The translations under genes were made by a program, and so were the position numbers. Positions 1 to 64,000 of a stretch of DNA of 64,000 nucleotides are shown piece by piece. Source of the stretch: Hyphomicrobiales bacterium (GTDB lineage Bacteria; Pseudomonadota; Alphaproteobacteria; Parvibaculales; Parvibaculaceae); assembly GCA_016124805.1 (NCBI GenBank), contig WGND01000013.1, positions 30,731 to 94,730 on the forward strand, written 5' to 3'. Position 1 is the stretch's first letter; the number at the start of each line of letters is the position of its first letter. The notes beneath the pieces are model-generated. The model searched no databases and was not told the origin of the DNA. It was given only the letters and a program-made list of their open reading frames with translations.

Positions 1-109
1 CCATCTGGCAGATGGACTGCTGAGCGTCGAGCTCCCCGCCGAAGAGACACAGACCGGCCGTTTTGCCGATCGTCTGATCCTCGCCGCCTTCCGCAACCCG
101 CCCGAATAG
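1..109 (+). CDS. C-terminal end of an unidentified protein (partial)
   Basis: An open frame enters from the left edge (first complete codon at base 2) and stops with TAG at 107-109, giving about 35 residues that end in AFRNPPE. The tail has an alternating hydrophobic/acidic pattern (DGLLSVELP) followed by a short helix-like end. Too little is present to name a family. It is followed by 65 bases of spacer and then an SDR gene on the same strand. Confidence 0.5.
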   Translation, partial: HLADGLLSVELPAEETQTGRFADRLILAAFRNPPE

Positions 110-174
110 GGCTAGTCTCTCCCCATCAGAAAACAGGCCACTCTGGCCGCAAGAAATGATGCAGGGAGAAACAC

Positions 175-966
175 ATGTCATCGCTCAAGGATCACGTCGC
201 CATCGTCACGGGTTCCGCCACCGGCCTTGGCGCCGCCGTCGCGCTGCGCCTTGCCGAACGCGGCTGCAATGTCGTCATCAACTACACAAAGAGCGAAACG
301 GAAGCGCGTGAAACGCTTGCCGCCTGTGAATCCAAGGGCGTGGAAGCCCTGCTTGCCCAGGGGGATGTGTCGGAAGATGCCGATTGCAAACGCATCGTCG
401 AAGCGACACTGGCCAAATGGGGGCGCGTCGACATCCTCGTCAACAATGCGGGCGGCACAAAATTCGCCAATCACGCCGATCTTGACGAGCTCAATGCAGA
501 AGACTTCCTCTGGATCTACAAGGTCAATGTTGTCGGCGCCTATCAGATGATCCGCGCCTGCGCCGAGCCCATGAAAAAACAGGGCAAGGGCAAGGTGGTG
601 AATGTCTCCTCCATTGCCGGCGTCACCGGCATCGGCTCTTCCGTCGCCTACGCCGCCTCCAAAGGCGCGCTCAACACCATGACACTGTCGCTGGCCCGCT
701 CGCTGGCGCCTTCCATCCGCGTCAATGCGGTTTGCCCCGGCTTCATCGGCACACGCTGGTTCTCGGATCGTTTCGGCAGCCAGACCTTCGAAGGCATCAA
801 GCGCCAGCAGATTGAGACAACGCCGCTCGCCCGCGCCGGCACCGCCGAAGACATTGCCACATCCGTCGTCTTCTTCTGCGATGAAGGCGGCGAACACATC
901 ACCGGCGAAACGCTGATAACCGATGCAGGGCTTCACCTGGGCTTTGCGCCGCTCACCGCCCGCTGA
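175..966 (+). CDS. SDR family NAD(P)-dependent oxidoreductase
   Basis: Classical short-chain dehydrogenase/reductase of 263 residues, the usual length for the family. The cofactor-binding TGxxxGLG motif is at residues 12-19, NNAGG at 90-94, a catalytic Ser near 146, and the YxxxK pair at Tyr159/Lys163. The C-terminal part carries PGF near 188-190, typical of FabG-like enzymes. It probably reduces or oxidises an alcohol/ketone or 3-oxoacyl substrate in the cytoplasm; the substrate cannot be read from sequence. The ATG is preceded by CAGGGAG at good distance. It converges on the alpha/beta hydrolase genes. A long reading frame on the opposite strand is a codon-bias shadow. Confidence 0.9.
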   Translation: MSSLKDHVAIVTGSATGLGAAVALRLAERGCNVVINYTKSETEARETLAACESKGVEALLAQGDVSEDADCKRIVEATLAKWGRVDILVNNAGGTKFANHADLDELNAEDFLWIYKVNVVGAYQMIRACAEPMKKQGKGKVVNVSSIAGVTGIGSSVAYAASKGALNTMTLSLARSLAPSIRVNAVCPGFIGTRWFSDRFGSQTFEGIKRQQIETTPLARAGTAEDIATSVVFFCDEGGEHITGETLITDAGLHLGFAPLTAR

Positions 967-971
967 AGCAA

Positions 972-1721
972 TCAGATGTCGGCTTCAAGAAATTTGAGGA
1001 CGGCATTTTTGTAATCCTTGTCGCCCACGGTGCGCATATGGTCGCGCCGTGGCACGACATGGGAAGACGCCCCTGAAATCCGCGCCGCAAGGGCAGCCGG
1101 TGAGCCGACCGGGTCGTTCTCTCCGGCCACCACCAGCACAGGCCGCGTAATCTGCTCAAGAAGCTCGACAGGATAGGGCGCCCGTACTGCGGCAAAGCAG
1201 GCGGCCAGTGCTTCGCGATCCTGTCCGTTCTGATCTGCAAACACGCGATAGACGCGCGCCTCGGGATCAGCAATGTCGTCAGCCGATGGTGCCAGCAGGG
1301 CCGCCACAACCGCATCGGGACTCTTGGGTGGCAGCAGCAAATTCTCACCCACACCGGCTGCAATGGCGCGATCAAAGCGTTCCGGATGACGGGCAAGCGC
1401 CACCAGTGTCACCATCGCCCCCATGGAATAGCCCATGATGTCGACACCCGGCTCACCGAGATGATCAAGCAGCTCGATAATATCTTCCGTCATGGCGTCC
1501 AGCGCATAGTCACCGGCATCATGCGGCTTGTCGCTCGCCCCATGCCCGCGCCCATCGGCCATGATGATGCGAAAGCCGGCATCCATCAGGGTCCGCGTCC
1601 AGCCTGTCTCCACCCAGTTCACATGATGGGTTGAGCCAAAGCCATGCACCAGCAGGATCGGCGTGCCCTCACCTTCCATGCTGTAGGCAAGCTTCAACCC
1701 GTCTGAGGTAAAATATTTCAA
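972..1721 (-). CDS. Alpha/beta fold hydrolase (first of tandem pair)
   Basis: A 249-residue serine hydrolase. Visible are the oxyanion HG at 26-27, the nucleophile elbow GYSMG at 97-101 (Ser99), an acidic residue at Asp203 in AGENDP, and a C-terminal His228, which together form a complete Ser-Asp-His triad. No signal peptide is evident, so it is probably cytoplasmic, acting on esters, lactones or C-C bonds of small molecules. It is 21 bases downstream of a paralogue on the same strand with which it shares layout and many residues (for example NGQDREALAA against LGQDREALAA), so the two arose by tandem duplication and are probably co-transcribed. Confidence 0.9.
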   Translation of the reverse strand: MKYFTSDGLKLAYSMEGEGTPILLVHGFGSTHHVNWVETGWTRTLMDAGFRIIMADGRGHGASDKPHDAGDYALDAMTEDIIELLDHLGEPGVDIMGYSMGAMVTLVALARHPERFDRAIAAGVGENLLLPPKSPDAVVAALLAPSADDIADPEARVYRVFADQNGQDREALAACFAAVRAPYPVELLEQITRPVLVVAGENDPVGSPAALAARISGASSHVVPRRDHMRTVGDKDYKNAVLKFLEADI

Positions 1722-1742
1722 CGCCGTCTCCCGCGAATGGGG

Positions 1743-2498
1743 TCAGACCCATCCCATCAGAAAATCCACCACAATGCCCTTAAGCACGGGATTGGGCAGG
1801 ATGAACATGTGATCCGCCCCCGGCACGATCTCGCCCTGCGCGTCGCCCATCAGTTCGGCGAGTTCATTGGGGTCACCTGCCAGATCATCGCGCGATCCGG
1901 CCACAATGAGTGTTTCGGTCTTGATGCTGCGCACCATGGCTTCCATGTCGTCGGTGTCGCGCGGGGCACGGACGGAAGCGGCAAGTGCCTCGCGGTCCTG
2001 CCCGAGCTTTTCAGCGTAAAGCCGGAAACCGCGCGCCATTTCATGCTCGACATCATCAGCATCATCGGCCAGCAGCGCACTGGCCAGCGCTTCGCCATTG
2101 TCGCTGCGTTTGAGCGACTTGCCGCCAACGCCAAGCAGCACCAGAAGCTTGATGCGGTCGGCATGATGGGCGGCCAGATACATGGCCACGCCCGCCCCCA
2201 TGGAAAAACCCATCAGTTCCGTGCGCTCAATGCCCAGATGTTCCAGCAGCGCCAGCGCATCGGCGGCATGTTTTGCCGTGCCGTAATCGGCCGGATCATG
2301 CGACTTGCCGCTTTCGCCATGCCCGCGGAAATCCATGGCAATGACCTGGCGACCAGCCTTCACCAGCGCGTCATACCAGCCCGTGCGACGCCAGTTATCA
2401 ATGCGTGTCGAGGCAAAGCCATGCAGCAGCAGGATCGGTTTGCCCTCGCCCACCACGTCATAGGCAATCTGGGTGCCGTTCACATCAATCACCGGCAT
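1743..2498 (-). CDS. Alpha/beta fold hydrolase (second of tandem pair)
   Basis: A 251-residue paralogue of the downstream hydrolase. HGF is at 26-28, the nucleophile elbow GFSMG at 97-101 (Ser99), an acid at Asp204 or Asp205 in AGSRDD, and His230 in ADHMF. Like its neighbour it lacks a secretion signal. It lies 15 bases downstream of the MFS transporter gene on the same strand, so transporter and two hydrolases look like one transcription unit that could import and hydrolyse a compound. That functional link is inferred from position only. Confidence 0.9.
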   Translation of the reverse strand: MPVIDVNGTQIAYDVVGEGKPILLLHGFASTRIDNWRRTGWYDALVKAGRQVIAMDFRGHGESGKSHDPADYGTAKHAADALALLEHLGIERTELMGFSMGAGVAMYLAAHHADRIKLLVLLGVGGKSLKRSDNGEALASALLADDADDVEHEMARGFRLYAEKLGQDREALAASVRAPRDTDDMEAMVRSIKTETLIVAGSRDDLAGDPNELAELMGDAQGEIVPGADHMFILPNPVLKGIVVDFLMGWV

Positions 2499-2513
2499 GG
2501 CGTCAGCCTCTCT

Positions 2514-3968
2514 TTAATCGGCAGCCCGGCCCGTCGACGTCCCATCACCGGATGACTGGGGATCGGAAGGTTGCATGGTGCGAGTTTCAAGCGCACCCGC
2601 GGCAATATCAAGTGTGGATGTGCGCTGACGGCCTTCAAGAATATCGCGATTGGCCTTCTGCTTCACCTCATCAATCGGGAAATTCCAGACACAGAAGAGA
2701 ACCAGAAAACCGACAAGGAAGGTTGGCGTCACATAGACCATCCGAAGCCCGTCAAGAGCGGCCTGCGTATTCTCACCGCCGGGCACATAGCCGATCAGAT
2801 CAAGCATGAGATAGGTGAAGCCGATCGCAAGCGCCGCACCGAATTTATTGGTCATAGTAAGCATCGCAAAGAAAAGACCCGTGCGCTGCTGGCCGGTTTC
2901 AACGGCATCATGATCGGCCACATCCGCCATGATGGAGCGGAACAGGAAGGGCGAGGCCGCCATATTGAGGCCCAGCAGCACCATGACGACGCCGGCAAAG
3001 ACGACATCATGGGCGGGGATGAACAGAATGATGGGAATGGTGACGGTGTTGAACATGGACGACAGCGCGGCGGCCTTGTGTTTGCCCACGCGACGGCTGA
3101 CCCACATCACGACGGGTACGAAAACCACACCGGCGATGAAGTAAACCAGCAGACCGAGATTGGCGAATTTGCCGAGCATCAGCGCGTCACGCGTGACGAA
3201 AAGAAAGAGGCTCGCCACCGTGCCGCCCGAAACGCCAAGCGCCAGATCAGCGATCAACACACGGCGCAGCGGGCTGCTGGCAGCCAGCACGGCCACGGCC
3301 TGTTTGAAAGGCACATGCTTGGGTCGGGGCGTCTTGTGTTCCGGCACCCGCCACACGGCCAGACCCACCGTAATCGGCAACAGGATGAGCACGAACCAGC
3401 CCATTGAGGCGACACCTGCCGCCTCGCCATCGACCGGGTTAATGTTTTCAATAATGGCAGGGAGCAGCAGAACAAAGACCATGCCCAGAATAAGCATGAC
3501 TTCGCGCGCGCTCTGCACCCGTGTTCGCTCATGATAGTCGGGCGTCAGTTCCGCCCCCCAGGAGAGATGCGAAATGGTGAGCAGTGTCCAGCCGATGAAC
3601 AGGAAGAACATCCAGAACATCAGATAGCCTCCGGTCACGGAGGCAGCATTCGGCATGAACACCATGACGACGGAGAGCATCATCAAAGGTACGGAAGCCA
3701 CAATCCAGTGGCGGCGACGCCCCCAGCGGGTCTCGAATTTGTCGGAGAGAATGCCGATCACAGGATCGGTGAACACGTCCCAGAAGCGGGCGAGCATGAA
3801 AATCGCCCCGACAAGGCTCAGCCCCAGTCCCATCGGACCGGCATAGAAAGGCGGCAGGTGAACCACAAGCGGCAGCCCCATGGCGGAAATCGGAACCGCC
3901 GGGCCTGCATAGAAAAAAATCGTGGAAAAAGACAGCGGCTTGCGTTGCTGCGCCTCAGGTGCCGACAT
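2514..3968 (-). CDS. MFS transporter, glycoside-pentoside-hexuronide (GPH)-like
   Basis: A 484-residue polytopic membrane protein with about twelve hydrophobic segments. The loop between segments 2 and 3 holds DKFETRWGRRRHW, the basic-loop pattern of the GPH:cation symporter branch (MelB-like) of the major facilitator superfamily. The C-terminal 40 residues are hydrophilic. The substrate is unknown; alphaproteobacterial members of this branch often sit with catabolic genes rather than sugar operons. It heads a minus-strand cluster with the two alpha/beta hydrolases. The 232 bases upstream of its start are AT-rich and shared with the divergent zinc-finger gene, so both promoters must lie there. 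Confidence 0.85.
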   Translation of the reverse strand: MSAPEAQQRKPLSFSTIFFYAGPAVPISAMGLPLVVHLPPFYAGPMGLGLSLVGAIFMLARFWDVFTDPVIGILSDKFETRWGRRRHWIVASVPLMMLSVVMVFMPNAASVTGGYLMFWMFFLFIGWTLLTISHLSWGAELTPDYHERTRVQSAREVMLILGMVFVLLLPAIIENINPVDGEAAGVASMGWFVLILLPITVGLAVWRVPEHKTPRPKHVPFKQAVAVLAASSPLRRVLIADLALGVSGGTVASLFLFVTRDALMLGKFANLGLLVYFIAGVVFVPVVMWVSRRVGKHKAAALSSMFNTVTIPIILFIPAHDVVFAGVVMVLLGLNMAASPFLFRSIMADVADHDAVETGQQRTGLFFAMLTMTNKFGAALAIGFTYLMLDLIGYVPGGENTQAALDGLRMVYVTPTFLVGFLVLFCVWNFPIDEVKQKANRDILEGRQRTSTLDIAAGALETRTMQPSDPQSSGDGTSTGRAAD

Positions 3969-4200
3969 TCAAAGACCCTCCCAGATCAACTGGTGCACCA
4001 TGAGCGGGCTTTTTGGCTCTCATCCACACGGCACTTATGTTTTATACTTATATCATTACCCAATTTATAGAGACAGACAGGCCTCTTGAACACCAATCTG
4101 TCGCTATCTGGTGGGACTATGAATTAAGTTTAATTCAGTCTAATTTCGGCCCATCCATATGATGGACTCTAAAGTTCCATAAGCAGTTGCGGAGAATTCC

Positions 4201-4449
4201 ATGCATTCCAAAGGCACGCCGAAATTCCAGAATGATGCTGGCTCGCGCGAAATCGGGATCGGGGTCAAGGAATTCGAATGCATGGGCGCCAATCCGCCCT
4301 TCGATCATCCCCATATTTATCTCGATATGGGCCGCGATTCCGAGATCATCTGCCCCTATTGCTCAACACTCTACAAGTTTGACGCCAAGCTGCATGATGA
4401 CGAAACCGTCCCCTCAGGCGCGCTTTTCACCGAAAAGCTGACCGCCTGA
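4201..4449 (+). CDS. Zinc-finger domain-containing protein (zf-CHCC, NDUFS6-like)
   Basis: An 82-residue protein with zinc ligands Cys27, His36 or His38, Cys51 and Cys54 (pattern C-x8-H...C-x2-C in CPYC). This is the short CHCC zinc-finger family found across Alphaproteobacteria and homologous to the mitochondrial complex I accessory subunit NDUFS6. The tail LFTEKLTA is typical. It is a standalone cytoplasmic protein; in bacteria its exact role is not settled, with complex I assembly or Fe-S/zinc handling as suggestions. The reading frame in the +2 register over the same DNA is a shadow. Confidence 0.88.
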   Translation: MHSKGTPKFQNDAGSREIGIGVKEFECMGANPPFDHPHIYLDMGRDSEIICPYCSTLYKFDAKLHDDETVPSGALFTEKLTA

Positions 4450-4474
4450 GAGATATGGCTGGTCGCGGGGCGCT

Positions 4475-5956
4475 TCAGGCCCCCACCGCCTCACGCTTTG
4501 TTACCACGTAATCATTCAGCACCACCTCGGCAGTCGCCTTGGCATAGTCACGCGTATGCGATGACCAGTTCTGGGTAATGCGGCCATCGGCAGTCTTGTA
4601 CCAGCTGTGGCACCCCGGATCGGCCCATGTGGTTTTAGCCAGCGCTTCCTGCAACTTCTTGTTGAAGTCCGCCTGCGCCTTCGGGCTCACTTCCATCGCC
4701 GCCAGCCCCTTGGCCTGCATGGCCTGAAGCGCCTTCACCGTATAGCCCACCTGCTGCTCGATCATGAAGGTGATGGTGTTGTGGCCGAGATTGGTATTCG
4801 GGCCATAAAGCATGAACATGTTGGGAAAGCCGGTCGTGGTGATGCCGAGATAGGCTTCAGGGGCTTCCGCCCAGACATCATTGAGATGATGGCCATCGCG
4901 CCCGACCACATCCATCGACCAGTGCCAGCCGGTCGTCTCAAAACCGGTCGCATAGATGATGACGTCAAGCGCGTGGCTGGCGCCGTCTTTTGTCTCCACG
5001 CCCGTCTCCGTGATCTGCGAAATGCCTTCCGTCACCAGCGAGACATTGTCGCGCATCAGGGCCGGATAGAAATCATCGGTGATCAGGATGCGCTTGCAGC
5101 CGATCGGATAATCCGGCGTCAGCTTCTTGCGCATTTCGGGATCGGGAATCTGGTCCTCAAGCTGGTTGAGCGCAATCCGCGTATAGGCAGCGCGCCCCTC
5201 TTTGGTCCAGCTGAACGCCTGCCAGAACAGATAATCGGCACCGGCATAAATCTGATCGCGCCCCATCTGCGCAATCTGCGGCTCGGTCATCATCAGCGCC
5301 TTTTCTTCTTCCGTGATCGGGCGGTCAAGACGCGGAATGACCCAGTTTGGCGTGCGCTGGAAAACACTGAGATGCTTGGCCACCTTGGCAACTTCCGGGA
5401 TCATCTGAACGGCGCTTGCCGCCGAGCCGATGACGCCGACCCGCTTGCCCGTCAGATCAACGGCATGGTTCCAGCGGGCGGTGTGCCATGACGGCCCCTT
5501 GAAGGATTTCTGCCCCTTGATCTCGGGGATAGTTGGCCGGTTCAACTGACCAAGGGCCGGCACAATCGCATCAACCTCATAACTCTCGCCCTGGGCCGTT
5601 GAAATCTTCCATTTGGACTTGGCCTCATCCCACACCGCTGAGGTCGGCTCGGTCTTCATGCGCAGATTGCTCCGTACACCGAAATTATCGGCCAGATCTT
5701 CCGCATAGGCCTGAACTTCGGCAGCACGCGGAAACAGATGGCTCCAGCGAAGGCTCGGCGCGAATGAAAACTGATACATCGCCACCGGCGTGTCGCAGGC
5801 GCAGCCCGGATAGGAATTGTCGCGCCAGGTGCCGCCTACCTTCTCGGCTTTTTCCAGCACCACCAGATCGTCGAAACCTGCTTCCTTGAGCTTTATGGCA
5901 GCACACAAGCCGCCAAGACCCGCACCAATCACCGCAACGCTCGGCTTGCCACTCAT
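4475..5956 (-). CDS. Flavin-containing monooxygenase, Baeyer-Villiger type
   Basis: A 493-residue FAD/NADPH monooxygenase. The FAD Rossmann motif GAGLGG is at 11-16 with Glu35 for ribose binding, GGTW at 41-44, the NADP Rossmann GVIGSAAS at 173-180, and between them FKGPSWHTARW at 151-161. This fits the Baeyer-Villiger fingerprint FxGxxxHxxxW, so the enzyme probably inserts oxygen next to a ketone to give an ester or lactone. The residue after the final Trp is Asn rather than Pro or Asp, so specificity may differ. Nearby SDRs and esterase-like hydrolases would make the ketone and cleave the ester, a plausible but unproven pathway. Confidence 0.9.
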   Translation of the reverse strand: MSGKPSVAVIGAGLGGLCAAIKLKEAGFDDLVVLEKAEKVGGTWRDNSYPGCACDTPVAMYQFSFAPSLRWSHLFPRAAEVQAYAEDLADNFGVRSNLRMKTEPTSAVWDEAKSKWKISTAQGESYEVDAIVPALGQLNRPTIPEIKGQKSFKGPSWHTARWNHAVDLTGKRVGVIGSAASAVQMIPEVAKVAKHLSVFQRTPNWVIPRLDRPITEEEKALMMTEPQIAQMGRDQIYAGADYLFWQAFSWTKEGRAAYTRIALNQLEDQIPDPEMRKKLTPDYPIGCKRILITDDFYPALMRDNVSLVTEGISQITETGVETKDGASHALDVIIYATGFETTGWHWSMDVVGRDGHHLNDVWAEAPEAYLGITTTGFPNMFMLYGPNTNLGHNTITFMIEQQVGYTVKALQAMQAKGLAAMEVSPKAQADFNKKLQEALAKTTWADPGCHSWYKTADGRITQNWSSHTRDYAKATAEVVLNDYVVTKREAVGA

Positions 5957-6139
5957 ACCGGGTTCCTCCTTTTTGTTCTTCTTTTTGGGACGCGTCGGGG
6001 CGCCCTTGCCTTTTGGCTCTTACAAAAGCCTAAACGAGCAAAACAGCCGATGCCAGTGGTCAAATCAGGTCAAAAAGGCAACCGGACCGGAATGGCGCCG
6101 CAGAAAGTTAGAAAAAGTGAAGAAAATCGCCCATCTGAA

Positions 6140-6160
6140 TTGGTTGACATTGTCTACTTT
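6140..6160. promoter_or_regulatory. Upstream operator-like dyad, imperfect copy
   Basis: TTGGTTGAC-ATT-GTCTACTTT is an imperfect version of the perfect palindrome at 6172-6192, and the two begin exactly 32 bases apart (about three helical turns). It overlaps the -35 hexamer. The pair is probably bound by the TetR-type regulator encoded at 7611-8288. Confidence 0.6.
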
Positions 6161-6172
6161 CACCGCCTAGAT
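6144..6172 (+). promoter_or_regulatory. Sigma-70 promoter of the DUF2141-SDR genes
   Basis: A perfect TTGACA -35 box (6144-6149), a 17-base spacer and CTAGAT as -10 box (6167-6172) lie just upstream of the DUF2141 gene. Transcription would start inside the second palindrome. Both operator-like dyads overlap this promoter, the usual arrangement for TetR repression. Confidence 0.6.
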
Positions 6173-6192
6173 TGGTAGACATCGTCTACCAA
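6172..6192. promoter_or_regulatory. Operator-like perfect palindrome, proximal
   Basis: TTGGTAGAC-ATC-GTCTACCAA has two perfect 9-base arms around a 3-base centre, immediately downstream of the -10 box and 12 bases before the DUF2141 start codon. Size and symmetry fit a TetR-family dimer site. Confidence 0.7.
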
Positions 6193-6203
6193 AGGATCGA
6201 TTT

Positions 6204-6641
6204 ATGAAACGGCACCTCAGACTGACATTCATCACGACTTGCGCATTTTTTGGCGCCGTTCCGCTCGCCACGGCGTCAGAAATCATGATCGATGTGACCG
6301 GCGCGACCCATGACAGCGGCCAGATAGGTTGCGCACTCTATGCCGGTGAAGCCGGCTTTCCGATGGACAGCACCCAGTCGACACAAATCTGGCAGCCAAC
6401 CGAAAATGGTGGCACGCAGTGCCGCTTCACCGACCTCCCGGCCGGCACCTATGCGGTCGCTGTTTCCCATGACTTGAATGGCAACCGGAAAACCGACACC
6501 AACTTTCTCGGTATTCCAAAAGAAGCATGGGGCGTGTCGAACAATGTGCGCCCGAATTTGCGGGCACCACGTTTCGATGAAGCCGCGTTCAATCTCGCGG
6601 CTGATGAGAATCTGAAACTCGACATAACGTTGGATAAATAA
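6204..6641 (+). CDS. DUF2141 domain-containing secreted protein
   Basis: A 145-residue protein with a clear Sec signal peptide (MKRHLRLTF then hydrophobic core, probable cleavage after the ATAS region near residue 25). The mature part has the beta-rich DUF2141 pattern: ENGGTQCRFTDLPAGTYAVA followed by HDLNGNRKTDTN and a conserved GIPKEAWGVSNN stretch. It is presumably periplasmic or outer-membrane associated; the biochemical function of the family is not known. It is the first gene after the double operator and shares one base (TAATG) with the SDR gene that follows, so the two are translationally coupled. Confidence 0.85.
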   Translation: MKRHLRLTFITTCAFFGAVPLATASEIMIDVTGATHDSGQIGCALYAGEAGFPMDSTQSTQIWQPTENGGTQCRFTDLPAGTYAVAVSHDLNGNRKTDTNFLGIPKEAWGVSNNVRPNLRAPRFDEAAFNLAADENLKLDITLDK

Positions 6642-7492
6642 TGGCCATATCAAGAAAGCTCAAACTCTCTGCCTCTGGCCGCGAATGGCAGACACGATAT
6701 GGTCCATGGGCAGTCGTAACCGGTTCTTCAAACGGGATCGGCCTTGAAATCGCAAAAGGTCTGGCCCGGCGTGGCCTGAACCTGGTCTTGCTGGCCCGCA
6801 ACGGCGAGGCATTGAAAGCCATCAGCACCGATCTCGAAGCAAAATATGGCATCGAAACCCGACCTGTCCCCGCCGACCTGAGCGAAGCTGCCGGGTTTAA
6901 AGCCATGGTCGAGGCGACATGTGATCTGGATATCGGCCTGTTAATCGCCAATGCAGGGTTTGGAACGTCTGGTCCCTTCATAGATAGCGATCTTGCAACC
7001 GAACTTTCCATGATCGATCTCAATATCCGTGCGCTCGCCGAACAGACCCATCATTTTGCCCGCAGACTTCGCGCACGCAAGACAGGCGGAATAATCCTTC
7101 TCAGCTCAATTGTCTCCTGGCAGGGCGTACCGGGGGCTGCAAATTACGCTGCAACAAAAGCCTATGTGCAATCCCTAGCCGAGGCGCTGAACCGGGAATT
7201 GAAACCACTGGGCATTGATGTACTCGCAAGCGCCCCGGCCCAAGTCAGCACAGGATTCAATGAACGTGCCAATATGCAGGGAGATGGAGCCAGTCCATCC
7301 GTCGTTGCTGAAAATACGCTCAAGGCGCTTGGTAAAAGGGTCACCACCTATCCGCATTTCATGAGCTGGTTCCTGTCGACATCATTATCGTTTCTGCCGC
7401 GCTCGTTCCGTGTTTCCATTCTGGCAGGCGTCATGGACGGCATGACAAAGCATCAATCAGTGCCTGCAAAAACGGCCACGACGGCGGACTGA
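6641..7492 (+). CDS. SDR family NAD(P)-dependent oxidoreductase
   Basis: A 283-residue short-chain dehydrogenase with TGSSNGIG at 27-34, NAG at 104-106, catalytic Ser155 or Ser156 and Tyr169/Lys173. The C-terminal extension (residues about 245-270, PHFMSWFLSTSLSFLP) is hydrophobic, as in the DltE/hydroxysteroid-type SDRs that associate with membranes. It begins at the last base of the DUF2141 gene, so they form an operon. A possible terminator follows at 7539, and the TetR gene comes after that. Substrate unknown; regulation by the TetR suggests a lipophilic inducer. Confidence 0.88.
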   Translation: MAISRKLKLSASGREWQTRYGPWAVVTGSSNGIGLEIAKGLARRGLNLVLLARNGEALKAISTDLEAKYGIETRPVPADLSEAAGFKAMVEATCDLDIGLLIANAGFGTSGPFIDSDLATELSMIDLNIRALAEQTHHFARRLRARKTGGIILLSSIVSWQGVPGAANYAATKAYVQSLAEALNRELKPLGIDVLASAPAQVSTGFNERANMQGDGASPSVVAENTLKALGKRVTTYPHFMSWFLSTSLSFLPRSFRVSILAGVMDGMTKHQSVPAKTATTAD

Positions 7493-7538
7493 GGCAGACG
7501 CGGCCCGATTGCCGTGGCCATTGTTCCAAAACACCGCG

Positions 7539-7556
7539 GGGGCGTCAGCCCCTTTT
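7539..7556 (+). terminator. Short hairpin with T-run after the SDR gene
   Basis: GGGGC-GTCA-GCCCC followed by TTTT, 47 bases past the SDR stop codon. The stem is short but all G:C. It may reduce read-through into the TetR gene rather than end transcription fully. Confidence 0.4.
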
Positions 7557-7610
7557 CTGCGGTTTCGGCATCAATCAATGATATGCCGGGTGCGGAAATA
7601 TCCGCCTATA

Positions 7611-8288
7611 ATGAACTTCATGACAAAAAAATTGAAACCCGTAGATGACGTGCGCGAGGCCGTTATCGCTGAAGCCCTCAAGATCGTCGAGAAACAGGGC
7701 GTGGAGGCGCTCAGCATGCGCGCGGTCGCACGTCGCCTCGGTCTCTCGCATCAGGCCCCCTACAAGCATTTCGAGAGCCGGGACCATATCCTGGCCGAGA
7801 TTGTGTCACGCGCCTATGACAGCTTTGCCGAACATCTGGAAAAGCGATCCCGAATTCCAGGCCTTGACGACGAAATGTTGCATATGGGGCTGGCCTATTT
7901 TGAATATGCGGCCAAACATCCCCTGCAATACAGGTTGATGTTTTCAACACCCCTCCCCAATCTTGCTGACCATCCCGGCATGATGGAGCGCGCCAGCCGG
8001 AGCTATGCCCTGCTGCGCGAGAGTATTTCCAAATTGCCCTCGACGCAGATGGCCAAAGACCCCGAGCAGCTTGTGGAACGCGATGCGCTGTTTGTCTGGG
8101 CGCTCATTCACGGCCTGTCCAGCGCCCTCCAATCCGACGCCATCAAGACCATGAATCTGTCCCAGGAAACATTCGACAGCGCCATCCCCCACATTCTGAC
8201 GCGGATCGGAAATGCACTGGAAAGCGGACCACCGGACCCAGAGACAACCCATCGCAAGAAACAGGCAATGCTGAAGCCAAAGAATTGA
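7611..8288 (+). CDS. TetR/AcrR family transcriptional regulator
   Basis: From the ATG at 7611 the product is 225 residues. The N-terminal helix-turn-helix reads REAVIAEALKIVEKQG...LSMRAVARRLGLSHQAPYKHF, with the YKHF end typical of TetR. The remainder is an all-helical ligand domain with a WALIHGLSSAL segment like the WHG domain (TetR_C). A longer frame starts at 7509, but its first 34 codons read through the hairpin at 7539 and look non-coding; 7620 is another possible start. It probably represses the DUF2141-SDR promoter through the dyads at 6140 and 6172. The ligand is unknown. Confidence 0.85.
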   Translation: MNFMTKKLKPVDDVREAVIAEALKIVEKQGVEALSMRAVARRLGLSHQAPYKHFESRDHILAEIVSRAYDSFAEHLEKRSRIPGLDDEMLHMGLAYFEYAAKHPLQYRLMFSTPLPNLADHPGMMERASRSYALLRESISKLPSTQMAKDPEQLVERDALFVWALIHGLSSALQSDAIKTMNLSQETFDSAIPHILTRIGNALESGPPDPETTHRKKQAMLKPKN

Positions 8289-8318
8289 CGGGCGGGCGGC
8301 GGAGCGGCTTCCAACGCC

Positions 8319-8867
8319 TCAGGCTGGTTCCACCGGATGATCGAGCGCTTCCTTGGCCTCCAGCATGGCCCGCTTGAAGGCGAGGGGCCGCGAAATCATC
8401 TTCAGATCGTTCACCACGGCCTCGCTCGCCGTCAGGATCACAATATTGCCATAGCCCAGAATGCGCCCCAGCAGGCTCTGCTCGGTCTTCACATCATTCA
8501 GCTTTTCCAGCAGCGAGTCCGACACCGTCTTGTCAAAAACGCCATGCATCTGGATCACGCGGCGGCTGGTCATGACAAAGCAGTGATTATGCCAGCTCAT
8601 GTAGCGCCAGATGAGCGGCACCGCTGGCAGGATGATCAGGCCATAGGCATAAAAGAGCTGGGGCGGCTCGGCATAGCCAAAGAGCTGGGTGGCGCCCACG
8701 CCAAAGAAAATGACGGCGCACCAGAACAGCGGAAAGAAGATACGGCCCAGCAACACCAGCCAGTGCTGGCGGGTGACAAATTCGATTTTTTCGTCCCGAC
8801 CCAGAATATTCTTCAGATAACCCGTCGGCCGAATGATATGTGCCGCCATCATGCTGCCCTCTGCCAA
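8319..8867 (-). CDS. PH domain-containing membrane protein (bPH-type)
   Basis: A 182-residue protein with two hydrophobic segments near residues 30-60 and 68-85, followed by a bacterial pleckstrin-homology-like domain (SRRVIQMHGVFDKTVSDSLL...LGYGNIVILTASEA). The pattern of a short N-terminus, two membrane helices and a cytoplasmic PH domain is widespread in bacteria, with no assigned function. Start codons at residues 6 and 7 (MM) are alternatives. It is transcribed divergently from the small secreted protein gene at 8951. Confidence 0.82.
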   Translation of the reverse strand: MAEGSMMAAHIIRPTGYLKNILGRDEKIEFVTRQHWLVLLGRIFFPLFWCAVIFFGVGATQLFGYAEPPQLFYAYGLIILPAVPLIWRYMSWHNHCFVMTSRRVIQMHGVFDKTVSDSLLEKLNDVKTEQSLLGRILGYGNIVILTASEAVVNDLKMISRPLAFKRAMLEAKEALDHPVEPA

Positions 8868-8950
8868 GACCTGTCCGTCCAGACTATGCTGGTTTCAGCA
8901 TCGCGTCTTGCTAGAATGCACCGTCCATTTGCAGTCCCGGGAGGGCGATC

Positions 8951-9235
8951 ATGCGCCTGCGCATTCTTTCTGCCGCTTTTCTGGCTCTCGCCTGGCCGGG
9001 GTCAGCGCAGGCGGCAACGCTTGCCAGGCCCGAACCGGTCGCCACCGGCGCCTGCGAAATGACCTGCAGCAAAAGGCAGCCCGATATGAGCTGGACGAGC
9101 CGCCGCGACTGTTTTGAGAAAATGAACAGCACCCAATGCGACGCCCTCGCCGACCACCGCAACAAGAACGACGCCTATCCCCAGCGCTATAAATGCGAGG
9201 CGAAAATTATTGAGAGCTGTGAAGTGCCTTACTGA
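8951..9235 (+). CDS. Small secreted cysteine-containing protein, unknown
   Basis: A 94-residue protein with an N-terminal signal peptide (MRLRILSAAFLALAWPGSAQAA, cleavage after AQA). The mature part of about 73 residues holds six cysteines (CEMTC, DCF, QCD, KCE, SCE), which suggests up to three disulphides in the periplasm. I recognise no family. It is the last intact chromosomal gene before the element; its stop codon is 21 bases before the tRNA-Leu 3' fragment. Codon use matches the surrounding chromosome. Confidence 0.65.
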   Translation: MRLRILSAAFLALAWPGSAQAATLARPEPVATGACEMTCSKRQPDMSWTSRRDCFEKMNSTQCDALADHRNKNDAYPQRYKCEAKIIESCEVPY

Positions 9236-9256
9236 GCAGGCTAACCAGGAAAAAAG

Positions 9257-9313
9257 TGGTGGCCCCTGCGGGGGTCGAACCCGCACTCCCTTTCGAGAAA
9301 CAGATTTTAAGTC
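9257..9313 (-). pseudogene. 3' half of host tRNA-Leu(UAA), separated by the element
   Basis: Read on the minus strand this is the anticodon-loop-to-3'-end part of a leucine tRNA: GACTTAAAAT, 3' anticodon stem TCTGT, a long variable arm, T-arm GCGGGTTCGACCCCCGC, acceptor strand AGGGGCC, discriminator A, encoded CCA. Upstream on that strand there is no D-arm or 5' acceptor strand. The matching 5' half, with acceptor GGCCCCT, lies at 37004-37043. Joining the halves at the shared core gives a normal tRNA-Leu with anticodon stem-loop ACAGA-CTTAAAA-TCTGT. A T-run follows the CCA, the original terminator. Confidence 0.93.
9304..9313. repeat. Attachment site core, left end
   Basis: ATTTTAAGTC, identical to 37004-37013. 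On the minus strand it is GACTTAAAAT, the anticodon loop plus one stem pair on each side of tRNA-Leu(UAA). Sequence outside the core differs at the two ends on the element side. A near-match (GATTTTAAG) lies at 9473-9481. Confidence 0.88.
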
Positions 9314-9373
9314 CTAATTAAAAACATCTAAGTTATTGATATAAATAACATATTTTAACAGTCAATGCGTTAA

Positions 9374-9523
9374 TGTGCTAGCTGATGTGCTAATAGACCC
9401 TTTTTTGACCTCTTTGGCGCAACGGACCGCCTATCCGGCTCGACAATCCACAAATTATTGATTCGACATACTGATTTTAAGCGTCAGCCAGTATGTGTGA
9501 CGAGCGTGCTAGATTTTGTGCTG
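9374..9523. repeat. Repeated TGTGCTA motifs near left end (possible integrase arm sites)
   Basis: TGTGCTA occurs at 9374-9380 and 9386-9392, with variants CGTGCTA at 9505-9511 and TGTGCTG at 9517-9523. The same motif appears near the opposite end (36891-36897 and 36910-36916). Short repeats near both termini are what arm-type binding sites of a lambda-like integrase look like. The rest of 9314-9586 is AT-rich and holds no convincing gene. Confidence 0.45.
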
Positions 9524-9586
9524 ACGCGGCACCGCACTACGTCTCGGGATATTGCGTTGGATTTCTATTTGGCGGCAAAGTGACGA

Positions 9587-10219
9587 ATGACACGCTCAAT
9601 CGACCATGCCGCGAAAGAACATGCTGTCCGCAGTATCGGCATGCCGGAGTGTTTGCATGTGCCAATCGCCGCCATCGATGAGGCAGCAATTGGCACCTAT
9701 GTTGGCGATATCATCAAAGAACTGGGAACAGGATCGCCACCAAAAGCATTTTTGGTTCGCATAGATGAACCACCTCCAAGGGACGCGCGCCTGCCCATCT
9801 GGGACCAAGAAGGATCGAAGATATTTTACCAGCGCGAGCAGGTGTGGGTTCGGGTTGAGTACACGCGCTATCGGGAGGCATATCGAAGGGCTTTTCCCAC
9901 TGAGGATATTGCGGACAAGATTTTGAGCCATTGCATGAACCGTCGCATAGCAGCCCTCAAAGGGTTTCAATATGTACGGATTACACCGACCACTCGCGGA
10001 GCCAATTCAAGCAGCGGATTTTCTGAAAGCTGGGGTGTAGCGCTCTGGTCCAAACCCGATGAATTAGCATCATTTAAACGGCGGGGCGTCGCCATCCAAT
10101 ATGCCGACCTTAGCGACCTGATGCTGATGTTGGATATGAAGCTAGGTGGTGGAATCATGGAAGCAGTGAATGCTGGCCAGAAATTGATACTTCCATCAGC
10201 GCAAGTCACGCTCAAATGA
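9587..10219 (+). CDS. Hypothetical protein of the element, unknown
   Basis: A 210-residue soluble protein that I cannot place in a family. It has no signal peptide or membrane segment. Landmarks are IDEPPPRDARLPIW at about 58-71, a mixed basic/aromatic middle (EYTRYREAYRRAF) and GANSSSGFSESWGVALW at about 138-154. It is the first gene inside the left end, and is followed by about 310 bases without a clear gene, then by the restriction-modification operon on the same strand, so a defence role is possible but unproven. Start is uncertain; an overlapping 62-codon frame at 9493 is probably not a gene. Confidence 0.5.
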   Translation: MTRSIDHAAKEHAVRSIGMPECLHVPIAAIDEAAIGTYVGDIIKELGTGSPPKAFLVRIDEPPPRDARLPIWDQEGSKIFYQREQVWVRVEYTRYREAYRRAFPTEDIADKILSHCMNRRIAALKGFQYVRITPTTRGANSSSGFSESWGVALWSKPDELASFKRRGVAIQYADLSDLMLMLDMKLGGGIMEAVNAGQKLILPSAQVTLK

Positions 10220-10530
10220 CTGATAGACTAATGCAAGAATGTGTTTCCAGCTTGGGGAAAATTTGCGAATGCAAACTTCGCCAGCCCCGCATCAATGAGC
10301 GAGAATGATTGCTAGGATCGGCAACTACTGTTGGCACGGGCCGGAGCATATCGGCTACCAGGAAGTACTCCCTGCTTGATAAACCCTTGACCGTCAAGGC
10401 CCGTCGGTCTTTAGGTTTCTGAAACTTCTCCAAATCATCAGTTCATATTCACGGTAGCGCGTGCAAATAGTTCTGCTAGCTTGACTACCACAAACACTGT
10501 CTACACCGCAGCGGGGGCTGCCTTCAACGT
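10220..10530. other. Intergenic, upstream of the restriction-modification operon
   Basis: Short open frames on both strands are weak and mutually overlapping. I see no RNA gene or repeat here. It presumably contains the promoter of the operon that starts at 10531, but no consensus boxes stand out. Confidence 0.4.
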
Positions 10531-11586
10531 ATGCCAACATCAAAACAACCAAAACATCGAAGCGCTCCATCTCGTTCGGCGGCGAAGCCTCTGCACGTTC
10601 CATCCGTCAAGGAGGCATATAAGTCCTCTCACGGACGAATGTTGATTGGACGAATAGAAGACGCACTGGATAGCAAAGACTTGTCGCCATTGCGCGGGAA
10701 GACGAATCTCATTTTTACGTCTCCCCCATTTCCACTTGTTCGTAAGAAGCGTTACGGCAACGAAACTGGAACCACCTATCTGCGATGGTTGGAATCGCTC
10801 GCGCCGCGACTATGTGACCTGCTTGCACCTGACGGTTCCATTGTCATAGAGATAGGAAACTCGTGGGAACCCGGCACGCCGGTCATGTCCACACTGGGCC
10901 TCGAAGCCCTGCTTGCATTCAAACGCGCAGGCAACCTTCACTTGTCCCAGCACATTATATGCCACAACCCAGCTCGCCTCCCAAGCCCGGCACAATGGGT
11001 CAACATCAATCGAGAACGGCTCAAGGATTCTTTTACGCATGTCTGGTGGATGTCACGTGCTGAACATCCGAAAGCAGACAATCGAAGGGTGCTGCTGCCG
11101 TATAGCCAGCATATGAAAGGACTTCTAAAATCGCAAAAGTACAATGCTGGCGCCCGCCCGTCAGGGCACGTCATTTCAAGCACTGGATTTTTGACCGATC
11201 ATGGCGGTGCAATAGCCCCCAATGTAATTAGCATGGATGAGCAATCGCCTTCGCTACCCGAATCCCTACTGAAATTCTCTGGCACATCGGCCGACGCAAA
11301 ATATCGTCAGTATTGTGAAGAAATGGGATATGAGGCACACCCTGCGCGCATGCAAATGGGTCTCGCAAGTTTCTTCATTCAGTTTTTGACAGAACCTAGT
11401 GATGTTGTATTCGACCCGTTCGGAGGTTCAAACACGACTGGCTACGCCGCCGAAGCGCTCGATCGCAAATGGGTGTCGGTGGAAGCGAATGAGGAATATG
11501 CGCTCGGATCAAAGGGTCGTTTTGAAATGGACGCTACGGAGACACATAAGACCAAAGTGAAGGGGCGGAAAAATGCAACCAAGTGA
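10531..11586 (+). CDS. Site-specific DNA methyltransferase (N4-cytosine/N6-adenine type)
   Basis: A 351-residue amino-DNA methylase. The catalytic motif is TSPPF at 63-67 (motif IV; Ser-Pro-Pro-aromatic is typical of N4-cytosine enzymes), and the SAM-binding motif FDPFGGSNTT comes late, at about 294-303, so the order is catalytic first, SAM last (beta class). The C-terminus is basic. It modifies the host DNA at the site recognised by the accompanying nuclease. It overlaps the next gene by 14 bases, forming an operon with a GHKL ATPase, a helicase and a nuclease. The ribosome site before the ATG is weak; Met37 is an alternative start. Confidence 0.9.
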   Translation: MPTSKQPKHRSAPSRSAAKPLHVPSVKEAYKSSHGRMLIGRIEDALDSKDLSPLRGKTNLIFTSPPFPLVRKKRYGNETGTTYLRWLESLAPRLCDLLAPDGSIVIEIGNSWEPGTPVMSTLGLEALLAFKRAGNLHLSQHIICHNPARLPSPAQWVNINRERLKDSFTHVWWMSRAEHPKADNRRVLLPYSQHMKGLLKSQKYNAGARPSGHVISSTGFLTDHGGAIAPNVISMDEQSPSLPESLLKFSGTSADAKYRQYCEEMGYEAHPARMQMGLASFFIQFLTEPSDVVFDPFGGSNTTGYAAEALDRKWVSVEANEEYALGSKGRFEMDATETHKTKVKGRKNATK

Positions 11587-13138
11587 TTTTGGGGAAGTTA
11601 CTATCGGGTCGGCTGCGATAAAGAACTACGCGCGCATGCCATATACGATGTGGTTTGCTCTGGCCGAATTCATTGATAACTCCACCCAATCTCGCCTCAA
11701 CTACCCCGATCTCGTCGATGAAGCCCTGAAAAAAGAAGGAACCCCGCTCGTCGTTCAAATCGATTACAACACGACAAAACGCGAATTCATAATATCAGAC
11801 AACTCAATTGGAATGTCGAAGGATGACCTACTCGCGGCGCTAAAAATAGCCGAGCCAACCAAAGATAGCAAAGGTCGTTCTAAGTACGGCATGGGTATGA
11901 AAACAGCTGCTTGCTGGATTGGCAATCACTGGACGATCGAGACGGCAGAGCTGACGAGTGGCGAGGAGTGGACCGCAGAAATCGATGTCGAGAAGATCGC
12001 AAGCGGCGACCCGAAGGTTCCGCTCACGATGAAGCCGGTGGACGGCAACGCACATTACACGCGTATCACTATCAAGGATTTGAATCGCAATCTTCAAGCA
12101 CGGACAGACGAAACGATAAAGGCATACCTGAGTTCTATCTACCGGTTCGATTTGCAGGAAGGAATTCTGAAGATTGTGTATCGTGGCGAAGAAATTCCCG
12201 CGCCACCGGACGACAATTTCGATACGGACATGGAAGGCAAGCCCATGATGCTACCTTTCGAAACCAAAATCGGAGATAAGGAAGTAAAGGGATTTGTCGG
12301 CGTGCTGAAACAAGGCGCTGGCGGTCGCAAATTCGCGGGTTTTTCGCTCTATCAAAACCGGCGCCAGATCAAAGGATTTCCCACCGCTTGGAAACCAAGC
12401 AATATTTTCGGTGGCATCAACGACGAAGGCGCCAACAACCTTGTATCGCAGCGCTTGATGGGCGTTATCGAATTGGACAAGGGATTCAACGTCTCCCATA
12501 CGAAAGACGCGGTGTTGTTTGCAGCGAGCGAAGAAGAACATCTCGAGGATTTTCTGTTCACTCTCACAAAAGAGTATCAGGAATTTGCGAGTACCCGGCG
12601 CGGCAGTGAACGCGACCCGATCAAGCGCGAAAAACTCAAGCAAATGGTCGCTGATCTCAAATCGGAATTTATCAATGACGAAATGAAAGATGTGATCAAC
12701 GCGTCGGTTTTGCCACCCCTTGAGATGATCCTTGCCAACAACGCCAAGCAAGCCGAAGGCGTTTCAGAGGACGAAAAAGCAGCCTCTTGGCAAATCAATG
12801 CGGACTTGCGGGTCGATATCTGGATTCAGGACAAGAGTGAGAACGACCCTTATGTCGTACGTTATGCCGCCGCCGAGAAAGGCGTAGTGCACATCATCAT
12901 CAACCGGCTTCATCCTTACTACGCCTGCCGACCGACGATTGAAGCCATCTATGAATGTTTCCGGCAGTACATCTATGATGCGGTCGCAGAGTATCGCGTC
13001 GCTCAGATGATGAATGTTACACCTGACAGCGTTCGTCGAATGAAAGACAACCTCCTTCGGGCTGAAGCAAATCGCGTCGATAATCTTGAAGCGCCGCCAG
13101 CGGCAAAAGTTGCCAACGGCATCGCGGAAGCCGGTTAA
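11573..13138 (+). CDS. MORC/MutL-like GHKL ATPase of restriction-modification system
   Basis: A 521-residue protein whose first 130 residues are a GHKL ATP-binding domain: AEFIDN at 31-36 (N box, Glu32 catalytic, Asn36 metal), SDNSIGM at 75-81 (DxGxG-like) and KYGMGMK at 104-110 (lid/G2 box). The N box followed by a long S5-like middle with QNRRQIKGFP resembles MutL/MORC rather than histidine kinases or gyrase; no phospho-acceptor region is present. Bacterial MORC ATPases are known from operons with methylases, SF2 helicases and nucleases, exactly this context. It probably clamps on or translocates DNA to license cleavage. Confidence 0.85.
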   Translation: MQPSDFGEVTIGSAAIKNYARMPYTMWFALAEFIDNSTQSRLNYPDLVDEALKKEGTPLVVQIDYNTTKREFIISDNSIGMSKDDLLAALKIAEPTKDSKGRSKYGMGMKTAACWIGNHWTIETAELTSGEEWTAEIDVEKIASGDPKVPLTMKPVDGNAHYTRITIKDLNRNLQARTDETIKAYLSSIYRFDLQEGILKIVYRGEEIPAPPDDNFDTDMEGKPMMLPFETKIGDKEVKGFVGVLKQGAGGRKFAGFSLYQNRRQIKGFPTAWKPSNIFGGINDEGANNLVSQRLMGVIELDKGFNVSHTKDAVLFAASEEEHLEDFLFTLTKEYQEFASTRRGSERDPIKREKLKQMVADLKSEFINDEMKDVINASVLPPLEMILANNAKQAEGVSEDEKAASWQINADLRVDIWIQDKSENDPYVVRYAAAEKGVVHIIINRLHPYYACRPTIEAIYECFRQYIYDAVAEYRVAQMMNVTPDSVRRMKDNLLRAEANRVDNLEAPPAAKVANGIAEAG

Positions 13139-13143
13139 GAATC

Positions 13144-14298
13144 GTGACTGAGTTCGCACTCCGAGCTTGGCAGAGAGAAGCGCTCACGCTATGGAAAAGC
13201 GCGAGCCACAGAGGAATCGTCGAGGTCGTCACTGGTGGTGGAAAAACCGTCTTTGCTCTCTCCTGTATCAAAGAACTTGGTGCTGATACGACGTTGGTAG
13301 TCGTGCCAACTGTCGCACTCCTCGACCAGTGGTGGGAAGAGGCAGCCGCATTCTTCGATCTGTCGTTGGACGAAATCAACATCATATCGTCAGCGGGCAA
13401 TATCCGTCCGGGGACGATAAATCTCGCGGTGCTGAACACCGCGTCTAAGATCACACCGGATCGACGCAAAGCGCCGTACTTCCTGATCGTTGACGAGTGC
13501 CACAAAGCGGCCAGCGAAAAATTCCGAACGGCTTTGGATGGCACGCCGATCGCAACGCTAGGTCTCTCTGCCACGCCCGACCGCCCCTATGATGAAGGTC
13601 TGAGCGAGGTCCTCATTCCTAAGCTTGGGGACATCATTTACAGCTACACCTATAAGGATGCTCTGCGCGACAAGGTGATCGTTCCATTCGAACTCAAAAA
13701 TATTGTGTTTGAACTCGAACCAGAGCGACAGGCTGATTACAACAAGCTGACAAAAGCCATTGCAAGGTCCATGAGCCACAACGGGGCTGACGACGAAAAG
13801 ACAATCGCACTACTTCTTCGGCGCGCCAGGGTTATGAATCTGAGCATCAATCGTATTCGGCTGACCCTTCGATTGATCCGAGCACATAAGGGAGCGCGAA
13901 CAATTGTATTTCATGAGGACATCGAGGCCTGCGATGTCATTCAAGAAATACTCAACGAAGCCGGGATTCGAGCCGGGGTGTATCACTCTAAACTAAAATT
14001 ACGCCAGCGTGCCGAAGTATTGGCCGCGTATCGGCATGGCGAGATTGATGTTCTGGTCACATGCCGCGCGTTGGACGAAGGTTTCAACGTTCCAGAAACA
14101 GAAATTGGAATTATCGCAGCGAGCACGGCAACGCGGCGACAGCGCATCCAGCGCTTGGGACGCGTACTGAGACCGGTAAAGGGAAAGGACAGCGCGATCA
14201 TCTACAGCCTTGTTGCTACCGAACCGGAGATAAAGCGATTGCGCGAGGAAGAGGCGGAATTGGAAGGCGTTGCGGAAGTGACGTGGGCTCAAGCATGA
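13144..14298 (+). CDS. DEAD/DEAH-type SF2 helicase of restriction-modification system
   Basis: A 384-residue superfamily II helicase with all core motifs: Walker A TGGGKT at 30-35, DECH at 117-120 (motif II), SATP at 142-145 (motif III) and QRLGRVLRP at 336-344 (motif VI). It resembles the UvrB/type III restriction (ResIII) helicases in compact form with no extra domain. The start is GTG, five bases after the stop of the MORC-like gene, and its stop overlaps the next ATG (ATGA at 14295), so translation is coupled. It probably acts as the motor subunit that brings the nuclease to unmodified DNA. Confidence 0.9.
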   Translation: MTEFALRAWQREALTLWKSASHRGIVEVVTGGGKTVFALSCIKELGADTTLVVVPTVALLDQWWEEAAAFFDLSLDEINIISSAGNIRPGTINLAVLNTASKITPDRRKAPYFLIVDECHKAASEKFRTALDGTPIATLGLSATPDRPYDEGLSEVLIPKLGDIIYSYTYKDALRDKVIVPFELKNIVFELEPERQADYNKLTKAIARSMSHNGADDEKTIALLLRRARVMNLSINRIRLTLRLIRAHKGARTIVFHEDIEACDVIQEILNEAGIRAGVYHSKLKLRQRAEVLAAYRHGEIDVLVTCRALDEGFNVPETEIGIIAASTATRRQRIQRLGRVLRPVKGKDSAIIYSLVATEPEIKRLREEEAELEGVAEVTWAQA

Positions 14299-15083
14299 CA
14301 ACAATTCTTGTGGGCGAATGCGATAAACTGAATCTGTTTCAAATCTGGGACGCAGATGCCGCGCTTGAAACTGAATTTGAGTTGATCGTTGCTAAGGCAC
14401 TTCTGTGCATTTACCCGAACTACCACTGCTTTCCTTTCGGAGGCACATTCAAGCTCGAAGATAACGTCCGACGCCCGGATTTGGCACTGGTAGCAAAGGA
14501 CATGTCTCATTGGTTCGTTATTGAGGTAGAACTTGTTTCGCACTCGCTTGATGGGCATGTCCTTCCGCAAGTCCGAACATTCCGGTACGGCGAGCCGCAG
14601 CGCGACTGTATCTCCGTACTTTCGAAAGCACTTTCGATGGACCGGAATCGAATCGAGACATTCCTGCTATCGGTCCCGCGAACGGTTGCTGTCATTGCTA
14701 ATAAGCGGCACCGCGATTGGGAAATCGCCCTACGCTCACTGGAAGTCCAGATGCTGACGGTTTTGGCGTTCAACTCGCCCGGCGGAATCCAAGCAGTTGA
14801 GATTGATGGCAAACTTATTGCTCATCAAGAACATATTGGATTCGGCGAGTACGTTGCCACCGACCGCGCCATCCGGTTTCATAGAGGAGTACGATTGCCT
14901 GACGGCGAAATCATGGTGGACGATTTCACCGGTGCTGGCAGCACTTGGACCGTGCGGCGCGACGGCATCTCCGCGTGGGCTGCCAAGAACAGAGGTGCAC
15001 CAGATATTATCAATGGTTCTTGGGTTCAGATCATGCAAGCGTTCGACGGGCGCTTCTCAATCCGACGTTCTCCCGGAGCATAA
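14295..15083 (+). CDS. Putative PD-(D/E)xK-like restriction nuclease
   Basis: A 262-residue protein. Start chosen at 14295 because the ATGA overlap couples it to the helicase; a longer frame from 14061 only reads the helicase gene out of frame. Within the first 80 residues there is an acidic helix (ETEFELIVAKAL, 25-36), then RRPDLALV (PD at 61-62), a 14-residue gap and FVIEVEL with Glu77/Glu79. This helix-PD-ExE arrangement fits a PD-(D/E)xK nuclease fold in which the last Lys is replaced by Glu. The C-terminal half is beta-rich and unassigned, possibly DNA recognition. No match to a named enzyme is claimed. Confidence 0.65.
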   Translation: MTTILVGECDKLNLFQIWDADAALETEFELIVAKALLCIYPNYHCFPFGGTFKLEDNVRRPDLALVAKDMSHWFVIEVELVSHSLDGHVLPQVRTFRYGEPQRDCISVLSKALSMDRNRIETFLLSVPRTVAVIANKRHRDWEIALRSLEVQMLTVLAFNSPGGIQAVEIDGKLIAHQEHIGFGEYVATDRAIRFHRGVRLPDGEIMVDDFTGAGSTWTVRRDGISAWAAKNRGAPDIINGSWVQIMQAFDGRFSIRRSPGA

Positions 15084-15254
15084 TGGGCGATGGATTCGCC
15101 TAACTTCTTGCAAAAATGAGCAACGGCCCAAAGTGATGATTGTCTGCTGCTTTGAGTGCGTCGATATAGCCGCGTGATGTGAGAAACTGGAATATCTGCG
15201 GGTGTCGAGCGTTTGGTTCGGGAGGCAATTGACAATTTGACCGATCGGCAGCCC

Positions 15255-15569
15255 TCAAAACAAAGACATCTGGCGCGCAGCCTCCATATGCTTACGCCAT
15301 TCCGGGCTCTGCGCGGCATAGTCCAACCATGCGCGGGCATAAGCAACTGCCCCACCCGCTTCGGTGATTTCCTCGGGTGAGAGGAAATGTGAGCGGTAGC
15401 CGGTCTCGGTGATGGGCAGAGGCGCGCGCTCGGGCGCGACGGCCTCGATCTGCAAATGCGCGACGGTATATTCCCCTTCCATAGACAGCCAATTGGGTTC
15501 GTAGGCGACTGACAGGGCGATGCCCTGCCAGTCGATGGTTTCGATGATGATGTGACATTGCTTGGTCAT
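15255..15569 (-). CDS. Conserved hypothetical protein of mobile elements
   Basis: A 104-residue soluble protein starting MTKQCHIIIETIDWQ and ending in RKHMEAARQMSLF. It reads as a compact alpha/beta protein with a central beta stretch (YTVAHLQIEA) and C-terminal helices. I cannot assign a function. It is the last gene of a minus-strand trio with a DUF3768 protein and another small protein; the gap to the upstream gene is 8 bases. Such trios are common on alphaproteobacterial plasmids and genomic islands. The start at residue 5 of the longer frame (15581) is preferred because it does not overlap the upstream gene. Confidence 0.65.
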   Translation of the reverse strand: MTKQCHIIIETIDWQGIALSVAYEPNWLSMEGEYTVAHLQIEAVAPERAPLPITETGYRSHFLSPEEITEAGGAVAYARAWLDYAAQSPEWRKHMEAARQMSLF

Positions 15570-15577
15570 GGCAGGCC

Positions 15578-15916
15578 TCAATATTCTGAGGCCAGCATGA
15601 TCGTCAGAACACGGCGGGTAACGGTAGGATCGGATGGATCGTCCGAACCATAGGTCAGTGTCGTATCGTAGCAGTCGATCTTCCAGAACAGCGTTTCACC
15701 GCAAAGGTTGAAAGAACCAAAATCGTGCTCACCGTATGGATCATTATCCGGGGTGAAGCCGTCAAAACCCTGCACAGCTTGTGTGACGAGTGTAATGAAG
15801 TCTGGGCCCAAAGCGACGACGCCCCGGGTCAGCATCCATTGGCCGGTTGAGAATCCACCAATGCGGAAAGCATCGTTGAGTTCACGGACGCGGATTGCTG
15901 AAAGGGTGGAAGTCAT
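15578..15916 (-). CDS. DUF3768 domain-containing protein
   Basis: A 112-residue protein, start taken at MTSTLSAIRVREL because ATGA there overlaps the upstream stop and a ribosome site (GGAGG) precedes it. It shows the DUF3768 pattern: RELNDAFR at the start, then GPDFITLVTQAVQGFDGF, NDPYGEHDFG and a C-terminal RVLTIMLASEY. The family is found almost only on alphaproteobacterial plasmids and islands; its function is unknown. It lies in the middle of a three-gene minus-strand operon. Confidence 0.82.
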   Translation of the reverse strand: MTSTLSAIRVRELNDAFRIGGFSTGQWMLTRGVVALGPDFITLVTQAVQGFDGFTPDNDPYGEHDFGSFNLCGETLFWKIDCYDTTLTYGSDDPSDPTVTRRVLTIMLASEY

Positions 15917-16134
15917 TTCGAGCCTCCTTCGAGAGCGGTGCGCTCGGTGATGACCCGCAAGATCAGGCGGCCCTGAAGCGGGATGGCATCGCATGAGAGG
16001 CTAAAGCCCATGCCGTCTTTGTTCGGCCAAGCGGCACCGATGGGTGTCCAGCTTGAGGCGTCACCGTCGCCGACAACGCGGTAAAGACGATGAGTAGGTT
16101 TGCGGCCCTGAGGTTTGGGTGATTGTTTGGGCAT
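15913..16134 (-). CDS. Small conserved hypothetical protein, first gene of DUF3768 operon
   Basis: A 73-residue protein with a basic N-terminus (MPKQSPKPQGRKPTHRLYRV) and a beta-rich remainder (WTPIGAAWPNKDGMGFSL). No family is recognised beyond its habitual pairing with DUF3768 genes. It overlaps the DUF3768 gene by 4 bases (ATGA). A strong ribosome site (AAGGAGAA) and a 10-base-pair hairpin precede it in the leader. Confidence 0.7.
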   Translation of the reverse strand: MPKQSPKPQGRKPTHRLYRVVGDGDASSWTPIGAAWPNKDGMGFSLSCDAIPLQGRLILRVITERTALEGGSK

Positions 16135-16153
16135 GATGGTTCTCCTTCATTTC

Positions 16154-16176
16154 AGCCGCGGGACCATCCCGCGGCT
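16154..16176 (-). promoter_or_regulatory. Leader hairpin before the DUF3768 operon
   Basis: Perfect 10-base-pair dyad AGCCGCGGGA / TCCCGCGGCT around a 3-base centre, 20 bases upstream of the first start codon and immediately before the ribosome site. No T-run follows, so it is not a plain terminator. A related hairpin (AGCCGCGA-TGG-TCGCGGT) sits at the same position before the small gene at 32078. Confidence 0.5.
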
Positions 16177-16642
16177 TCATGGGGAGAGGGGGGAGCAAGC
16201 CATTAAGCTGCCGGTCATACCCCGTGCGAAAGCACGCCCGGAGAGGGCGGAGCTGCACTAAGCGCAAGCGAAGGAAGCGAGCCGGGTTGACTGGTGGCGG
16301 GCTTGATCCAAAACGCGCCCATAAAGAAGCCGCATATGGTCTTGGCTCGAAGAAGAGACTTACCTGCAAATGCCCCAACCCCGGCGCTAAACATCCTTAG
16401 TGCTTAGCCCGCGCGGGATTTCGGTCTCTTGGATACATCGTTGGCAGTCCGGCAGCCATTGACCTCGTGGGCTAATATTTTTCTGAGAAAAAATGTCATG
16501 GGCAAAGCGCCCAAGAACCTTTTGACACGGCCAGAATGCCTGATCATATGGGTAGAGTCAGCAGCGCTGCATCAGGGCCGCCACGATTTGACGGCAATCG
16601 AAGCCGACTGCCGTAAGTCAGAACCGATTGAATGATGTTACG
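16177..16642. other. Intergenic region between divergent units
   Basis: About 470 bases. Short overlapping frames on both strands are not convincing. I see no RNA gene. It should contain the promoter of the minus-strand DUF3768 operon and that of the 542-residue unknown gene on the plus strand. Confidence 0.4.
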
Positions 16643-18271
16643 ATGAGCTTGAGCTTCAGTCGATATATGGACGTCCGCAAATTCACGCGCGAATTGGAGG
16701 CGCTACGCGCCTTTCGTGGAGAACATGTCGGAAGCAACCTTCTTGAAGCGCTCGAAAAATCGCGCCTGCTGATTCCACAAATCCGGATTCGCTATCCTGA
16801 TCCTGTCGCACGCCGCTTTTGGGCCGAAGCGCATGACGAACGGATGCACCAACTGAAACTTCCAATGGAGCCCGATAGCCCCCGTTGGGAGAACGCAGTT
16901 GAATTGAGCAATCGCATCTATCGTGGGCGCAACCGCAGCGCCTACGGTCCTTCAGTTCATCCATTAGACAAGCCGGAACCACATTTTGCAGAGTTCATAC
17001 AATACCCGGCGATGATGGATTTTGAGCCTTGGCTCGATACGCGCATCGACGTGAGCAACGATGTGTATCCGGAACTTCTCGATAATGGAAATGTCGAGAC
17101 CTATTACACCACCTGGCAAATTCTCGTCGCAGCAGAAGTCGCCGATGCGGGGGTTCATTTCCGTATCAATTTAGCCGATGACGATATTTTTCATGCCGTT
17201 CAAGAAGCTCTTCACAACGGTCTGGCTCCAGCAAATTCATTTTCACTCAATTTTCTCCCTGTACATGTGGCCAGAGACTTCGCGCAAAACGAGCCCGCTC
17301 TCAATGCGGTGGTCTGGTTTGCAGAAGAATGCGAATACACCCTGACGGAAATTCTTAAAGGTCAAGGGGGCGGGCGTTTCCGTTTAAGCGAACAGCAGGA
17401 AACAACGTACCAACAAGCATGCAGGGATGCTGCTAAAGCGGCGACCAACCAATATCAGATCAGCACTGATGAGTTGGTCGCGCTATGTCGCCTCTTGGCG
17501 AGGCGCTGGTTGGACTGGAATCGTCAAGGTCGCCCGCTAATTGCCGATGCCTACAAGGATTTTCTTGGTGAATCTGTTCAGTTGACCAAGCTAATAGGTG
17601 ATCTCACATTCGTTGAAATACGGGACCGCGTGGAACATGCCAGCACTCGGGGCCGACCAATCCTAGATGAGATTTGGCCAAATTGGAGCGAGCGGGAAAA
17701 GGATCGCGTTCGACTAACGCTGAAAGCCGCCCTCAAACAACAAGACACCAATGACGTCAGCGAAGCAGACATCGATGCTTTTGTGAACTTCCTCGAAGAG
17801 AGAGGATTGGAAGCCTTTTTCTGGCGCCTAAATTCATTTGAGAGTCACGCATTCCGAGGGAATGAATTTGCCCTTGAGGGAATGAAGAGCGATCTACAGG
17901 GCATGGCTGTGGCAGTCGAGCATGTTGCTGGCGCTCTAGGCGGCACTGAGACGCAACTCTACGAAAAGTTCAAGCAGCTATGGCGCAATCCCAACGTATT
18001 GCGGCTCTTGAAGAGAGTGGATATTTCGAGTTTGGCCCGCCAGAAGCGTAATTGGGCCGAGTTCAAGGTGCAGCTTGAGGCGCTCCGTCAAGAACAGGGT
18101 GGAAAAACCGCCGCTGATTTGGTCTTGGCGTACCGTATCCGTGGTGGCGTCCATACGACGCTGCCGGAGGATGATCAGTTCGAGCTACAAGGTTTATTCG
18201 TAGCGCTTATGCGCGCCGCCGTTCTGACTTTTGTCGAAGTAAGAAGAAGTCCCGCTATAGCTCTCAGGTGA
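16643..18271 (+). CDS. Large hypothetical protein of the element, unknown
   Basis: About 542 residues from the ATG at 16643 (the frame opens upstream with TTG at 16628). The protein is soluble and mostly helical, acidic and rich in Glu/Arg/Trp. The N-terminal third has Pro-rich loops (SVHPLDKPEPHFAEFIQYP); the C-terminal half is almost all helix (SEREKDRVRLTLKAALKQQ, GTETQLYEKFKQLW). No nucleotide-binding or nuclease motif is visible and I recognise no family. It stands alone between a restriction-modification operon and a Fic gene, so cargo or defence is likely, but this is inference from position. Base composition is AT-richer than the chromosome. Confidence 0.6.
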   Translation: MSLSFSRYMDVRKFTRELEALRAFRGEHVGSNLLEALEKSRLLIPQIRIRYPDPVARRFWAEAHDERMHQLKLPMEPDSPRWENAVELSNRIYRGRNRSAYGPSVHPLDKPEPHFAEFIQYPAMMDFEPWLDTRIDVSNDVYPELLDNGNVETYYTTWQILVAAEVADAGVHFRINLADDDIFHAVQEALHNGLAPANSFSLNFLPVHVARDFAQNEPALNAVVWFAEECEYTLTEILKGQGGGRFRLSEQQETTYQQACRDAAKAATNQYQISTDELVALCRLLARRWLDWNRQGRPLIADAYKDFLGESVQLTKLIGDLTFVEIRDRVEHASTRGRPILDEIWPNWSEREKDRVRLTLKAALKQQDTNDVSEADIDAFVNFLEERGLEAFFWRLNSFESHAFRGNEFALEGMKSDLQGMAVAVEHVAGALGGTETQLYEKFKQLWRNPNVLRLLKRVDISSLARQKRNWAEFKVQLEALRQEQGGKTAADLVLAYRIRGGVHTTLPEDDQFELQGLFVALMRAAVLTFVEVRRSPAIALR

Positions 18272-18461
18272 TTAAGTGGACATTGCAGTGTTTACGGCGA
18301 CAACAGCTTTTTTACGCGATCAGCTTGTCTGATATGCCGACTAGTTGAACAACTATCGGGTGAAGCGCTCCGTAAATCTGCCCATGCGACATCTGCGCGC
18401 CGCCATGAAAAAGCGCGTTTCGGTCTGCAATTATTCTTTTACATACGTCTGGCGTAATTGG

Positions 18462-19232
18462 CTAAAAACCTCCACCAAGCACACTTTTTACCTCGGTCAC
18501 ACCGATTGCGTGGAGAATTTCGCTCAACTTCTCATGTCGGGATTTTTCGGTACGCGTCTCGAATACACCAGCGACACGCCCCCATTTTTTCGGATATTTC
18601 GCGCCAAAGTTCTTTATTTCCGCCCGTTCTATTTCCGAGAACAGAAGTTCAAAATTCTTGTTCAAAGGCATATTGTTTTCGACAAATTCTTCAATGATGA
18701 TGAACCAATTGAGGAACTTGGCTTCGGGAGTGGACGCTCTTGACCCTGCAAAAAACAAATCGACGATTGCATTGAAACGCAATTTATCTAGGTCGGCCTG
18801 AGCAAGCGAGAGGCTAGTAGATATCTCGATCGCTAGGCTATCAGAGACATGCATTGCCGCTGCTCCTCCACCAGAACTCGAACTCGCGGACGGGGTAATT
18901 TGCAAAGCATACAGATCAATTTCGATAAAAACCCCTCCGTAGTGGGGGTTTCCTTGAGTGAGACCGAAGTGAGATGAGACTGCGGATTCAAATCGTACCA
19001 GGAAATTTAGAACCTCGTTTTCATCTTGAAATCCCGATGAAACGCCCTTTAGAAGGCCGCCATTAGGCGTGGGAACAATTTTTATCTCTTCCCAGATGAC
19101 GCCAAGGACATCGATATTTTTTGCATCAACGGCATTCGTGATTTCAAATTTCGACTCACCTTTGAAACCGTGCTCAACAATGTTATGCGACGTCCGCAAC
19201 GCAAATGGCGCTTCAATATTAAAGGTGGGCAT
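18462..19232 (-). CDS. Hypothetical protein of the element, unknown
   Basis: A 256-residue soluble protein. The N-terminal half is beta-rich with a Ser/Gly linker (SASSSSGGGAAAM at about 115-127). The C-terminal half is helical and includes EAKFLNWFIIIEEFVENN (about 169-186) then LFSEIERAEIKNF. The helical half faintly resembles HEPN-type domains of abortive-infection proteins, but the RxxxxH signature is not clear, so no function is assigned. It is transcribed towards the 547-codon gene and is AT-rich. A 132-codon frame on the other strand (18345-18743) is probably its shadow. Confidence 0.5.
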   Translation of the reverse strand: MPTFNIEAPFALRTSHNIVEHGFKGESKFEITNAVDAKNIDVLGVIWEEIKIVPTPNGGLLKGVSSGFQDENEVLNFLVRFESAVSSHFGLTQGNPHYGGVFIEIDLYALQITPSASSSSGGGAAAMHVSDSLAIEISTSLSLAQADLDKLRFNAIVDLFFAGSRASTPEAKFLNWFIIIEEFVENNMPLNKNFELLFSEIERAEIKNFGAKYPKKWGRVAGVFETRTEKSRHEKLSEILHAIGVTEVKSVLGGGF

Positions 19233-19328
19233 ATTCTCTCCATTTGAAGGCGGGACAAAGGCAGGCAGCCTTAGGGAACACTATAATCGCCCGTCAATCC
19301 GAATTACTTAGACGCTCGTGCTCAGTCA

Positions 19329-20444
19329 TCAGGAAATAGATTTAATTGCCAACGAATAACTCGTGCTGCGCCCGCCCGCAGCGTCCTTCTGCAAAACGCC
19401 ACGCTTTTGCAAGTCGTCTATGTCGCGCAATGCAGTATCCTGCGAGCATTTAGCCAGCTTTGCATATTTGGATGAAGTGAGCTTGCCTTCAAATCCGTCG
19501 AGCAGCCGATTGATGACGAGACGCTGCCTGTCATTGAAAGACTGGCCACCATACGTTTCCCAAAAGCGCGCTTTCTTCATGACGGTGGCGAGGATCGCCT
19601 CTGCACCGTCAAAAGCACGGTCAAAGCAGCCGAGGAACCATTCAAGCCACAGCGTAATGTCGAGGTCACCTTTCTGCGTTGCTTCGAGAATATCGTAATA
19701 GGCCTTCCGCTCTTCGCGGATTTGAGCTGACATGCTGTAGAAGCGCTGCGTGCTGTTTTCTGAACGCGCAAGCAAAAGGTCGGCGATGGCACGCGCTATG
19801 CGGCCATTGCCATCTTCAAAGGGATGGATAGTCACAAACCATAAATGGGCAACGGCGGCTTTCAGGACGAGGTCAGTCGCCTCGTCCTTGTTGAACCAGT
19901 CCAGCAAGCCGGTCATTTCGGATTCGAGGCGATCTGCGGCGGGAGCCTCATAATGGACATGCTCACGGCCCATTGGACCGGAGATAACCTGCATCGGGCC
20001 ACTTTTCTCGTCTCGCCACGCCCCGACCCTGATTTTAGACATGCCGCTTCGTCCGGTGGGAAACAAAGCAGAGTGCCAGGCGAACAAGCGCTCGGCGGCC
20101 AACGGATCGGCAAACCTCTGGGTTGCGTCGAGCATCATTTCAACAACACCTTCGACGTTGCGGTCAGCAGGCGTCAGCGCACCGATATCCATACCCAACC
20201 GCCGCGCGATCGAGGAGCGAACCTGATCTTTATCCAAGACCTCGCCTTCAATCTCGCTGGACTTGATGACTTCCTCGGTAAGGGTCGCCAAGGCGGCTTC
20301 CGCACGCAACGTGAAGCCAAGCGCCTCCATCCGGCCAATAAGTCGCCCTTGCCGATGCCGGGCGGCTGCGAGCTTGTCGGCGAGCCGATCCTGGTCCCAC
20401 CGGAAGGCAGGCCAAGCTTTGAGTTCGTGAATGTAGGTAGCCAT
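19329..20444 (-). CDS. Fic family protein with DUF4172 N-terminus and C-terminal winged helix
   Basis: From the ATG at 20444 (ribosome site GCGGAGATT directly before it) the product is 371 residues. The N-terminal DUF4172-like region contains SSEIEG at 62-67, which fits the Fic inhibition motif [S/T]xxxE[G/N], so the enzyme is probably autoinhibited. The catalytic motif HPFEDGNGR is intact at 207-215, predicting AMP transfer to a target hydroxyl. The last 70 residues look like a winged helix (KYAKLAKCSQDTALRDIDDL), a DNA-binding module. Dyads overlapping its own ribosome site suggest autoregulation. The target is unknown; stress or antitoxin-like regulation are possibilities. Confidence 0.9.
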   Translation of the reverse strand: MATYIHELKAWPAFRWDQDRLADKLAAARHRQGRLIGRMEALGFTLRAEAALATLTEEVIKSSEIEGEVLDKDQVRSSIARRLGMDIGALTPADRNVEGVVEMMLDATQRFADPLAAERLFAWHSALFPTGRSGMSKIRVGAWRDEKSGPMQVISGPMGREHVHYEAPAADRLESEMTGLLDWFNKDEATDLVLKAAVAHLWFVTIHPFEDGNGRIARAIADLLLARSENSTQRFYSMSAQIREERKAYYDILEATQKGDLDITLWLEWFLGCFDRAFDGAEAILATVMKKARFWETYGGQSFNDRQRLVINRLLDGFEGKLTSSKYAKLAKCSQDTALRDIDDLQKRGVLQKDAAGGRSTSYSLAIKSIS

Positions 20445-20470
20445 AATCTCCGCACTTTCTACGGAGATTA
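20444..20470 (-). promoter_or_regulatory. Dyad operator overlapping the fic ribosome site
   Basis: Perfect inverted arms TAATCTCCG / CGGAGATTA separated by 9 bases. The left arm includes the ribosome binding site and touches the start codon of fic, so a bound protein would block translation start or transcription. The same core recurs at 20503-20524 and as a half-site at 20534-20543. Confidence 0.65.
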
Positions 20471-20502
20471 TTAGCATTATTCACCGCAAAGGCAAGAACA
20501 AA

Positions 20503-20543
20503 CTCCGCACATTTTGCGGAGATTAACCGACCTAATCTCCGCA
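20503..20543 (-). promoter_or_regulatory. Second fic dyad and half-site
   Basis: CTCCGCA (20503-20509) and TGCGGAG (20515-20521) form a perfect 7-base dyad with a 5-base centre, followed by a further half-site AATCTCCGCA at 20534-20543. Together with the dyad at 20444 this gives a cluster of five ATCTCCGCA-type elements in 100 bases, upstream of fic. Confidence 0.6.
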
Positions 20544-20591
20544 TCCCCTAAAGGCGTGGGGTGTCGGGGGTGCGTAACCCGCCGACTAGGT

Positions 20592-20703
20592 ACGGGATTG
20601 GTCCCGTTCCGCACGCCAGCAGGCAGAGCCGGGCGGAGAGGAGGGCCCGGGGTCTTGGGTGGCGGCCTGAGCCCCCAAGCTGGGATTGCGGGACTGGTCC
20701 CGC
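20592..20703. repeat. Two covarying stem-loops upstream of the mob genes
   Basis: ACGGGA-TTGG-TCCCGT at 20592-20607 and GCGGGA-CTGG-TCCCGC at 20688-20703, each followed by TCCGC. The outermost pair changes A:T to G:C while staying paired, which argues the fold matters. The GC-rich region 20545-20880 holds no gene that I can support; frames there are mutually overlapping. It could be part of oriT or a site for a mob accessory protein. Confidence 0.5.
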
Positions 20704-20883
20704 TCCGCCGGAGTGATCCGTGGGCAGATGGCCTAAGTGGTCCGCAGGCGGATCGCCGGGGGTTTGGGGTGGGCGTGAACATCCCCGCTCCATCCTTCCC
20801 CATCGGACTGTGTGGGCTCGATGCCACCACAGGGCGAATTCTCGACGCCGAACTCAACCGAAAAGCGAGTACTTGAAGGCACC

Positions 20884-20913
20884 ACGTCGCGTAGCGATGT
20901 ATAAGTGCACACA
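20884..20913 (+). other. oriT: Candidate oriT (MOBQ/IncQ-like nic region)
   Basis: A 7-base inverted repeat ACGTCGC-GTA-GCGATGT (20884-20900, one G:T pair) is followed directly by ATAAGTGCACACA. From memory, IncQ-type oriT sites have an inverted repeat directly followed by a nic region starting TAAGTGC. The site is 65 bases upstream of a MobA/MobL relaxase gene, where oriT is expected. Nicking would fall within or just after TAAGTGC. Confidence 0.55.
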
Positions 20914-20974
20914 TAGCAACTTTGCTTCCTTTTTTTTACTCGCTTCGGCAGGCGTCTATTAGGGGAGATGGAGC

Positions 20975-21967
20975 TTGGCAATTTATCACCTCCGGCTAAA
21001 GGTGATCTCTCGCGCCCTCGGCAGAGCTGCCAAACCGGGCGGTGCAACACGTCGCTCAGCGGTAGCAGCGGCTGCCTATCGCTCCGGGGAAAGACTATAC
21101 GACACTTCCCAAGGCAAGTGGTTTGAGTTCGACAAACCCGACGTGATCCACACCGAGATCATGGCTCCCGACCATGAGCCGGTGCCGGAATGGCTCTTCA
21201 ACCGGCAGACACTCTGGAACATGGCCGAGCGGGCGGAGAAGCGGGCGGACGCCCAACTCGCCCGCGAGGTCGAAATCACCCTGCCCCGCGAACTTACGAA
21301 AGATCAGCATGTTGCGCTGGTCCGTTCTTTCGTCCGCGACCAGTTCGTCAGCAAGGGAATGGTTGCGGACATCGCCATCCATATGCCTTCGGCCTCGGAC
21401 GGCGAGGACCAGCCCCATGCCCATATCATGCTCCTCCTGCGGAGGCTCGACCCCGGCTCAGAAACCGGATTTTCCGCCAAGAAGGAGCGCGACTGGAACG
21501 AGCGCGAGGACATTGCGCGGGCCGTTTCTGAGGCGCGCAAGCGTTTCAACAACACCGGCCTGGCCGGGGACAAAGCCGCCCTTGAGGCTGCCGAGGCCCG
21601 GCGCAATGTGAATGTATGGCGGCGCGAATGGGCGGGTTATGCCAACCACGCGCTTGAGGAGGTCGGCTCGACGGCGCGCATCGACCACCGGACGCTTGAG
21701 GCCCAGGGCATCATGCGCGAGCCGCAACCGCATCTCGGTCTCGCCCGCCATATCGAGAAGGCTTACGTCTACCTGAAGGACCGCCTCACGCAGTGGGTGG
21801 CGGTCAAGAAACGCTCGCAACTCTACCAAGAGGTCGAGCAGTACCGCCGCCGCGACCCGGTGAAGGTCGCGGAATTCATCCTGCGGCTGACGGACATGGC
21901 CGAGGACATGGCAACGCATTACCGACGAACAACCCCTATCCCGGAGGTGCCGCATGACCGCCAGTGA
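20975..21967 (+). CDS. mobA: MobA/MobL family relaxase
   Basis: A 330-residue relaxase domain of the MOBQ class. A candidate nucleophile Tyr35 lies in AAAAYRSGE, and the metal-binding histidines are His136 (AIHMPS) and PHAH at 147-150. It should nick oriT and stay covalently attached to the strand during transfer. The start is TTG at 20975 with ribosome site AGGGGAG at good spacing; an ATG at 20968 is out of frame. Unlike plasmid MobA proteins there is no primase or helicase domain after the relaxase, and residues 230-330 are helical. It overlaps the next gene by 14 bases. Confidence 0.9.
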   Translation: MAIYHLRLKVISRALGRAAKPGGATRRSAVAAAAYRSGERLYDTSQGKWFEFDKPDVIHTEIMAPDHEPVPEWLFNRQTLWNMAERAEKRADAQLAREVEITLPRELTKDQHVALVRSFVRDQFVSKGMVADIAIHMPSASDGEDQPHAHIMLLLRRLDPGSETGFSAKKERDWNEREDIARAVSEARKRFNNTGLAGDKAALEAAEARRNVNVWRREWAGYANHALEEVGSTARIDHRTLEAQGIMREPQPHLGLARHIEKAYVYLKDRLTQWVAVKKRSQLYQEVEQYRRRDPVKVAEFILRLTDMAEDMATHYRRTTPIPEVPHDRQ

Positions 21968-22433
21968 CTTTGACAGGACGACCGGAGCGCCGAAACCATC
22001 CTTCGCCGAGCGGCTGGGCCGCGCCGAGCCGCCGCCCGCGAACGGCGAAGCGCCCGAGGCCAGCGCCGGAACAGGGCCGTACCGGGCCTTCGGCTTCCTG
22101 CCGACCGGCAATGTCGGCGAGACATGCGAGGTTACGCGATGGATCGAGGGAACGGAGATTCCCGAGGGAATCGAGTTCCAGTACCGGTTCCTGATGCAGG
22201 TCGGCTATGTCGGCGATGAACAGCTACGGCTGTTCCTGCCCGACTGCATCGTGGTCATCGAGGGCCGCAACCTGCGGGAGCTTCGCAAGAAACTGGCGCG
22301 ACGGCGGGCGACGTTCGTCCAGCAATATTCACGGAAGGTCTGGCCTGAAGTGCCACCGAACGGTGAAACGGTGGTGGAGAAGATTGAGGTGGTGCGGCCT
22401 GAGCCGGTGCGGCTATATCGGAGAAGCGACTAG
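21954..22433 (+). CDS. Hypothetical protein paired with MobA
   Basis: A 159-residue soluble protein. The first 50 residues are Pro/Ala/Glu-rich and probably disordered; the rest is a compact alpha/beta domain (GNVGETCEVTRWIEGTEIPEG, then LRELRKKLARRRATF). It starts inside the end of the relaxase gene (14-base overlap), so translation is coupled and a role in mobilization, such as an auxiliary or relaxosome protein, is likely. No family name is claimed. Confidence 0.7.
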   Translation: MTASDFDRTTGAPKPSFAERLGRAEPPPANGEAPEASAGTGPYRAFGFLPTGNVGETCEVTRWIEGTEIPEGIEFQYRFLMQVGYVGDEQLRLFLPDCIVVIEGRNLRELRKKLARRRATFVQQYSRKVWPEVPPNGETVVEKIEVVRPEPVRLYRRSD

Positions 22434-22512
22434 CAAACCACCCGGCAACTTCCAATGATTTATGGAAGAGACAACTACGCTGCCCACAGAAATATCGATC
22501 TAAAGGAAGCGA

Positions 22513-22896
22513 TTAGTGAGTGAAGAAATCTCTTATCGCGCCCAGCAGCGTACTAGCAGTATCCGCGATAGCCTCCGCACCTGTTGCGTCAAATCCATCC
22601 CCTAAGTTCGAGTCTACATCGCTACTCTCAACATTGGGCACATCGGTTATGGGGGGAGGACTCCCATCAGAGGAATGATGGTGTAGCATCTCATCCGCAG
22701 CAACGGTTCCAAGAATCACTGACGTTACAGCATCAAGACGTCTTGTCTGGCTTAGCTCCGTCCGCACTTCTGTCTCAAACGTATTGGCACGACGAAAAGG
22801 AAGGAGTCTTAGGTCCTTGAGAATCGCAATAATTGCCGCAACGCCACTGATGACCCCAGCAATTCCGGCCCATACCACCAATGAAGAAAAATCCAT
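22513..22896 (-). CDS. Small membrane-anchored hypothetical protein
   Basis: About 127 residues from MDFSSLVVWAGIAG (start at 22896). One hydrophobic helix sits at the very N-terminus, followed by a basic stretch (LKDLRLLPFRRAN), a helical segment and an acidic, Ser/Asp-rich tail. The frame extends upstream to 23019, overlapping the neighbouring gene, which makes the shorter start more likely. It probably belongs to a four-gene minus-strand set (22513-24380) of unknown function. Confidence 0.5.
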   Translation of the reverse strand: MDFSSLVVWAGIAGVISGVAAIIAILKDLRLLPFRRANTFETEVRTELSQTRRLDAVTSVILGTVAADEMLHHHSSDGSPPPITDVPNVESSDVDSNLGDGFDATGAEAIADTASTLLGAIRDFFTH

Positions 22897-22948
22897 GACC
22901 GGCGACCTCGCTGACCAATCCAAATCAAAACTCAAACTCATGGGCAGA

Positions 22949-23197
22949 TCATGGCGCGTAAGGGTCCCCAGCTTCAAGTTCCCCAATAAGCCGTCGGTAG
23001 TGATCTCGTTCAAGCTCAAGGTCAGCTATCATCGCATTCATCATCGCAAGTTCGCCCAAGCGAACCAGGAGCTTCCGCCTGCAATACGCAAGTCTCATGG
23101 AGGAGTACACGTTCAGCACAAGGTACATGATGATCAGAATCAGCGCAGCACTGATAACAATCTCAAAAAGAGAGAAATGAAATGCAACCTCATTCAT
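22949..23197 (-). CDS. Small membrane protein with coiled-coil tail
   Basis: An 82-residue protein starting MNEVAFHFSLFEIV, with a single strong transmembrane helix (about residues 8-28, VISAALILIIMYLVLNV) and a charged helical C-terminus (IADLELERDHYRRLIGELEAG). It overlaps the upstream small gene by 8 bases, so they are coupled. Phage spanins and small helper subunits of defence systems look similar in layout, but I see no proof of either. Confidence 0.55.
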   Translation of the reverse strand: MNEVAFHFSLFEIVISAALILIIMYLVLNVYSSMRLAYCRRKLLVRLGELAMMNAMIADLELERDHYRRLIGELEAGDPYAP

Positions 23198-23417
23198 CGG
23201 GAGATACCCGGCTTTTTTCCTTCGCCCAAAACAGTGTCTGCGCGCACATATCCAAGGACTGTATTTCTTTTCGCAAAGACGATTGACGTTTCTTCCCGTC
23301 TCGAATCTGAGCTTCAATCTCCAAGACCCGCGTGCGAATCTCTTTCGCCTCCGCGAATCGCCTGAGCAATCTGCTCAATAATGTCCCATCGGCATTCTGC
23401 CGAACATCCACCGTCAT
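23190..23417 (-). CDS. Small helical hypothetical protein
   Basis: A 75-residue protein, almost wholly predicted coiled coil (RRFAEAKEIRTRVLEIEAQI, then KKRQSSLRKEIQSLD). No membrane segment. Overlaps the following small membrane protein gene by 8 bases and lies 36 bases after the stop of the 308-residue helical protein gene, suggesting one operon. Function unknown. Confidence 0.5.
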   Translation of the reverse strand: MTVDVRQNADGTLLSRLLRRFAEAKEIRTRVLEIEAQIRDGKKRQSSLRKEIQSLDMCAQTLFWAKEKSRVSPDE

Positions 23418-23453
23418 TTTGGTCTGCCTTCAACCAGTCCATCATGGTCGTGC

Positions 23454-24380
23454 CTAAGCAGGCAGCGCCACCTCATGCACCGAGCCTTCCTTTTCCAGCA
23501 GAGGAATATTTAGATAGGTCCAGAATCGACACGCCGCTTGCCCGAACGAGTCAAAAATTTTCTTCTCTGCCTGGGCGCGATGACCGGACCGACGCTCCGC
23601 AAGTATTTGCTGAGTTGCCCAAGCCCATTTAAATGTCTCGTAAGACGTGGCGTCGAGACCTTCGTTGAGTTCGATCGCGCGAACTTTAACCGCCTTTATC
23701 GCACTCAAATTTCTCTTTGCTTCCTCCAATTCGCTCTTGAGTGAAGCGGAGGCATCTCGCGTCTCTCCAGTTTTGTACAAATTGTACAAAGCCCTCAAGA
23801 CGCCATAGATCACAAAGGCTTCGCCGAGCGCGTCGGCTACACTAAGTTCCCCAAAACTACCTAGGTCATGCGGGGCCACGTCAAGGTTATCCAAATGCGC
23901 GTCGGCGATCACATCGTTCAGACGCTCCCTGAGCAAGGGAATATCTACGATATGCAAGTGATCCAACCCTTCTAGGCCTTGAATTACCAAAATGCCACCT
24001 GAGAGCAATGGGATTGCATTGTCGAAATTCTTCGTCAGTGGTTCGTATAGACCATAAGCTGTCTTGATGAGTTCTTTGATTTCGCGAAAGCTTTTGCCGC
24101 TGAACCAACCATTTTTTGTGTCAAATGCTGGGCAATCCGGGCCTAATTTTGCGGCCACTCCATTCACTCGTTCCATGAGCCGCCGCACATACCCCAATCG
24201 ATGATTGCCTAGATCATCCATCGTCTTGAGCAAGTATCCCGTTTCCCGCCGGAGGTTTTCTTGAACTCGTTTATATTCCTCAGCAAATTCGGAATACTCC
24301 CTCTGCGCCCGTTGCCTGTTGCGCGCGATGCCCCTCCTGAGCATAAGAAATGCAATGGTGATCGAGAGTGGATCGATCAT
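23454..24380 (-). CDS. Helical hypothetical protein of the element, unknown
   Basis: About 308 residues from MIDPLSITIAF (24380), preferred over the upstream start at 24452 because ribosome-site-like AGGGAG/AAGG precede it and the extra residues look non-coding. A short hydrophobic N-terminal segment (PLSITIAFLMLRRGIA) could anchor it; the rest is helical with a coiled coil near residues 22-55 and a late segment rich in Lys/Glu. It heads the minus-strand set with two or three small proteins. I do not recognise it; the layout (helical sensor plus small membrane partners) would suit a defence or entry-exclusion role, but that is speculation. Confidence 0.5.
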   Translation of the reverse strand: MIDPLSITIAFLMLRRGIARNRQRAQREYSEFAEEYKRVQENLRRETGYLLKTMDDLGNHRLGYVRRLMERVNGVAAKLGPDCPAFDTKNGWFSGKSFREIKELIKTAYGLYEPLTKNFDNAIPLLSGGILVIQGLEGLDHLHIVDIPLLRERLNDVIADAHLDNLDVAPHDLGSFGELSVADALGEAFVIYGVLRALYNLYKTGETRDASASLKSELEEAKRNLSAIKAVKVRAIELNEGLDATSYETFKWAWATQQILAERRSGHRAQAEKKIFDSFGQAACRFWTYLNIPLLEKEGSVHEVALPA

Positions 24381-24695
24381 GACGTTGCCTTGCTCCCTAG
24401 CAGAGACCCGATCTACGCAAAGTAACAACGCGAGTGACGCCGGTCTATCCACGCAGCTATCTCAACGCTGGCTTTGGAGATCCAATAACCTCAACATTTC
24501 ATGGTAACAGCATCTCCTCAAGCGCTCCCCCGCACGATCTCACCTCAAATGCTGCTTCTGCGAAGGCCCTGCATCTACCCAGATGATGTCGTAACCGATT
24601 GAATTCATGGGGTTTGAATAGACAAGAATCTTCTCGCAACTGTAACAAACAAAAAAGTCACAACATGCTAAAAATCAAAATACACAGGATTGGAT

Positions 24696-25091
24696 ATGAC
24701 GTACGCCACGCAAAATAGAAAAGAAGAAAGGCCGAATGCTTGGCTTACCGCGTTTCTGACTTTTGCGCGCAACTCTGCACTAGCTCATGTTGCGGCGTCG
24801 GCGTTTGGTGAAATTGACGGTTATGGCTTTATCGAATGTCTCAAAAGCCGCAGGTTGATGACCTTATCGTTGGCGTTCGGTGCGATCACTGCGGCCATCG
24901 GATTTAGGCGTTCCAGCCCTGTTTCCACAGGATGCAATCCTTCGGCTGAGCGAGATGAACGCTCACAGAACGACAGATTTCAACTCACTTCGTTAAATCT
25001 TGGCACTTTTAATTCCGAGTCAATTACCCACGCAGCGCGCATTCGCGCTCAAGAGGCGGCGCGCTCCACGAGCGAGCAACACATTGTCTAA
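24696..25091 (+). CDS. Possible small hypothetical protein
   Basis: 131 codons from the ATG at 24696 with CAGGA seven bases upstream; the frame itself opens with TTG at 24690. A moderately hydrophobic stretch occurs at about residues 50-70 (RRLMTLSLAFGAITAAIGF). No family. It sits 55 bases downstream of a TGTAACAAA motif also found before the genes at 29031 and 30215, which is the best support for its being expressed. It ends against the convergent gene at 25092. Confidence 0.35.
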   Translation: MTYATQNRKEERPNAWLTAFLTFARNSALAHVAASAFGEIDGYGFIECLKSRRLMTLSLAFGAITAAIGFRRSSPVSTGCNPSAERDERSQNDRFQLTSLNLGTFNSESITHAARIRAQEAARSTSEQHIV

Positions 25092-25640
25092 CTAGACAAC
25101 CATCGGGCAATAGTCCGGCAGCGCCGCAAGTGCCTGAGCGAGGCCCGGCGATTGCTGCGACACAGGCAAACACTGCGTCACCGGCACATCACGGATTTCC
25201 TGAGGCTTTGGTTTCGCGCGGTTGCGGCGCGCAAATCGATAGATACGCCTAGCAATCAGCCCCATCGTACCGAGCCAGAAAAGCCCCGCGACGGCCTGCA
25301 TCCCCTGCTGATTTCCCGCAGTGATCGCAGCATAGGCAAAGGCGCACCAGATGATCCCGCCAACAACAAACCGCACCACCCTGCTGCGAAAGAGCGCGTT
25401 GATAACACTTGCGCCGCCTTCGCCACCAACCGCCTGCCACTCACGCTTCCACTGGCGGTATTCGCCGAGATGCTCGTTAGCGTTAAGGGATGACAATGCG
25501 ACAACAGCAGCAACAATCGGAAACAGTACGGGCGCTTGCCATGCGTACCACGCATAGGCAAGGAAGGCGGTCAGCAGCCACATGCCAATGAGGCTGAGCG
25601 GATTGCCAATGAGCCAGGTGAGGAACCCGGGACGGTTCAT
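25092..25640 (-). CDS. Small polytopic membrane protein, partner of coupling ATPase
   Basis: A 182-residue protein with four hydrophobic segments in two pairs (about residues 8-30, 34-52, 88-108 and 113-132), then a basic cytoplasmic tail (RRIYRFARRNRAKPKP). It overlaps the coupling-protein gene by 4 bases (ATGA), so it is produced with it. Because the coupling ATPase has no membrane segments of its own, this protein may supply the membrane anchor that coupling proteins normally carry at their N-terminus. This is inferred from arrangement; I know no family name. Confidence 0.7.
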   Translation of the reverse strand: MNRPGFLTWLIGNPLSLIGMWLLTAFLAYAWYAWQAPVLFPIVAAVVALSSLNANEHLGEYRQWKREWQAVGGEGGASVINALFRSRVVRFVVGGIIWCAFAYAAITAGNQQGMQAVAGLFWLGTMGLIARRIYRFARRNRAKPKPQEIRDVPVTQCLPVSQQSPGLAQALAALPDYCPMVV

Positions 25641-27211
25641 TGCTCAAACCTCGTCACCAGATAGTTGCGGCCACTGTCGCTGAAGGTCTTGCCCGCCTGA
25701 AACCAGATAGCGGTGACATTGCCGCCATTGGCGGTGCCGCCGGTCTTCAGCCCACGGGCAAAATCGGCGGGCTCGATCTCATAGTCCATCGTCTCGCTAT
25801 AGCCGCCGCTGACGCTTTCGCCACTGTTGATGCCGCGATTGCGGCCCCAATTCTCTCCACCACCATAATTGCCGCCGGAGCTTGAATTGGTCGAGACATT
25901 GCCACGACCGTCGCTCGACGAGCCGTGACCGGAGTTGCTGCCCCAACTGCTGTTGCCGCCGCTGCTCATGCCACGCGAGCGGCCATAGGACTCGCCCTCG
26001 CTATAAGTCCCCCGGCGCTGGATGCTGCGACCGATAGTGTCGGCGGCCCAGCGGTTCGTCTCCGGATCGGCGTTGTTGTGGAATATCTTGGTGATGAAAT
26101 TGCCAAGCAGCATGTCGGTTTTGTGCTTTGGATTGTCGCTGCCCATTTTGGCGTAATAGGTCGGCAGGGACTGGGTGAGATAGACGGTGCAGGCCCTTGC
26201 CGAACGGCAGGCCGACTGGAAGTCGCTGTCGAAGGAATTGACGAAATACTGCGCCTCGTCCACCCACAGAAAGACGGGCCGGTCGAGATGCTTCGGCCCC
26301 AACCTTTCACGCGCCAACACGGCACGCTGCCACATGAACTTGAAAAGCTGCTGGGCGACGATGCCATCTTCGTTCCAAGTCAGCGCCGACATATCCATGA
26401 CGATGATCGCGCCGTGGAAGGTCAGTTCGGGAACAAGCGTCGTCTCAGTGCAAAAGGCCTGATGGAGCCGCCCGCGATTGAAGCGGTCAAGCGCGGTCGA
26501 AAGCGAGATGGCGATATTACTGCGGGTTTTAGGATCGAGCTGGGCGAATTCGTCGTGCCAGTAGCTGCCGATCTTGTCGAGATCGTCCGTGTCGAGCCGG
26601 TGGGTGGGCTCCTTCTCGGCCTTCCACATCATGGCGAACATGAAGGACGACTTCTGCCATTCCACGCTTTGCGCCTGTTGCAGGCTCATGGGCGCGGAGG
26701 CGACAAAGCGGATGATGTCGCTGATCCGTACGGTGCCGGAGGCCGCATAGAGGATGGGGATGGTGTTTCGCAGGACCTGACGGCTGGAGTCCTCCCAGAA
26801 CTGGTTGCCGCCCCGGTCGCCACCTGAGCCGGAGAGGCGGCATGCCTCCAAGATACGCATCAGGCATTCCACGACACTACCCGTGCCGGCAGTGCCCTGC
26901 CGGGCCAGTTCATAGGTAATGAAATTGAAGCCACCGCCGTGGCTCTCGCCAAACAGGATCAGCGAATTGGCGCGGCCATTTTCCTCGGCGTAGCGTACCC
27001 ATGTGCTTACCTCGTCCGGCTTGGCGCAGAGCACCAGCCCGCCGAAACCGGCGCGTAAATAGGCAGCGGCGAGGGCGCGCCCGGAACCAGAAGTCTTGCC
27101 GGAACCGATGCCGCCAAAAACATGCACCCCCTGACAGGCATCGCGCAGGGTAAATCGGTCCGCTGCCGAAAGTTGTAGCAGCGGCGTATCCAGCTCACTC
27201 ACATAGTCCAT
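25637..27211 (-). CDS. Type IV coupling ATPase (TraG/TraD/VirD4-like), lacking membrane helices
   Basis: From ATG at 27211 (524 residues). Walker A GGIGSGKT at 33-40 and Walker B FLWVDEAQYF near 314-323 belong to the VirD4/TraG hexameric DNA pumps that bring relaxosomes to a type IV secretion channel. The ATPase core starts almost at the N-terminus: the usual pair of transmembrane helices is absent. A Ser/Gly-rich segment near 415-470 (SSGGNSSWGSNSGHGS) is unusual and may be a flexible tether. No channel genes exist in the element, so it must engage a helper's apparatus. Confidence 0.85.
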   Translation of the reverse strand: MDYVSELDTPLLQLSAADRFTLRDACQGVHVFGGIGSGKTSGSGRALAAAYLRAGFGGLVLCAKPDEVSTWVRYAEENGRANSLILFGESHGGGFNFITYELARQGTAGTGSVVECLMRILEACRLSGSGGDRGGNQFWEDSSRQVLRNTIPILYAASGTVRISDIIRFVASAPMSLQQAQSVEWQKSSFMFAMMWKAEKEPTHRLDTDDLDKIGSYWHDEFAQLDPKTRSNIAISLSTALDRFNRGRLHQAFCTETTLVPELTFHGAIIVMDMSALTWNEDGIVAQQLFKFMWQRAVLARERLGPKHLDRPVFLWVDEAQYFVNSFDSDFQSACRSARACTVYLTQSLPTYYAKMGSDNPKHKTDMLLGNFITKIFHNNADPETNRWAADTIGRSIQRRGTYSEGESYGRSRGMSSGGNSSWGSNSGHGSSSDGRGNVSTNSSSGGNYGGGENWGRNRGINSGESVSGGYSETMDYEIEPADFARGLKTGGTANGGNVTAIWFQAGKTFSDSGRNYLVTRFEQ

Positions 27212-27332
27212 TGCCCCACCCCCGGCGACCACTCCCGAACAGAAACTCTATGCAGAAAATATCTTCTAGAAAAGCGGCGGATGATAGGCTTAGTATTTGC
27301 GTATACGGACCGTCTGTTAACGGAGTGGATGG

Positions 27333-27656
27333 TTGGATACTGAACCGCGCGCAAAGCCGGAAGGCATTGCGGAGTATCTATTCAACGAGCTGCGCTACGC
27401 CCTGCGGGATATCCGGCAGAAGGTGGTGGAAGAAGGCTGGTTTGGCAGGATTGTGACGCCGACCGGCGAGACAGGGGCGTCGCCCGAGTTCACCAAATCC
27501 GAAAGTCTCTATGGGGATGACCACCAGCCCATGCAGGCCACGCAGGCAGAAGCGCCGGAGCGCCGCCCTTCCTTCGAGGAGCGATGGGCGGTGAGGGAGG
27601 GGCCGGAAGCGCCCGCCACACTTGAACAGAGCCATGAGATCGACTTCGACCGCTAG
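27333..27656 (+). CDS. Hypothetical protein, divergent from coupling ATPase
   Basis: A 107-residue protein. The start is TTG at 27333, with GGAG seven bases before it. Residues 10-40 form a helix (IAEYLFNELRYALRDIRQKV); the remainder is Pro/Glu-rich and probably disordered. No family. It leads a plus-strand run of small genes up to 29390. The 120 bases between it and the coupling ATPase should hold two divergent promoters. Confidence 0.55.
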   Translation: MDTEPRAKPEGIAEYLFNELRYALRDIRQKVVEEGWFGRIVTPTGETGASPEFTKSESLYGDDHQPMQATQAEAPERRPSFEERWAVREGPEAPATLEQSHEIDFDR

Positions 27657-27676
27657 GCATTTTGGGGACCGACACT

Positions 27677-28195
27677 ATGGACACCGCACCTTCCGTTACG
27701 CCAGATCCCGGCGCAATCAAGCTCTGGTTCGCACAGGTTAATGGCAAGATTGATGAGATACACGCGGCAATTTTTGCCACGTCGGGCTGGCTGGTCTTCA
27801 AGACCCATACGCATTCGACAGAGGACCTGCTGAGCAACAACCCGACGCTTGAGGGCATTCGGTCGCTGCTGGGGCAGATCGACAATGTCGTGCAGAGCTG
27901 GTTGCAAAGCGACACAGCGGATGCACCGCTGGCACAATTTTATTATGACAACCGCATCCTTGTAGAACAAAGGCTGAGCAGTCTTCGTGCAGAAATCATC
28001 GCGCGCAAGCCGACCTTCTGGGAAGCCATACTCCATACAATCGGGCACCTGCTGCAACTGGTCCGTAAGCTGCTGCCTGCCCTGCCTGCGATGTTGCTTC
28101 GTAGTCTTGGCATCCGCGTCGATGCCATGCAGCAACACCTGCAAGAGCGCTCGGACGATCTTGACGATCTAATTGATGGCTTGCTGCGGCGATGA
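27677..28195 (+). CDS. Hypothetical protein, helical with membrane-active segment
   Basis: A 172-residue protein from ATG 27677 (TTG 27662 is an in-frame alternative; GGGGA precedes the ATG). Largely helical, with an amphipathic or weakly hydrophobic region at about 117-140 (LLQLVRKLLPALPAMLLRS) and an acidic end. It overlaps the next gene by 4 bases (ATGA). Function unknown; the pairing with a membrane protein gene suggests a two-component membrane system. Confidence 0.6.
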   Translation: MDTAPSVTPDPGAIKLWFAQVNGKIDEIHAAIFATSGWLVFKTHTHSTEDLLSNNPTLEGIRSLLGQIDNVVQSWLQSDTADAPLAQFYYDNRILVEQRLSSLRAEIIARKPTFWEAILHTIGHLLQLVRKLLPALPAMLLRSLGIRVDAMQQHLQERSDDLDDLIDGLLRR

Positions 28196-28920
28196 GCGGG
28201 CCCGCGAGTTTCGCAACCCTGTTCGTGAGCGCCTGCCACGCCAAGAACTATGCGACAGCAAGTGATATTGCCGTAAAGGACGGAAACGGCTTGCCAGGAG
28301 AACCACTTATCACTTGCGGTTCCGGCGAGCAGGCACTGACCTTCTCCGACACGGGACTTTGGTTCAAGGGCCCGAACGGCGCAGCGGTCGAATACACGTG
28401 GCTTGATCTAGACTTCATCCTACCTAGCGACCTTACGCTAGTGAGCAGCATGGTTTACACCTTCACCGACATGGATTTGCTGGCCGAGCGCATCGCCCTT
28501 GTCACGGGCCGCGCTTTCGCCGTGGCAGCGGTGGCCGGACTAGCCTTCCTGATAATAGCCACCGTCTACAGCAGCATCGCGCCCATTGTAGGCACACTAC
28601 ATGCCTATCTCGGCATCGTCGGCGACGCACTTTCATTATTGGGTTTCTTCATGCTGGTCATGGTTCTCAGTCCGGTCATTATTCCCATAGCGCTTGGTGC
28701 AATGGCCACCGGCGGAGCGGTCGCCATGCTGGGAAACGCAGTGGGTAAACAGGTCCGTCCGCTGGCGCGGTGGGGACTCTCGCTCATATTTCGGGACTTT
28801 CCCAATGGCGTCCAAATCATCAAATCGCGTTGGGTGAAACCGCCTTGGGGCACGCCGACAACCAGCTTGCGTGACATGATCCTTCTCGGAGTGAAATTAC
28901 AACGGCGTGGCTTCACATGA
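28192..28920 (+). CDS. Membrane protein of the element, unknown
   Basis: A 242-residue protein with a soluble N-terminal part (about 100 residues, beta-rich) and two long hydrophobic hairpins at about 105-130 and 140-185 (GFFMLVMVLSPVIIPIALGA). Translationally coupled to the upstream gene by an ATGA overlap. I recognise no family. It could be a toxin, immunity or transfer-related protein; nothing in the sequence decides this. Confidence 0.6.
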   Translation: MSGPASFATLFVSACHAKNYATASDIAVKDGNGLPGEPLITCGSGEQALTFSDTGLWFKGPNGAAVEYTWLDLDFILPSDLTLVSSMVYTFTDMDLLAERIALVTGRAFAVAAVAGLAFLIIATVYSSIAPIVGTLHAYLGIVGDALSLLGFFMLVMVLSPVIIPIALGAMATGGAVAMLGNAVGKQVRPLARWGLSLIFRDFPNGVQIIKSRWVKPPWGTPTTSLRDMILLGVKLQRRGFT

Positions 28921-29030
28921 TGGAAAAGCCTTGAAAGACAAAGGCTTGATACACCAGTACGGTGCACTTCCCGCAAACTTCTCGGGAATGTAACAAACGC
29001 CAATAGCCGTGGGCCTTATAATGCCAAGAC

Positions 29031-29390
29031 ATGTCGAATCTTGGAAACAACATCTCGGACCTTACGCATCGCTCCGCTGAACTGGACAAGCTGATCGACA
29101 GTCTGCTGCCGTCGGGAAGCGAAAGCGCGGCCAATGCCGCGCACAATATGAACACTCCATTGCTTGGCCCCACCATCGACCGAATGAAGCAAGGGTGGCA
29201 AGGAGTAAGCCAAGCAAAACTTCCGAATGGAATCAGCGGCAGCAAAGCAGCCGCAATCGTGGCCGGAATTGCCGTCGCGGGTGGTGCGCTTTACGCGCTC
29301 ACGCGCAAAAAGAAAGAACCGGTCAGCACATGGACGGGCCGCGTTGACGCCGAACGCGCCAGCGCGCCGGGCCAGAACACGGGTCGATAA
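29031..29390 (+). CDS. Small single-pass membrane hypothetical protein
   Basis: A 119-residue protein with a hydrophilic helical N-terminus (NNISDLTHRSAELDKLIDSL), one glycine/alanine-rich transmembrane helix at about 71-90 (KAAAIVAGIAVAGGALYAL) and a basic RKKK stop-transfer. A TGTAACAAA motif is 34 bases upstream of the start, and TATAAT lies at 29017-29022. Function unknown. Confidence 0.55.
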   Translation: MSNLGNNISDLTHRSAELDKLIDSLLPSGSESAANAAHNMNTPLLGPTIDRMKQGWQGVSQAKLPNGISGSKAAAIVAGIAVAGGALYALTRKKKEPVSTWTGRVDAERASAPGQNTGR

Positions 29391-29409
29391 TCTCTCTGCA
29401 TCAATGACA

Positions 29410-29988
29410 CTATCGCCATTTACGCCAGAGCCTACGGGCGAAGGCGCGTTCCTCGCGGCCAACCGCCTGCTGATAAATGGCGGTCGTCTCAAGCCGCGCA
29501 TGGCCCAGCCATTTCTGCGTGGTCGCCATCGGTACATTTTCCTCGGCATTAGCGACACCGAAAGCGTGGCGTAAACCCTTCGGCATGGCCTGCGGGCCGT
29601 CGATGCTTGCGCTGTCCATCACCGCCTTGACCCGCCGCCACGCGGTTTGGCGGCACCAACGCCAGAGCGGTGCATCATCCGGCCCGTCGCCGCCCATGCG
29701 ACGCAGCGCCGCCATTAACTCCGGCGGCACGGGCACAGCGCGGAATAGCTGGCGGCGGCGCTTCAGGGTACGAAAGACCACACGCCCCGTTTCTCCATCG
29801 AGCTGGGCGGATGTCAGCGCCAGTGCCTCGCTGATGCGACAGCCTGTGAAGGCAAGCAAACAGCAGAATGTGCAGGTCTCAACATCCGCATGGCGCGCGG
29901 CTTCAAGGAAACGCGGCAACTCACTGCCGCAAAGATATTTGCGGCCTCCAGTTTCATCGAAAAGTGATAGCGGATCGGATGAGCGCAT
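29410..29988 (-). CDS. Small tyrosine recombinase (catalytic domain only)
   Basis: About 192 residues from MRSSDPLSLF. Catalytic features of tyrosine recombinases are present: Arg in TGCRISEAL, Lys/Arg-rich beta hairpin (FRTLKRRRQLF), GLRHAFG for the second Arg, a GHARLETTAIY end with the nucleophilic Tyr. The N-terminal SAM-like core-binding domain of XerC/D is missing or vestigial, as in short FimB-type invertases and plasmid resolvases. Its promoter region contains a perfect pair of 18-base inverted repeats at 30011 and 30152. It is distinct from the integrase at 35682 and probably works on other sites. Confidence 0.85.
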   Translation of the reverse strand: MRSSDPLSLFDETGGRKYLCGSELPRFLEAARHADVETCTFCCLLAFTGCRISEALALTSAQLDGETGRVVFRTLKRRRQLFRAVPVPPELMAALRRMGGDGPDDAPLWRWCRQTAWRRVKAVMDSASIDGPQAMPKGLRHAFGVANAEENVPMATTQKWLGHARLETTAIYQQAVGREERAFARRLWRKWR

Positions 29989-30010
29989 CACGCCTCCGAA
30001 GCCGCAACAG

Positions 30011-30028
30011 TATGCGGAATAAAGTTGC
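30011..30028 (+). repeat. 18-base inverted repeat, left copy
   Basis: TATGCGGAATAAAGTTGC. Its exact reverse complement is at 30152-30169. The identity is 18 of 18 and ends sharply on both sides. The copies enclose 123 bases between the small recombinase gene and the next plus-strand gene. Confidence 0.8.
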
Positions 30029-30151
30029 AAGATGGAGAAGCGCGAAAACGCGCTCTGGCCCTGACAAAAAGCAGCCTTACGCCAATGTCGGGTTCACAAT
30101 GCTCTTGAGGCAAAAACACACCGCCAGCTTTGGAATAAGCTGACGTTCACC

Positions 30152-30169
30152 GCAACTTTATTCCGCATA
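30152..30169 (-). repeat. 18-base inverted repeat, right copy
   Basis: GCAACTTTATTCCGCATA, the exact reverse complement of 30011-30028. It directly precedes the TGTAACAAA motif (30171-30179), which lies 35 bases before the gene at 30215, so a change of orientation between the repeats would alter what is upstream of that gene and of the recombinase. Confidence 0.8.
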
Positions 30170-30214
30170 GTGTAACAAATTCCTTGGGTATTTTGGGCTC
30201 CAAGGGAGACGGCA

Positions 30215-30397
30215 ATGGCGAATGTCTACGAAGTGCGCCACAGCAACGGTCAAACCTATGATGTGACGACCGACCGCCATCATGACGATCATCACGAAGA
30301 TGATTTCAAAGCGATCCTACTAAACATTGTGGAAAGAAGCGCCGGGACTGCAATTGGCGGCGTGGTGCTGCACTTCATCCTCAAAGGCCGTAGGTAA
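30215..30397 (+). CDS. Small histidine/aspartate-rich protein
   Basis: A 60-residue protein preceded by a good ribosome site (AAGGGAGA). The middle holds DRHHDDHHEDD, a cluster that could bind metal, and the C-terminus is a short hydrophobic helix (AGTAIGGVVLHFILKGRR). No family is recognised. It is 6 bases upstream of the secreted protein gene at 30404, so both are probably co-transcribed from a promoter next to the 18-base repeat. Confidence 0.55.
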   Translation: MANVYEVRHSNGQTYDVTTDRHHDDHHEDDFKAILLNIVERSAGTAIGGVVLHFILKGRR

Positions 30398-30403
30398 ACG
30401 GCC

Positions 30404-30805
30404 ATGAGAGGGAAACAGAGATTGGCTGTGCGCCTGACGGCAGCGCTGGCGGTATACGCCTGCGCCTCCATATCCGGCAACGTGACGGCACGGGCGGAAG
30501 AGGACGCCACGACGCAGGCCAATCGGACGGCCTACAGCGCGCTGATGAAGTGCTTTGTGGCAAACGGCTTTGCGAATGGTGAGCGGCTAGATGCTGGTGA
30601 TGCTGCCAAAGCGGCTATCTATGACAGGCAAGCTCGTCGGTCATACGATTTGGCATACACTGCCGGGCAGAAGCTTGGATTAAGCGAGGAACAGGTCACG
30701 CGGGACATCAATTTCGTCCAGGCAACAGAGCTTCCGAAGATGGTTCGTGATCAGCAATATTTCATCAGCGCGGTCGCAACTTGCAAGGCACTCCATCTAA
30801 TGTAG
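30404..30805 (+). CDS. Secreted hypothetical protein
   Basis: A 133-residue protein with a signal peptide (basic MRGKQRLAVRL, hydrophobic core, probable cleavage after TARA near residue 30). The mature part is helical with two cysteines (MKCFVANGF and ATCKALHLM) that could bridge. No known family. It follows the His-rich small protein and may be a periplasmic accessory of transfer or exclusion. Confidence 0.6.
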   Translation: MRGKQRLAVRLTAALAVYACASISGNVTARAEEDATTQANRTAYSALMKCFVANGFANGERLDAGDAAKAAIYDRQARRSYDLAYTAGQKLGLSEEQVTRDINFVQATELPKMVRDQQYFISAVATCKALHLM

Positions 30806-30813
30806 GCCTCGCG

Positions 30814-31782
30814 CTAGCCCCGCCCGCGCACCGTACTTTGACTGTCCCGAACAGTAAGGCCATGCCCATCATCATTCTGCTGGGCACCCGTGACACCCGA
30901 CGCCCGCAAACTAGCGATGACATCTGCCGGGACGTGCTGGTCGGGTTGGACATTATCGGCGGGATCGGCTTTAGCCGTTTCGTGGTCATCTTTCGTTTTG
31001 GTCGTTTTTCCCAACTGTTGAGAGAGCCTCTCACGCTGCGCCCTGAGTGTCGAAAGAGTTGACTTATACTTGGAACTTCTATCCGCACCATGAGCACCGG
31101 CATCTTCCAACTGTTCGATAGCCATGTCGCTCGCCCGCAATTCGCCTTCGGGCGTATGCTCGGCGCGCGCTTTCTCTATTTCCTGCTTCCATGTTTCCTC
31201 GCGGCGGAAGTATTCCTCTTTGTCCTTCTCCGACGCGAATTTGAGGTACGGGTCGAAGATGCGGCGGTCGTAGAAGTCATGCATAAAATCGCCGACAGCG
31301 CGATGCGCTTCCGCACTCGCCTGCTGCAACGAGGTCTCGGTCGCCGCGCGGTCTGACGCGGGGCTGGTCGAAGCGGCGCGGACATCCGATGTATAAGCGC
31401 GTATGTCCGAGACAGCGGACGTGATTTCGGCGCGAAGGGCGGCCAGCGGCAAGCCATTTGCGCCTGAGACCAATTGGTCTCGCAAAAAATTGAGATGTTT
31501 CAGACGGGCGCTGCCCTGCTCCTGCATATCGCCACCGGAAAGCGCGCCGGACGAACGAAGCCCCTCCAACTGACTTTCGAGCGCATGCTGAGCGGCATCA
31601 AGTTGCTGAAGAAGTTCGGCACGGGAAGGCTCGGCGCTCGATGGCGCGCTGGCTTCTCCAGTTTGAATGACTGGGCGAAGCAAGGGATTTCCGATTGCGA
31701 GATAGCCCTCTGCACGGCCACTTTCGTCACTCTGTGAAACTGTATCGTCCTGCGAAATACGCACTCCCTCAAACTCAATCAT
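30814..31782 (-). CDS. Coiled-coil hypothetical protein
   Basis: A 322-residue soluble protein. The N-terminal 60 residues are Ser/Glu-rich and disordered; residues about 55-110 and 200-275 are coiled coil (AELLQQLDAAQHALESQLEG, SLSTLRAQRERLSQQ-like segments) around FMHDFYDRRIFDPYLKFA. The tail is again disordered. It converges on the secreted protein gene with 8 bases between stops. No family is recognised. Confidence 0.55.
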   Translation of the reverse strand: MIEFEGVRISQDDTVSQSDESGRAEGYLAIGNPLLRPVIQTGEASAPSSAEPSRAELLQQLDAAQHALESQLEGLRSSGALSGGDMQEQGSARLKHLNFLRDQLVSGANGLPLAALRAEITSAVSDIRAYTSDVRAASTSPASDRAATETSLQQASAEAHRAVGDFMHDFYDRRIFDPYLKFASEKDKEEYFRREETWKQEIEKARAEHTPEGELRASDMAIEQLEDAGAHGADRSSKYKSTLSTLRAQRERLSQQLGKTTKTKDDHETAKADPADNVQPDQHVPADVIASLRASGVTGAQQNDDGHGLTVRDSQSTVRGRG

Positions 31783-32042
31783 TCTCGCATGTGCGCGTTA
31801 ACATCTCGTTAACTTTATATTGCTCCGTAAGCAGTTGAAATACATACCAAGATACGTTGATCGAACGACAAGAGAAAATTTGTGGTTGCGGCACGGCCCC
31901 ACCGTTTCCACACACCATTCGTGGCATTGCTTAATCAAAGCACCTTGGTCGGTTGAGGCAGCAAGCGCTGAAGCGCTCCTCCTCTGACGTTGCGGTCGCA
32001 AGCGATGCAGCCACCTCCTTCGGTGCGGTTCTCCGCGCATAG

Positions 32043-32057
32043 CCGCGATGGTCGCGG
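32043..32057 (+). promoter_or_regulatory. Leader hairpin before the 60-residue gene
   Basis: CCGCGA-TGG-TCGCGG, a perfect 6-base-pair stem, nine bases upstream of the ribosome site AGGAGG. It resembles the hairpin at 16154-16176 in sequence (AGCCGCG...ATGGTC...CGCGG) and position. The preceding 250 bases (31783-32042) include further small dyads such as AGCGCTGAAGCGCT but no gene. Confidence 0.45.
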
Positions 32058-32077
32058 TCGGAAACGAAGGAGGACTT

Positions 32078-32260
32078 ATGAAGCCGCTGAGCACCATTGA
32101 ACTCGACACCAGCACCCGGCTTGAGCTTCTAGCCATACTTAACGCGATTGAGCTTGAGCTATGGGTTGGCGTGGAAGACCCACAAGAACGGCTCATCAAT
32201 TTAACGAACCAAGAAATGGTGCGCCATATTCTTTCCCGACACCAAAACCGTTCAAGGTGA
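32078..32260 (+). CDS. Small hypothetical protein
   Basis: A 60-residue protein starting MKPLSTIELDTSTRLEL, chosen over the upstream in-frame start at 32048 because a strong AGGAGG lies six bases before this ATG. Helical and acidic, ending RHILSRHQNRSR. It resembles small plasmid- or island-borne proteins with no assigned role. It converges on the PHP-SMC gene. Confidence 0.6.
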   Translation: MKPLSTIELDTSTRLELLAILNAIELELWVGVEDPQERLINLTNQEMVRHILSRHQNRSR

Positions 32261-32305
32261 AAGAGGCTTTACCTTGGCGTCGGGCAACTCAAACAAATAT
32301 TTAGC

Positions 32306-35272
32306 CTAAATGTAGCTCTTCCGCGAAATTTGGTACTTCTTTTTGCGCTGATTAAACGCTGGTTCGCCACCTTCAAGAATCCCACACACTTGTTCGATTA
32401 TTCCATCTTCTAGGTCTTCTACGGGGACATCGGGAATGTATCTGGCATGATCCTCCAAAGAGCCTGATGCGTAAACCATCCGAGGCGACCTATCACCATC
32501 ATAGTTTGCTAGGACGACTTGCTCTGCGTCGGTATTCACGACCAGATTGGGGTTATGCGTGACCATAATAATCTGACGAAATCGTTTTCTATCTCGGAAA
32601 TATCCCATGAGGTCTGCATAGATTGAAAGATTGTCGAGATTTTCCTCTGGTTGGTCGATAATAAGTGGCCTGTCGTCTGCCTTGTCAATTTCAAGGTACA
32701 ACATCAGCAGAATAATGCCTTTTTGTCCTGGGGACAGGACATACAATTCGGAACCTTCAAATTTGAGAGAAGAGACAATTTCAAAGTTCGTTGGATCAAA
32801 GAGCCAGTTGTAGAATTCCTCTAGGCCGCAGTTCTCTCGAAGCTGTTGCTGAATTTCTACATTTGTGCCGTCGAAATTCGTGAATGCATCAAGCAGCTTT
32901 TGAATTTCGCTTTGAATGGCAGCGGGATCAAAGTCAGAGCGAGATAATTGTTCAAACATCTCGCCTAATGCTTTCTTGAGATTGGGCTGATCTCGAAAAT
33001 TGCCTTTGCGGGTACGGTCGATGATATCGTGACCTGCGCGGCAATGTGCTTCTATGCGGTAGCCAATACGAGCCTCGAAGGTCAGCTTTTTGTCTGTTTC
33101 AGTACCCGCGCCAAGAGAATCCTGAAGAGGTTTATATAGCTCCTCAATCTTCGACTTCTCACGTCCGCAAATCTCAAAATAAGAGATGTATGCGGCGGAC
33201 CGTTCATTCTCCAACCGCGCAAGCTCGGGCTTAAGCTCGGCATCGATTTTTGCGATTTCACTTTCGAGCGCTTTAATAGTTTGTTCGACTGCAGATGCGG
33301 CAGCCTTTTGTTGTTGGTACTTCAGTTTGGTGGTTTCAAATGCCTTTGTCGCCGTACGCTGTTCGTTAATAACCGCGTTTAACGTAGCAAGATTGTCATA
33401 GGGCAACTCTGTTACGTCGCACGCAAGGATCGTGGCAACGTCTGAGCTACTGCCGGATCTCAGGACATTCAGGTCGTTCGAGATGTCCACGCGCTTGCCA
33501 TCAAACACGGCTTTTATGGCTGCATCGTTTAGAACTACCGCGAATGCTGAGCTGTCGGTTATGTCCAATTCGGACAGGAGCGGAGCTAATTCGGTCTGAA
33601 AATCGCTTATACGAGACTGAAACACCTTCACAACGGTTTCGGCTTCGCTCACCTTCGACAAGCGCCCATCTAGCTCGACAATTTTTCGCTCGAAGACTCG
33701 TTGCCATTCAATGAGTCCCGACAGTTCCTCTTGAGCCTTTTTATCCTCAGCAGGCAGTTCCGGAAGGCTTGAGTTGAGCTTCGTCAGCTCCTCCGTTTGT
33801 TGAGAGAGCGTTCGCTGCTTGTCTGGCCCGGCCTTGATGGCTGCAATTAGCGCTGCGACACGTTTGTTTGAATAGCGAATCTTTCGAATTGCTTGGTCTT
33901 TTTCGTATTGGAAGTCCGTGAGCACCCGCTTCTTAAGCTCCGCAAAGTTGGAGGCCCCACGTCTTTGCGTTTGATCGAGAGCTTGAAAGATGACGTTTTC
34001 AATCTGACCTTGGAGTACGTCGCTATTTTGATGGGAGCATAGCTCCTCGACGACACCTTGGGGCAGATAACGGACAAGTCCTTTGTCGGGAAATTCAGTC
34101 CCGACTTTCTCCGTGGTAAGCACTCCGTCACCCCAATCAAGTTCAATGACGCTGTTCGTAATCGACTCCCTATGCTTCGCCGCTTTCTTGAGGAAGGCAT
34201 CGTCGCTCGGGTCCATGCTGCCAGCACCAAAGGCAATTGCTTCGGCCAATGCGGATTTTCCCGACCCACGACCGCCTATAATCGTTACAAGGTCCCGACT
34301 TAGTTCAAGCGCGAAATCCTTAGGGAACCAGCCGCTAGATTCCCTGACTCGAATTCGAGAAATCACCTTGTGATCAGGTTTATAGTTTGGCGGCGTCTCG
34401 CCAACAAATACCCTCGCGTCAGGCTCATTTAGCACTTGCTTAAGACCAGCGAACGTCGGGTCTGCTTTTATCCAAAGCTGAGTTTTCCCGATGCGCGCGA
34501 ATTCATGTGCATCGGAAGAGTGCAAGATGATGTCGTTGAGATTATTTGCTCTTAATTCAGTCTTATGAGCGACAATTTGAGCAGGATCATCCACTGAGGT
34601 GAGTGCGAAATTCGCTGTGTTTATGAGGTCCCGCTTTTCAGCGGCTGATTGGTCCCAACGGGACAGGTTCCATTCCGAATATCCAACGGCTGTTACATAC
34701 CGTCCCCGGAATGGGGTCTTACTCAAAAGTTCTTCAATCAGTTTTCGATCATATGTGATGTTGTCAAAGCCGACCATGAGATCAGTCTTGCTTCGGATTG
34801 CATGACCGTCCGGTGCCGCCGCCTTAATGTGCCGACCAAGCTCTTCGAGCGAGGTCCGGGTCGGGGTTTGCTGCCATTCGGTCTTGTCATCAATCTTGTA
34901 GCCCGTGACTAAGCCATTGAGAAGTTGCTCCCGTATAGTCTGCGGACTAACGGTTGGGTCGAATATAACGTGGAAATTGTGGCGCTTGTTATTGTTCGCC
35001 GTGCCGCTGAACGTGTTCAGCCGGAACTCGATATTCGGCATTATGAGTTCAATGTTGGGTATCTCACTTCTTCTGGTCAACAGACGCTCATATCCGTCGC
35101 AGAAAAGGTAGTCGGTAACTGCGATCACCTTCACGTCTGAGGGCAATGCTGCCAGCGTCTGAATAAAGATGTCCCAAGCTTGCGTCGTATCACCACCGTA
35201 CTGCTGTACGATTGATTTCGGAGTGTGGATGTGGAGGTCCCAGCGCCGCCATTCAGAGCCTCTAGGATACAT
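32306..35272 (-). CDS. PHP-domain SMC-like ATPase (TrlF/Ppl-type defence protein)
   Basis: A 988-residue two-part protein. Residues 1-290 form a PHP phosphoesterase: HxH at 14-16 (DLHIHT), VTDY at 52-55, SDAH at 253-256. The rest is an SMC/Rad50-like ATPase: Walker A GGRGSGKS at 333-340, long coiled coils (about 430-720), ABC signature LSPGQ at 846-850, Walker B LIIDQPEENLD near 870-880, and a THNPN switch His. Proteins of this design are annotated as TrlF family ATPases, and a PHP-SMC protein is the single-gene Ppl anti-phage system. It is AT-rich and lies directly downstream of the element's tRNA-Leu on the same strand. Confidence 0.87.
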   Translation of the reverse strand: MYPRGSEWRRWDLHIHTPKSIVQQYGGDTTQAWDIFIQTLAALPSDVKVIAVTDYLFCDGYERLLTRRSEIPNIELIMPNIEFRLNTFSGTANNNKRHNFHVIFDPTVSPQTIREQLLNGLVTGYKIDDKTEWQQTPTRTSLEELGRHIKAAAPDGHAIRSKTDLMVGFDNITYDRKLIEELLSKTPFRGRYVTAVGYSEWNLSRWDQSAAEKRDLINTANFALTSVDDPAQIVAHKTELRANNLNDIILHSSDAHEFARIGKTQLWIKADPTFAGLKQVLNEPDARVFVGETPPNYKPDHKVISRIRVRESSGWFPKDFALELSRDLVTIIGGRGSGKSALAEAIAFGAGSMDPSDDAFLKKAAKHRESITNSVIELDWGDGVLTTEKVGTEFPDKGLVRYLPQGVVEELCSHQNSDVLQGQIENVIFQALDQTQRRGASNFAELKKRVLTDFQYEKDQAIRKIRYSNKRVAALIAAIKAGPDKQRTLSQQTEELTKLNSSLPELPAEDKKAQEELSGLIEWQRVFERKIVELDGRLSKVSEAETVVKVFQSRISDFQTELAPLLSELDITDSSAFAVVLNDAAIKAVFDGKRVDISNDLNVLRSGSSSDVATILACDVTELPYDNLATLNAVINEQRTATKAFETTKLKYQQQKAAASAVEQTIKALESEIAKIDAELKPELARLENERSAAYISYFEICGREKSKIEELYKPLQDSLGAGTETDKKLTFEARIGYRIEAHCRAGHDIIDRTRKGNFRDQPNLKKALGEMFEQLSRSDFDPAAIQSEIQKLLDAFTNFDGTNVEIQQQLRENCGLEEFYNWLFDPTNFEIVSSLKFEGSELYVLSPGQKGIILLMLYLEIDKADDRPLIIDQPEENLDNLSIYADLMGYFRDRKRFRQIIMVTHNPNLVVNTDAEQVVLANYDGDRSPRMVYASGSLEDHARYIPDVPVEDLEDGIIEQVCGILEGGEPAFNQRKKKYQISRKSYI

Positions 35273-35320
35273 TTGTCCCCCAATTTAGCGAAGTGCCGAT
35301 CCGCTTCCGTTTTCGAAACA

Positions 35321-35621
35321 TGGTGCGGGCGGCCGGACTCGAACCGGCACAGGCCTTACAGCCCTACGGATTTTCATACCACTTCGACTTTCGCCGCCGC
35401 CATGAGGCGTTTGTGGTCTGGACTATCCCTTCACCATGCTCCGGCATGCCAGAGGTTAGGTGCTGCCCGTCTAGTCTCTACACCTTCCCCTTGTGGGGCT
35501 TGGCTCGGGATTGCCATTTGAAAGGTTTCCCCGAATTTGAGCAGTTCTGCATCCTCAGTTTCCCGAGGAGCACTCAAGGTCGATTCAAGTCCGTTGCGTC
35601 TACCAATTTCGCCACGCCCGC
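35321..35621 (-). tRNA. tRNA-Leu(UAA) interrupted by a group I intron
   Basis: Exon 1 runs from 35621 to 35587 (35 nt: acceptor GCGGGCG, D-arm, 5' anticodon stem ACGGA and CTT); exon 2 runs from 35374 to 35321 (54 nt: AAAA, TCCGT, variable arm, T-arm GCCGGTTCGAGTCCGGC, acceptor CGCCCGC, discriminator A, encoded CCA). Joined, the anticodon loop is CTTAAAA with anticodon UAA. All stems pair perfectly, so the spliced tRNA should be functional. It differs from the disrupted host tRNA-Leu in acceptor and variable arms, so it is not a duplicate of it. The gene lies inside the element, 60 bases from the integrase, and would replace the tRNA that integration destroys. Confidence 0.93.
35375..35586 (-). 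ncRNA. Group I intron (subgroup IC3-like) in tRNA-Leu anticodon loop
   Basis: A 212-nt intron starting G after exon U34 and ending with the required terminal G. Core elements on the minus strand: P1 pairs exon ACTT with intron GAGT, ending in the conserved U.G; P is ATTCGGGGAAACC (35536-35524), Q is AATCCCGAGCCAAGCC (35512-35497), R contains AGAGACTAGACGGGC and S contains GGGATAGTCC; P7 pairs GACTA with TAGTC. Position (between U34 and A35) and sequence match the cyanobacterial and plastid tRNA-Leu(UAA) intron family. No open frame for a homing endonuclease fits in it. Confidence 0.93.
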
Positions 35622-35632
35622 TTGTTGCTAAA

Positions 35633-35661
35633 CCTATACTGGGCGGGCAAGGAGTCGCCAA
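35633..35661 (-). promoter_or_regulatory. Promoter of the intron-containing tRNA-Leu
   Basis: On the minus strand TTGGCG (35661-35656), a 17-base spacer and TATAGG (35638-35633) precede the mature 5' end by 11 bases. The tRNA therefore has its own promoter inside the element and does not depend on the host site. Confidence 0.55.
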
Positions 35662-35681
35662 GAACAAATTGAAAACGCACG

Positions 35682-36887
35682 CTAAAGCCTTTTGGTGACT
35701 TTCTTCGGCTTTTTCTGGGGCTTGGGTTTGCGAACGTTGATCGCCGCCGCATCCAGCGTGTTCTTGATGTGCGAGGCGTAATAATTCTCGATCATCTCGA
35801 CGCTGGTACGGCAATTTTTGGCGATCTGGTAGATGTCCGCGCCCTGCATGAGGCGCATACAGATATAGGTGTGGCGAAGGCTATAGGCCGTCCGGCGCTG
35901 GCCTTCGCGGTCGGTTTTCAGCTTCAACTCGTCGAGGACAGCGTTGAATATCTCGCGCTGAAACCTCGGAAACAGCTTATCTGTGGGCTGCCCGTTATTG
36001 CGTTTCTTCAAACGCTGAAACGGCAGCACGGCACCGTCCATGCTCTTGCAGAACCCGACACCGCGTTTACCGCGCACTTCGATTTCGAGGATGCGTTCGC
36101 CCGTTGCTTCATCGGTAACGATGGCAACGTCTCGAAATTCAAGGCGCAGTGCTTCGTCGGGGCGCAAGCCGGTGTTGGCCATAAAGAGCACATAGTCGTG
36201 GAGGTTTTCGCTAGCGGTGCGCCAGCGTTCCTTTTTGGGGTTCTTGGCTCGCGCGCGCGTGGCCTCGTAGAGCCGGGTGTACTCCTCCGGCGAGAACCAG
36301 GCACGATGCCTGACCTTCGGAGAGGACTTATACGGTGGGGAAATATCTGGCAGGTAAGGCAGCCAGCCGTGCCGTTGACCAGTTTTCAGCACCTGCCTGA
36401 GACAGACGATTTCCTGATGGAGCGTGCTGCGCGCAGGCGACGGTAGCTGCCTGCCGGTTGTCTTGTGCACACGCGGCTTCATCCGCTCGATGCGGTAGTC
36501 TTGAACAACGCCCGGTGTGATGTCTGCCAGAACTTTGTCGCCGAAGAACGGCATGAGGTGGTTCTTCAGGCGGTCCTTATGCCCTTTGACATAGATAGGG
36601 CTACGCTGCCCTTGGGTGATGATCTCGAATTCAGTCATGAACCGCTCGGCTGCTTCTTTGAAGGTCTTGCCTTCTTTCAGTTCGCCAGCGCGGTATTTGC
36701 CAAGCAGGCCCAGATACCAGTCGCGCGCCACATCCTTGGCTCGCGCAAGACTCTCTTCTTTTGTGGAGGTGCGCCGCTGCCTTCCAGCGACGGAACATGA
36801 GCACTGCCAGTGCGGACTGTTCGGTCGCATGTAGAGCTGAACCTTGTTGTCCAGCAGGGAATGCCGCGTTGTGTCCATAGAGTTCAA
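35682..36887 (-). CDS. int: Tyrosine-type site-specific integrase of the element
   Basis: A 401-residue integrase. Residues 70-180 are the SAM-like core-binding domain; the catalytic domain has Arg242 (NTGLRPDEALRLE), a beta-hairpin Lys/Arg around 273, SLRHTY with Arg338/His339 and Tyr369 or Tyr370 in MIENYYASH. The tail is Lys/Pro-rich (RKPKPQKKPKKVTKRL), probably DNA-binding. It lies next to the right attachment core, as integrases of tRNA-targeting elements do, and should recombine the ATTTTAAGTC core. It reads towards the tRNA-Leu, ending 61 bases from it. Confidence 0.92.
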   Translation of the reverse strand: MNSMDTTRHSLLDNKVQLYMRPNSPHWQCSCSVAGRQRRTSTKEESLARAKDVARDWYLGLLGKYRAGELKEGKTFKEAAERFMTEFEIITQGQRSPIYVKGHKDRLKNHLMPFFGDKVLADITPGVVQDYRIERMKPRVHKTTGRQLPSPARSTLHQEIVCLRQVLKTGQRHGWLPYLPDISPPYKSSPKVRHRAWFSPEEYTRLYEATRARAKNPKKERWRTASENLHDYVLFMANTGLRPDEALRLEFRDVAIVTDEATGERILEIEVRGKRGVGFCKSMDGAVLPFQRLKKRNNGQPTDKLFPRFQREIFNAVLDELKLKTDREGQRRTAYSLRHTYICMRLMQGADIYQIAKNCRTSVEMIENYYASHIKNTLDAAAINVRKPKPQKKPKKVTKRL

Positions 36888-36890
36888 AAA

Positions 36891-36916
36891 TGCGCTAAAT
36901 TGCTCAAATTGTGCTA
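36891..36916. repeat. TGTGCTA-type motifs near right end (possible integrase arm sites)
   Basis: TGCGCTA at 36891-36897 and TGTGCTA at 36910-36916, just upstream of the integrase start codon, matching motifs near the left end (9374-9523). The remaining bases to the core (36917-37003) are AT-rich with GATTTTA repeats, like an integrase accessory-factor region. Confidence 0.4.
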
Positions 36917-37003
36917 GGTGTGTGTTTGCCCTTTATGAAGCCAACTTACAGTGAACTATATGATTTTACAATGATATTTTTATCCGTGGTCTGATTTTAA
37001 ATC

Positions 37004-37013
37004 ATTTTAAGTC
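37004..37013. repeat. Attachment site core, right end
   Basis: ATTTTAAGTC, identical to 9304-9313. The neighbouring element sequence GATTTTAAATC forms a partial second copy of the core, but does not restore the 3' half of the tRNA. Confidence 0.88.
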
Positions 37014-37043
37014 TGTTGCGTATACCAGTTTCGCCAAGGGGCC
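37004..37043 (-). pseudogene. 5' half of host tRNA-Leu(UAA), separated by the element
   Basis: On the minus strand: acceptor GGCCCCT, then TG, D-arm with GGTATACGC, 5' anticodon stem ACAGA and loop CTTAAAA, ending at the core. The next bases are element sequence and contain no variable arm, T-arm or acceptor 3' strand. Its partner is at 9257-9313. The transcript from the old promoter would run into the element's right end. Confidence 0.93.
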
Positions 37044-37141
37044 TGCCGCATCAAAGCGCTGAATAAGATATGCCCGCTCAGCGGATTCGGCGCAACGCAT
37101 CAGCCGCCGCCACCGGGCAAAAACCACCACCCCAAAACAAA

Positions 37142-37165
37142 ACGGCGGCCCCGAGGGACCGCCGT
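37142..37165 (-). terminator. Rho-independent terminator of the small secreted protein gene
   Basis: On the minus strand ACGGCGGTCCC and GGGGCCGCCGT fold into a strong stem followed by TTTTGTTTT, 29 bases past the stop codon at 37194. Confidence 0.8.
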
Positions 37166-37193
37166 TTCTTCAAATCAAAGGCTGGTGGGCAGC

Positions 37194-37445
37194 TTATTTC
37201 GCCAGGCCCTGCCAGATCGGCCAGCAGCTGTTGCCAGCCTGAGCGGCTAGAGCAGCCTGTGCTTCCTTGGCGTTTGCGCCGTCAGCGGTTTTCACGCTGC
37301 TCGCATCGCCTGTGCACCAGACATAAAACTGATGTGTGCCCGACTTCGACATGGCGTCGAAGCTGGAGTCGAGAGCCATGGCCGAACCCGACACCATCAT
37401 TGCGGCGCCGAAAACCAGACCCATAAGACCAGTGGATTTCTTCAT
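37194..37445 (-). CDS. Small secreted protein, unknown
   Basis: An 83-residue protein starting MKKSTGLMGLVFGAAMM with GGAGGGAG upstream; the frame is open further up to 37676, but those codons cover a leader and look non-coding. The signal peptide is cleaved after AMA (near residue 24). The mature part has two cysteines (YVWCTGDA and NSCWPIW) that could form one disulphide. No family is recognised. It has its own terminator and is the first chromosomal gene right of the element. Confidence 0.7.
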   Translation of the reverse strand: MKKSTGLMGLVFGAAMMVSGSAMALDSSFDAMSKSGTHQFYVWCTGDASSVKTADGANAKEAQAALAAQAGNSCWPIWQGLAK

Positions 37446-37695
37446 TTTGTTTCTCCCTCCGGGTTTCCGTGACCCTGAACTTGTTGCCAGACCTTTTGAC
37501 GGTCTGTGTCCCCTCCGCCTGAGATCCCCGATCAGAGTCTCCTCTGGGCAGGCCGGCAGTCTTGCTAGAACTCTAATCGGTTCATGCCTAAATGTAACGC
37601 CTCTGCCAGCCCAATTGGCTGAAACTTTCGTAATGTAACGAAAAAATGTTGCTCCAAAGCGACATAGAGCCTGCAAAAGCGCGAAAAACGGCGCC

Positions 37696-38472
37696 CTATT
37701 CGCCGTCCACGGGCTCCACCCCGAAAGAGCGAATGATCGCCGCCGCCTCGCCGGCGACCTCCTCCAGCATCACAGAATCGGTCGAGCGCATGACAAGGCT
37801 CGTGCCATAGACCCTGTTCCGGAAAAAGGGATAGGAGCCGATGCCGACATCGGGATAGCGTTTTTGCAGCGCACCCAGAGGCTCGGCAATCTGGCCCTCG
37901 CCAATCTGCCCGCTGACCGTGCGCGACAGCATGGTCGCCCCGCCCTTCAGCCGCGGGCTGAGGCTGTCCAGCATCACCTGCATGACCATGGGCACGCCGG
38001 CCATGACAAAGACATTCTCCATCTGGAAGCCGGGTGCCTTGCTCACCGGATTGTCGATCAGCAGGCCGCCTTCCGGCACCCGGGCCATGCGCTGGCGGGC
38101 GGGCGTGAATTCGGCCCCCGTCGTCGCATAATGCTCGGCAAGCAGCTTCATCGCCTCGGGATGCGGGCCGATGGGCACACCAAAGGCCTTGGCCACACAA
38201 TCGGCCGTGATGTCGTCGTGCGTCGGCCCGATGCCGCCTGTCGTGAAGACATAGTCAAACTTCGCCCGCACCTCGTTCAACACCGACACAATGGTATCTT
38301 CAATATCGGGGATGACGCGCGCCTCCCGCACCTGAATGCCCATGATGTTGAGATGCTTGGCGATATAGCTGAGATTGCTGTCGCGCGTGCGCCCGGACAG
38401 GATTTCATCACCAATCAGCAGCACGCAGGCGGTCACGGTCTTGATCGGTTTGGCGGGGGCGGCATCAGTCAT
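37696..38472 (-). CDS. Molybdopterin-binding domain protein (CinA N-terminal/MoaB-like)
   Basis: About 258 residues from MTDAAPAKPIKTVTA. The MoCF_biosynth domain is evident: GDEILSGRTRDSN, VFTTGGIGPTHDDITADCVA and MAGVPMVM. It corresponds to the N-terminal half of CinA without the C-terminal nicotinamide-nucleotide deamidase domain, a form common in Alphaproteobacteria and annotated as competence/damage-inducible protein A or molybdopterin-binding protein. The true substrate is uncertain, possibly ADP-ribose or an oxidised nicotinamide compound rather than molybdopterin. The upstream start at 38538 would add 22 weakly supported residues. Confidence 0.88.
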   Translation of the reverse strand: MTDAAPAKPIKTVTACVLLIGDEILSGRTRDSNLSYIAKHLNIMGIQVREARVIPDIEDTIVSVLNEVRAKFDYVFTTGGIGPTHDDITADCVAKAFGVPIGPHPEAMKLLAEHYATTGAEFTPARQRMARVPEGGLLIDNPVSKAPGFQMENVFVMAGVPMVMQVMLDSLSPRLKGGATMLSRTVSGQIGEGQIAEPLGALQKRYPDVGIGSYPFFRNRVYGTSLVMRSTDSVMLEEVAGEAAAIIRSFGVEPVDGE

Positions 38473-38571
38473 GTGTAATTCCTCGGGCATCGGCGACGGC
38501 ACTGCCACATCAGATACAAGGAATGGCCACGGAAACAAGCCGCGCCTGCAAAATAAGACTGAAATCCGGCC

Positions 38572-39588
38572 CTAGCGGCCCGCCGCTGCCGCTTTGGCAA
38601 AGCGCGGAAACAGCTTCGCCGCATTTTCCCGGGCAATGGCGCGGCGGTCGCTCTCGCTCAAATCGGGCAGCTTGTCGAACATGTCGATGTTGCGCTCCAC
38701 CGCAAATTCCGGCGAGAAAGGCCAGTCGCTGCCAAAGAGGATTTGCGACAGCGGCGCGATCTGGCGCAGGCCCGCAAAGGTAATGGGATGGGCGCCCAGC
38801 GCCAGGTCATAATAGAGCCTCGCCAGTGTCTCGAAGACTTCCTCTTCGCTTGTCGGGCGCGGATTGAGAAAGGGCAGATTGGCAAAGACGGCAATCCGCG
38901 CCACCAGCGAGGGCAGGGCCGCGCCCGCATGGGGCACGATCAGCTTCATGTCGGGGCAACGCTGCAGCGTGCGCGAATAGAGCAGATCGACAATTGCCCG
39001 TGTCGTATCCATGGGGAACTCGATCATGGGCGCAGGTCGGCCAAGGGCGAGTTGATCGAAACAGGCCGGGCTCGTCGGATGCAGGAAGACCGTCACGCGA
39101 CGCCTGTTCAGTTCGTCAAAGAGCGGCGCAAAAGCGGGGTCGCCGAGATAGCGGCCATTCACATTGCTCTCCAGCACCACGCCGTCAGCACCGAGATGAT
39201 CAAGCACAAAAGCCAGCTCCGCCAGCGCCGCATCCACATCAGGCAAGGGAAGTGTCGCGAAATAGCCAAAGCGCTCAGGATGGGCCTGCATCAGTGCCGC
39301 CCCTTCCCTGTTCACCTCGCGGGCGAGACCCACGCGGGCTTTCAAGTCCAGAAAATGCGTCGCCGGCGAGGAGAGTGAAATCATCGCGGTCTCAATGCCC
39401 TGCCGGTCCATCATGTCCAGCGCGGCTTCACCACTCCATGCCGGCACCGGAAAGCCACCATCCAGTGTTGTCATGCCCGCCCTGGCCAGCGCCTCGGCAT
39501 AGCAGGGCGGCAGAAAATGCGCATGCACATCGATTTTGTGATCGCCGCCGCAAGAGCATGAAGTGCTTGCGCTGTTGGATTGGGTCAT
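38572..39588 (-). CDS. Amidohydrolase family protein (ACMSD-like)
   Basis: A 338-residue TIM-barrel metal hydrolase/decarboxylase of the amidohydrolase_2 family. The N-terminal metal motif is DVHAHFLPP near residues 21-29, a central His is in VIFLHPTSP-like context (FLHPTSP), another in IVPHAGAALP, and the C-terminal metal Asp is in FGSDWPFSP. It resembles 2-amino-3-carboxymuconate-6-semialdehyde decarboxylase and other aromatic-acid decarboxylases, so a part in aromatic breakdown is plausible. It follows the P450 gene by 50 bases on the same strand. Confidence 0.87.
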   Translation of the reverse strand: MTQSNSASTSCSCGGDHKIDVHAHFLPPCYAEALARAGMTTLDGGFPVPAWSGEAALDMMDRQGIETAMISLSSPATHFLDLKARVGLAREVNREGAALMQAHPERFGYFATLPLPDVDAALAELAFVLDHLGADGVVLESNVNGRYLGDPAFAPLFDELNRRRVTVFLHPTSPACFDQLALGRPAPMIEFPMDTTRAIVDLLYSRTLQRCPDMKLIVPHAGAALPSLVARIAVFANLPFLNPRPTSEEEVFETLARLYYDLALGAHPITFAGLRQIAPLSQILFGSDWPFSPEFAVERNIDMFDKLPDLSESDRRAIARENAAKLFPRFAKAAAAGR

Positions 39589-39638
39589 TGCATTTTCCTC
39601 CGGGCGTTCTCACGACGCCTACTGAACTCACTTGTCGA

Positions 39639-40826
39639 TCAGGCTGCAGCCTGCAGCCGCATGGGCAGATATTTGAAACCCTGCAGCACATTGTTAAACG
39701 CCAGTTTGGGCTGATCCACTTCGAGCCTTGCAACCTGCTGCACTACGCTCGTCAGGATGATTTCCATTTCAAGCCGCGCCAGATGCATACCGACGCAACT
39801 ATGTGGCCCGTGCCCCCAGCCGACATGATCGCGCGGATTGCGGCGAATATCGAAACGGTCAGGATCGTCATAATGCCGCTCATCTCGATTGGCCGAAGCA
39901 AAAAGCACCAGCACGCGTGAATGGGCGGGAATTACGCTGTCACCCAGCTCGAACGGCTCGACTGCAAACCGTGTGAAACCCCGAATGGGCGATGCCAGTC
40001 GCACAGCTTCATTGACAACGCCGGGGATCAGATCCGGCTCGGCCCGCAGCTGCACATAGGCGTCCGGGTCAGATGCCAACTGCCACAGCATATGACCCGT
40101 CGCCAATATAGTCGTATCAAGTGCAGGTCCCACATAATCGATGACCATGGCGGTGGCTTCCGCCTGCGAAAGCACGCCCCTGTCTGCCGCATCGAAAAGC
40201 CTGTCAGCCCAGCCACCCGGCTTGACCTGGCTGCGGTTGAGAGTGCGGATATAGCCAAGCAGTTGCAAAATGCGCGGCATGGCCGCGATGCCACGCAGAT
40301 TCAAAACGCCCAGAAGATTGAATGTCGCCGCAGCCCATTTGAGCATGCGGGCACGGCCCCTCTCATTCAGCCCGACCAGTTCCGAAATCACCGTCACCGG
40401 CAGATGCGCTGCAAGCGTGGACATCGCATCAAAAGTCTCGCCCGTCGACAATCCGGCCACCAGTTCGTTCGCTTCCTTCTCAAGCCTTGGACGAAGCTCC
40501 TTAAGTGGCGCGGGCATCACCGGCTGTATCAGCACCTGGCGACGGCGCAGATGTGTCTCGCCGTCACTAGTTAGCGTGATAGGTGACCCATTTCTGTTGA
40601 TGAAATCATTTGCCGCAACGCCCTTCCCGCTCACAAATGTCTGATCGGCGCGCAGCACGGTCCGCACATCAGCAAACCGCCCAACCGCCCATAAACGGCG
40701 CTTCGGCAGCCAGACAGCAGAGCCCATGTCACGTATCATTCTGTATTGCGGATAAGAGTCGCGTAGCGACGCACGCGAATATGGATCGCCCCTGTAAGTC
40801 TTGATCATCCCGCGCCCCAGCGTCAT
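39639..40826 (-). CDS. Cytochrome P450
   Basis: A 395-residue soluble bacterial P450. The I-helix oxygen-binding region is VGPALDTTI, the K-helix ExxR is EAVRLASP, and the heme ligand Cys is in WGHGPHSCVGMHLARLE near the C-terminus. It should use a separate ferredoxin and reductase, which are not nearby. The substrate is unknown. It is probably co-transcribed with the downstream amidohydrolase. Met7 (40808) is an alternative start with a slightly better upstream purine stretch. Confidence 0.92.
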   Translation of the reverse strand: MTLGRGMIKTYRGDPYSRASLRDSYPQYRMIRDMGSAVWLPKRRLWAVGRFADVRTVLRADQTFVSGKGVAANDFINRNGSPITLTSDGETHLRRRQVLIQPVMPAPLKELRPRLEKEANELVAGLSTGETFDAMSTLAAHLPVTVISELVGLNERGRARMLKWAAATFNLLGVLNLRGIAAMPRILQLLGYIRTLNRSQVKPGGWADRLFDAADRGVLSQAEATAMVIDYVGPALDTTILATGHMLWQLASDPDAYVQLRAEPDLIPGVVNEAVRLASPIRGFTRFAVEPFELGDSVIPAHSRVLVLFASANRDERHYDDPDRFDIRRNPRDHVGWGHGPHSCVGMHLARLEMEIILTSVVQQVARLEVDQPKLAFNNVLQGFKYLPMRLQAAA

Positions 40827-41073
40827 TTAAGGGGGTGAGGATAGCATTCCACCTGCGGTCAACTCACGCTGTATGAGTGGACAAACGTCACCGATGACCA
40901 TAAGTCAGCCCGGCCAGTATAGGCTAAACACGCCATTCAGGCCGGTTTTCGGCCAATAAGCTGGTAGACGGAGGGATATCTTCACCCCTGGCGGCTATGC
41001 TGAAACGGCAGATCGCCCTATACTCCCATGCAATCTTGTCATTCGGGGCCGAGCCCACCATCTATGAGTCACC

Positions 41074-41898
41074 ATGAATTATATTGCTGAAATCGACGCC
41101 CCGAGCCGCAATACCGGCGCGATCAAGATCCACAATGCCGAAGCCTTTGAGGGCATGCGCGCCGTTGGCAAGCTGGCCGCCGAGTCGCTTGACCTGCTTG
41201 CCGCCGCCATCAAGCCCGGCATCACCACCGATGCCATCGACAAGCTGGTCTATGATTTCGCACTCGACCATGACAGCTATCCGGCCACGCTGAATTATCG
41301 CGGCTATACCAAATCCTGCTGCACCTCGATCAATCATGTTGTCTGCCACGGCATTCCGACCGACCGCACCCTGCGCGAAGGCGATATCGTCAATGTCGAT
41401 GTGACACTCATCAAGGATGGCTGGCATGGCGATACCAACCGCATGTATTACGTGGGCGACGTGCCGCGCAAAGCCTCGCGCCTTGTCGAGGTAACCTATG
41501 AATCCATGATGCGCGGCATTCAGGCTGTGCGCCCCGGCGCCACGCTGGGCGATATTGGTGCCGCCATCCAGGAATATGCCGAGGGTGAACGCTGCTCGGT
41601 GGTGCGCGAATTCTGCGGCCATGGTCTTGGCCGTGTTTTCCACGACATGCCCAATGTGCTGCATTATGGCCGCAGGGGCGAAGGCATCCAGCTCAAGGAA
41701 GGCATGTTCTTCACCATCGAGCCGATGATCAATGCCGGCAAGCCGGGTGTGAAAATCCTCGCTGACGGCTGGACAGCCGTCACGCGGGACCGCTCGCTCT
41801 CAGCCCAGTTCGAACATTCTATCGGCGTCACAGCCGACGGCTTTGAAATCTTCACCAAATCCCCCGCCGGGCTCGACTGCCCGCCCTATAACGTCTGA
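41074..41898 (+). CDS. map: Methionine aminopeptidase, type I
   Basis: A 274-residue cytoplasmic peptidase that removes the initiator Met from nascent proteins. The five dinuclear metal ligands are visible: Asp in VNVDVTLI, Asp in WHGDTNRMY, His in [10 protein letters not shown], Glu in FTIEPMI and Glu in QFEHSIG. Residues HVVCHGIP mark the substrate-binding His loop. The N-terminal 15 residues are slightly longer than in E. coli Map. It is followed 10 bases later by radC, an arrangement common in Alphaproteobacteria. Confidence 0.95.
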
Positions 41899-41908
41899 TT
41901 GTCCGGGC

Positions 41909-42598
41909 ATGGCGGATGGAGCAGATGCCCGACCGCATTATGCCGGACATCGTGAACGTCTGCGGGCGCGCTTTCTGAATGCCCCCGATGCCCTGCCCGA
42001 TTATGAGCTGCTGGAACTGCTGCTCTTTCGCGCTGTGCCGCGCCGCGATGTGAAACCGCTTGCCAAAAGCCTCATCGCGCATTTCGGCGGCTTCTCGGAA
42101 GTCCTGAATGCCGAGCCCGCGCGCCTCAAGGAAGTCGACGGCGTCAGCGACGGCATCATCACTGAATTCCGTATCGCGCGTGAGGCAGGCCTGCGTCTGG
42201 CGCGGGCCAATGTCATGCGCAAGGAGGTGCTGGGCTCATGGGATGCGCTGCTCGCCTATTGCGCCGCCTCCATGGCGCATAACACTACAGAGCAGTTCCG
42301 CATTCTTTTTCTGGATCGCAAGAATGTTCTGATTGCGGATGAAATCCAGCAAAAGGGAACGGTCGATCACACGCCCGTCTATCCGCGCGAGGTCGTCAAG
42401 CGCGCACTCGAGCTGAATGCTTCTGCCCTCATCCTCGTGCACAACCACCCCTCAGGCGATCCCACGCCGTCGCAAGCCGATGTCGAAATGACCCAGCGCA
42501 TTGCCGAAACGGCAAAACCGCTCGGCATCACGCTGCATGATCACCTGATCATCGGCAAGGGCCGCCACACGAGCTTCAAGTCGGTGGGATTGATCTAG
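41909..42598 (+). CDS. radC: RadC/JAB-domain protein
   Basis: A 229-residue protein from the ATG at 41909; the frame opens at 41843 inside map, which is less likely. The N-terminal part is a helix-hairpin-helix domain ([29 protein letters not shown]); the C-terminal part is a JAB/MPN metalloprotease-like fold with the motif [15 protein letters not shown]. Long annotated as DNA repair protein RadC, though its molecular function is unproven. Codon use and overlap with map suggest an old operon. Confidence 0.93.
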
Positions 42599-42600
42599 CC

Positions 42601-44091
42601 TCACCCCGCATAGACAGGCGCATGCCGACCCGCCCAGGGCGCGGCCTGTTCCAGCTCATAGGCCATGGCAAATAGCGTCGCCTCCTGGCCCTTGGCGGCC
42701 GCAAACTGGCTGCCGATCGGCAGGCCATTGCTGCTCATGCCCAGCGGCAACGACATGGCCGGCGTGCCCGCCACATTATGGACCGGCGTGTAGGACACAT
42801 AGTCGATCGTGCGCTGATAAAGCGTATCGAAATCAACCGTTGGCGCCTGCACGCCAAGCTTGGGGGCCGGGGTCGCCAGCACAGGTGTCAGCCACACATC
42901 ATAATTCACCATGAATGCCGCGATCTGCTTTTCGACCTCGGCGAAATAGGCAAGCGACACCGCCATCGAATCCGCGGGCTTCTTGGCGTAGAACTCGGCC
43001 AGGCCGATTGTCCATGGTTCCAGCACATCCTCAGGCTTGGCCCCCTTGCTTTTGGCAAGCGCCACAAGCTGTGCCGGACCGGATGCCCAGACGGTCAGAA
43101 AACGATCAATGAATTCCTCGCCATTCAGCGGATCTTTCACCGGCACAATCTCGTGGCCCATATCGGCGCATAGCTTGGCCGTCGCCTCAATCGAGGCCCG
43201 CACATCAGCGTCGGGCTCTTTCCCGAAATAATTCTGCGTGTTGAAGGCAATCTTCAGGCGTTTCTTCGACGGCCCCGTGACAAGCCCTGTCGGCTTGAAG
43301 ACCGCCGCCGCGCCATGATCTTCCGACAGCGCATAGACCGTCGCACTGTCACGCACGCTCACACTGACGCAGTTTTTGACACCGATATCACCCGGCATCT
43401 TGTTCGGCCCCAGATCAAAGCGGCCACGGCTCGGCTTCAGTCCAAAAATGCCGCAACTTGATGCCGGGATACGAATCGACCCGCCGCCGTCTGATGCATG
43501 CGCCACCGGCACCATGCCGGAGGCAACCGCCGCCGCCGCACCACCCGACGAGCCGCCCGTCGAATGATCCAGTGCCCATGGATTATGCGCCGCACCCAGG
43601 CGCAGCGACTCCGTCGTCGCCAGCAGGCCGAATTCCGGCGTATTGGTTTTGCCAAGCACGATCATGCCCGCGTCAATCGCGCTTTTCGCTGTGGGCGATG
43701 TCGCCTCGGCAATCTGATCGCCAAAAATGCGCGAGCCATGCGTCGTCGGCAGCCCCTTCACATCATCAAGGTCCTTGATGAGATAGGGCACACCGGAAAG
43801 CGGGCTGGCCGGCAGTGGCCCCTTGGCTCTCTCACGGGCCTGTTCAAAAGCGGTTGCCACAACGGCATTCACTTTTGGATTGACCGCCTCAACACGTGCA
43901 ATCGCGGCATCGACCAGCTCCAGCGAACTCACCTTGCCGGATTTGACGAGACCCGCCTGCGCCACGGCATCCATGCCGGAATAATCATCTGCCGCGCGCG
44001 CAAATTTGGGCAGCACGCCCGATGCCCCCACCATTACGGCGCCAATGGCTGTCGAGTTCAAAAAGGCCCGGCGGGTCATATGTCTGGTCAT
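42601..44091 (-). CDS. Amidase signature family enzyme, Tat-exported
   Basis: A 496-residue amidase with the Ser-cisSer-Lys triad: Lys in YLIKDLDD (near 108), the glycine-rich [13 protein letters not shown] carrying the nucleophile and cis-Ser, and [14 protein letters not shown]. The N-terminus is a Tat signal ([20 protein letters not shown]), so the enzyme is probably exported folded to the periplasm. It hydrolyses amides or related bonds; specificity cannot be read. It is divergent from a LysR regulator gene at 44217, which probably controls it from the 125-base AT-rich space between them. Confidence 0.92.
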
Positions 44092-44216
44092 GCGTCATCC
44101 TCCCGAGATGTTCTCAGCTTTGATTTCTATGAATCACTAGGCGGAAGTGTAACGCTCGAGATAAAATAGAAAATAGAATAAGATAGTTCATCTCTTTCTA
44201 TAAATTAGGTATATAT

Positions 44217-45128
44217 ATGCAGCCCAATCTTGTCGACCAGCTCGAAGTTTTCCTGGCCATCGCTGAAACAGGCAGCTTTTCAGCCGCTGCCAAGCGATTG
44301 GGCCGCGCCGTCTCCGCCGTCACTTATGGGCTCGGCAATCTGGAATCCCACTACCAGATCACCCTGTTCGACCGCTCCGGCTACAGGCCCCGGCTGACGG
44401 AGGAAGGCCATGCCCTGCTTCAGGATGCCGAAATCATCTTCCGGCGCATCGACCGGCTCAATGCGCGCATCTCCGCGCTCCGCAACAATGCCGATGTTGA
44501 AATCAGGATCGCCGTCGATGCCGGCTTTGATCACGCGTTGCTGGGGGCCGCCGTCGCCGACCTCATGGCGGAATTCCCGCATGTGAATCTGCGGCTCAAA
44601 ACCGTCCATGAAGCCAGCGCCATGACGGAACTTCAGGCCGGCAAGGTGCAGATCGCCCTGCTCCCGCTTCAGGCCGGCCTGCCCGGCAAAGGCATTGACG
44701 GGCGCGACATCGCACTGGCCCAGCACCGCATCGTTGCGGCCCCCGGCCACCCCCTGGCAAAACTGCCCGATGGTTTCCCCCTCAGCGCGCTTGACGATCA
44801 CCGCCAGATCATTGTTGCCGATCCCGAGATCGACATGCGCCGCCTCGATTATCGTGTCCACATCACCGATGTGATGATCGTGGACAGCTATGAAATGCAG
44901 ATCGAACTCATCCGGCGCGGCATTGTCTGGGGTTTTGCGCTCACCCATCACGTCAGGGCCGATGTGGCCGCAGGGCGTCTGCGCGAGCTTCACTGTGCCG
45001 CTGTTGAACAGCCCGGCACGCTGCGATTTGGCGCGGTCTGGCTTGTCAAAACCCCGCCGGGGCCCGCCGCGACGCGCCTTCTCGACCTGATCAGCCACCA
45101 TTCGACCCATCCCGCCCCTGCCTATTGA
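44217..45128 (+). CDS. LysR family transcriptional regulator
   Basis: A 303-residue LysR-type regulator. The N-terminal winged helix reads DQLEVFLAIAETGSFSAAAKRLG then AVSAVTYGLGNLE, with effector-binding domain from about residue 95 on. Divergent from the Tat-exported amidase, the classical LysR arrangement, so it probably activates or represses that gene in response to a substrate or product. In the second helix of the HTH the typical Q/S residues are replaced by RAVSAVTYG, a common variant. Confidence 0.9.
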   Translation: MQPNLVDQLEVFLAIAETGSFSAAAKRLGRAVSAVTYGLGNLESHYQITLFDRSGYRPRLTEEGHALLQDAEIIFRRIDRLNARISALRNNADVEIRIAVDAGFDHALLGAAVADLMAEFPHVNLRLKTVHEASAMTELQAGKVQIALLPLQAGLPGKGIDGRDIALAQHRIVAAPGHPLAKLPDGFPLSALDDHRQIIVADPEIDMRRLDYRVHITDVMIVDSYEMQIELIRRGIVWGFALTHHVRADVAAGRLRELHCAAVEQPGTLRFGAVWLVKTPPGPAATRLLDLISHHSTHPAPAY

Positions 45129-45187
45129 GCCGCCTCCCACCATCTGCTAAACCCGCGACTTCTCCCCCAACCTTTTGAGGCGCCCGC

Positions 45188-46495
45188 ATGATCCCTCGTT
45201 ATTCCCGGCCGGAAATGGTCGCCATCTGGTCGCCAGAGACGAAATTCCGCATCTGGTTCGAAATCGAGGCCCATGCCTGCGACGCACTGGCGGAACTGGG
45301 TGTCATCCCCAGGGAATCGGCCAAAAATATCTGGGACAAGGGCGGCAAGGCCGAATTTGAGGTGGCGCGGATCGACGAGATCGAGCGCGAGGTCAAGCAT
45401 GACGTCATCGCCTTCCTGACCCATTTGAGCGAATTTATCGGGCCCGATTCCCGCTTCGTACATCAGGGCATGACGTCATCTGACGTGCTCGACACCTGCC
45501 TCAGCGTGCAGCTCGCCCGCGCCAGCGACCTGCTGCTGGCCGACATGGATGTGCTGCTCGAAGCCCTCAAGCGCCGCGCCTTTGAACACAAACACACCCT
45601 CACCATTGGTCGCAGCCACGGCATCCATGCCGAGCCCACCACTTTTGGCGTGAAGCTTGCGCAGGCCTACGCCGAGTTTTCCCGCTGCCGTGAGCGTCTT
45701 GTCGCCGCACGTGCCGAAATCGCCACCTGCGCCATTTCCGGCGCGGTCGGCACCTTCGCCAATATCGACCCCCGCGTCGAAGAGCATGTCGCCAAGGCAC
45801 TGGGCCTTTCGGTTGAGCCGGTCTCAACACAGGTCATCCCGCGCGACCGGCATGCCATGTATTTCGCCACACTCGGCGTCATCGCCAGCAGCGTGGAGCG
45901 TCTCGCCACCGAAATTCGCCATCTTCAGCGTACGGAAGTTCTGGAAGCCGAGGAGTTTTTCTCCGCCGGTCAGAAGGGTTCCTCCGCCATGCCGCATAAG
46001 CGCAATCCGGTGCTGACGGAGAACTTGACAGGCCTTGCCCGTCTGGTGCGCGGCATGGCCCTGCCCGCCATGGAAAATGTGGCGCTCTGGCACGAACGCG
46101 ACATCTCGCATTCCTCCGTTGAGCGCATGATCGCGCCGGACGCCACCGTCACGCTCGACTTCGCGCTGATGCGTCTGGCGGGCGTCATCGACAAGCTGCT
46201 CATCTATCCCGAAAACATGCAGAAAAATCTCGATCTGCTGGGCGGCCTCGTCCATTCCCAGCGTGTGCTGCTGGCCCTCACCCAGAAGGGTGTTTCACGC
46301 GAGGACAGCTACAGCCTCGTCCAGCGCAACGCCATGCCCGTCTGGCGCGGTGAAGGCAATTTCCTTGAGCTTCTCAAAGCCGACAAGGATGTCGCCGCCA
46401 AGCTCAGCGACAAGGAGCTCGAAGAGCTTTTCGACTTTGGCTATCACACCAAACATGTCGACACGATCTTCAAGCGTGTCTTCGGCGAGGCCTGA
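45188..46495 (+). CDS. purB: Adenylosuccinate lyase
   Basis: A 435-residue member of the fumarase/aspartase superfamily that performs two steps of purine synthesis (SAICAR to AICAR, adenylosuccinate to AMP). The superfamily signature is GSSAMPHKRNP with the catalytic Ser loop; other conserved parts are HQGMTSSDVLDT and GRSHGIHAEP. Length fits the alphaproteobacterial/Bacillus type. It is separated from the main purine cluster (50789-54708) by about 4.3 kb. Confidence 0.96.
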   Translation: MIPRYSRPEMVAIWSPETKFRIWFEIEAHACDALAELGVIPRESAKNIWDKGGKAEFEVARIDEIEREVKHDVIAFLTHLSEFIGPDSRFVHQGMTSSDVLDTCLSVQLARASDLLLADMDVLLEALKRRAFEHKHTLTIGRSHGIHAEPTTFGVKLAQAYAEFSRCRERLVAARAEIATCAISGAVGTFANIDPRVEEHVAKALGLSVEPVSTQVIPRDRHAMYFATLGVIASSVERLATEIRHLQRTEVLEAEEFFSAGQKGSSAMPHKRNPVLTENLTGLARLVRGMALPAMENVALWHERDISHSSVERMIAPDATVTLDFALMRLAGVIDKLLIYPENMQKNLDLLGGLVHSQRVLLALTQKGVSREDSYSLVQRNAMPVWRGEGNFLELLKADKDVAAKLSDKELEELFDFGYHTKHVDTIFKRVFGEA

Positions 46496-46578
46496 CAACA
46501 TGGCATTGGCATGGTCACCAGCGCGTCATATCGCCGACTATAATGGCGAGATAATCGATCTTACCGGAGTCTGTCCCC

Positions 46579-47304
46579 ATGCCTCTTCGCACCGCCTTTG
46601 ACGGCTCGCATCGCCGCCGCATCTATATCTTTCGCCATGGCGATGTCTCCTATGTCGATGACAATGGTGTCCGCGTTGCAGACTCAACCATCGTGCCGCT
46701 GACCACATGGGGCCGCGAACAGGCAACCATGACCGGCAAGGCGCTCGCCAACATCCCCTTTGACCGCGCCATTGCGTCGAGCTTCCCCCGCTCCGTCGAA
46801 ACCGCCACGCTCATTCTCGAGGGTCGTGGCGTCGAGATCGAGAAGGAAGATGCCTTCGTCGAGTTTCAGGGCGATGCCGGCACGCGCAATGCCGTCACCG
46901 ATCTGAACGAGCTCGCTTATGCCTTCAAGGATGCGCATGTGCCCGGTGCGCGCTATATCGGCGGCGATGTTTTCGAAGATGTCTATGCCCGCGTCATCAA
47001 TCGCTTTGAAGAAGTGCTGGCCGAGAAAAACTGGGAAACCCTCGCCATCGTTGCCCATGGCGGCATCAATCGTCTCTTCCTCGGCTGGGCCTTCGGCACA
47101 GGCCTCGCCAATTTCAATGCCATCGATCAGAACACCTGCTGCTTCAACGTCATCGACGTCGACACCCATCCCGAGACAGGTGAGGTTGTGCGCAAATGCG
47201 TCCGCAGCATGAACACAGCCGTCTATGACATCCCCAAAGAGTCGAGCCACCTCTATTCGCTCGAACAGATCGCCATGCGGCTCCAGAAAAAAGCGGTCTC
47301 CTGA
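46579..47304 (+). CDS. Histidine phosphatase family protein
   Basis: A 241-residue phosphoglycerate-mutase-like phosphatase. The catalytic RHG is in IYIFRHGDVSY near residue 18, and the second catalytic His is in IVAHGGINRLFLG. The active-site pattern fits broad-specificity phosphatases or alpha-ribazole phosphatase (CobC-like), but there are no cobalamin genes near. Residues between 90 and 130 differ from standard GpmB. It follows purB by 83 bases on the same strand. Confidence 0.85.
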   Translation: MPLRTAFDGSHRRRIYIFRHGDVSYVDDNGVRVADSTIVPLTTWGREQATMTGKALANIPFDRAIASSFPRSVETATLILEGRGVEIEKEDAFVEFQGDAGTRNAVTDLNELAYAFKDAHVPGARYIGGDVFEDVYARVINRFEEVLAEKNWETLAIVAHGGINRLFLGWAFGTGLANFNAIDQNTCCFNVIDVDTHPETGEVVRKCVRSMNTAVYDIPKESSHLYSLEQIAMRLQKKAVS

Positions 47305-47308
47305 AGCA

Positions 47309-48061
47309 TCAGCGCACGCCTGCCCAGCCAAAGGCACGGCGTAATTCTTCTGCTGCATGGTCAGGATACCATTGCCCATGCGAGAGGATGATGCGGGCAG
47401 GTTTCCAGGAGAGCATTTTTTCAACGGCCTGCTTCACATCGCCATGATGCCCGGCAAATGTCGCGCGCAGATCACGCGGCATCGAGCCATGTGGCGCTGC
47501 AACCCCGCTGATGCGGCATAGAAACCGCCAGACGAGACTGGGTGTTTTGCTGGCTTCAAAATTCTCGATGAGATCAGCCAGAACAAGCGTGTGTGATGCC
47601 GGATGGAAGAAATCGGCTTCCGTCATGAAATGCCCCGGCACCAGCACATGCCGGATTTCATCATGCCATTCAGGCACCGGCGTGGGCCCCAGCACATGAT
47701 CAAATTCAACGCCGATCTCGCGTGCTTTCTCCTCCACGCGCGGCGCCGCATAGCTGATCGCCTGCGGATGGGCCGCCTGCCACGCGCCCACCCACCAGTA
47801 ATGAATTTTGTTCGGCGCGACGATGTGGGCAACCCGTCCCAGCGCATCAACTTCTTGACGCAACGCATCAGTCAGGGGCGTTGGCGAATGCACCCATAAA
47901 TCGCCGTCACTCAGGCGAATAATCGTCATGCGGGTGGTGAAGGGTAATTTGAGCCACAGCCAGTTCATCCCGATCACGGGGCCATCGACGATCCACACAT
48001 TTTCCGCAACCGGTTTAAGAGTGTTGATCGGCTCGTAGGTTTCCAGTTTGAACATGGGCAC
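47309..48061 (-). CDS. DUF4336 domain-containing protein (metallo-hydrolase-like)
   Basis: A 250-residue protein with the DUF4336 pattern: YEPINTLKPVAENVWIVDGP at the start, WVHSPTPL, IVAPNKIHYWWV and VPGHFMTEADFFHPASHTLVLADLIE. The overall plan resembles the metallo-beta-lactamase fold with a degenerate metal site. The function is not known. It is 18 bases downstream of the PQQ-enzyme gene and may be in the same transcript. Start could be the third residue (48055). Confidence 0.85.
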   Translation of the reverse strand: MPMFKLETYEPINTLKPVAENVWIVDGPVIGMNWLWLKLPFTTRMTIIRLSDGDLWVHSPTPLTDALRQEVDALGRVAHIVAPNKIHYWWVGAWQAAHPQAISYAAPRVEEKAREIGVEFDHVLGPTPVPEWHDEIRHVLVPGHFMTEADFFHPASHTLVLADLIENFEASKTPSLVWRFLCRISGVAAPHGSMPRDLRATFAGHHGDVKQAVEKMLSWKPARIILSHGQWYPDHAAEELRRAFGWAGVR

Positions 48062-48079
48062 CTCCGTCAGTCGTTGCGC

Positions 48080-50032
48080 TCACTCCGGCAGCGCATAGGC
48101 AACAAGACTGTCACCAAGATCAGTTCCGGCAGAGCCGTTGCCGCCTGCAGCAATGACAACATATTGGCGACCCCGCCATGAGTAGGACATCGGGGTTGCC
48201 TGCCCACCGGCCGGCAGGCGCCCGCGCCACAATTCTTCGCCCGTCTCGATGTTGAAGGCGCGCAGGTAATTATCCATCGTGGCAGCGATGAAAATCAAAC
48301 CGCTGGCCGTAATAAAGGGTCCGCCCAGATTGGGCGTACCCCATTCAATCGGCAAGGGCACAGGTGCGAGGTCCCGCACCGTGCCAAGCGGCCGGGCCCA
48401 TTTGATGGAGCCGTCCTTCAGATCAACGGCCACCAGCTTGCCCCATGGCGGCGGCGTGCAGGGCAACCCCAGCGGCGAGAGAAACAGCTCGCGCTTGACC
48501 GCAAAGGGCGCGCCCTCCTGCGGCGCCAGTTCACCGGCTTCACTGGCTTCTTTTTCGCCCTCATAATTTTCACGCTTGATCAGCGTGATGACATGGGCAA
48601 TTTCGCTTTCATTGACGATGGCGATCTGGCGCACCGGATCAAAGGCCATGCCGCCCCAGTTCGCGCCACCACCCGTAAAGGGATAGACAATCGTTCCCTG
48701 CAAGCTTGGCGGCGTAAAGAGCCCATCGCTGCGCAATTTGTCGAGCCGCTTTCGGCAGGCGCGCTTGTCGAGCCAGGCCATACCCCACACATCATCATGC
48801 CCGAGCGATTGACGGATCAGCGGCGGCGGCTTGAGAGGAAAAGGCTGCGTCGGCGACAGCAGCTCGCCCGGCGCGCCGCCCTGCGGCACAGGCCGCTCCT
48901 CCACGGGAAACATCGGTTTGCCCGTCTCCCTGTCGAGCACAAACATGAAACCGGTCTTCGTCACCTGCACAACAGCGTCAACCGGCACGCCATCCTTCAT
49001 GATGGTGGCAAGCGTCGGCTGGGCCGGCAGATCATAATCCCAGACATCGTGATGCACGGTCTGGAACGACCAGACAACCTCACCGGTTGCCGCCTTCAGC
49101 GCCACGACAGAATTGGCGTAGCGATTGTCGCCGGGCCGCATGCCACCATAAAAATCGGGGCTCGGACTGGAGGTCGGCAGGAAAATCAATCCGCGCGCCA
49201 CGTCAACCGACATCGGCGCCCAGACATTGGCCGCACCGGCATCAATATGGCGACCATCATCACCCGGTAGCAGAGGTTCAAAAACCCAGCGGAGCGCGCC
49301 GCTGCGCGCATCATAGGCGCGAACCCGCCCCGATGGCGCGGTCTTGCGGGCATTGTCGCTGATGGCGGAGCCCACAATGACAAGCCCCTGCGTCACGACC
49401 GGGGGCGATGTCATCTGAAACTCACCCGGCCAGACCAGCAGACGGTCAGGGCCTGCCGTCACCTCACCAGGGCGTACCGGGTTGGCGCCGAAATCCTCGC
49501 ATGGCTTGCCGGTGCCCGCATCCAGCGCGATCAGGCGGCCATCCACCGTGCCGGTGAAAATGCGGCTGGAACAGGGCTCAATGTCGGAGGCGTCGGGATC
49601 TTTCCAATAGGCCACACCGCGGCAATTATATTGATTGGCCGGTCGCCGATCCGCCGAAATCTCGGGATCAAACGACCACCGGCGCTCTCCCGTGCCGGGA
49701 TCAAGCGCAATGACCTCATTAAAGGGCGTGCAGAAAACCAGGCTGTCTTCAACAAAGATCGGGGTGGCTTCGAAAGCCGTGCGTTTGAGCGCCGCCTCGC
49801 TCCGCCCTTCCAGCGCGCCGGTGTTGAATTCCCAGACTTCATCCAGATCTTCAACATTGTCCGGCGTGATCTGGCGCGCATCGACATAGCGACGCCCGCC
49901 GGCATCACCGCCATAATGCTGCCAGTCCCCGGCCCTCGCGCCATCCATGGCAAAGACGACCAGACAGGCACAGGCGATGACATGCCACGCAGGTGTCGTC
50001 AGAAAACGGAATGAAGTGCGAATCGCCAACAA
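48080..50032 (-). CDS. PQQ-dependent quinoprotein dehydrogenase (GCD-like, secreted)
   Basis: A 650-residue pyrroloquinoline-quinone enzyme with N-terminal signal/anchor (WHVIACACLVVFAMDGARAG). The mature part is an eight-bladed propeller: DWQHYGGDAGGRRYV, WEFNTGALEG, VALDPGTGERRWSFDP and later WRGRQYVVIAAGGNGSAGT, the conserved last blade. It resembles the soluble part of membrane glucose dehydrogenase, without the five N-terminal membrane helices of Gcd. It oxidises an alcohol or sugar in the periplasm and passes electrons to the respiratory chain. No PQQ biosynthesis genes are in the window. Confidence 0.9.
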   Translation of the reverse strand: MLAIRTSFRFLTTPAWHVIACACLVVFAMDGARAGDWQHYGGDAGGRRYVDARQITPDNVEDLDEVWEFNTGALEGRSEAALKRTAFEATPIFVEDSLVFCTPFNEVIALDPGTGERRWSFDPEISADRRPANQYNCRGVAYWKDPDASDIEPCSSRIFTGTVDGRLIALDAGTGKPCEDFGANPVRPGEVTAGPDRLLVWPGEFQMTSPPVVTQGLVIVGSAISDNARKTAPSGRVRAYDARSGALRWVFEPLLPGDDGRHIDAGAANVWAPMSVDVARGLIFLPTSSPSPDFYGGMRPGDNRYANSVVALKAATGEVVWSFQTVHHDVWDYDLPAQPTLATIMKDGVPVDAVVQVTKTGFMFVLDRETGKPMFPVEERPVPQGGAPGELLSPTQPFPLKPPPLIRQSLGHDDVWGMAWLDKRACRKRLDKLRSDGLFTPPSLQGTIVYPFTGGGANWGGMAFDPVRQIAIVNESEIAHVITLIKRENYEGEKEASEAGELAPQEGAPFAVKRELFLSPLGLPCTPPPWGKLVAVDLKDGSIKWARPLGTVRDLAPVPLPIEWGTPNLGGPFITASGLIFIAATMDNYLRAFNIETGEELWRGRLPAGGQATPMSYSWRGRQYVVIAAGGNGSAGTDLGDSLVAYALPE

Positions 50033-50097
50033 GGCCCCCTCAAGCTACAGCCTGCAGCTTAGAGCCTTTTTCGGCAGATCGCGAAAACGGCCTGAAA

Positions 50098-50421
50098 TTA
50101 TTTGTCGGCCTGGATCTGGCTGACGGCCTCGGCAAGCAGTTCATCCATGGTGCGGCGGATCTGATGATCGGACTGCTCGACATTTTTGGCATCAAGCGCG
50201 CCGCGAATCTTGCGGAAAACATCCTCTTCGCCCGGCTCTTCCAGATCGGAGGCCACGACTTCACCGGCAAAAGCAGTCGCTTCATCGCCCGTCAGCCCCA
50301 TCAGGCCGGCGGCCCACAAACCCAGCAGCTTGTTGCGGCGGGCCAGCGCCTTGAACCGGAGATCGGCGTCATGAGCGAATTTTTTCTCGAAACTGTCTTC
50401 TCGTTTGTCGAATGTGGACAT
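50098..50421 (-). CDS. F1-ATPase inhibitor subunit zeta (DUF1476)
   Basis: A 107-residue protein starting MSTFDKREDSFEKKFAHD, the hallmark N-terminus of DUF1476. In Paracoccus this family is the zeta subunit, which blocks ATP hydrolysis by inserting its N-terminal helix into F1. All-helical, no signal. The frame extends upstream to 50604, but the family start is certain. It is divergent from purC, as in many Alphaproteobacteria, and supports the taxonomic assignment. Confidence 0.93.
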   Translation of the reverse strand: MSTFDKREDSFEKKFAHDADLRFKALARRNKLLGLWAAGLMGLTGDEATAFAGEVVASDLEEPGEEDVFRKIRGALDAKNVEQSDHQIRRTMDELLAEAVSQIQADK

Positions 50422-50788
50422 GGGTTTTGCTCGCTCAGAGGGTCGGAAAAGGGGTCGAACGCCGTTGCGGGACCAGCCCTCAACCGCGCCATAGGCATAG
50501 CGGGCCACAGGCTTCAAATCAACCTTCAAGCTGTCTTGTGGCGCAATCTGCGGCAATTTGGGTAAAGTACTGAAATCACGCATGTTTCTTCGGCGATTTG
50601 TCATCCTGCATCAGGCAGGTGCCGGGCCGGGTCCCCGCCAAAGACCCTGATTGTATCCCCCATGGCCTTGGGTTAACTTGCCCCCACGGGCGCAGCGATT
50701 CCAGACCGTCTGCCCCGCTCGCCTTCTGCCCGGCGCACCAGCTGTCATCTCGCTGCAACGACTCGGGCTAACCGATTGGAATCAGGAC

Positions 50789-51550
50789 ATGAGCCGGCGC
50801 AGACGCGTTTTCGAAGGCAAAGCCAAAGTGCTCTATGAAGGCCCTGAACCGGGAACGCTCATCCAGCACTTCAAGGACGACACGACCGCTTTAAACAATC
50901 AGAAACAGGCCACGATCGAAGGCAAAGGCGTCCTCAATAATCGGATTTCCGAATTTATCTTCTCACGCCTGAACGAAATCGGCGTGCCGACCCACTTCAT
51001 CCGCGCCATCAACATGCGCGAGCAGCTCATTCGCGAAGTGGAAATCATCCCCTGCGAGGTCGTTGTGCGCAATGTGGCGGCAGGCTCGCTCTCCACCCGC
51101 CTCGGCATTGAGGAAGGCACCCTGTTGCCCCGCTCGATCATCGAATTCTATTACAAGTCCGATGAGCTCTCCCATCCCATGGTCTCGGAAGAGCACATCA
51201 CGGCCTTTGGCTGGTCCACGCCGCAGGAAATCGACGACATGATGGCTCTGGGCCTGCGCATCAATGACTTTCTCACCGGCCTTTTTCTGGGCATCGGCAT
51301 CCGTCTTGTGGATTTCAAGATCGAATTTGGCCGCCTTTACGAGGGTGACATGGTGCGTGTGATCCTCGCCGACGAGATCAGCCCGGATAGTTGCCGTCTT
51401 TGGGACATTCGCACCAATGACAAGCTGGACAAAGACCGCTTCAGGCGCGATATGGGGGGCCTGATCGAGGCCTATCAGGAAGTCGCCCGCCGCCTGGGCA
51501 TCCTGTTTGAGAATGAGCCCAAGCGTCGCGGCCCGACGCTGGTGAAATGA
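50789..51550 (+). CDS. purC: Phosphoribosylaminoimidazole-succinocarboxamide synthase
   Basis: A 253-residue SAICAR synthase from the ATG at 50789 ([18 protein letters not shown]); the frame opens at 50651 but the family begins here. ATP-grasp features include [21 protein letters not shown] and the signature VDFKIEFGR. It joins aspartate to CAIR. First gene of the run purC-purS-purQ-purL-bolA-grxD, with short gaps throughout, a conserved alphaproteobacterial purine operon. Confidence 0.96.
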
Positions 51551-51578
51551 CAGACGAACATGAGGTTAGACGCGTAAC

Positions 51579-51824
51579 ATGAAGGCCCGCATTAAAGTGA
51601 CCCTGAAGAACGGTGTGCTGGACCCGCAGGGCAAAGCCATCGAAGGCGCGCTTGGCGCGCTTGGTTTTTCCGGCGTCGAAAGCGTCCGCCAGGGCAAATT
51701 CATCGAAGTCGAGCTGCGCGAGCAGAATCGCGAAAAGGCCCATGCCGCGCTGGACGAAATGTGCCGCAAGCTGCTCGCCAATACCGTGATTGAAAATTAC
51801 GCGATCGAGCTGGACGAGAAGTAA
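51579..51824 (+). CDS. purS: Phosphoribosylformylglycinamidine synthase subunit PurS
   Basis: An 81-residue small subunit that bridges PurL and PurQ in the three-part FGAR amidotransferase. Typical sequence: [20 protein letters not shown] at the start, then GKFIEVEL. Two bases separate its stop from purQ. Presence of purS with separate small purL is the non-enterobacterial form of the enzyme. Confidence 0.95.
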
Positions 51825-51826
51825 GC

Positions 51827-52495
51827 ATGAAATCTGCTGTCATCGTTTTCCCCGGCTCCAATCGCGAGCGCGATATGCTCTATGCATTGGAGCTGATCAC
51901 GGGCGTCAAGCCAGTTGCTGTCTGGCATACCGAAACCACCCTGCCCGATGTCGATCTCGTCGTGCTGCCGGGCGGCTTTTCCTATGGTGACTATCTGCGC
52001 ACCGGCGCCATTGCAGGCCGCGCCAACATCATGACGGACGTTGCCCGCAAGGCCAAAGCCGGCACACGCATCATGGGTGTCTGTAACGGCTTCCAGATCC
52101 TCTGCGAGGCAGGCCTTCTGCCCGGCGTCTTGATGCGCAATGCCCAGCTGAAATTCGTCTGCAAGGAAGTCGGCCTCGAAGTAGCCAATGCCAAAACCGA
52201 CTTCACCTCGAAATATAGCGAAGGCCAGGTCTGGCACTGCCCCGTGGCCCATGGCGACGGCAACTACTTCGCCAGCCCCGAAGACCTCGCCCGCCTCGAA
52301 GGTGAAGGCCAGGTTGTCCTGCGTTATGCCAAAGGCGAAAATCCCAATGGCTCGCTGAATGATATTGCCGGCATCATCAATGATCGCGGCAATGTCTTTG
52401 GCATGATGCCCCATCCCGAAAACATGATCGAACCGCTCAATGGCGCCACCGACGGTCGCGTGCTGTTTGAAAGCGTTCTGGAGGCTGTCGCGTGA
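51827..52495 (+). CDS. purQ: Phosphoribosylformylglycinamidine synthase subunit PurQ
   Basis: A 222-residue class I glutamine amidotransferase subunit. The nucleophilic Cys is in [13 protein letters not shown], the His/Glu pair in [11 protein letters not shown] near the C-terminus, and [12 protein letters not shown] is the oxyanion region. It releases ammonia for PurL. It starts two bases after purS and overlaps the GTG start of purL by 4 bases (GTGA). Confidence 0.96.
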
Positions 52496-54708
52496 TCCGC
52501 AACGATGTCACCATTACACCTGAACTCGTTGCCGAACATGGCCTCAAGCCCGACGAGTATCAGCGCATCCTCGACCTCATCGGTCGTGAACCAACGCTGA
52601 CCGAACTTGGCATCTTCTCGGCCATGTGGAACGAGCACTGCTCCTACAAGTCTTCCAAGAAATGGCTGCGCACGCTGCCCACAACGGGTGACCGCGTCAT
52701 CTGTGGCCCCGGTGAAAATGCCGGCGTTGTCGATATCGGCGATGGTCAGGCCATCATCTTCAAGATGGAAAGCCACAACCACCCCTCTTACATCGAGCCC
52801 CATCAGGGCGCGGCAACAGGCGTCGGCGGCATTCTGCGCGATGTCTTCACCATGGGCGCGCGCCCCATTGCCGCGCTCAATGCGCTTCGCTTCGGTGAGC
52901 CCTCCCACCCGCGCACCCAGCATATCGTTGCCGGTGTCGTTGCCGGTGTCGGTGGCTATGGCAACAGCTTCGGCGTGCCCACCATTGGCGGCGAGGTCAA
53001 TTTCGACCCGAGCTATAATGGCAACTGCCTTGTAAACGCCTTTGCGGCGGGCCTTGCCGACACGGACAAGATTTTCTATTCCGAAGCCAAGGGCGTCGGC
53101 CTGCCACTTGTCTATCTTGGCTCCAAGACGGGGCGCGACGGCATTCATGGCGCCACCATGGCCTCGGCCGAATTTGATCATGATACGGAAGAAAAACGCC
53201 CGACCGTTCAGATCGGCGACCCCTTCTCCGAAAAGCTGCTGCTTGAAGCCTGTTTGGAACTCATGGCCTCCGGTGCCGTCATCGCCATTCAGGACATGGG
53301 TGCTGCCGGCCTCACCTGCTCAGCTGTCGAAATGGGTGCCAAGGGCGGCCTCGGCGTCGAGCTCAATCTCGACATGGTGCCCTGCCGCGAAACCGGCATG
53401 AGCGCCTATGAAATGATGCTGTCGGAAAGCCAGGAGCGCATGCTCATGGTGCTCGATCCCAAGCGTGAGAAAGACGCCGAGGCGATCTTCCACAAATGGG
53501 GTCTCGATTTCGCCGTGATAGGCAAGACGACCGACGATCTGCGCTTCCGTGTCATGCGCCATGGCGAATTGATGGCCGATCTGCCGATCAAGGATCTGGG
53601 CGATCAGGCCCCCGAATATGATCGACCCTGGATTGCCACCCCGAAGCGAAATGCTGTCGCGATTGGCGATGTGCCCGCACCCAATGATCTGGGTGAAACG
53701 CTTGCCACCATGCTCGCCTTGCCCGACATGTGCTCGCGCCGCTGGGTCTGGGAACAATATGACCACCTCATTCAGGGCAACACCGCCATTGGCCCCGGCG
53801 GCGATGCCGCCGTCATCCGCATTGGCGAAGGGCCCAAGGCACTGGCTTTCACGCTGGATGTGACACCGCGCTATTGCGCCGCCGATCCTGTCGAAGGCGG
53901 CAAACAGGCGGTTGCCGAATGCTGGCGCAATCTGAGTGCCGTGGGCGCTGAACCGCTCGCCATCACCGACAATCTCAATTTCGGCAATCCCGAAAAGCCC
54001 GAAATCATGGGCCAGTTTGTCGGCTGCATTCAGGGTATCGGCGAAGCCTGCCGCGCGCTCGACTTCCCCGTCGTCTCGGGCAATGTCTCGCTCTACAACG
54101 AAACCAATGGCAAGGGCATCCTGCCGACACCGGCCATCGGCGCCGTCGGCCTGCTGCCCGATGTGAGCCAGCGCGCCACCGTCGCCTTCAAGGCCGCCGA
54201 CGAAACCATTGTGCTGATCGGGGAAACGACCGGCCATCTCGGCCAGTCGATCTATCTGCGCGACATTCTCGGTCGACGCGATGAAGGCACCGCCCCGGTC
54301 GTCGATCTGGCGGCCGAACGCCTGCATGGCAATTTCGTGCGCAGCGAAATCCGCGCCGGCAGCCTCACCGCCGTTCACGACATTTCCGATGGCGGCATCT
54401 TTGTCGCGCTCGCCGAAATGGCGATGGCCGGCGGCATGGGCGCCACGCTCAGCACGCCTGACGACCTGCCGCTTCATGCCTGGGGCTTTGGCGAGGATCA
54501 GGGCCGCTATCTCGTCACACTGCCCGAAAAGGCCCTTGCCCATTTCCTCGGACGGGCTGAAATGGCCAATGTTCCCGCCATTTGCATCGGCCAGACCGGC
54601 GGCAAGCAATTGACACTGGGGGCGGGCACGCCCATATCATTGGAACGGCTGACGCAAGCCCATGAAGGATGGCTGCCAAATTATATGGCGCAGGCAGTTG
54701 AGGTTTAA
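52492..54708 (+). CDS. purL: Phosphoribosylformylglycinamidine synthase subunit PurL
   Basis: A 738-residue large subunit of FGAR amidotransferase, the short type that needs PurS and PurQ. ATP-binding features include [36 protein letters not shown] and in the second half GVSGTVSLYNET-like NVSLYNET. The start is GTG at 52492 within the purQ stop (GTGA), so translation is coupled. Length agrees with B. subtilis-type PurL. Long frames on the opposite strand are shadows. Confidence 0.97.
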
Positions 54709-54753
54709 CCCCTCACCACCCCGCACCTGGTAACCAAATCTGGAGTTTTAGTA

Positions 54754-54987
54754 ATGGCCATGACATCGACCGAAATCGAGAAACTCATTCTGCAGGCCAT
54801 TCCCGATGCCGTTGTCGAAATCCGCGATCTGGCGGGTGACGGCGATCACTATGCGGCGAATGTGATATCCGCCTCCTTCAAAGGCAAGACAAGGGTGCAG
54901 CAGCACCAGATGGTTTACAACGCGCTCAAGGGCGGCATGGGGACGGAGTTGCATGCTTTGGCGCTCCAGACATCCGCGCCCGATTGA
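54754..54987 (+). CDS. BolA family protein
   Basis: A 77-residue BolA-like protein: [36 protein letters not shown], then [25 protein letters not shown]. BolA proteins bind [2Fe-2S] clusters together with monothiol glutaredoxins of the CGFS type, and the next gene encodes exactly such a partner. It follows purL by 45 bases. Start may be the second Met (54760). Confidence 0.93.
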
Positions 54988-55004
54988 GCCAGAGGAACAT
55001 AAGC

Positions 55005-55349
55005 ATGAGCGAGAACCCCGTATTCGACCGTATCCGCCGCGAAGTAAATGAAAACGACGTTGTGGTTTTCATGAAGGGCACACCGGTCTTTCCGCAATGT
55101 GGCTTTTCCAACGCTGTGGTGCAGGTGCTGACCTATCTCAATGTCCCCTTCAAGGGCGTGAACGTGCTCGAAGACGAAGAAATCCGTCAGGGTATCAAGG
55201 AATTCTCCGACTGGCCCACCATCCCCCAGCTTTATGTGAAGGGTGAATTTGTCGGCGGCTGCGATATCGTCCGCGAGATGTTTGAGCAGGGAGAATTGCG
55301 CGACTATCTGACGGAAAAGGGCATCGCCGCGGAAGCCGCTGCCGAATAA
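55005..55349 (+). CDS. grxD: Monothiol glutaredoxin, Grx4 family
   Basis: A 114-residue CGFS glutaredoxin, start chosen at [14 protein letters not shown] with AGAGGA upstream. The active site is [12 protein letters not shown], and [19 protein letters not shown] holds the conserved cis-Pro and glutathione-binding GG. It carries and transfers [2Fe-2S] clusters, with the BolA protein just upstream as partner. An in-frame start at 54984 overlaps bolA. Confidence 0.95.
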
Positions 55350-55385
55350 CCCTTCCGGCAAACGGCAGGGATCGCGCGCCAGTCG

Positions 55386-56339
55386 ATGAAAATTCTCTTC
55401 ATTACTTCCACCAGACTCGGCGACGCCGTGCTCTCCACGGGCTTGCTTGCGGGTCTCATGGAGCGCTATCCCGACGCCCGCTTCACCATCGCCTGCGGTC
55501 CCGTCGTGGTGCCGATTTTCGAGCACGCCCCGCGCGTCGACAAGATCATCCCGATGCGCAAGGAAAAGCGTGCCGGCCATTGGCGCAAATTGCTGCGGGA
55601 AACAATCTTCACGCGCTGGGATCTGGTCGTCGATCTGCGCGGCTCGGCCACAGCATGGGTACTCTGGACGAAGAAGCGCCACATCCTGCGCGCCAACCAC
55701 ACCGACCACCGTGTATTGCATAATGCATCCGTCGCTGGCTTTGAGCCCGCGCGCGCGCCCTGTGTCTGGCCGGGCGAGGCATCGCGCAAGGACGCCACCG
55801 CGCTTATTCCCGATGGCCGTCAGGTCCTTGCCATCGGTCCCTCGGCTGCATGGCCGAGCAAGATGTGGCCGCTGGAGCGCTTCGTCGAGCTCGTCACCCG
55901 CCTCACAGCCAGGGGCGGGCCGATGGAAGATGCCTATGTGCTGATTTCGGCAGGCCCCAATGAGCGCGAACAATGCGCCCCCCTGCTCGCGGCCATCCCC
56001 AAGGATCGGCAGATCATCATGATCGACAAGAGTGGTCCTGAAAGCGGCGAATTAAGTCTTGTGGCAGCCGCCTTTGAGCGCGTGCGCCTCTATGTCGGCA
56101 ATGATTCCGGCCTGATGCATCTGGCCGCTGCCGCAGGCGCGCCCACCCTTGGTCTGTTTGGTCCGACCTCGGACAAACTCTATGACCCCTGGGGCGAGAA
56201 ATGCGTCAGTGTCCGGGGGCGTTCCCAGGAAGACATTGTGGCCGAAACAGGCACCGGCTATTTCGTGGCAAATGGCATGCAGGATCTGACCGTCGACAAG
56301 GTCTATGAAGAAGCCTGCAAGCTGCTCACGCGCACCTGA
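55386..56339 (+). CDS. Glycosyltransferase family 9 protein (heptosyltransferase-like)
   Basis: A 317-residue GT-B enzyme of family 9: MKILFITSTRLGDAVLSTGL at the N-terminus (nucleotide-sugar/LPS acceptor loop with LGDAV), then LAIGPSAAWPSKMWP, and near the C-terminus YVGNDSGLMHLAAAAGAPT. These enzymes add heptose or related sugars to the lipopolysaccharide core at the inner membrane. It stands outside any LPS cluster, 36 bases after grxD. Confidence 0.9.
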   Translation: MKILFITSTRLGDAVLSTGLLAGLMERYPDARFTIACGPVVVPIFEHAPRVDKIIPMRKEKRAGHWRKLLRETIFTRWDLVVDLRGSATAWVLWTKKRHILRANHTDHRVLHNASVAGFEPARAPCVWPGEASRKDATALIPDGRQVLAIGPSAAWPSKMWPLERFVELVTRLTARGGPMEDAYVLISAGPNEREQCAPLLAAIPKDRQIIMIDKSGPESGELSLVAAAFERVRLYVGNDSGLMHLAAAAGAPTLGLFGPTSDKLYDPWGEKCVSVRGRSQEDIVAETGTGYFVANGMQDLTVDKVYEEACKLLTRT

Positions 56340-56343
56340 GGCT

Positions 56344-56754
56344 TCACTCAAATTCGGTGTAGGACTTCTCTTCCACAATCGATGAGCCCGTCAGGAGATT
56401 GATCTCCTTCTTCAGCGCGGCCCGCTTGTCATTCTGTATATAGACAGAGCGCGCCAGATCGATGAATGTCTGGCCGAAATTCTTGTCCGCCTCACACTGA
56501 CGAATATCATCCTCAATCACCCACAGTGCTTCATTCACGGCCTTGAGTTCCCCCTCAAGTCGGCGCAGCTCCGGGCTGTCTTCCAGATTTTCCTTCCGCG
56601 ACTGGTCCAGCACACTCAACTCATGGCGCACATTGACGAGCTTGGCGGCATCACTCATGCGCTCCGACTTGATGCGCAGAATGGTGATTTTGTCGATCAG
56701 CTCCCCCGGCCCCACTTCAATCAGGACAGGTTTTTCTTTTTTGGGCTGGGACAT
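56344..56754 (-). CDS. DUF6165 family protein
   Basis: A 136-residue soluble protein starting MSQPKKEKPVLIEVGPGELID. The body is helical with a coiled-coil section (ELRRLEGELKAVNEALWVIE) and a C-terminal SVYIQNDKRAALKKEINLL. It fits the DUF6165 family, often located beside glycosyltransferase family 9 genes, as here (convergent, 4 bases between stops). Function unknown; a link to surface polysaccharide is suggested by context. Confidence 0.75.
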   Translation of the reverse strand: MSQPKKEKPVLIEVGPGELIDKITILRIKSERMSDAAKLVNVRHELSVLDQSRKENLEDSPELRRLEGELKAVNEALWVIEDDIRQCEADKNFGQTFIDLARSVYIQNDKRAALKKEINLLTGSSIVEEKSYTEFE

Positions 56755-56817
56755 GGGCTCGCTCCGCTGTGTCAATGTCAGGGCCTGCTATAGCCCATGA
56801 AACTGTCACTGGGCAAT

Positions 56818-58176
56818 CTATGATAGCTGACGCAACGGCAAATCAACATTAACGATCAGACCACCACCGGGCCGGTCCTCAAAGGCGATGCGACCACCTG
56901 CCCGCTGCACAATTTCTGCGACAATCGCAAGGCCCAGCCCAAACCCGCCCGCATCCAGATTGCGGGCCTGATCATGGCGGAAAAAGGGTTCCAGAACCGC
57001 GGCCCGGTCTTCAGGTGGAATGCCCGGCCCTCTGTCCGCCACAGCAAGACGCACCTCATCGCCACATCGCACAAGGCTGACATCGGCAACCTTGCCATAT
57101 TTCAGCGCATTCGTGAGAAGATTGCCAACAAGCCGTCCCAGTGTGACCGGACGGCCCAGCACCACCAATGGCATTTCAGGCAAGGAAACACGCACGCTCT
57201 CTCCAGCACTCATCAGACTGTCAGCCTGTCGCTGCACAATGACGACGAGATCGACATCCTGCATGATCTCGGTCGAACTATCCGCCTTTGCCAGCGTCAG
57301 CGTATCGGACATCAAGGCATGCATGTCCTCAATATCCTGTATGGCACTCTCACGCTGGGTTTCGTCGGCGATAAATTCCGCACGGAGTCGAAGCCGTGTG
57401 AGATAGGTACCAAGGTCGTGCCCGATCGCCGCCAGAATGCGCATGCGGCCATTCACCAGGTCCCGGATGCGCGCCTGCATGCGCTCCACCGCACTGATCA
57501 ACTGGCGCACCTCCTTGGCGCCTTTGTCCGGCAGTTCAGCTATTTCGAGCTGTGCGCCAAAAACATCGACCGCGCGCGCCAGTTGCTGCAACGGTTTGAT
57601 CTGCCGCTGAACCGCCCATAGAGAAACGCCACCAATAAGCAGTGTCACATGAAGAACCAACAGCGCCAGTCGAAGGCCCGTCAGCCGGCCAAAAAGTTCC
57701 CCCGTCACTTCGACAGCCAAAATGCGCCCGTCCTTGAGTTCAACGAGCAGACGAACGGGGCGAACGGCCCAGAACACGCCGGCACTCTCCGAAACCACCT
57801 CCTGCACACTGCCGCGCGAAATATCTACCATCGCATAGACATGTCGTCCTCCCAGCCTGTCGAGATATCGCGAGACAAAACGCGTTACATTCGGCAGCGC
57901 AATCGCGTCACTGGTGTCAGGGGCCACATCCAGCAGATGGACATGCATGCTGGATGAATTGATGGCGCGCAGAAACAGCTGTGTGTCCTGCGCATCGGCT
58001 TTTTCAATATATTCAACCATGGCTGAAACCTGGTCGGGCAGAGGCAATTGAAATCCGCGATAGGCCGAATTGGTGTTCTGCACATAGATGGCACCGAATA
58101 TCACCAGCAGAATGAGAAGCAGGGCACCAGCAATAATGAGGCAGATGCGTAATGTCAGATTGCGTAGAACGCTCAT
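56818..58176 (-). CDS. Sensor histidine kinase (EnvZ/PmrB-like)
   Basis: A 452-residue membrane kinase. Transmembrane helices at about 11-31 and 166-189 flank a periplasmic sensor domain; a HAMP linker (QRQIKPLQQLARAVDVF) leads to the H box AAIGHDLGTYLTRLR with His253, and the ATPase domain has an N box (LLTNALKYG), a G1 box (ADRGPGIPPED) and G2 (GFGLGLAIV). The H box has HDLGT rather than HELRT, the variant seen in EnvZ-like kinases. It overlaps the response regulator gene by 4 bases (ATGA). Confidence 0.93.
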   Translation of the reverse strand: MSVLRNLTLRICLIIAGALLLILLVIFGAIYVQNTNSAYRGFQLPLPDQVSAMVEYIEKADAQDTQLFLRAINSSSMHVHLLDVAPDTSDAIALPNVTRFVSRYLDRLGGRHVYAMVDISRGSVQEVVSESAGVFWAVRPVRLLVELKDGRILAVEVTGELFGRLTGLRLALLVLHVTLLIGGVSLWAVQRQIKPLQQLARAVDVFGAQLEIAELPDKGAKEVRQLISAVERMQARIRDLVNGRMRILAAIGHDLGTYLTRLRLRAEFIADETQRESAIQDIEDMHALMSDTLTLAKADSSTEIMQDVDLVVIVQRQADSLMSAGESVRVSLPEMPLVVLGRPVTLGRLVGNLLTNALKYGKVADVSLVRCGDEVRLAVADRGPGIPPEDRAAVLEPFFRHDQARNLDAGGFGLGLAIVAEIVQRAGGRIAFEDRPGGGLIVNVDLPLRQLS

Positions 58177-58895
58177 GCCGGTTCCACCGTCACCATCAGC
58201 ATATAGCCTGCATTGCGAACCGTTTTGATAAGTTCGGGCTGCGCTGGATCTGCTTCTATCTTCCGTCTCAGGCGCGAAAGGGCAACATCAATTGAACGGT
58301 CAAAGGCTTCCCAGTTGCGTCCCTTCGTCATGTCCATCAGCTGGTCACGCGAAAGCAGTCGTCGCGGGTTAGATGTCAAGGCCGTCAACAGGTCATAATC
58401 ACCCGTTGACAGCTCGATCTCCTGCCCGTCGCGCCAGAGCCGACGCGCGTCCACATCGAAAATGAAGTTGGCAAAGCGCAGGCGTTCTGCCCCGGATTGC
58501 GGCACGCCAACCGCACGTGCCGTGCGTCGAAGGACAGATCGGATGCGGGCCACCAGTTCGCGGGGATTGAAAGGTTTTCCCACATAATCATCCGCACCAA
58601 GCTCCAGGCCGATAATGCGATCAATATCATCGCTCTTGGCCGTAAGCATGATGATCGGAACCGCACTGCGCGCCCGCAGGCGACGGCAAATGGAAATGCC
58701 GTCCTCACCGGGCAGCATCAGGTCAAGTATGACGAGATCGGACACCTGCTCTGCCATCAGCTGATCCATTTCAGCACCTGAGCGCGCCAGAAAAACGGCA
58801 AAGCCCTCCCGCTCAAGCAGACCCCGCACGAGATCGCCGACCTCGCGGTCATCCTCGACAATAATGATGCGATAGAGATCCGGTTGTTCTTCCAT
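58173..58895 (-). CDS. Response regulator, OmpR/PhoB family
   Basis: A 240-residue two-domain regulator. The receiver has the acidic pair Asp15/Asp16, phospho-acceptor Asp58 (VILDLMLPGEDG), Thr85 and Lys107 (VGKPFNP). The C-terminal winged helix has LSTGDYDLLTALTSNPRRLLSRDQLMD and IDVALSRLRRKIE. It is co-expressed with the kinase that follows. The intergenic region upstream holds three tandem 10-base repeats, probably its own binding site, controlling the EF-hand gene on the other strand. Confidence 0.94.
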   Translation of the reverse strand: MEEQPDLYRIIIVEDDREVGDLVRGLLEREGFAVFLARSGAEMDQLMAEQVSDLVILDLMLPGEDGISICRRLRARSAVPIIMLTAKSDDIDRIIGLELGADDYVGKPFNPRELVARIRSVLRRTARAVGVPQSGAERLRFANFIFDVDARRLWRDGQEIELSTGDYDLLTALTSNPRRLLSRDQLMDMTKGRNWEAFDRSIDVALSRLRRKIEADPAQPELIKTVRNAGYMLMVTVEPA

Positions 58896-58934
58896 GCCGC
58901 ATTCTTGACCGTGCCGGGCGCATTCTCAAGGTCG

Positions 58935-58960
58935 GTTACAAACTGTTACACGGCGATACA
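58935..58960. promoter_or_regulatory. Tandem 10-base repeats, probable OmpR-type operator
   Basis: GTTACA at 58935-58940, GTTACA at 58945-58950 and GATACA at 58955-58960 recur with an exact 10-base period, the spacing used by OmpR/PhoB regulators to bind as head-to-tail dimers. A further GTTACC is at 58977. The cluster lies in the 141-base divergent space between the response regulator gene and the EF-hand gene. Confidence 0.6.
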
Positions 58961-59036
58961 GACGGGAAATGCTGAGGTTACCAGGCGCCGTCATGCTCCA
59001 CCTGTCACCAACGACAGCCACGGAGCTAGGCAGACC

Positions 59037-59348
59037 ATGATCAAGACCTTCCCCGCCCTCAAGGCAGCCTTTGTTTCTTCCCTTTTCGCCATCGCGCTTG
59101 TCGGCCCTGTCATGGCTGCCGGTCTTCTCGATCTCGACGCGAACAAGGATGGCAGCATTTCATCCGCCGAAGCGCAGAGCGTCATCGAATCCCAGTTCGA
59201 CAAAATGGATGCCAATCACGATGGCCAGATGAGCAAGGCCGAATATACCGATGCCAGACTGGCCGAGCTGAGCCGGCTGGACGCTAACAATGACGGTGAA
59301 ATAACGCGTAGCGAACTTCGCGAGCAATTGCGTGCCATGCGCCGCTGA
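59037..59348 (+). CDS. EF-hand calcium-binding secreted protein
   Basis: A 103-residue protein starting MIKTFPALKAAFVSS, with a signal peptide cleaved after VMA near residue 27. Three EF-hand loops follow, each with DxNxDG geometry: 34-45 (DANKDGSISSAE), 58-69 (DANHDGQMSKAE) and 82-93 (DANNDGEITRSE). It should bind calcium in the periplasm. The frame upstream to 58884 runs through the operator region and is not coding. Divergent from the two-component genes, which probably control it; a kinase sensing cations or envelope stress would fit. Confidence 0.9.
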   Translation: MIKTFPALKAAFVSSLFAIALVGPVMAAGLLDLDANKDGSISSAEAQSVIESQFDKMDANHDGQMSKAEYTDARLAELSRLDANNDGEITRSELREQLRAMRR

Positions 59349-59388
59349 AACCCGTTGCCGACATAACCTCATCAAAGGACAAAAGAGC

Positions 59389-60042
59389 ATGAAAAAGAAA
59401 CTTCTCTTCACGGGCACGCTGGCAATCCTTGCCGGTCTTGCCACGGGCCTGCTGATTGACAATGCGAGCGCCCGCGAAATCAATCGGGGTGGTTCTGCAG
59501 CCGGTGCTGCTGGCCGCGGTGGCAGCTGGTCAAACAATGTCTCAGGCGGAGGCGGTTCCGCTACACGCAACAGTGAAATCCAGACCAACAGCGGTCGTGG
59601 TGCCACAAGCAGCTATGATCGCGAATGTGCGCAGGGTTATGGTTGCTCATCCAACAAGACAGTCACCACCAATTCCGGCAACACCTATACCAAAGACCGC
59701 TCCGTGAGTGGCGATGGTGAAGGCAATGTCAGTGGCACAACCACCTATTCAACGCCCTATAATTCGGCGACCACCAGGAGCAATGCTCAGACCAACGGCA
59801 ATGGTAGCTGGTCTCGCAACCGGGAAACGACAACCTCCAACGGCAACAGCTACAGCACGACGCACGACGGCGAATGCGTCGAAGGCAGCGGCTGCTCACG
59901 CAATGTTGTCCATACCGGCCCGAACGGCACCACAACCCATGACACAAGCACCACCGCCAATGGCGATGGCAGCGTGACCCGGCAGGGAAGCACAACCGGC
60001 GCCAATGGCGGCACCGCCTCGCACTGGGTCACGATCAAATAA
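59389..60042 (+). CDS. Asn/Thr/Ser/Gly-rich secreted repetitive protein
   Basis: A 217-residue protein from MKKKLLFTGTLAILAG with a signal peptide cleaved near residue 28 (ASA). The mature part consists of degenerate repeats: blocks such as YDRECAQGYGCSSNKTVTTN and HDGECVEGSGCSRNVVHT alternate with SGNTYTKDRSV and NGNSYSTTHD units. Two CxxxxxC pairs mark the repeats. It looks like an extended surface or periplasmic matrix protein; no family is recognised. It is 40 bases after the EF-hand gene and likely shares its promoter. The frame upstream to 59332 overlaps that gene and is not used. Confidence 0.8.
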   Translation: MKKKLLFTGTLAILAGLATGLLIDNASAREINRGGSAAGAAGRGGSWSNNVSGGGGSATRNSEIQTNSGRGATSSYDRECAQGYGCSSNKTVTTNSGNTYTKDRSVSGDGEGNVSGTTTYSTPYNSATTRSNAQTNGNGSWSRNRETTTSNGNSYSTTHDGECVEGSGCSRNVVHTGPNGTTTHDTSTTANGDGSVTRQGSTTGANGGTASHWVTIK

Positions 60043-60124
60043 TACCCGCAAATAACACCTGGTAGACAAGCACACTGCATTTTACTGCTTCGTTGGGGCG
60101 CACTCCCCCTTTTGCCCCGACGAA

Positions 60125-60152
60125 AAAGGCCCCGGAGTAATCCGGGGCCTTT
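60125..60152 (-). terminator. Rho-independent terminator of rpsD
   Basis: AAAGGCCCCGGA and TCCGGGGCCTTT form a perfect 12-base-pair stem with a 4-base loop. On the minus strand it is followed by TTTTT-rich sequence, 24 bases past the rpsD stop. It can also stop transcription from the plus-strand genes. Confidence 0.9.
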
Positions 60153-60175
60153 GCATTTCGGTCTTGCGCGAAGTG

Positions 60176-60796
60176 TTAGCTGCGCGAATAGAATTCGACG
60201 ACCAGGTTCGGTTCCATCTGAACCGGATAGGGCACATCACCGAAAGCCGGTGTGCGCACGAGCTTGGCGGTCATCTTGTCGTGATCCACTTCCAGATAGT
60301 CCGGCAGGTCGCGCTCGGCGCTCTGCGAGGCTTCCAGAACGATGGCCATCTGGCGTGACTTTTCGCGAATGGTGACGACGTCACCTTCCTTCACGCGATA
60401 GCTGCCGATATTGACGCGCTGGCCATTGACCAGAACATGGCCATGATTGACGAACTGGCGGGCAGCGAAAACGGTCGGCACGAATTTGGCGCGATACACA
60501 ATCGCATCGAGACGGCGCTCAAGAAGGCCGATCAGAAGCTCGCCCGTGTCACCACGCAGACGCGCTGCTTCCTTGTAGATGCCCTTGAACTGCTTCTCGG
60601 AGATATTGCCGTAATAGCCCTTCAGCTTCTGCTTGGCGCGGAGCTGGATGCCGAAATCCGACAGCTTGCTCTTGCGACGCTGACCATGCTGGCCGGGGCC
60701 ATATTCACGGCGGTTAACGGGGCTTTTGGCGCGACCCCACAGGTTTTCACCCATGCGGCGGTCAATTTTAAACTTCGAATCCTGGCGCTTTGACAT
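60176..60796 (-). CDS. rpsD: 30S ribosomal protein S4
   Basis: A 206-residue primary rRNA-binding protein of the small subunit. Typical start [21 protein letters not shown], then [19 protein letters not shown], the S4 domain [32 protein letters not shown] region ([20 protein letters not shown]) and the conserved end [10 protein letters not shown]. The alphaproteobacterial form lacks the N-terminal zinc cysteines. It is monocistronic with its own terminator. Confidence 0.97.
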
Positions 60797-60926
60797 CGCG
60801 GTTTCCTGACTAGATCAATAAAGGAAACGCGCCCTCCTTTGTCGTTGGACCTTTGCAAGCCCTTGGACTGACAGGGAAAATGGCTCAAGCAGAGCCCTTG
60901 TCCCACGGGTGCGTAATAAATGAAAG

Positions 60927-60952
60927 CGGGCCCGCCGCAAGGGACAGGCCCG
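60927..60952 (-). terminator. Possible terminator after the methyltransferase gene
   Basis: CGGGCC and GGCCCG pair around a 14-base loop, followed on the minus strand by a short T-containing stretch (CTTTCATTTATT), about 70 bases past the stop at 61020. Weak, but well placed between this gene and rpsD. Confidence 0.35.
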
Positions 60953-61019
60953 TTTCCTTGGCGTCTTCTATACGCGGCGGGAGAACCTGTCAAACAGACT
61001 CATGCAGCCCCAAAGCAGC

Positions 61020-61826
61020 CTAACCGCCCTCTTCAGGCCCCTTCTCGGGGCCCTTGCCGCGCGGCACACGGCGGATCAGGGCCGAAATCACGCCCCGCAG
61101 CGTGCGCACCTCCTGATCAGTCATCTGGGCCCGCTGAAAGATACTGCGCAGATTGCGCACCATGATCGGGCGCTTCTCGGGTGGCCGCAGAAAACCCTGG
61201 CGGTCGAGCTCGCTTTCCAGATGTTCAAAAAAGCCGACAATCTCTTCCTTGGTGGCGGGCACGCCATTGACGAGTTCCAGCCGCTCGGGCTCGGTCGCAT
61301 CGCCATGCTTGAACCACTCATAGCCGACCAGCAGCACGGCCTGGGCCAGGTTGAGCGAGGCGAAGGCGGGGTTGACCGGCACCATCATTGAAGCATCCGT
61401 CAGCGCCACATCATCATTCAGCAGCCCTGTGCGTTCCGGCCCGAACATGATTCCCGTCTTGCGCGAGGAAGCCGCAAGCGCCCGCAGTTTCACCGCCGCT
61501 GTTTCCGGCGTCATGATGACCTTCACCAACTCGCGTTCGCGCGCCGTGGTGGCGATCACATAATCCAGATCGGCAATCGCCGCTTCGGTCGTCTCAAAGA
61601 CCTTCACCTTGTCGAGAATATAATCGGCGCCCGAGGAGGCCGAGCGCGCCCGCGGATTGGGCCAGCCATCGCGCGGCGCCACAAGTCGAAGGTCACCCAG
61701 CGCAAAATTGGCCATGGCGCGCGCCGCGGTACCGATATTTTCACCCAATTGGGGACGAACCAGGATAATCGCAGGGCCCCCAAGGGTCAGCGCCAGATTG
61801 GCTTTGCTCTGATCCGTTCCGGCCAT
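61020..61826 (-). CDS. trmJ: RNA methyltransferase, SPOUT class (TrmJ/TrmH-like)
   Basis: A 268-residue SPOUT methyltransferase. The knot region includes LVRPQLGENIGTAARAMANF at the start, MFGPERTGLLNDDVALTD in the middle and VPVNPAFASLNLAQAVLL at the end, the three conserved motifs of the SpoU branch. Length and C-terminal helical extension fit TrmJ, which makes 2'-O-methyl C/U at position 32 of tRNA. Interestingly position 32 lies in the anticodon loop, near the intron site of the element's tRNA-Leu, but no link is implied. It is upstream of rpsD on the same strand. Confidence 0.88.
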   Translation of the reverse strand: MAGTDQSKANLALTLGGPAIILVRPQLGENIGTAARAMANFALGDLRLVAPRDGWPNPRARSASSGADYILDKVKVFETTEAAIADLDYVIATTARERELVKVIMTPETAAVKLRALAASSRKTGIMFGPERTGLLNDDVALTDASMMVPVNPAFASLNLAQAVLLVGYEWFKHGDATEPERLELVNGVPATKEEIVGFFEHLESELDRQGFLRPPEKRPIMVRNLRSIFQRAQMTDQEVRTLRGVISALIRRVPRGKGPEKGPEEGG

Positions 61827-61995
61827 GTGTCTCCCAGTCCTGTCTCTAAGGCGTAAATTGCTGCAATCAGGGGCTCAATAGGCGATTGGCCGCCTTTAAT
61901 CAATCAACGTCCAATGTTATACGAAAGGGAGCCAATCATTCCGGTCAGGCCTTCCCCCTGTTCCCACCCCATATTCGCGTAAAGGGTCCCCTCGC

Positions 61996-63216
61996 ATGTC
62001 CAAGATCAAAGTCAAAAATCCTGTGGTTGACCTCGATGGCGACGAGATGACACGGATCATCTGGCAGATGATCAAGGACAAGCTGATCTATCCCTATCTG
62101 GATATCGACATCAAATATTTCGATCTGGGCATGGAACACCGCGATGCGACCGACGACAAGGTGACCATCGAATCGGCTGAAGCGATCAAGAAATATGGTG
62201 TCGGCGTCAAATGCGCCACCATCACCCCGGATGAAGCCCGCGTCGAAGAATTCAAGCTCAAGAAAATGTGGAAATCGCCCAACGGCACTATCCGCAACAT
62301 TCTGGGCGGCACCGTCTTCCGTGAGCCCATCATCTGCCGCAACATTCCCCGCCTTGTACCCGGCTGGACGGAGCCGATCGTGATTGGCCGCCATGCTTTC
62401 GGCGACCAGTACAAGGCCACCGATTTCCTCGTGCCCGGCAAGGGCAAGCTGATGATGAAATGGGTTTCCGAAGACGGCAAGGAAACCATTGAAGAAGAAG
62501 TCTTCGACTTTCCCGACGCCGGCGTCGCCATGGGCATGTATAATCTCGATGCCTCGATCCGCGATTTCGCCCGCGCCTGCATGAAGTTTGGTCTCGACCG
62601 CAAATACCCGGTCTATCTCTCAACCAAGAACACCATCCTCAAGGCCTATGATGGCCGCTTCAAGGACATCTTCGCCGAGGTCTATGAAAAAGAATTCAAG
62701 GCCGACTTCGATGCCCACAAGCTCACCTATGAACATCGCCTGATCGACGACATGGTGGCCTCTGCCATGAAATGGTCGGGTGGCTATGTCTGGGCCTGCA
62801 AAAACTATGATGGCGACGTGCAGTCCGACACCGTGGCGCAGGGCTTCGGTTCGCTCGGCCTGATGACCTCCGTGCTGATGACGCCTGATGGCAAGATCAT
62901 GGAAGCGGAAGCAGCCCATGGCACCGTGACGCGCCATTACCGCAATCATCAGAAGGGCGAAAAGACATCCACCAATTCCATCGCCTCGATCTTTGCCTGG
63001 ACACGCGGCCTTGCCCACCGCGCCAAGCTCGACGACACCCCCGAGCTCGCCACCTTTGCCCATACGCTGGAAAAGGTCTGCGTCTCCACCGTCGAAAGCG
63101 GTCACATGACCAAGGATCTGGCGCTTCTGGTCGGCTCCGAACAGGGCTGGCTGACAACGGAAGGCTTCCTCGACAAGGTTGCGGCAAATCTCTCAAAGGC
63201 CCTCGCCGCGGCATAG
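61996..63216 (+). CDS. icd: Isocitrate dehydrogenase, NADP-dependent
   Basis: A 406-residue eukaryote-like (type II, homodimeric) isocitrate dehydrogenase, the form typical of Alphaproteobacteria. Substrate and metal residues occur in [19 protein letters not shown] and [20 protein letters not shown]; the NADP motif is [12 protein letters not shown]. It decarboxylates isocitrate to 2-oxoglutarate in the TCA cycle with production of NADPH. It is divergent from the methyltransferase gene and convergent with the potassium channel gene. Confidence 0.97.
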
Positions 63217-63225
63217 GCACCGGCA

Positions 63226-64000
63226 CTAGTCCCCTTCGTCGGCATGGCCCTCGTGCTTCTGCTTGAGAGCCTTTTCCTGCTCAAGCTCGGCCATTTCGAC
63301 CTCCAGATTGCTGCGCCTTTTAAGGTCGATCTGGCGCTCCTTGGCGACGGCGAGAATTTTGTCCCGCACATCGGGATGGCGCCGCGTGAAGCGGGCAAAA
63401 TCATCGCTATCAAGCTTGAGAAGCGTGCAGCGCGTGAGCGCGCGTATATTGGAGGAGCGGCGGCGTGATTCCAGCAGCGCGACTTCCCCGAAAAACTCAC
63501 CCTCGCCCAGCTCCACCGTGCTGAGCGGAAACTCGATCTGCACCTGCCCCAGCATGATGAAATACATGGCAGCGGCCTCTTCGCCCACCCGACCCAGCAC
63601 GGTGCCCGCCTCCACCACCTGAGCGTGAAGAAGCTGAACAAGGCTGCCAATGGTCATGGCATCAAGCGAGGCAAAGAGCGGCACACGCGCCACCATGCCC
63701 CATGTCACGACAAATTCGCGGCGGCGGATTTCATCGGCAAAGCCGGTCGAGATAATGGCGACCGGCAGCGCAAACATGCCGAAGCCCGCAATCATCACAA
63801 GACCGGCCATGGCCTTGCCGAGCCAGGTCAGGGGGACGGCATCACCAAACCCGACCGTGGTCAGGGTTGTCACCGACCACCACATGGCGCGGGGAATGCT
63901 GCCAAAGGCATGGGGCTGCGTCTCGCCTTCCAGCTCATACATGACCGTGGCGGAAAAAATGATCAGCCCCATCATCACGATCAGCGTGCCGAAAATCGCC
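63226..64000 (-). CDS. Potassium channel with cyclic nucleotide-binding domain (partial)
   Basis: The 3' part of a gene that runs off the right edge; the frame stays open to 64000 (residues AIFGTLIVMMGLIIFS at the visible start are inside a membrane helix). The K+ selectivity filter TTLTTVGFGD follows, then the last pore helix, and after a linker a cyclic nucleotide-binding/CAP-like domain (LGEGEFFGEVALLESRRRSS, in which Arg binds the phosphate of cAMP/cGMP). The end is charged and coiled (EMAELEQEKALKQKHEGHADE). It resembles the Mesorhizobium MloK1 type. The six-helix or two-helix form cannot be decided here. Confidence 0.88.
   Translation of the reverse strand, partial: AIFGTLIVMMGLIIFSATVMYELEGETQPHAFGSIPRAMWWSVTTLTTVGFGDAVPLTWLGKAMAGLVMIAGFGMFALPVAIISTGFADEIRRREFVVTWGMVARVPLFASLDAMTIGSLVQLLHAQVVEAGTVLGRVGEEAAAMYFIMLGQVQIEFPLSTVELGEGEFFGEVALLESRRRSSNIRALTRCTLLKLDSDDFARFTRRHPDVRDKILAVAKERQIDLKRRSNLEVEMAELEQEKALKQKHEGHADEGD

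Follow-up and report, generated by a model that had tools for sequence, protein, structure and literature searches.

How does a mobile element that breaks a host tRNA gene, and brings a complete copy of the same gene with it, keep that copy from serving its own integrase as a second target? The question is posed by the window analysed here, a stretch of 64,000 nucleotides in which a host tRNA-Leu(UAA) gene lies in two halves at the ends of an integrated element, and a complete, intron-bearing tRNA-Leu(UAA) gene lies beside the gene for the element's integrase (Table 1). The composite answer put forward, on which the arguments for and against come close to balancing, is that the element splits the host tRNA gene without rebuilding it and likely replaces it, and that the intron, by interrupting the integration core, shields the rescue gene from the element's own integrase.

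Table 1. Coordinates of the features discussed in the text
Feature	Position in window	Strand	Basis
Integrated element with MobA/MobL relaxase and TraG/TraD-like genes	9304..37013	.	core copies, Pfam
Host tRNA-Leu(UAA), 3' half with CCA, left junction	9257..9313	-	core at 9304-9313
MobA/MobL relaxase	20975..21967	+	Pfam
TraG/TraD-like coupling protein	25637..27232	-	Pfam
Replacement tRNA-Leu(UAA) with intron	35321..35621	-	ARAGORN, introns allowed
Exon 2, 54 nt, starting AAAATCCG, ending CCA	35321..35374	-	ARAGORN
Group I intron, 212 nt, between anticodon positions U34 and A35	35375..35586	-	Rfam RF00028, ARAGORN, covariation
Exon 1, 35 nt, ending ...CGGACTT	35587..35621	-	ARAGORN
Likely promoter of the replacement tRNA: TTGGCG, 17 nt, TATAGG	35633..35661	-	motif; similar in many relatives
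Tyrosine integrase, 401 aa, immediately ahead of the replacement tRNA	35682..36887	-	Pfam
Host tRNA-Leu(UAA), 5' half, right junction	37004..37043	-	core at 37004-37013

A host tRNA gene split and not rebuilt

The window holds two copies of GACTTAAAAT, both on the minus strand, where shuffled sequence would lead one to expect 0.07; one copy lies at each end of the 27.7-kb element. Joined in silico, the two flanking halves yield one intact tRNA-Leu(UAA) (ARAGORN): the element interrupts the host gene within its anticodon loop. At neither junction is there an intact target tRNA of the kind that marks a rebuilding island. Several features by which tRNA-dependent integration is recognised are present: a tyrosine integrase, an attB inside a host tRNA gene, a core of about 10 bp, and a tRNA left unrestored at both junctions. 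On this point the original prediction, which had read an insertion into the anticodon loop of a tRNA-Leu(UAA) with two halves left behind, is confirmed by the halves themselves and by GACTTAAAAT at both junctions, neither of them rebuilt.

The undisturbed site can be seen in the genus. Among 27 of its genomes (the window's own included), 16 match a pattern for the 5' part of tRNA-Leu(UAA), and in 15 of these the gene is intact and intronless according to ARAGORN. The neighbour protein of the window's right flank adjoins tRNA-Leu(UAA) in 14 of the 16 congeners, at 69-76% identity; locus L187 has a 53-aa piece from a different right-flank reading frame beside its tRNA-Leu(UAA), and L188, which is cut by a contig end, has no right-flank match. 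The left flank (7400-9303) finds no match within 1.5 kb at any of the 16 congener loci, and synteny is therefore confined to the right side. The exception among the congeners (G032, locus L185) has the 5' part of tRNA-Leu(UAA) followed by unrelated sequence, perhaps another insertion into the same gene.

Is the gene carried by the element the only tRNA-Leu(UAA) of its genome? The draft (20 contigs, 99.76% complete) yields 39 tRNA genes, all typed; their leucine types are CAA, UAG, CAG and GAG, and there is no tRNA-Leu(UAA) among them. Expected tRNAs such as tRNA-Trp are missing from the 39 as well, so the list is incomplete. An exact search for the core, which is blind to genes with a different loop or stem, is the better evidence: elsewhere in the genome GACTTAAAAT occurs twice, on contigs C2 and C7, and neither copy resembles a tRNA gene. 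A check for another intact tRNA-Leu(UAA), proposed along with the original prediction, thus finds none in the draft genome, either among the 39 typed tRNAs or by the exact-core search. That result is the one observation from which a need for the replacement tRNA after integration might be argued. The rescue tRNA is presumably made, and presumably essential; that the element replaces the host tRNA with its own copy is very probable.

What kind of element is it? Its integrase matches the Pfam family Phage_int_SAM_3 above the cut-off and Phage_integrase just under it (26.3 of 27.1 bits); R242, R338, H339 and Y370, which we take to be the catalytic residues, are invariant across 26 aligned integrases. 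Pfam searches of 19 element reading frames identified the relaxase and the coupling protein and no phage structural family; with its integrase, MobA/MobL and TraG/TraD-like proteins it may be an integrative and mobilizable element. A scan of viral contigs with the integrase gave no match. The element also has cargo. At 10531-14298 of the window lie a DNA methyltransferase (PADLOC Type II MTase), a HATPase protein and a helicase that resembles PADLOC PbeA over its C-terminal part, a group that may be a defence island. A Fic-domain protein with DUF4172 (19329-20477) has SoFic as its top PADLOC match, and a 988-aa SMC-like ATPase (32306-35272) with PADLOC matches to Ppl and LmuB adjoins the rescue tRNA.

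The replacement gene, its likely promoter and its intron

The replacement gene starts 60 bp past the integrase stop codon. Run over the whole window with default settings, ARAGORN reports zero tRNA genes, an illustration of how intron-blind searches miss a gene that is probably essential. Once introns are allowed, the program calls a tRNA-Leu(UAA) with a 212-nt intron, written 'gactt-Intron-aaaat', and predicts a mature tRNA of 89 nt including CCA. Spliced in silico, the exons (35587-35621 and 35321-35374) join to GACTTAAAAT, and the spliced exon sequence reads CGGACTTAAAATCCG; the intron divides the core, and splicing would restore it. The intron scores 54.7 bits against RF00028 (gathering score 50) over model positions 1-253 of 253, has the group I hallmarks of a U ahead of the 5' splice site and a terminal G, and is the sole match to RF00028 in the whole genome at E values up to 1. 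ARAGORN and Rfam therefore place the intron where it had been read from the sequence, between GACTT and AAAAT, with predicted splicing restoring GACTTAAAAT.

The gene had also been credited with completeness and with a promoter of its own, and both attributions are upheld, the first by ARAGORN and the second by a promoter-like motif common to the relatives. The likely promoter (TTGGCG-17 nt-TATAGG) stops 11 nt ahead of the replacement gene, and in relatives a promoter-like TTGGC-N17-TATA precedes the rescue genes by about 12 nt. Scored over the relatives, the motif has a mean best value of 7.98 of 12, compared with 6.74 for shuffled sequence, and reaches 9 or more in 17% of relatives against 3% of shuffles; TATA occurs within the -26 to -6 stretch of 33 of 46 rescue genes.

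The proposed mechanism then runs as follows. The integrase would insert the element at the anticodon loop, breaking the host tRNA-Leu(UAA), and the carried gene would likely take over for the broken one; the rescue gene would also relieve the element of having to match the host 3' half. Because the intron, lying inside the core, interrupts the likely landing site of the integrase, the element's own enzyme would fail to recognise the spare gene. The intron probably splices by itself, and its predicted self-splicing would restore a normal tRNA at the RNA level. What would be averted is recombination in cis: the attachment site and the rescue gene point the same way, 1.4 kb from each other, on either side of the integrase gene, and an exchange between them would remove the integrase and ruin the rescue gene. 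Protection from such an event would be the benefit that the intron confers. The hazard had originally been described in other terms, as the killing of the cell by a secondary insertion. A second insertion would bring its own rescue gene, however, and the danger is therefore better put as recombination within the element, with deletion of the integrase.

A family of elements with the same gene order

A protein search recovered 7203 integrase relatives among 7999 candidates scored. With a 26-integrase alignment, the best 80 of 532 loci (58-81% identity) were selected; together with the window and a genome of the same family (G009, locus L045) they form the set of 82 loci on which the following counts are based. 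(A technical note: the order-level survey consists of the same 40 genomes as the family-level survey.) Every one of the 82 integrase reading frames is at least 300 codons long, and 79 of 82 contain the motif LRHT. Many of the family's records are labelled Alphaproteobacteria; several of the CAA loci are labelled as other phyla.

An intron-bearing tRNA-Leu(UAA) lies beside the integrase at 49 of the 82 loci (80 of which, as stated, are the best 80 of 532); 45 of these genes are complete and four are cut or not closed (L084, L086, L087, L109). In the same set, an intronless tRNA-Leu(CAA) takes its place at 22 of 82 loci. Other arrangements occur at single loci: a CAA gene with an intron (L082), a decayed CAA gene (L073), an intronless UAA gene (L094), an intronless UAG gene (L061), an intronless Tyr gene (L056), and a decayed Leu gene adjoining the 3' part of a tRNA-Arg (L071). 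No rescue gene was found at L075, L108 is a contig end, and a rescue gene is absent from L117, L118 and L123; intact tRNA-Arg and tRNA-Met genes lie beside L118 and L117, respectively. Whether all related elements carry the intron-bearing tRNA next to the integrase had been posed as a question; many do, and others do not. Intronless rescue genes in related elements, which had been named in advance as evidence against the reading, do exist, in the 22 CAA loci and in the single UAA, UAG and Tyr loci.

The order host 5' half, integrase, rescue tRNA, all on one strand, is repeated in dozens of loci. At 45 of the 49 UAA-intron loci the integrase is preceded by a host tRNA-Leu 5' half, the half-gene rule being unmatched at L081, L096, L104 and L125; at seven loci (L083, L088, L089, L091, L092, L094, L104) the core is present without a half that the rule recognises. 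Could the arrangement in the window nevertheless be the accident of one genome, an element caught in decay? The finding did come from a single genome. The same gene order in dozens of loci, the full-length integrase frames and the promoter-like motif ahead of the rescue genes make this exceedingly improbable; it is refuted, in effect, by a family that shows the arrangement repeatedly.

The opposite ends of the relatives' elements were sought as CTTAAAATC followed by a T arm in 25 UAA-intron genomes (24 reached via loci, plus G009), which covers 24 of the 47 UAA-intron loci of the best-80 set. The pattern was found in 23 of the 25 genomes, at 28 places, of which 24 are 3' halves by the D-arm test and four were flagged as intact. 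Of the latter, L190 has no 5' acceptor strand and is a far end whose core is longer; the other three are intact and intronless, so that three of the 25 genomes (G431, G436, G438), all of them metagenome bins, have a further gene matching the pattern. Element lengths range from about 6.2 to 49.2 kb in the 15 relatives that have both ends on one contig, and the G009 element measures about 27.5 kb. In G009 and L051 a tRNA-like 3' sequence still lies on the element side of the junction. These relics, along with L118 and L117, would fit an ancestry in ordinary rebuilding elements.

Several single loci deserve mention in their own right. At L056 (5840-7330) the target is tRNA-Tyr(GTA), and so is the intronless rescue gene: the family switches to other tRNAs, with rescue genes to match. 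L052 has two family integrases in tandem (4503-5711 and 6001-7134), with the host 5' half on one side of the pair and the rescue tRNA on the other; neither a tRNA half nor a rescue gene is seen between the two. (A search of the flanks of the 80 loci, which missed the L052 integrase pair, found no element inserted into the rescue gene of another, in any class.) L093 (5610-5880) and L121 (4059-5860) each have two differing tRNA-Leu 5' halves, one after the other, ahead of a single integrase; they may be what repeated insertion has left behind. At L063 (5834) the target half looks like CAA yet reads GACTTAAAAG, and the rescue gene is CAA, a possible mismatch at the crossover.

The intron in relatives and in resident genes

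Is the intron of the window one of a coherent group? The 82-locus set has 46 complete introns, of which 42 were aligned (all but L055, L067, L111 and L116). For this alignment RNAalifold predicts 45 pairs, 21 of them with both sides changed in at least one sequence. An Rfam scan of 11 relative loci places five at or above the gathering score, L082 included, and six below it. All 58 complete intron-bearing UAA genes splice to ACTTAAAAT by a boundary rule; 45 of these come from the 82 loci and 13 from a survey of the class (eight of the 13 being resident, with no integrase). The rule, by which the intron was found in 59 genes (58 UAA and one CAA), demanded a G before AAAA, so the terminal G of the relatives' introns is there by construction.

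The survey of the class bears directly on what the intron is for. A group I intron match was found in 31 of 385 genomes, and 16 of 30 class-survey intron loci are tRNA-Leu(UAA) genes (ARAGORN and reading). Six of the 16 are associated with integrases of the family (L041, L045, L134, L135, which is the same as L160, L142 and L147); at eight, no integrase of the family lies within up to 5 kb (L154, L156, L157, L158, L162, L164, L165, L167). At L163 a host 5' half lies about 200 nt upstream of the intron-bearing gene, and the locus looks like a remnant. Pfam finds ordinary genes among 20 neighbouring reading frames of L154, L156-L158 and L162-L165, with an rve-type transposase at L163. The idea that the intron is exclusive to such elements was accordingly rejected: resident tRNA-Leu(UAA) genes bear the same intron.

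(Other loci of the survey are noted for completeness. L155, in G117, has an intron-bearing tRNA-Leu(UAA) amid many tRNA genes in an AT-rich stretch that, we presume, perhaps resembles plastid DNA; the boundary rule failed on it, and it was left out of counts and trees. L161, in G092, is a tRNA-Leu(CAA) with a group I intron just ahead of C34 and no family integrase nearby. L168, L169, L170, L172 and L173 have group I introns in other tRNA genes of the class, such as tRNA-Lys(UUU) in L168.)

Resident genes of this kind open the way to a different account, in which an ancestral element captured a tRNA-Leu(UAA) that already bore the intron, and the cassette has been inherited since, the intron having no role in integration. 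Eight intron-bearing genes with no integrase nearby could supply such a capture. In the intron tree, moreover, resident and element introns are intermingled (L082 stands on an end branch of 5.18); the element's gene may therefore have come from a resident one, or the residents may be domesticated rescue genes. Distances between introns are correlated weakly with those between integrases (r 0.197, a value reached in 2 of 2000 permutations, with L052 entered under the wrong one of its two integrases). Frequencies tell against simple inheritance: the intron is found in 49 of 50 UAA rescue genes, whereas a resident intron-bearing tRNA-Leu(UAA) was recognised in eight of 385 class genomes, which is a lower bound. 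So does the integrase tree, on which the isoacceptor shifts at least 14 times, UAA being nearly always accompanied by the intron; intron presence changes at least 11 times, and the combined UAA-intron label 14 times, six of these changes being forced by well-supported branches.

Would a rescue gene without an intron be a target?

For tyrosine integrases, a 7-bp anticodon loop serving as the overlap region, with stem-encoded core sites, has been described (PMC8371274, in the text available), and by analogy the integrase of the window probably exchanges strands at the 7-bp loop. How closely, then, does the rescue gene match the site that was used? In all 15 elements for which both host halves are available (the window and 14 of the 16 relatives tried; L096 and L104 gave no left half) the spliced rescue loop is identical to the loop of the used site, and over the 17-bp stem-loop the two differ at 0 to 6 stem positions, with 0 in L052 and L124. 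Where only the host 5' half is compared, the loops agree at 40 of 41 loci, the exception being L111. With its intron removed, a rescue gene would, on these matches, resemble a used site.

The intronless relatives provide the natural comparison. Native UAA loops read CTTAAAA in 52 of 53 pattern matches from 190 genomes (some of these are split halves, e.g., in G009 and G178), and native CAA loops from 289 genomes divide into 23 of 52 CTCAAAA and 29 of 52 TTCAAAA; the counts were made by hand in the window's class only, with patterns that permitted just C or T at the variable place. UAA loops being nearly invariant, a mismatched UAA rescue gene is hardly to be had. Among the 22 intronless CAA rescue genes, 12 keep the 7-nt loop of their target or attachment site (L062, L077, L083, L088, L089, L090, L091, L092, L100, L101, L107, L122) and ten differ; the same nine bases are kept in four (L077, L089, L092, L107). 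That CAA rescue genes avoid a matching core was considered and rejected: 12 matches in 22 is not below the natural mix of loops (23 of 52 CTCAAAA), and there is consequently no sign of avoidance in this class. Since intronless CAA genes keep the loop, or even the nine bases, the intron is not required. The intronless Tyr gene of L056 likewise keeps GACTGTAAA as its target does, and the intronless UAA gene of L094 has its loop intact.

The 22 intronless CAA loci (in a set dominated by the best 80 of 532), 12 of them with a matching loop, thus add to the case for an intron that merely came along with a captured UAA gene. Against that account there is L082, in which a second, very divergent intron interrupts a CAA rescue gene 1 nt further 5', and in which the spliced core equals the target core; its sister L106 (support 100) lacks an intron, and its loop is mismatched. 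All told, capture of an already interrupted gene is quite possible, if on balance doubtful. The UAA class and the intron are so nearly inseparable that the effects of isoacceptor and intron cannot be separated statistically, L082 being the one separate case.

A further possibility is that the intron does shield, only against something else: homologous recombination involving the host halves, or further elements that recognise the same loop. This is the Randau-Soell idea for archaeal tRNA introns, which have been proposed as barriers to integration (PMC4090602, PMC3293823, in the parts available). A broken gene at the same place in the congener G032 is in keeping with it. Evidence of the other sort comes from L084, L120 and L124. 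The first exon of their rescue genes is similar to the host 5' half at the same locus (identical to it in L084), which suggests homologous exchange between rescue exon and host half, and hints that such exchange does happen. A shield of this different kind is improbable.

Self-immunity by way of the intron, the core of the original prediction, therefore comes away qualified. Speaking for it are the loop matches (40 of 41), the presence of the intron in UAA rescue genes (49 of 50), and L082; speaking against it are the 12 of 22 intronless CAA genes that keep the loop, and the introns of resident genes. As an interpretation of sequence comparisons, it is plausible. The wider proposition, that elements of this widespread family use a self-splicing intron to disguise a gene at the level of DNA, so that the rescue tRNA would be invisible to its own integrase and normal only as RNA, we advance tentatively, as having somewhat less than an even chance.

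If the camouflage reading is true, every tRNA-Leu whose anticodon loop is suitable would be open to these elements, in several phyla and with no rebuilding; the persistence of a group I intron in a bacterial tRNA gene would have a selective explanation; and tRNA-dependent integration would extend far beyond the actinobacteriophages, to an element that bears a relaxase. The family, in any case, offers natural contrasts (UAA with the intron, CAA without, and one CAA with) for asking whether introns guard tRNA genes from integrases.

Relation to known systems

Small group I introns between U34 and A35 are a feature of cyanobacterial and plastid tRNA-Leu(UAA) genes. The intron of the window occupies the same place in the same gene; the difference is that it is found on a mobile element, within the core of that element's attachment site.

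Replacement of a host tRNA by an integrating element is already known. In tRNA-dependent lysogeny, described for the mycobacteriophages Fionnbharth, Gaia and others (PMC10865867, mBio 2024, here and below according to its available text), the host tRNA is replaced by a cognate phage tRNA. These phages of Actinobacteria, like the element of the window, have a tyrosine integrase and a core of about 10 bp (10 bp in the phages) in a host tRNA gene that is not reconstructed; Gaia has its tRNA-Leu(CAA) downstream of the integrase. The element of the window differs in being apparently of mobilizable type and in having a group I intron within the core of the rescue gene; the available text mentions no intron in a phage tRNA, the word occurring once, in the title of a reference. 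The original assertion that no element of this design had been described does not stand, then, for the replacement tRNA. As to the core-breaking intron, no published element with an intron that breaks the core of its replacement tRNA was found, in a search thin on subscription papers, and such an intron is apparently undescribed.

Other integrating elements share parts of the design. Extra tRNA genes in prophages and islands have been recorded in S. meliloti (PMC11476347, in part). The Islander islands (PMC4383910, likewise in part) are also the work of tyrosine integrases, for which a crossover in the anticodon loop is one known subsite; unlike them, the present element has no junction that rebuilds the tRNA. 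Tycheposons (PMC10872708) are tyrosine recombinase elements with a tRNA at their border, and what is accessible of their description does not mention an intron-bearing replacement tRNA. Archaea offer a parallel for the intron: as set out in the available portion of PMC4090602, the intron there likewise breaks a tRNA attachment site, only it is the host that is protected, whereas here it would be the element's own gene.
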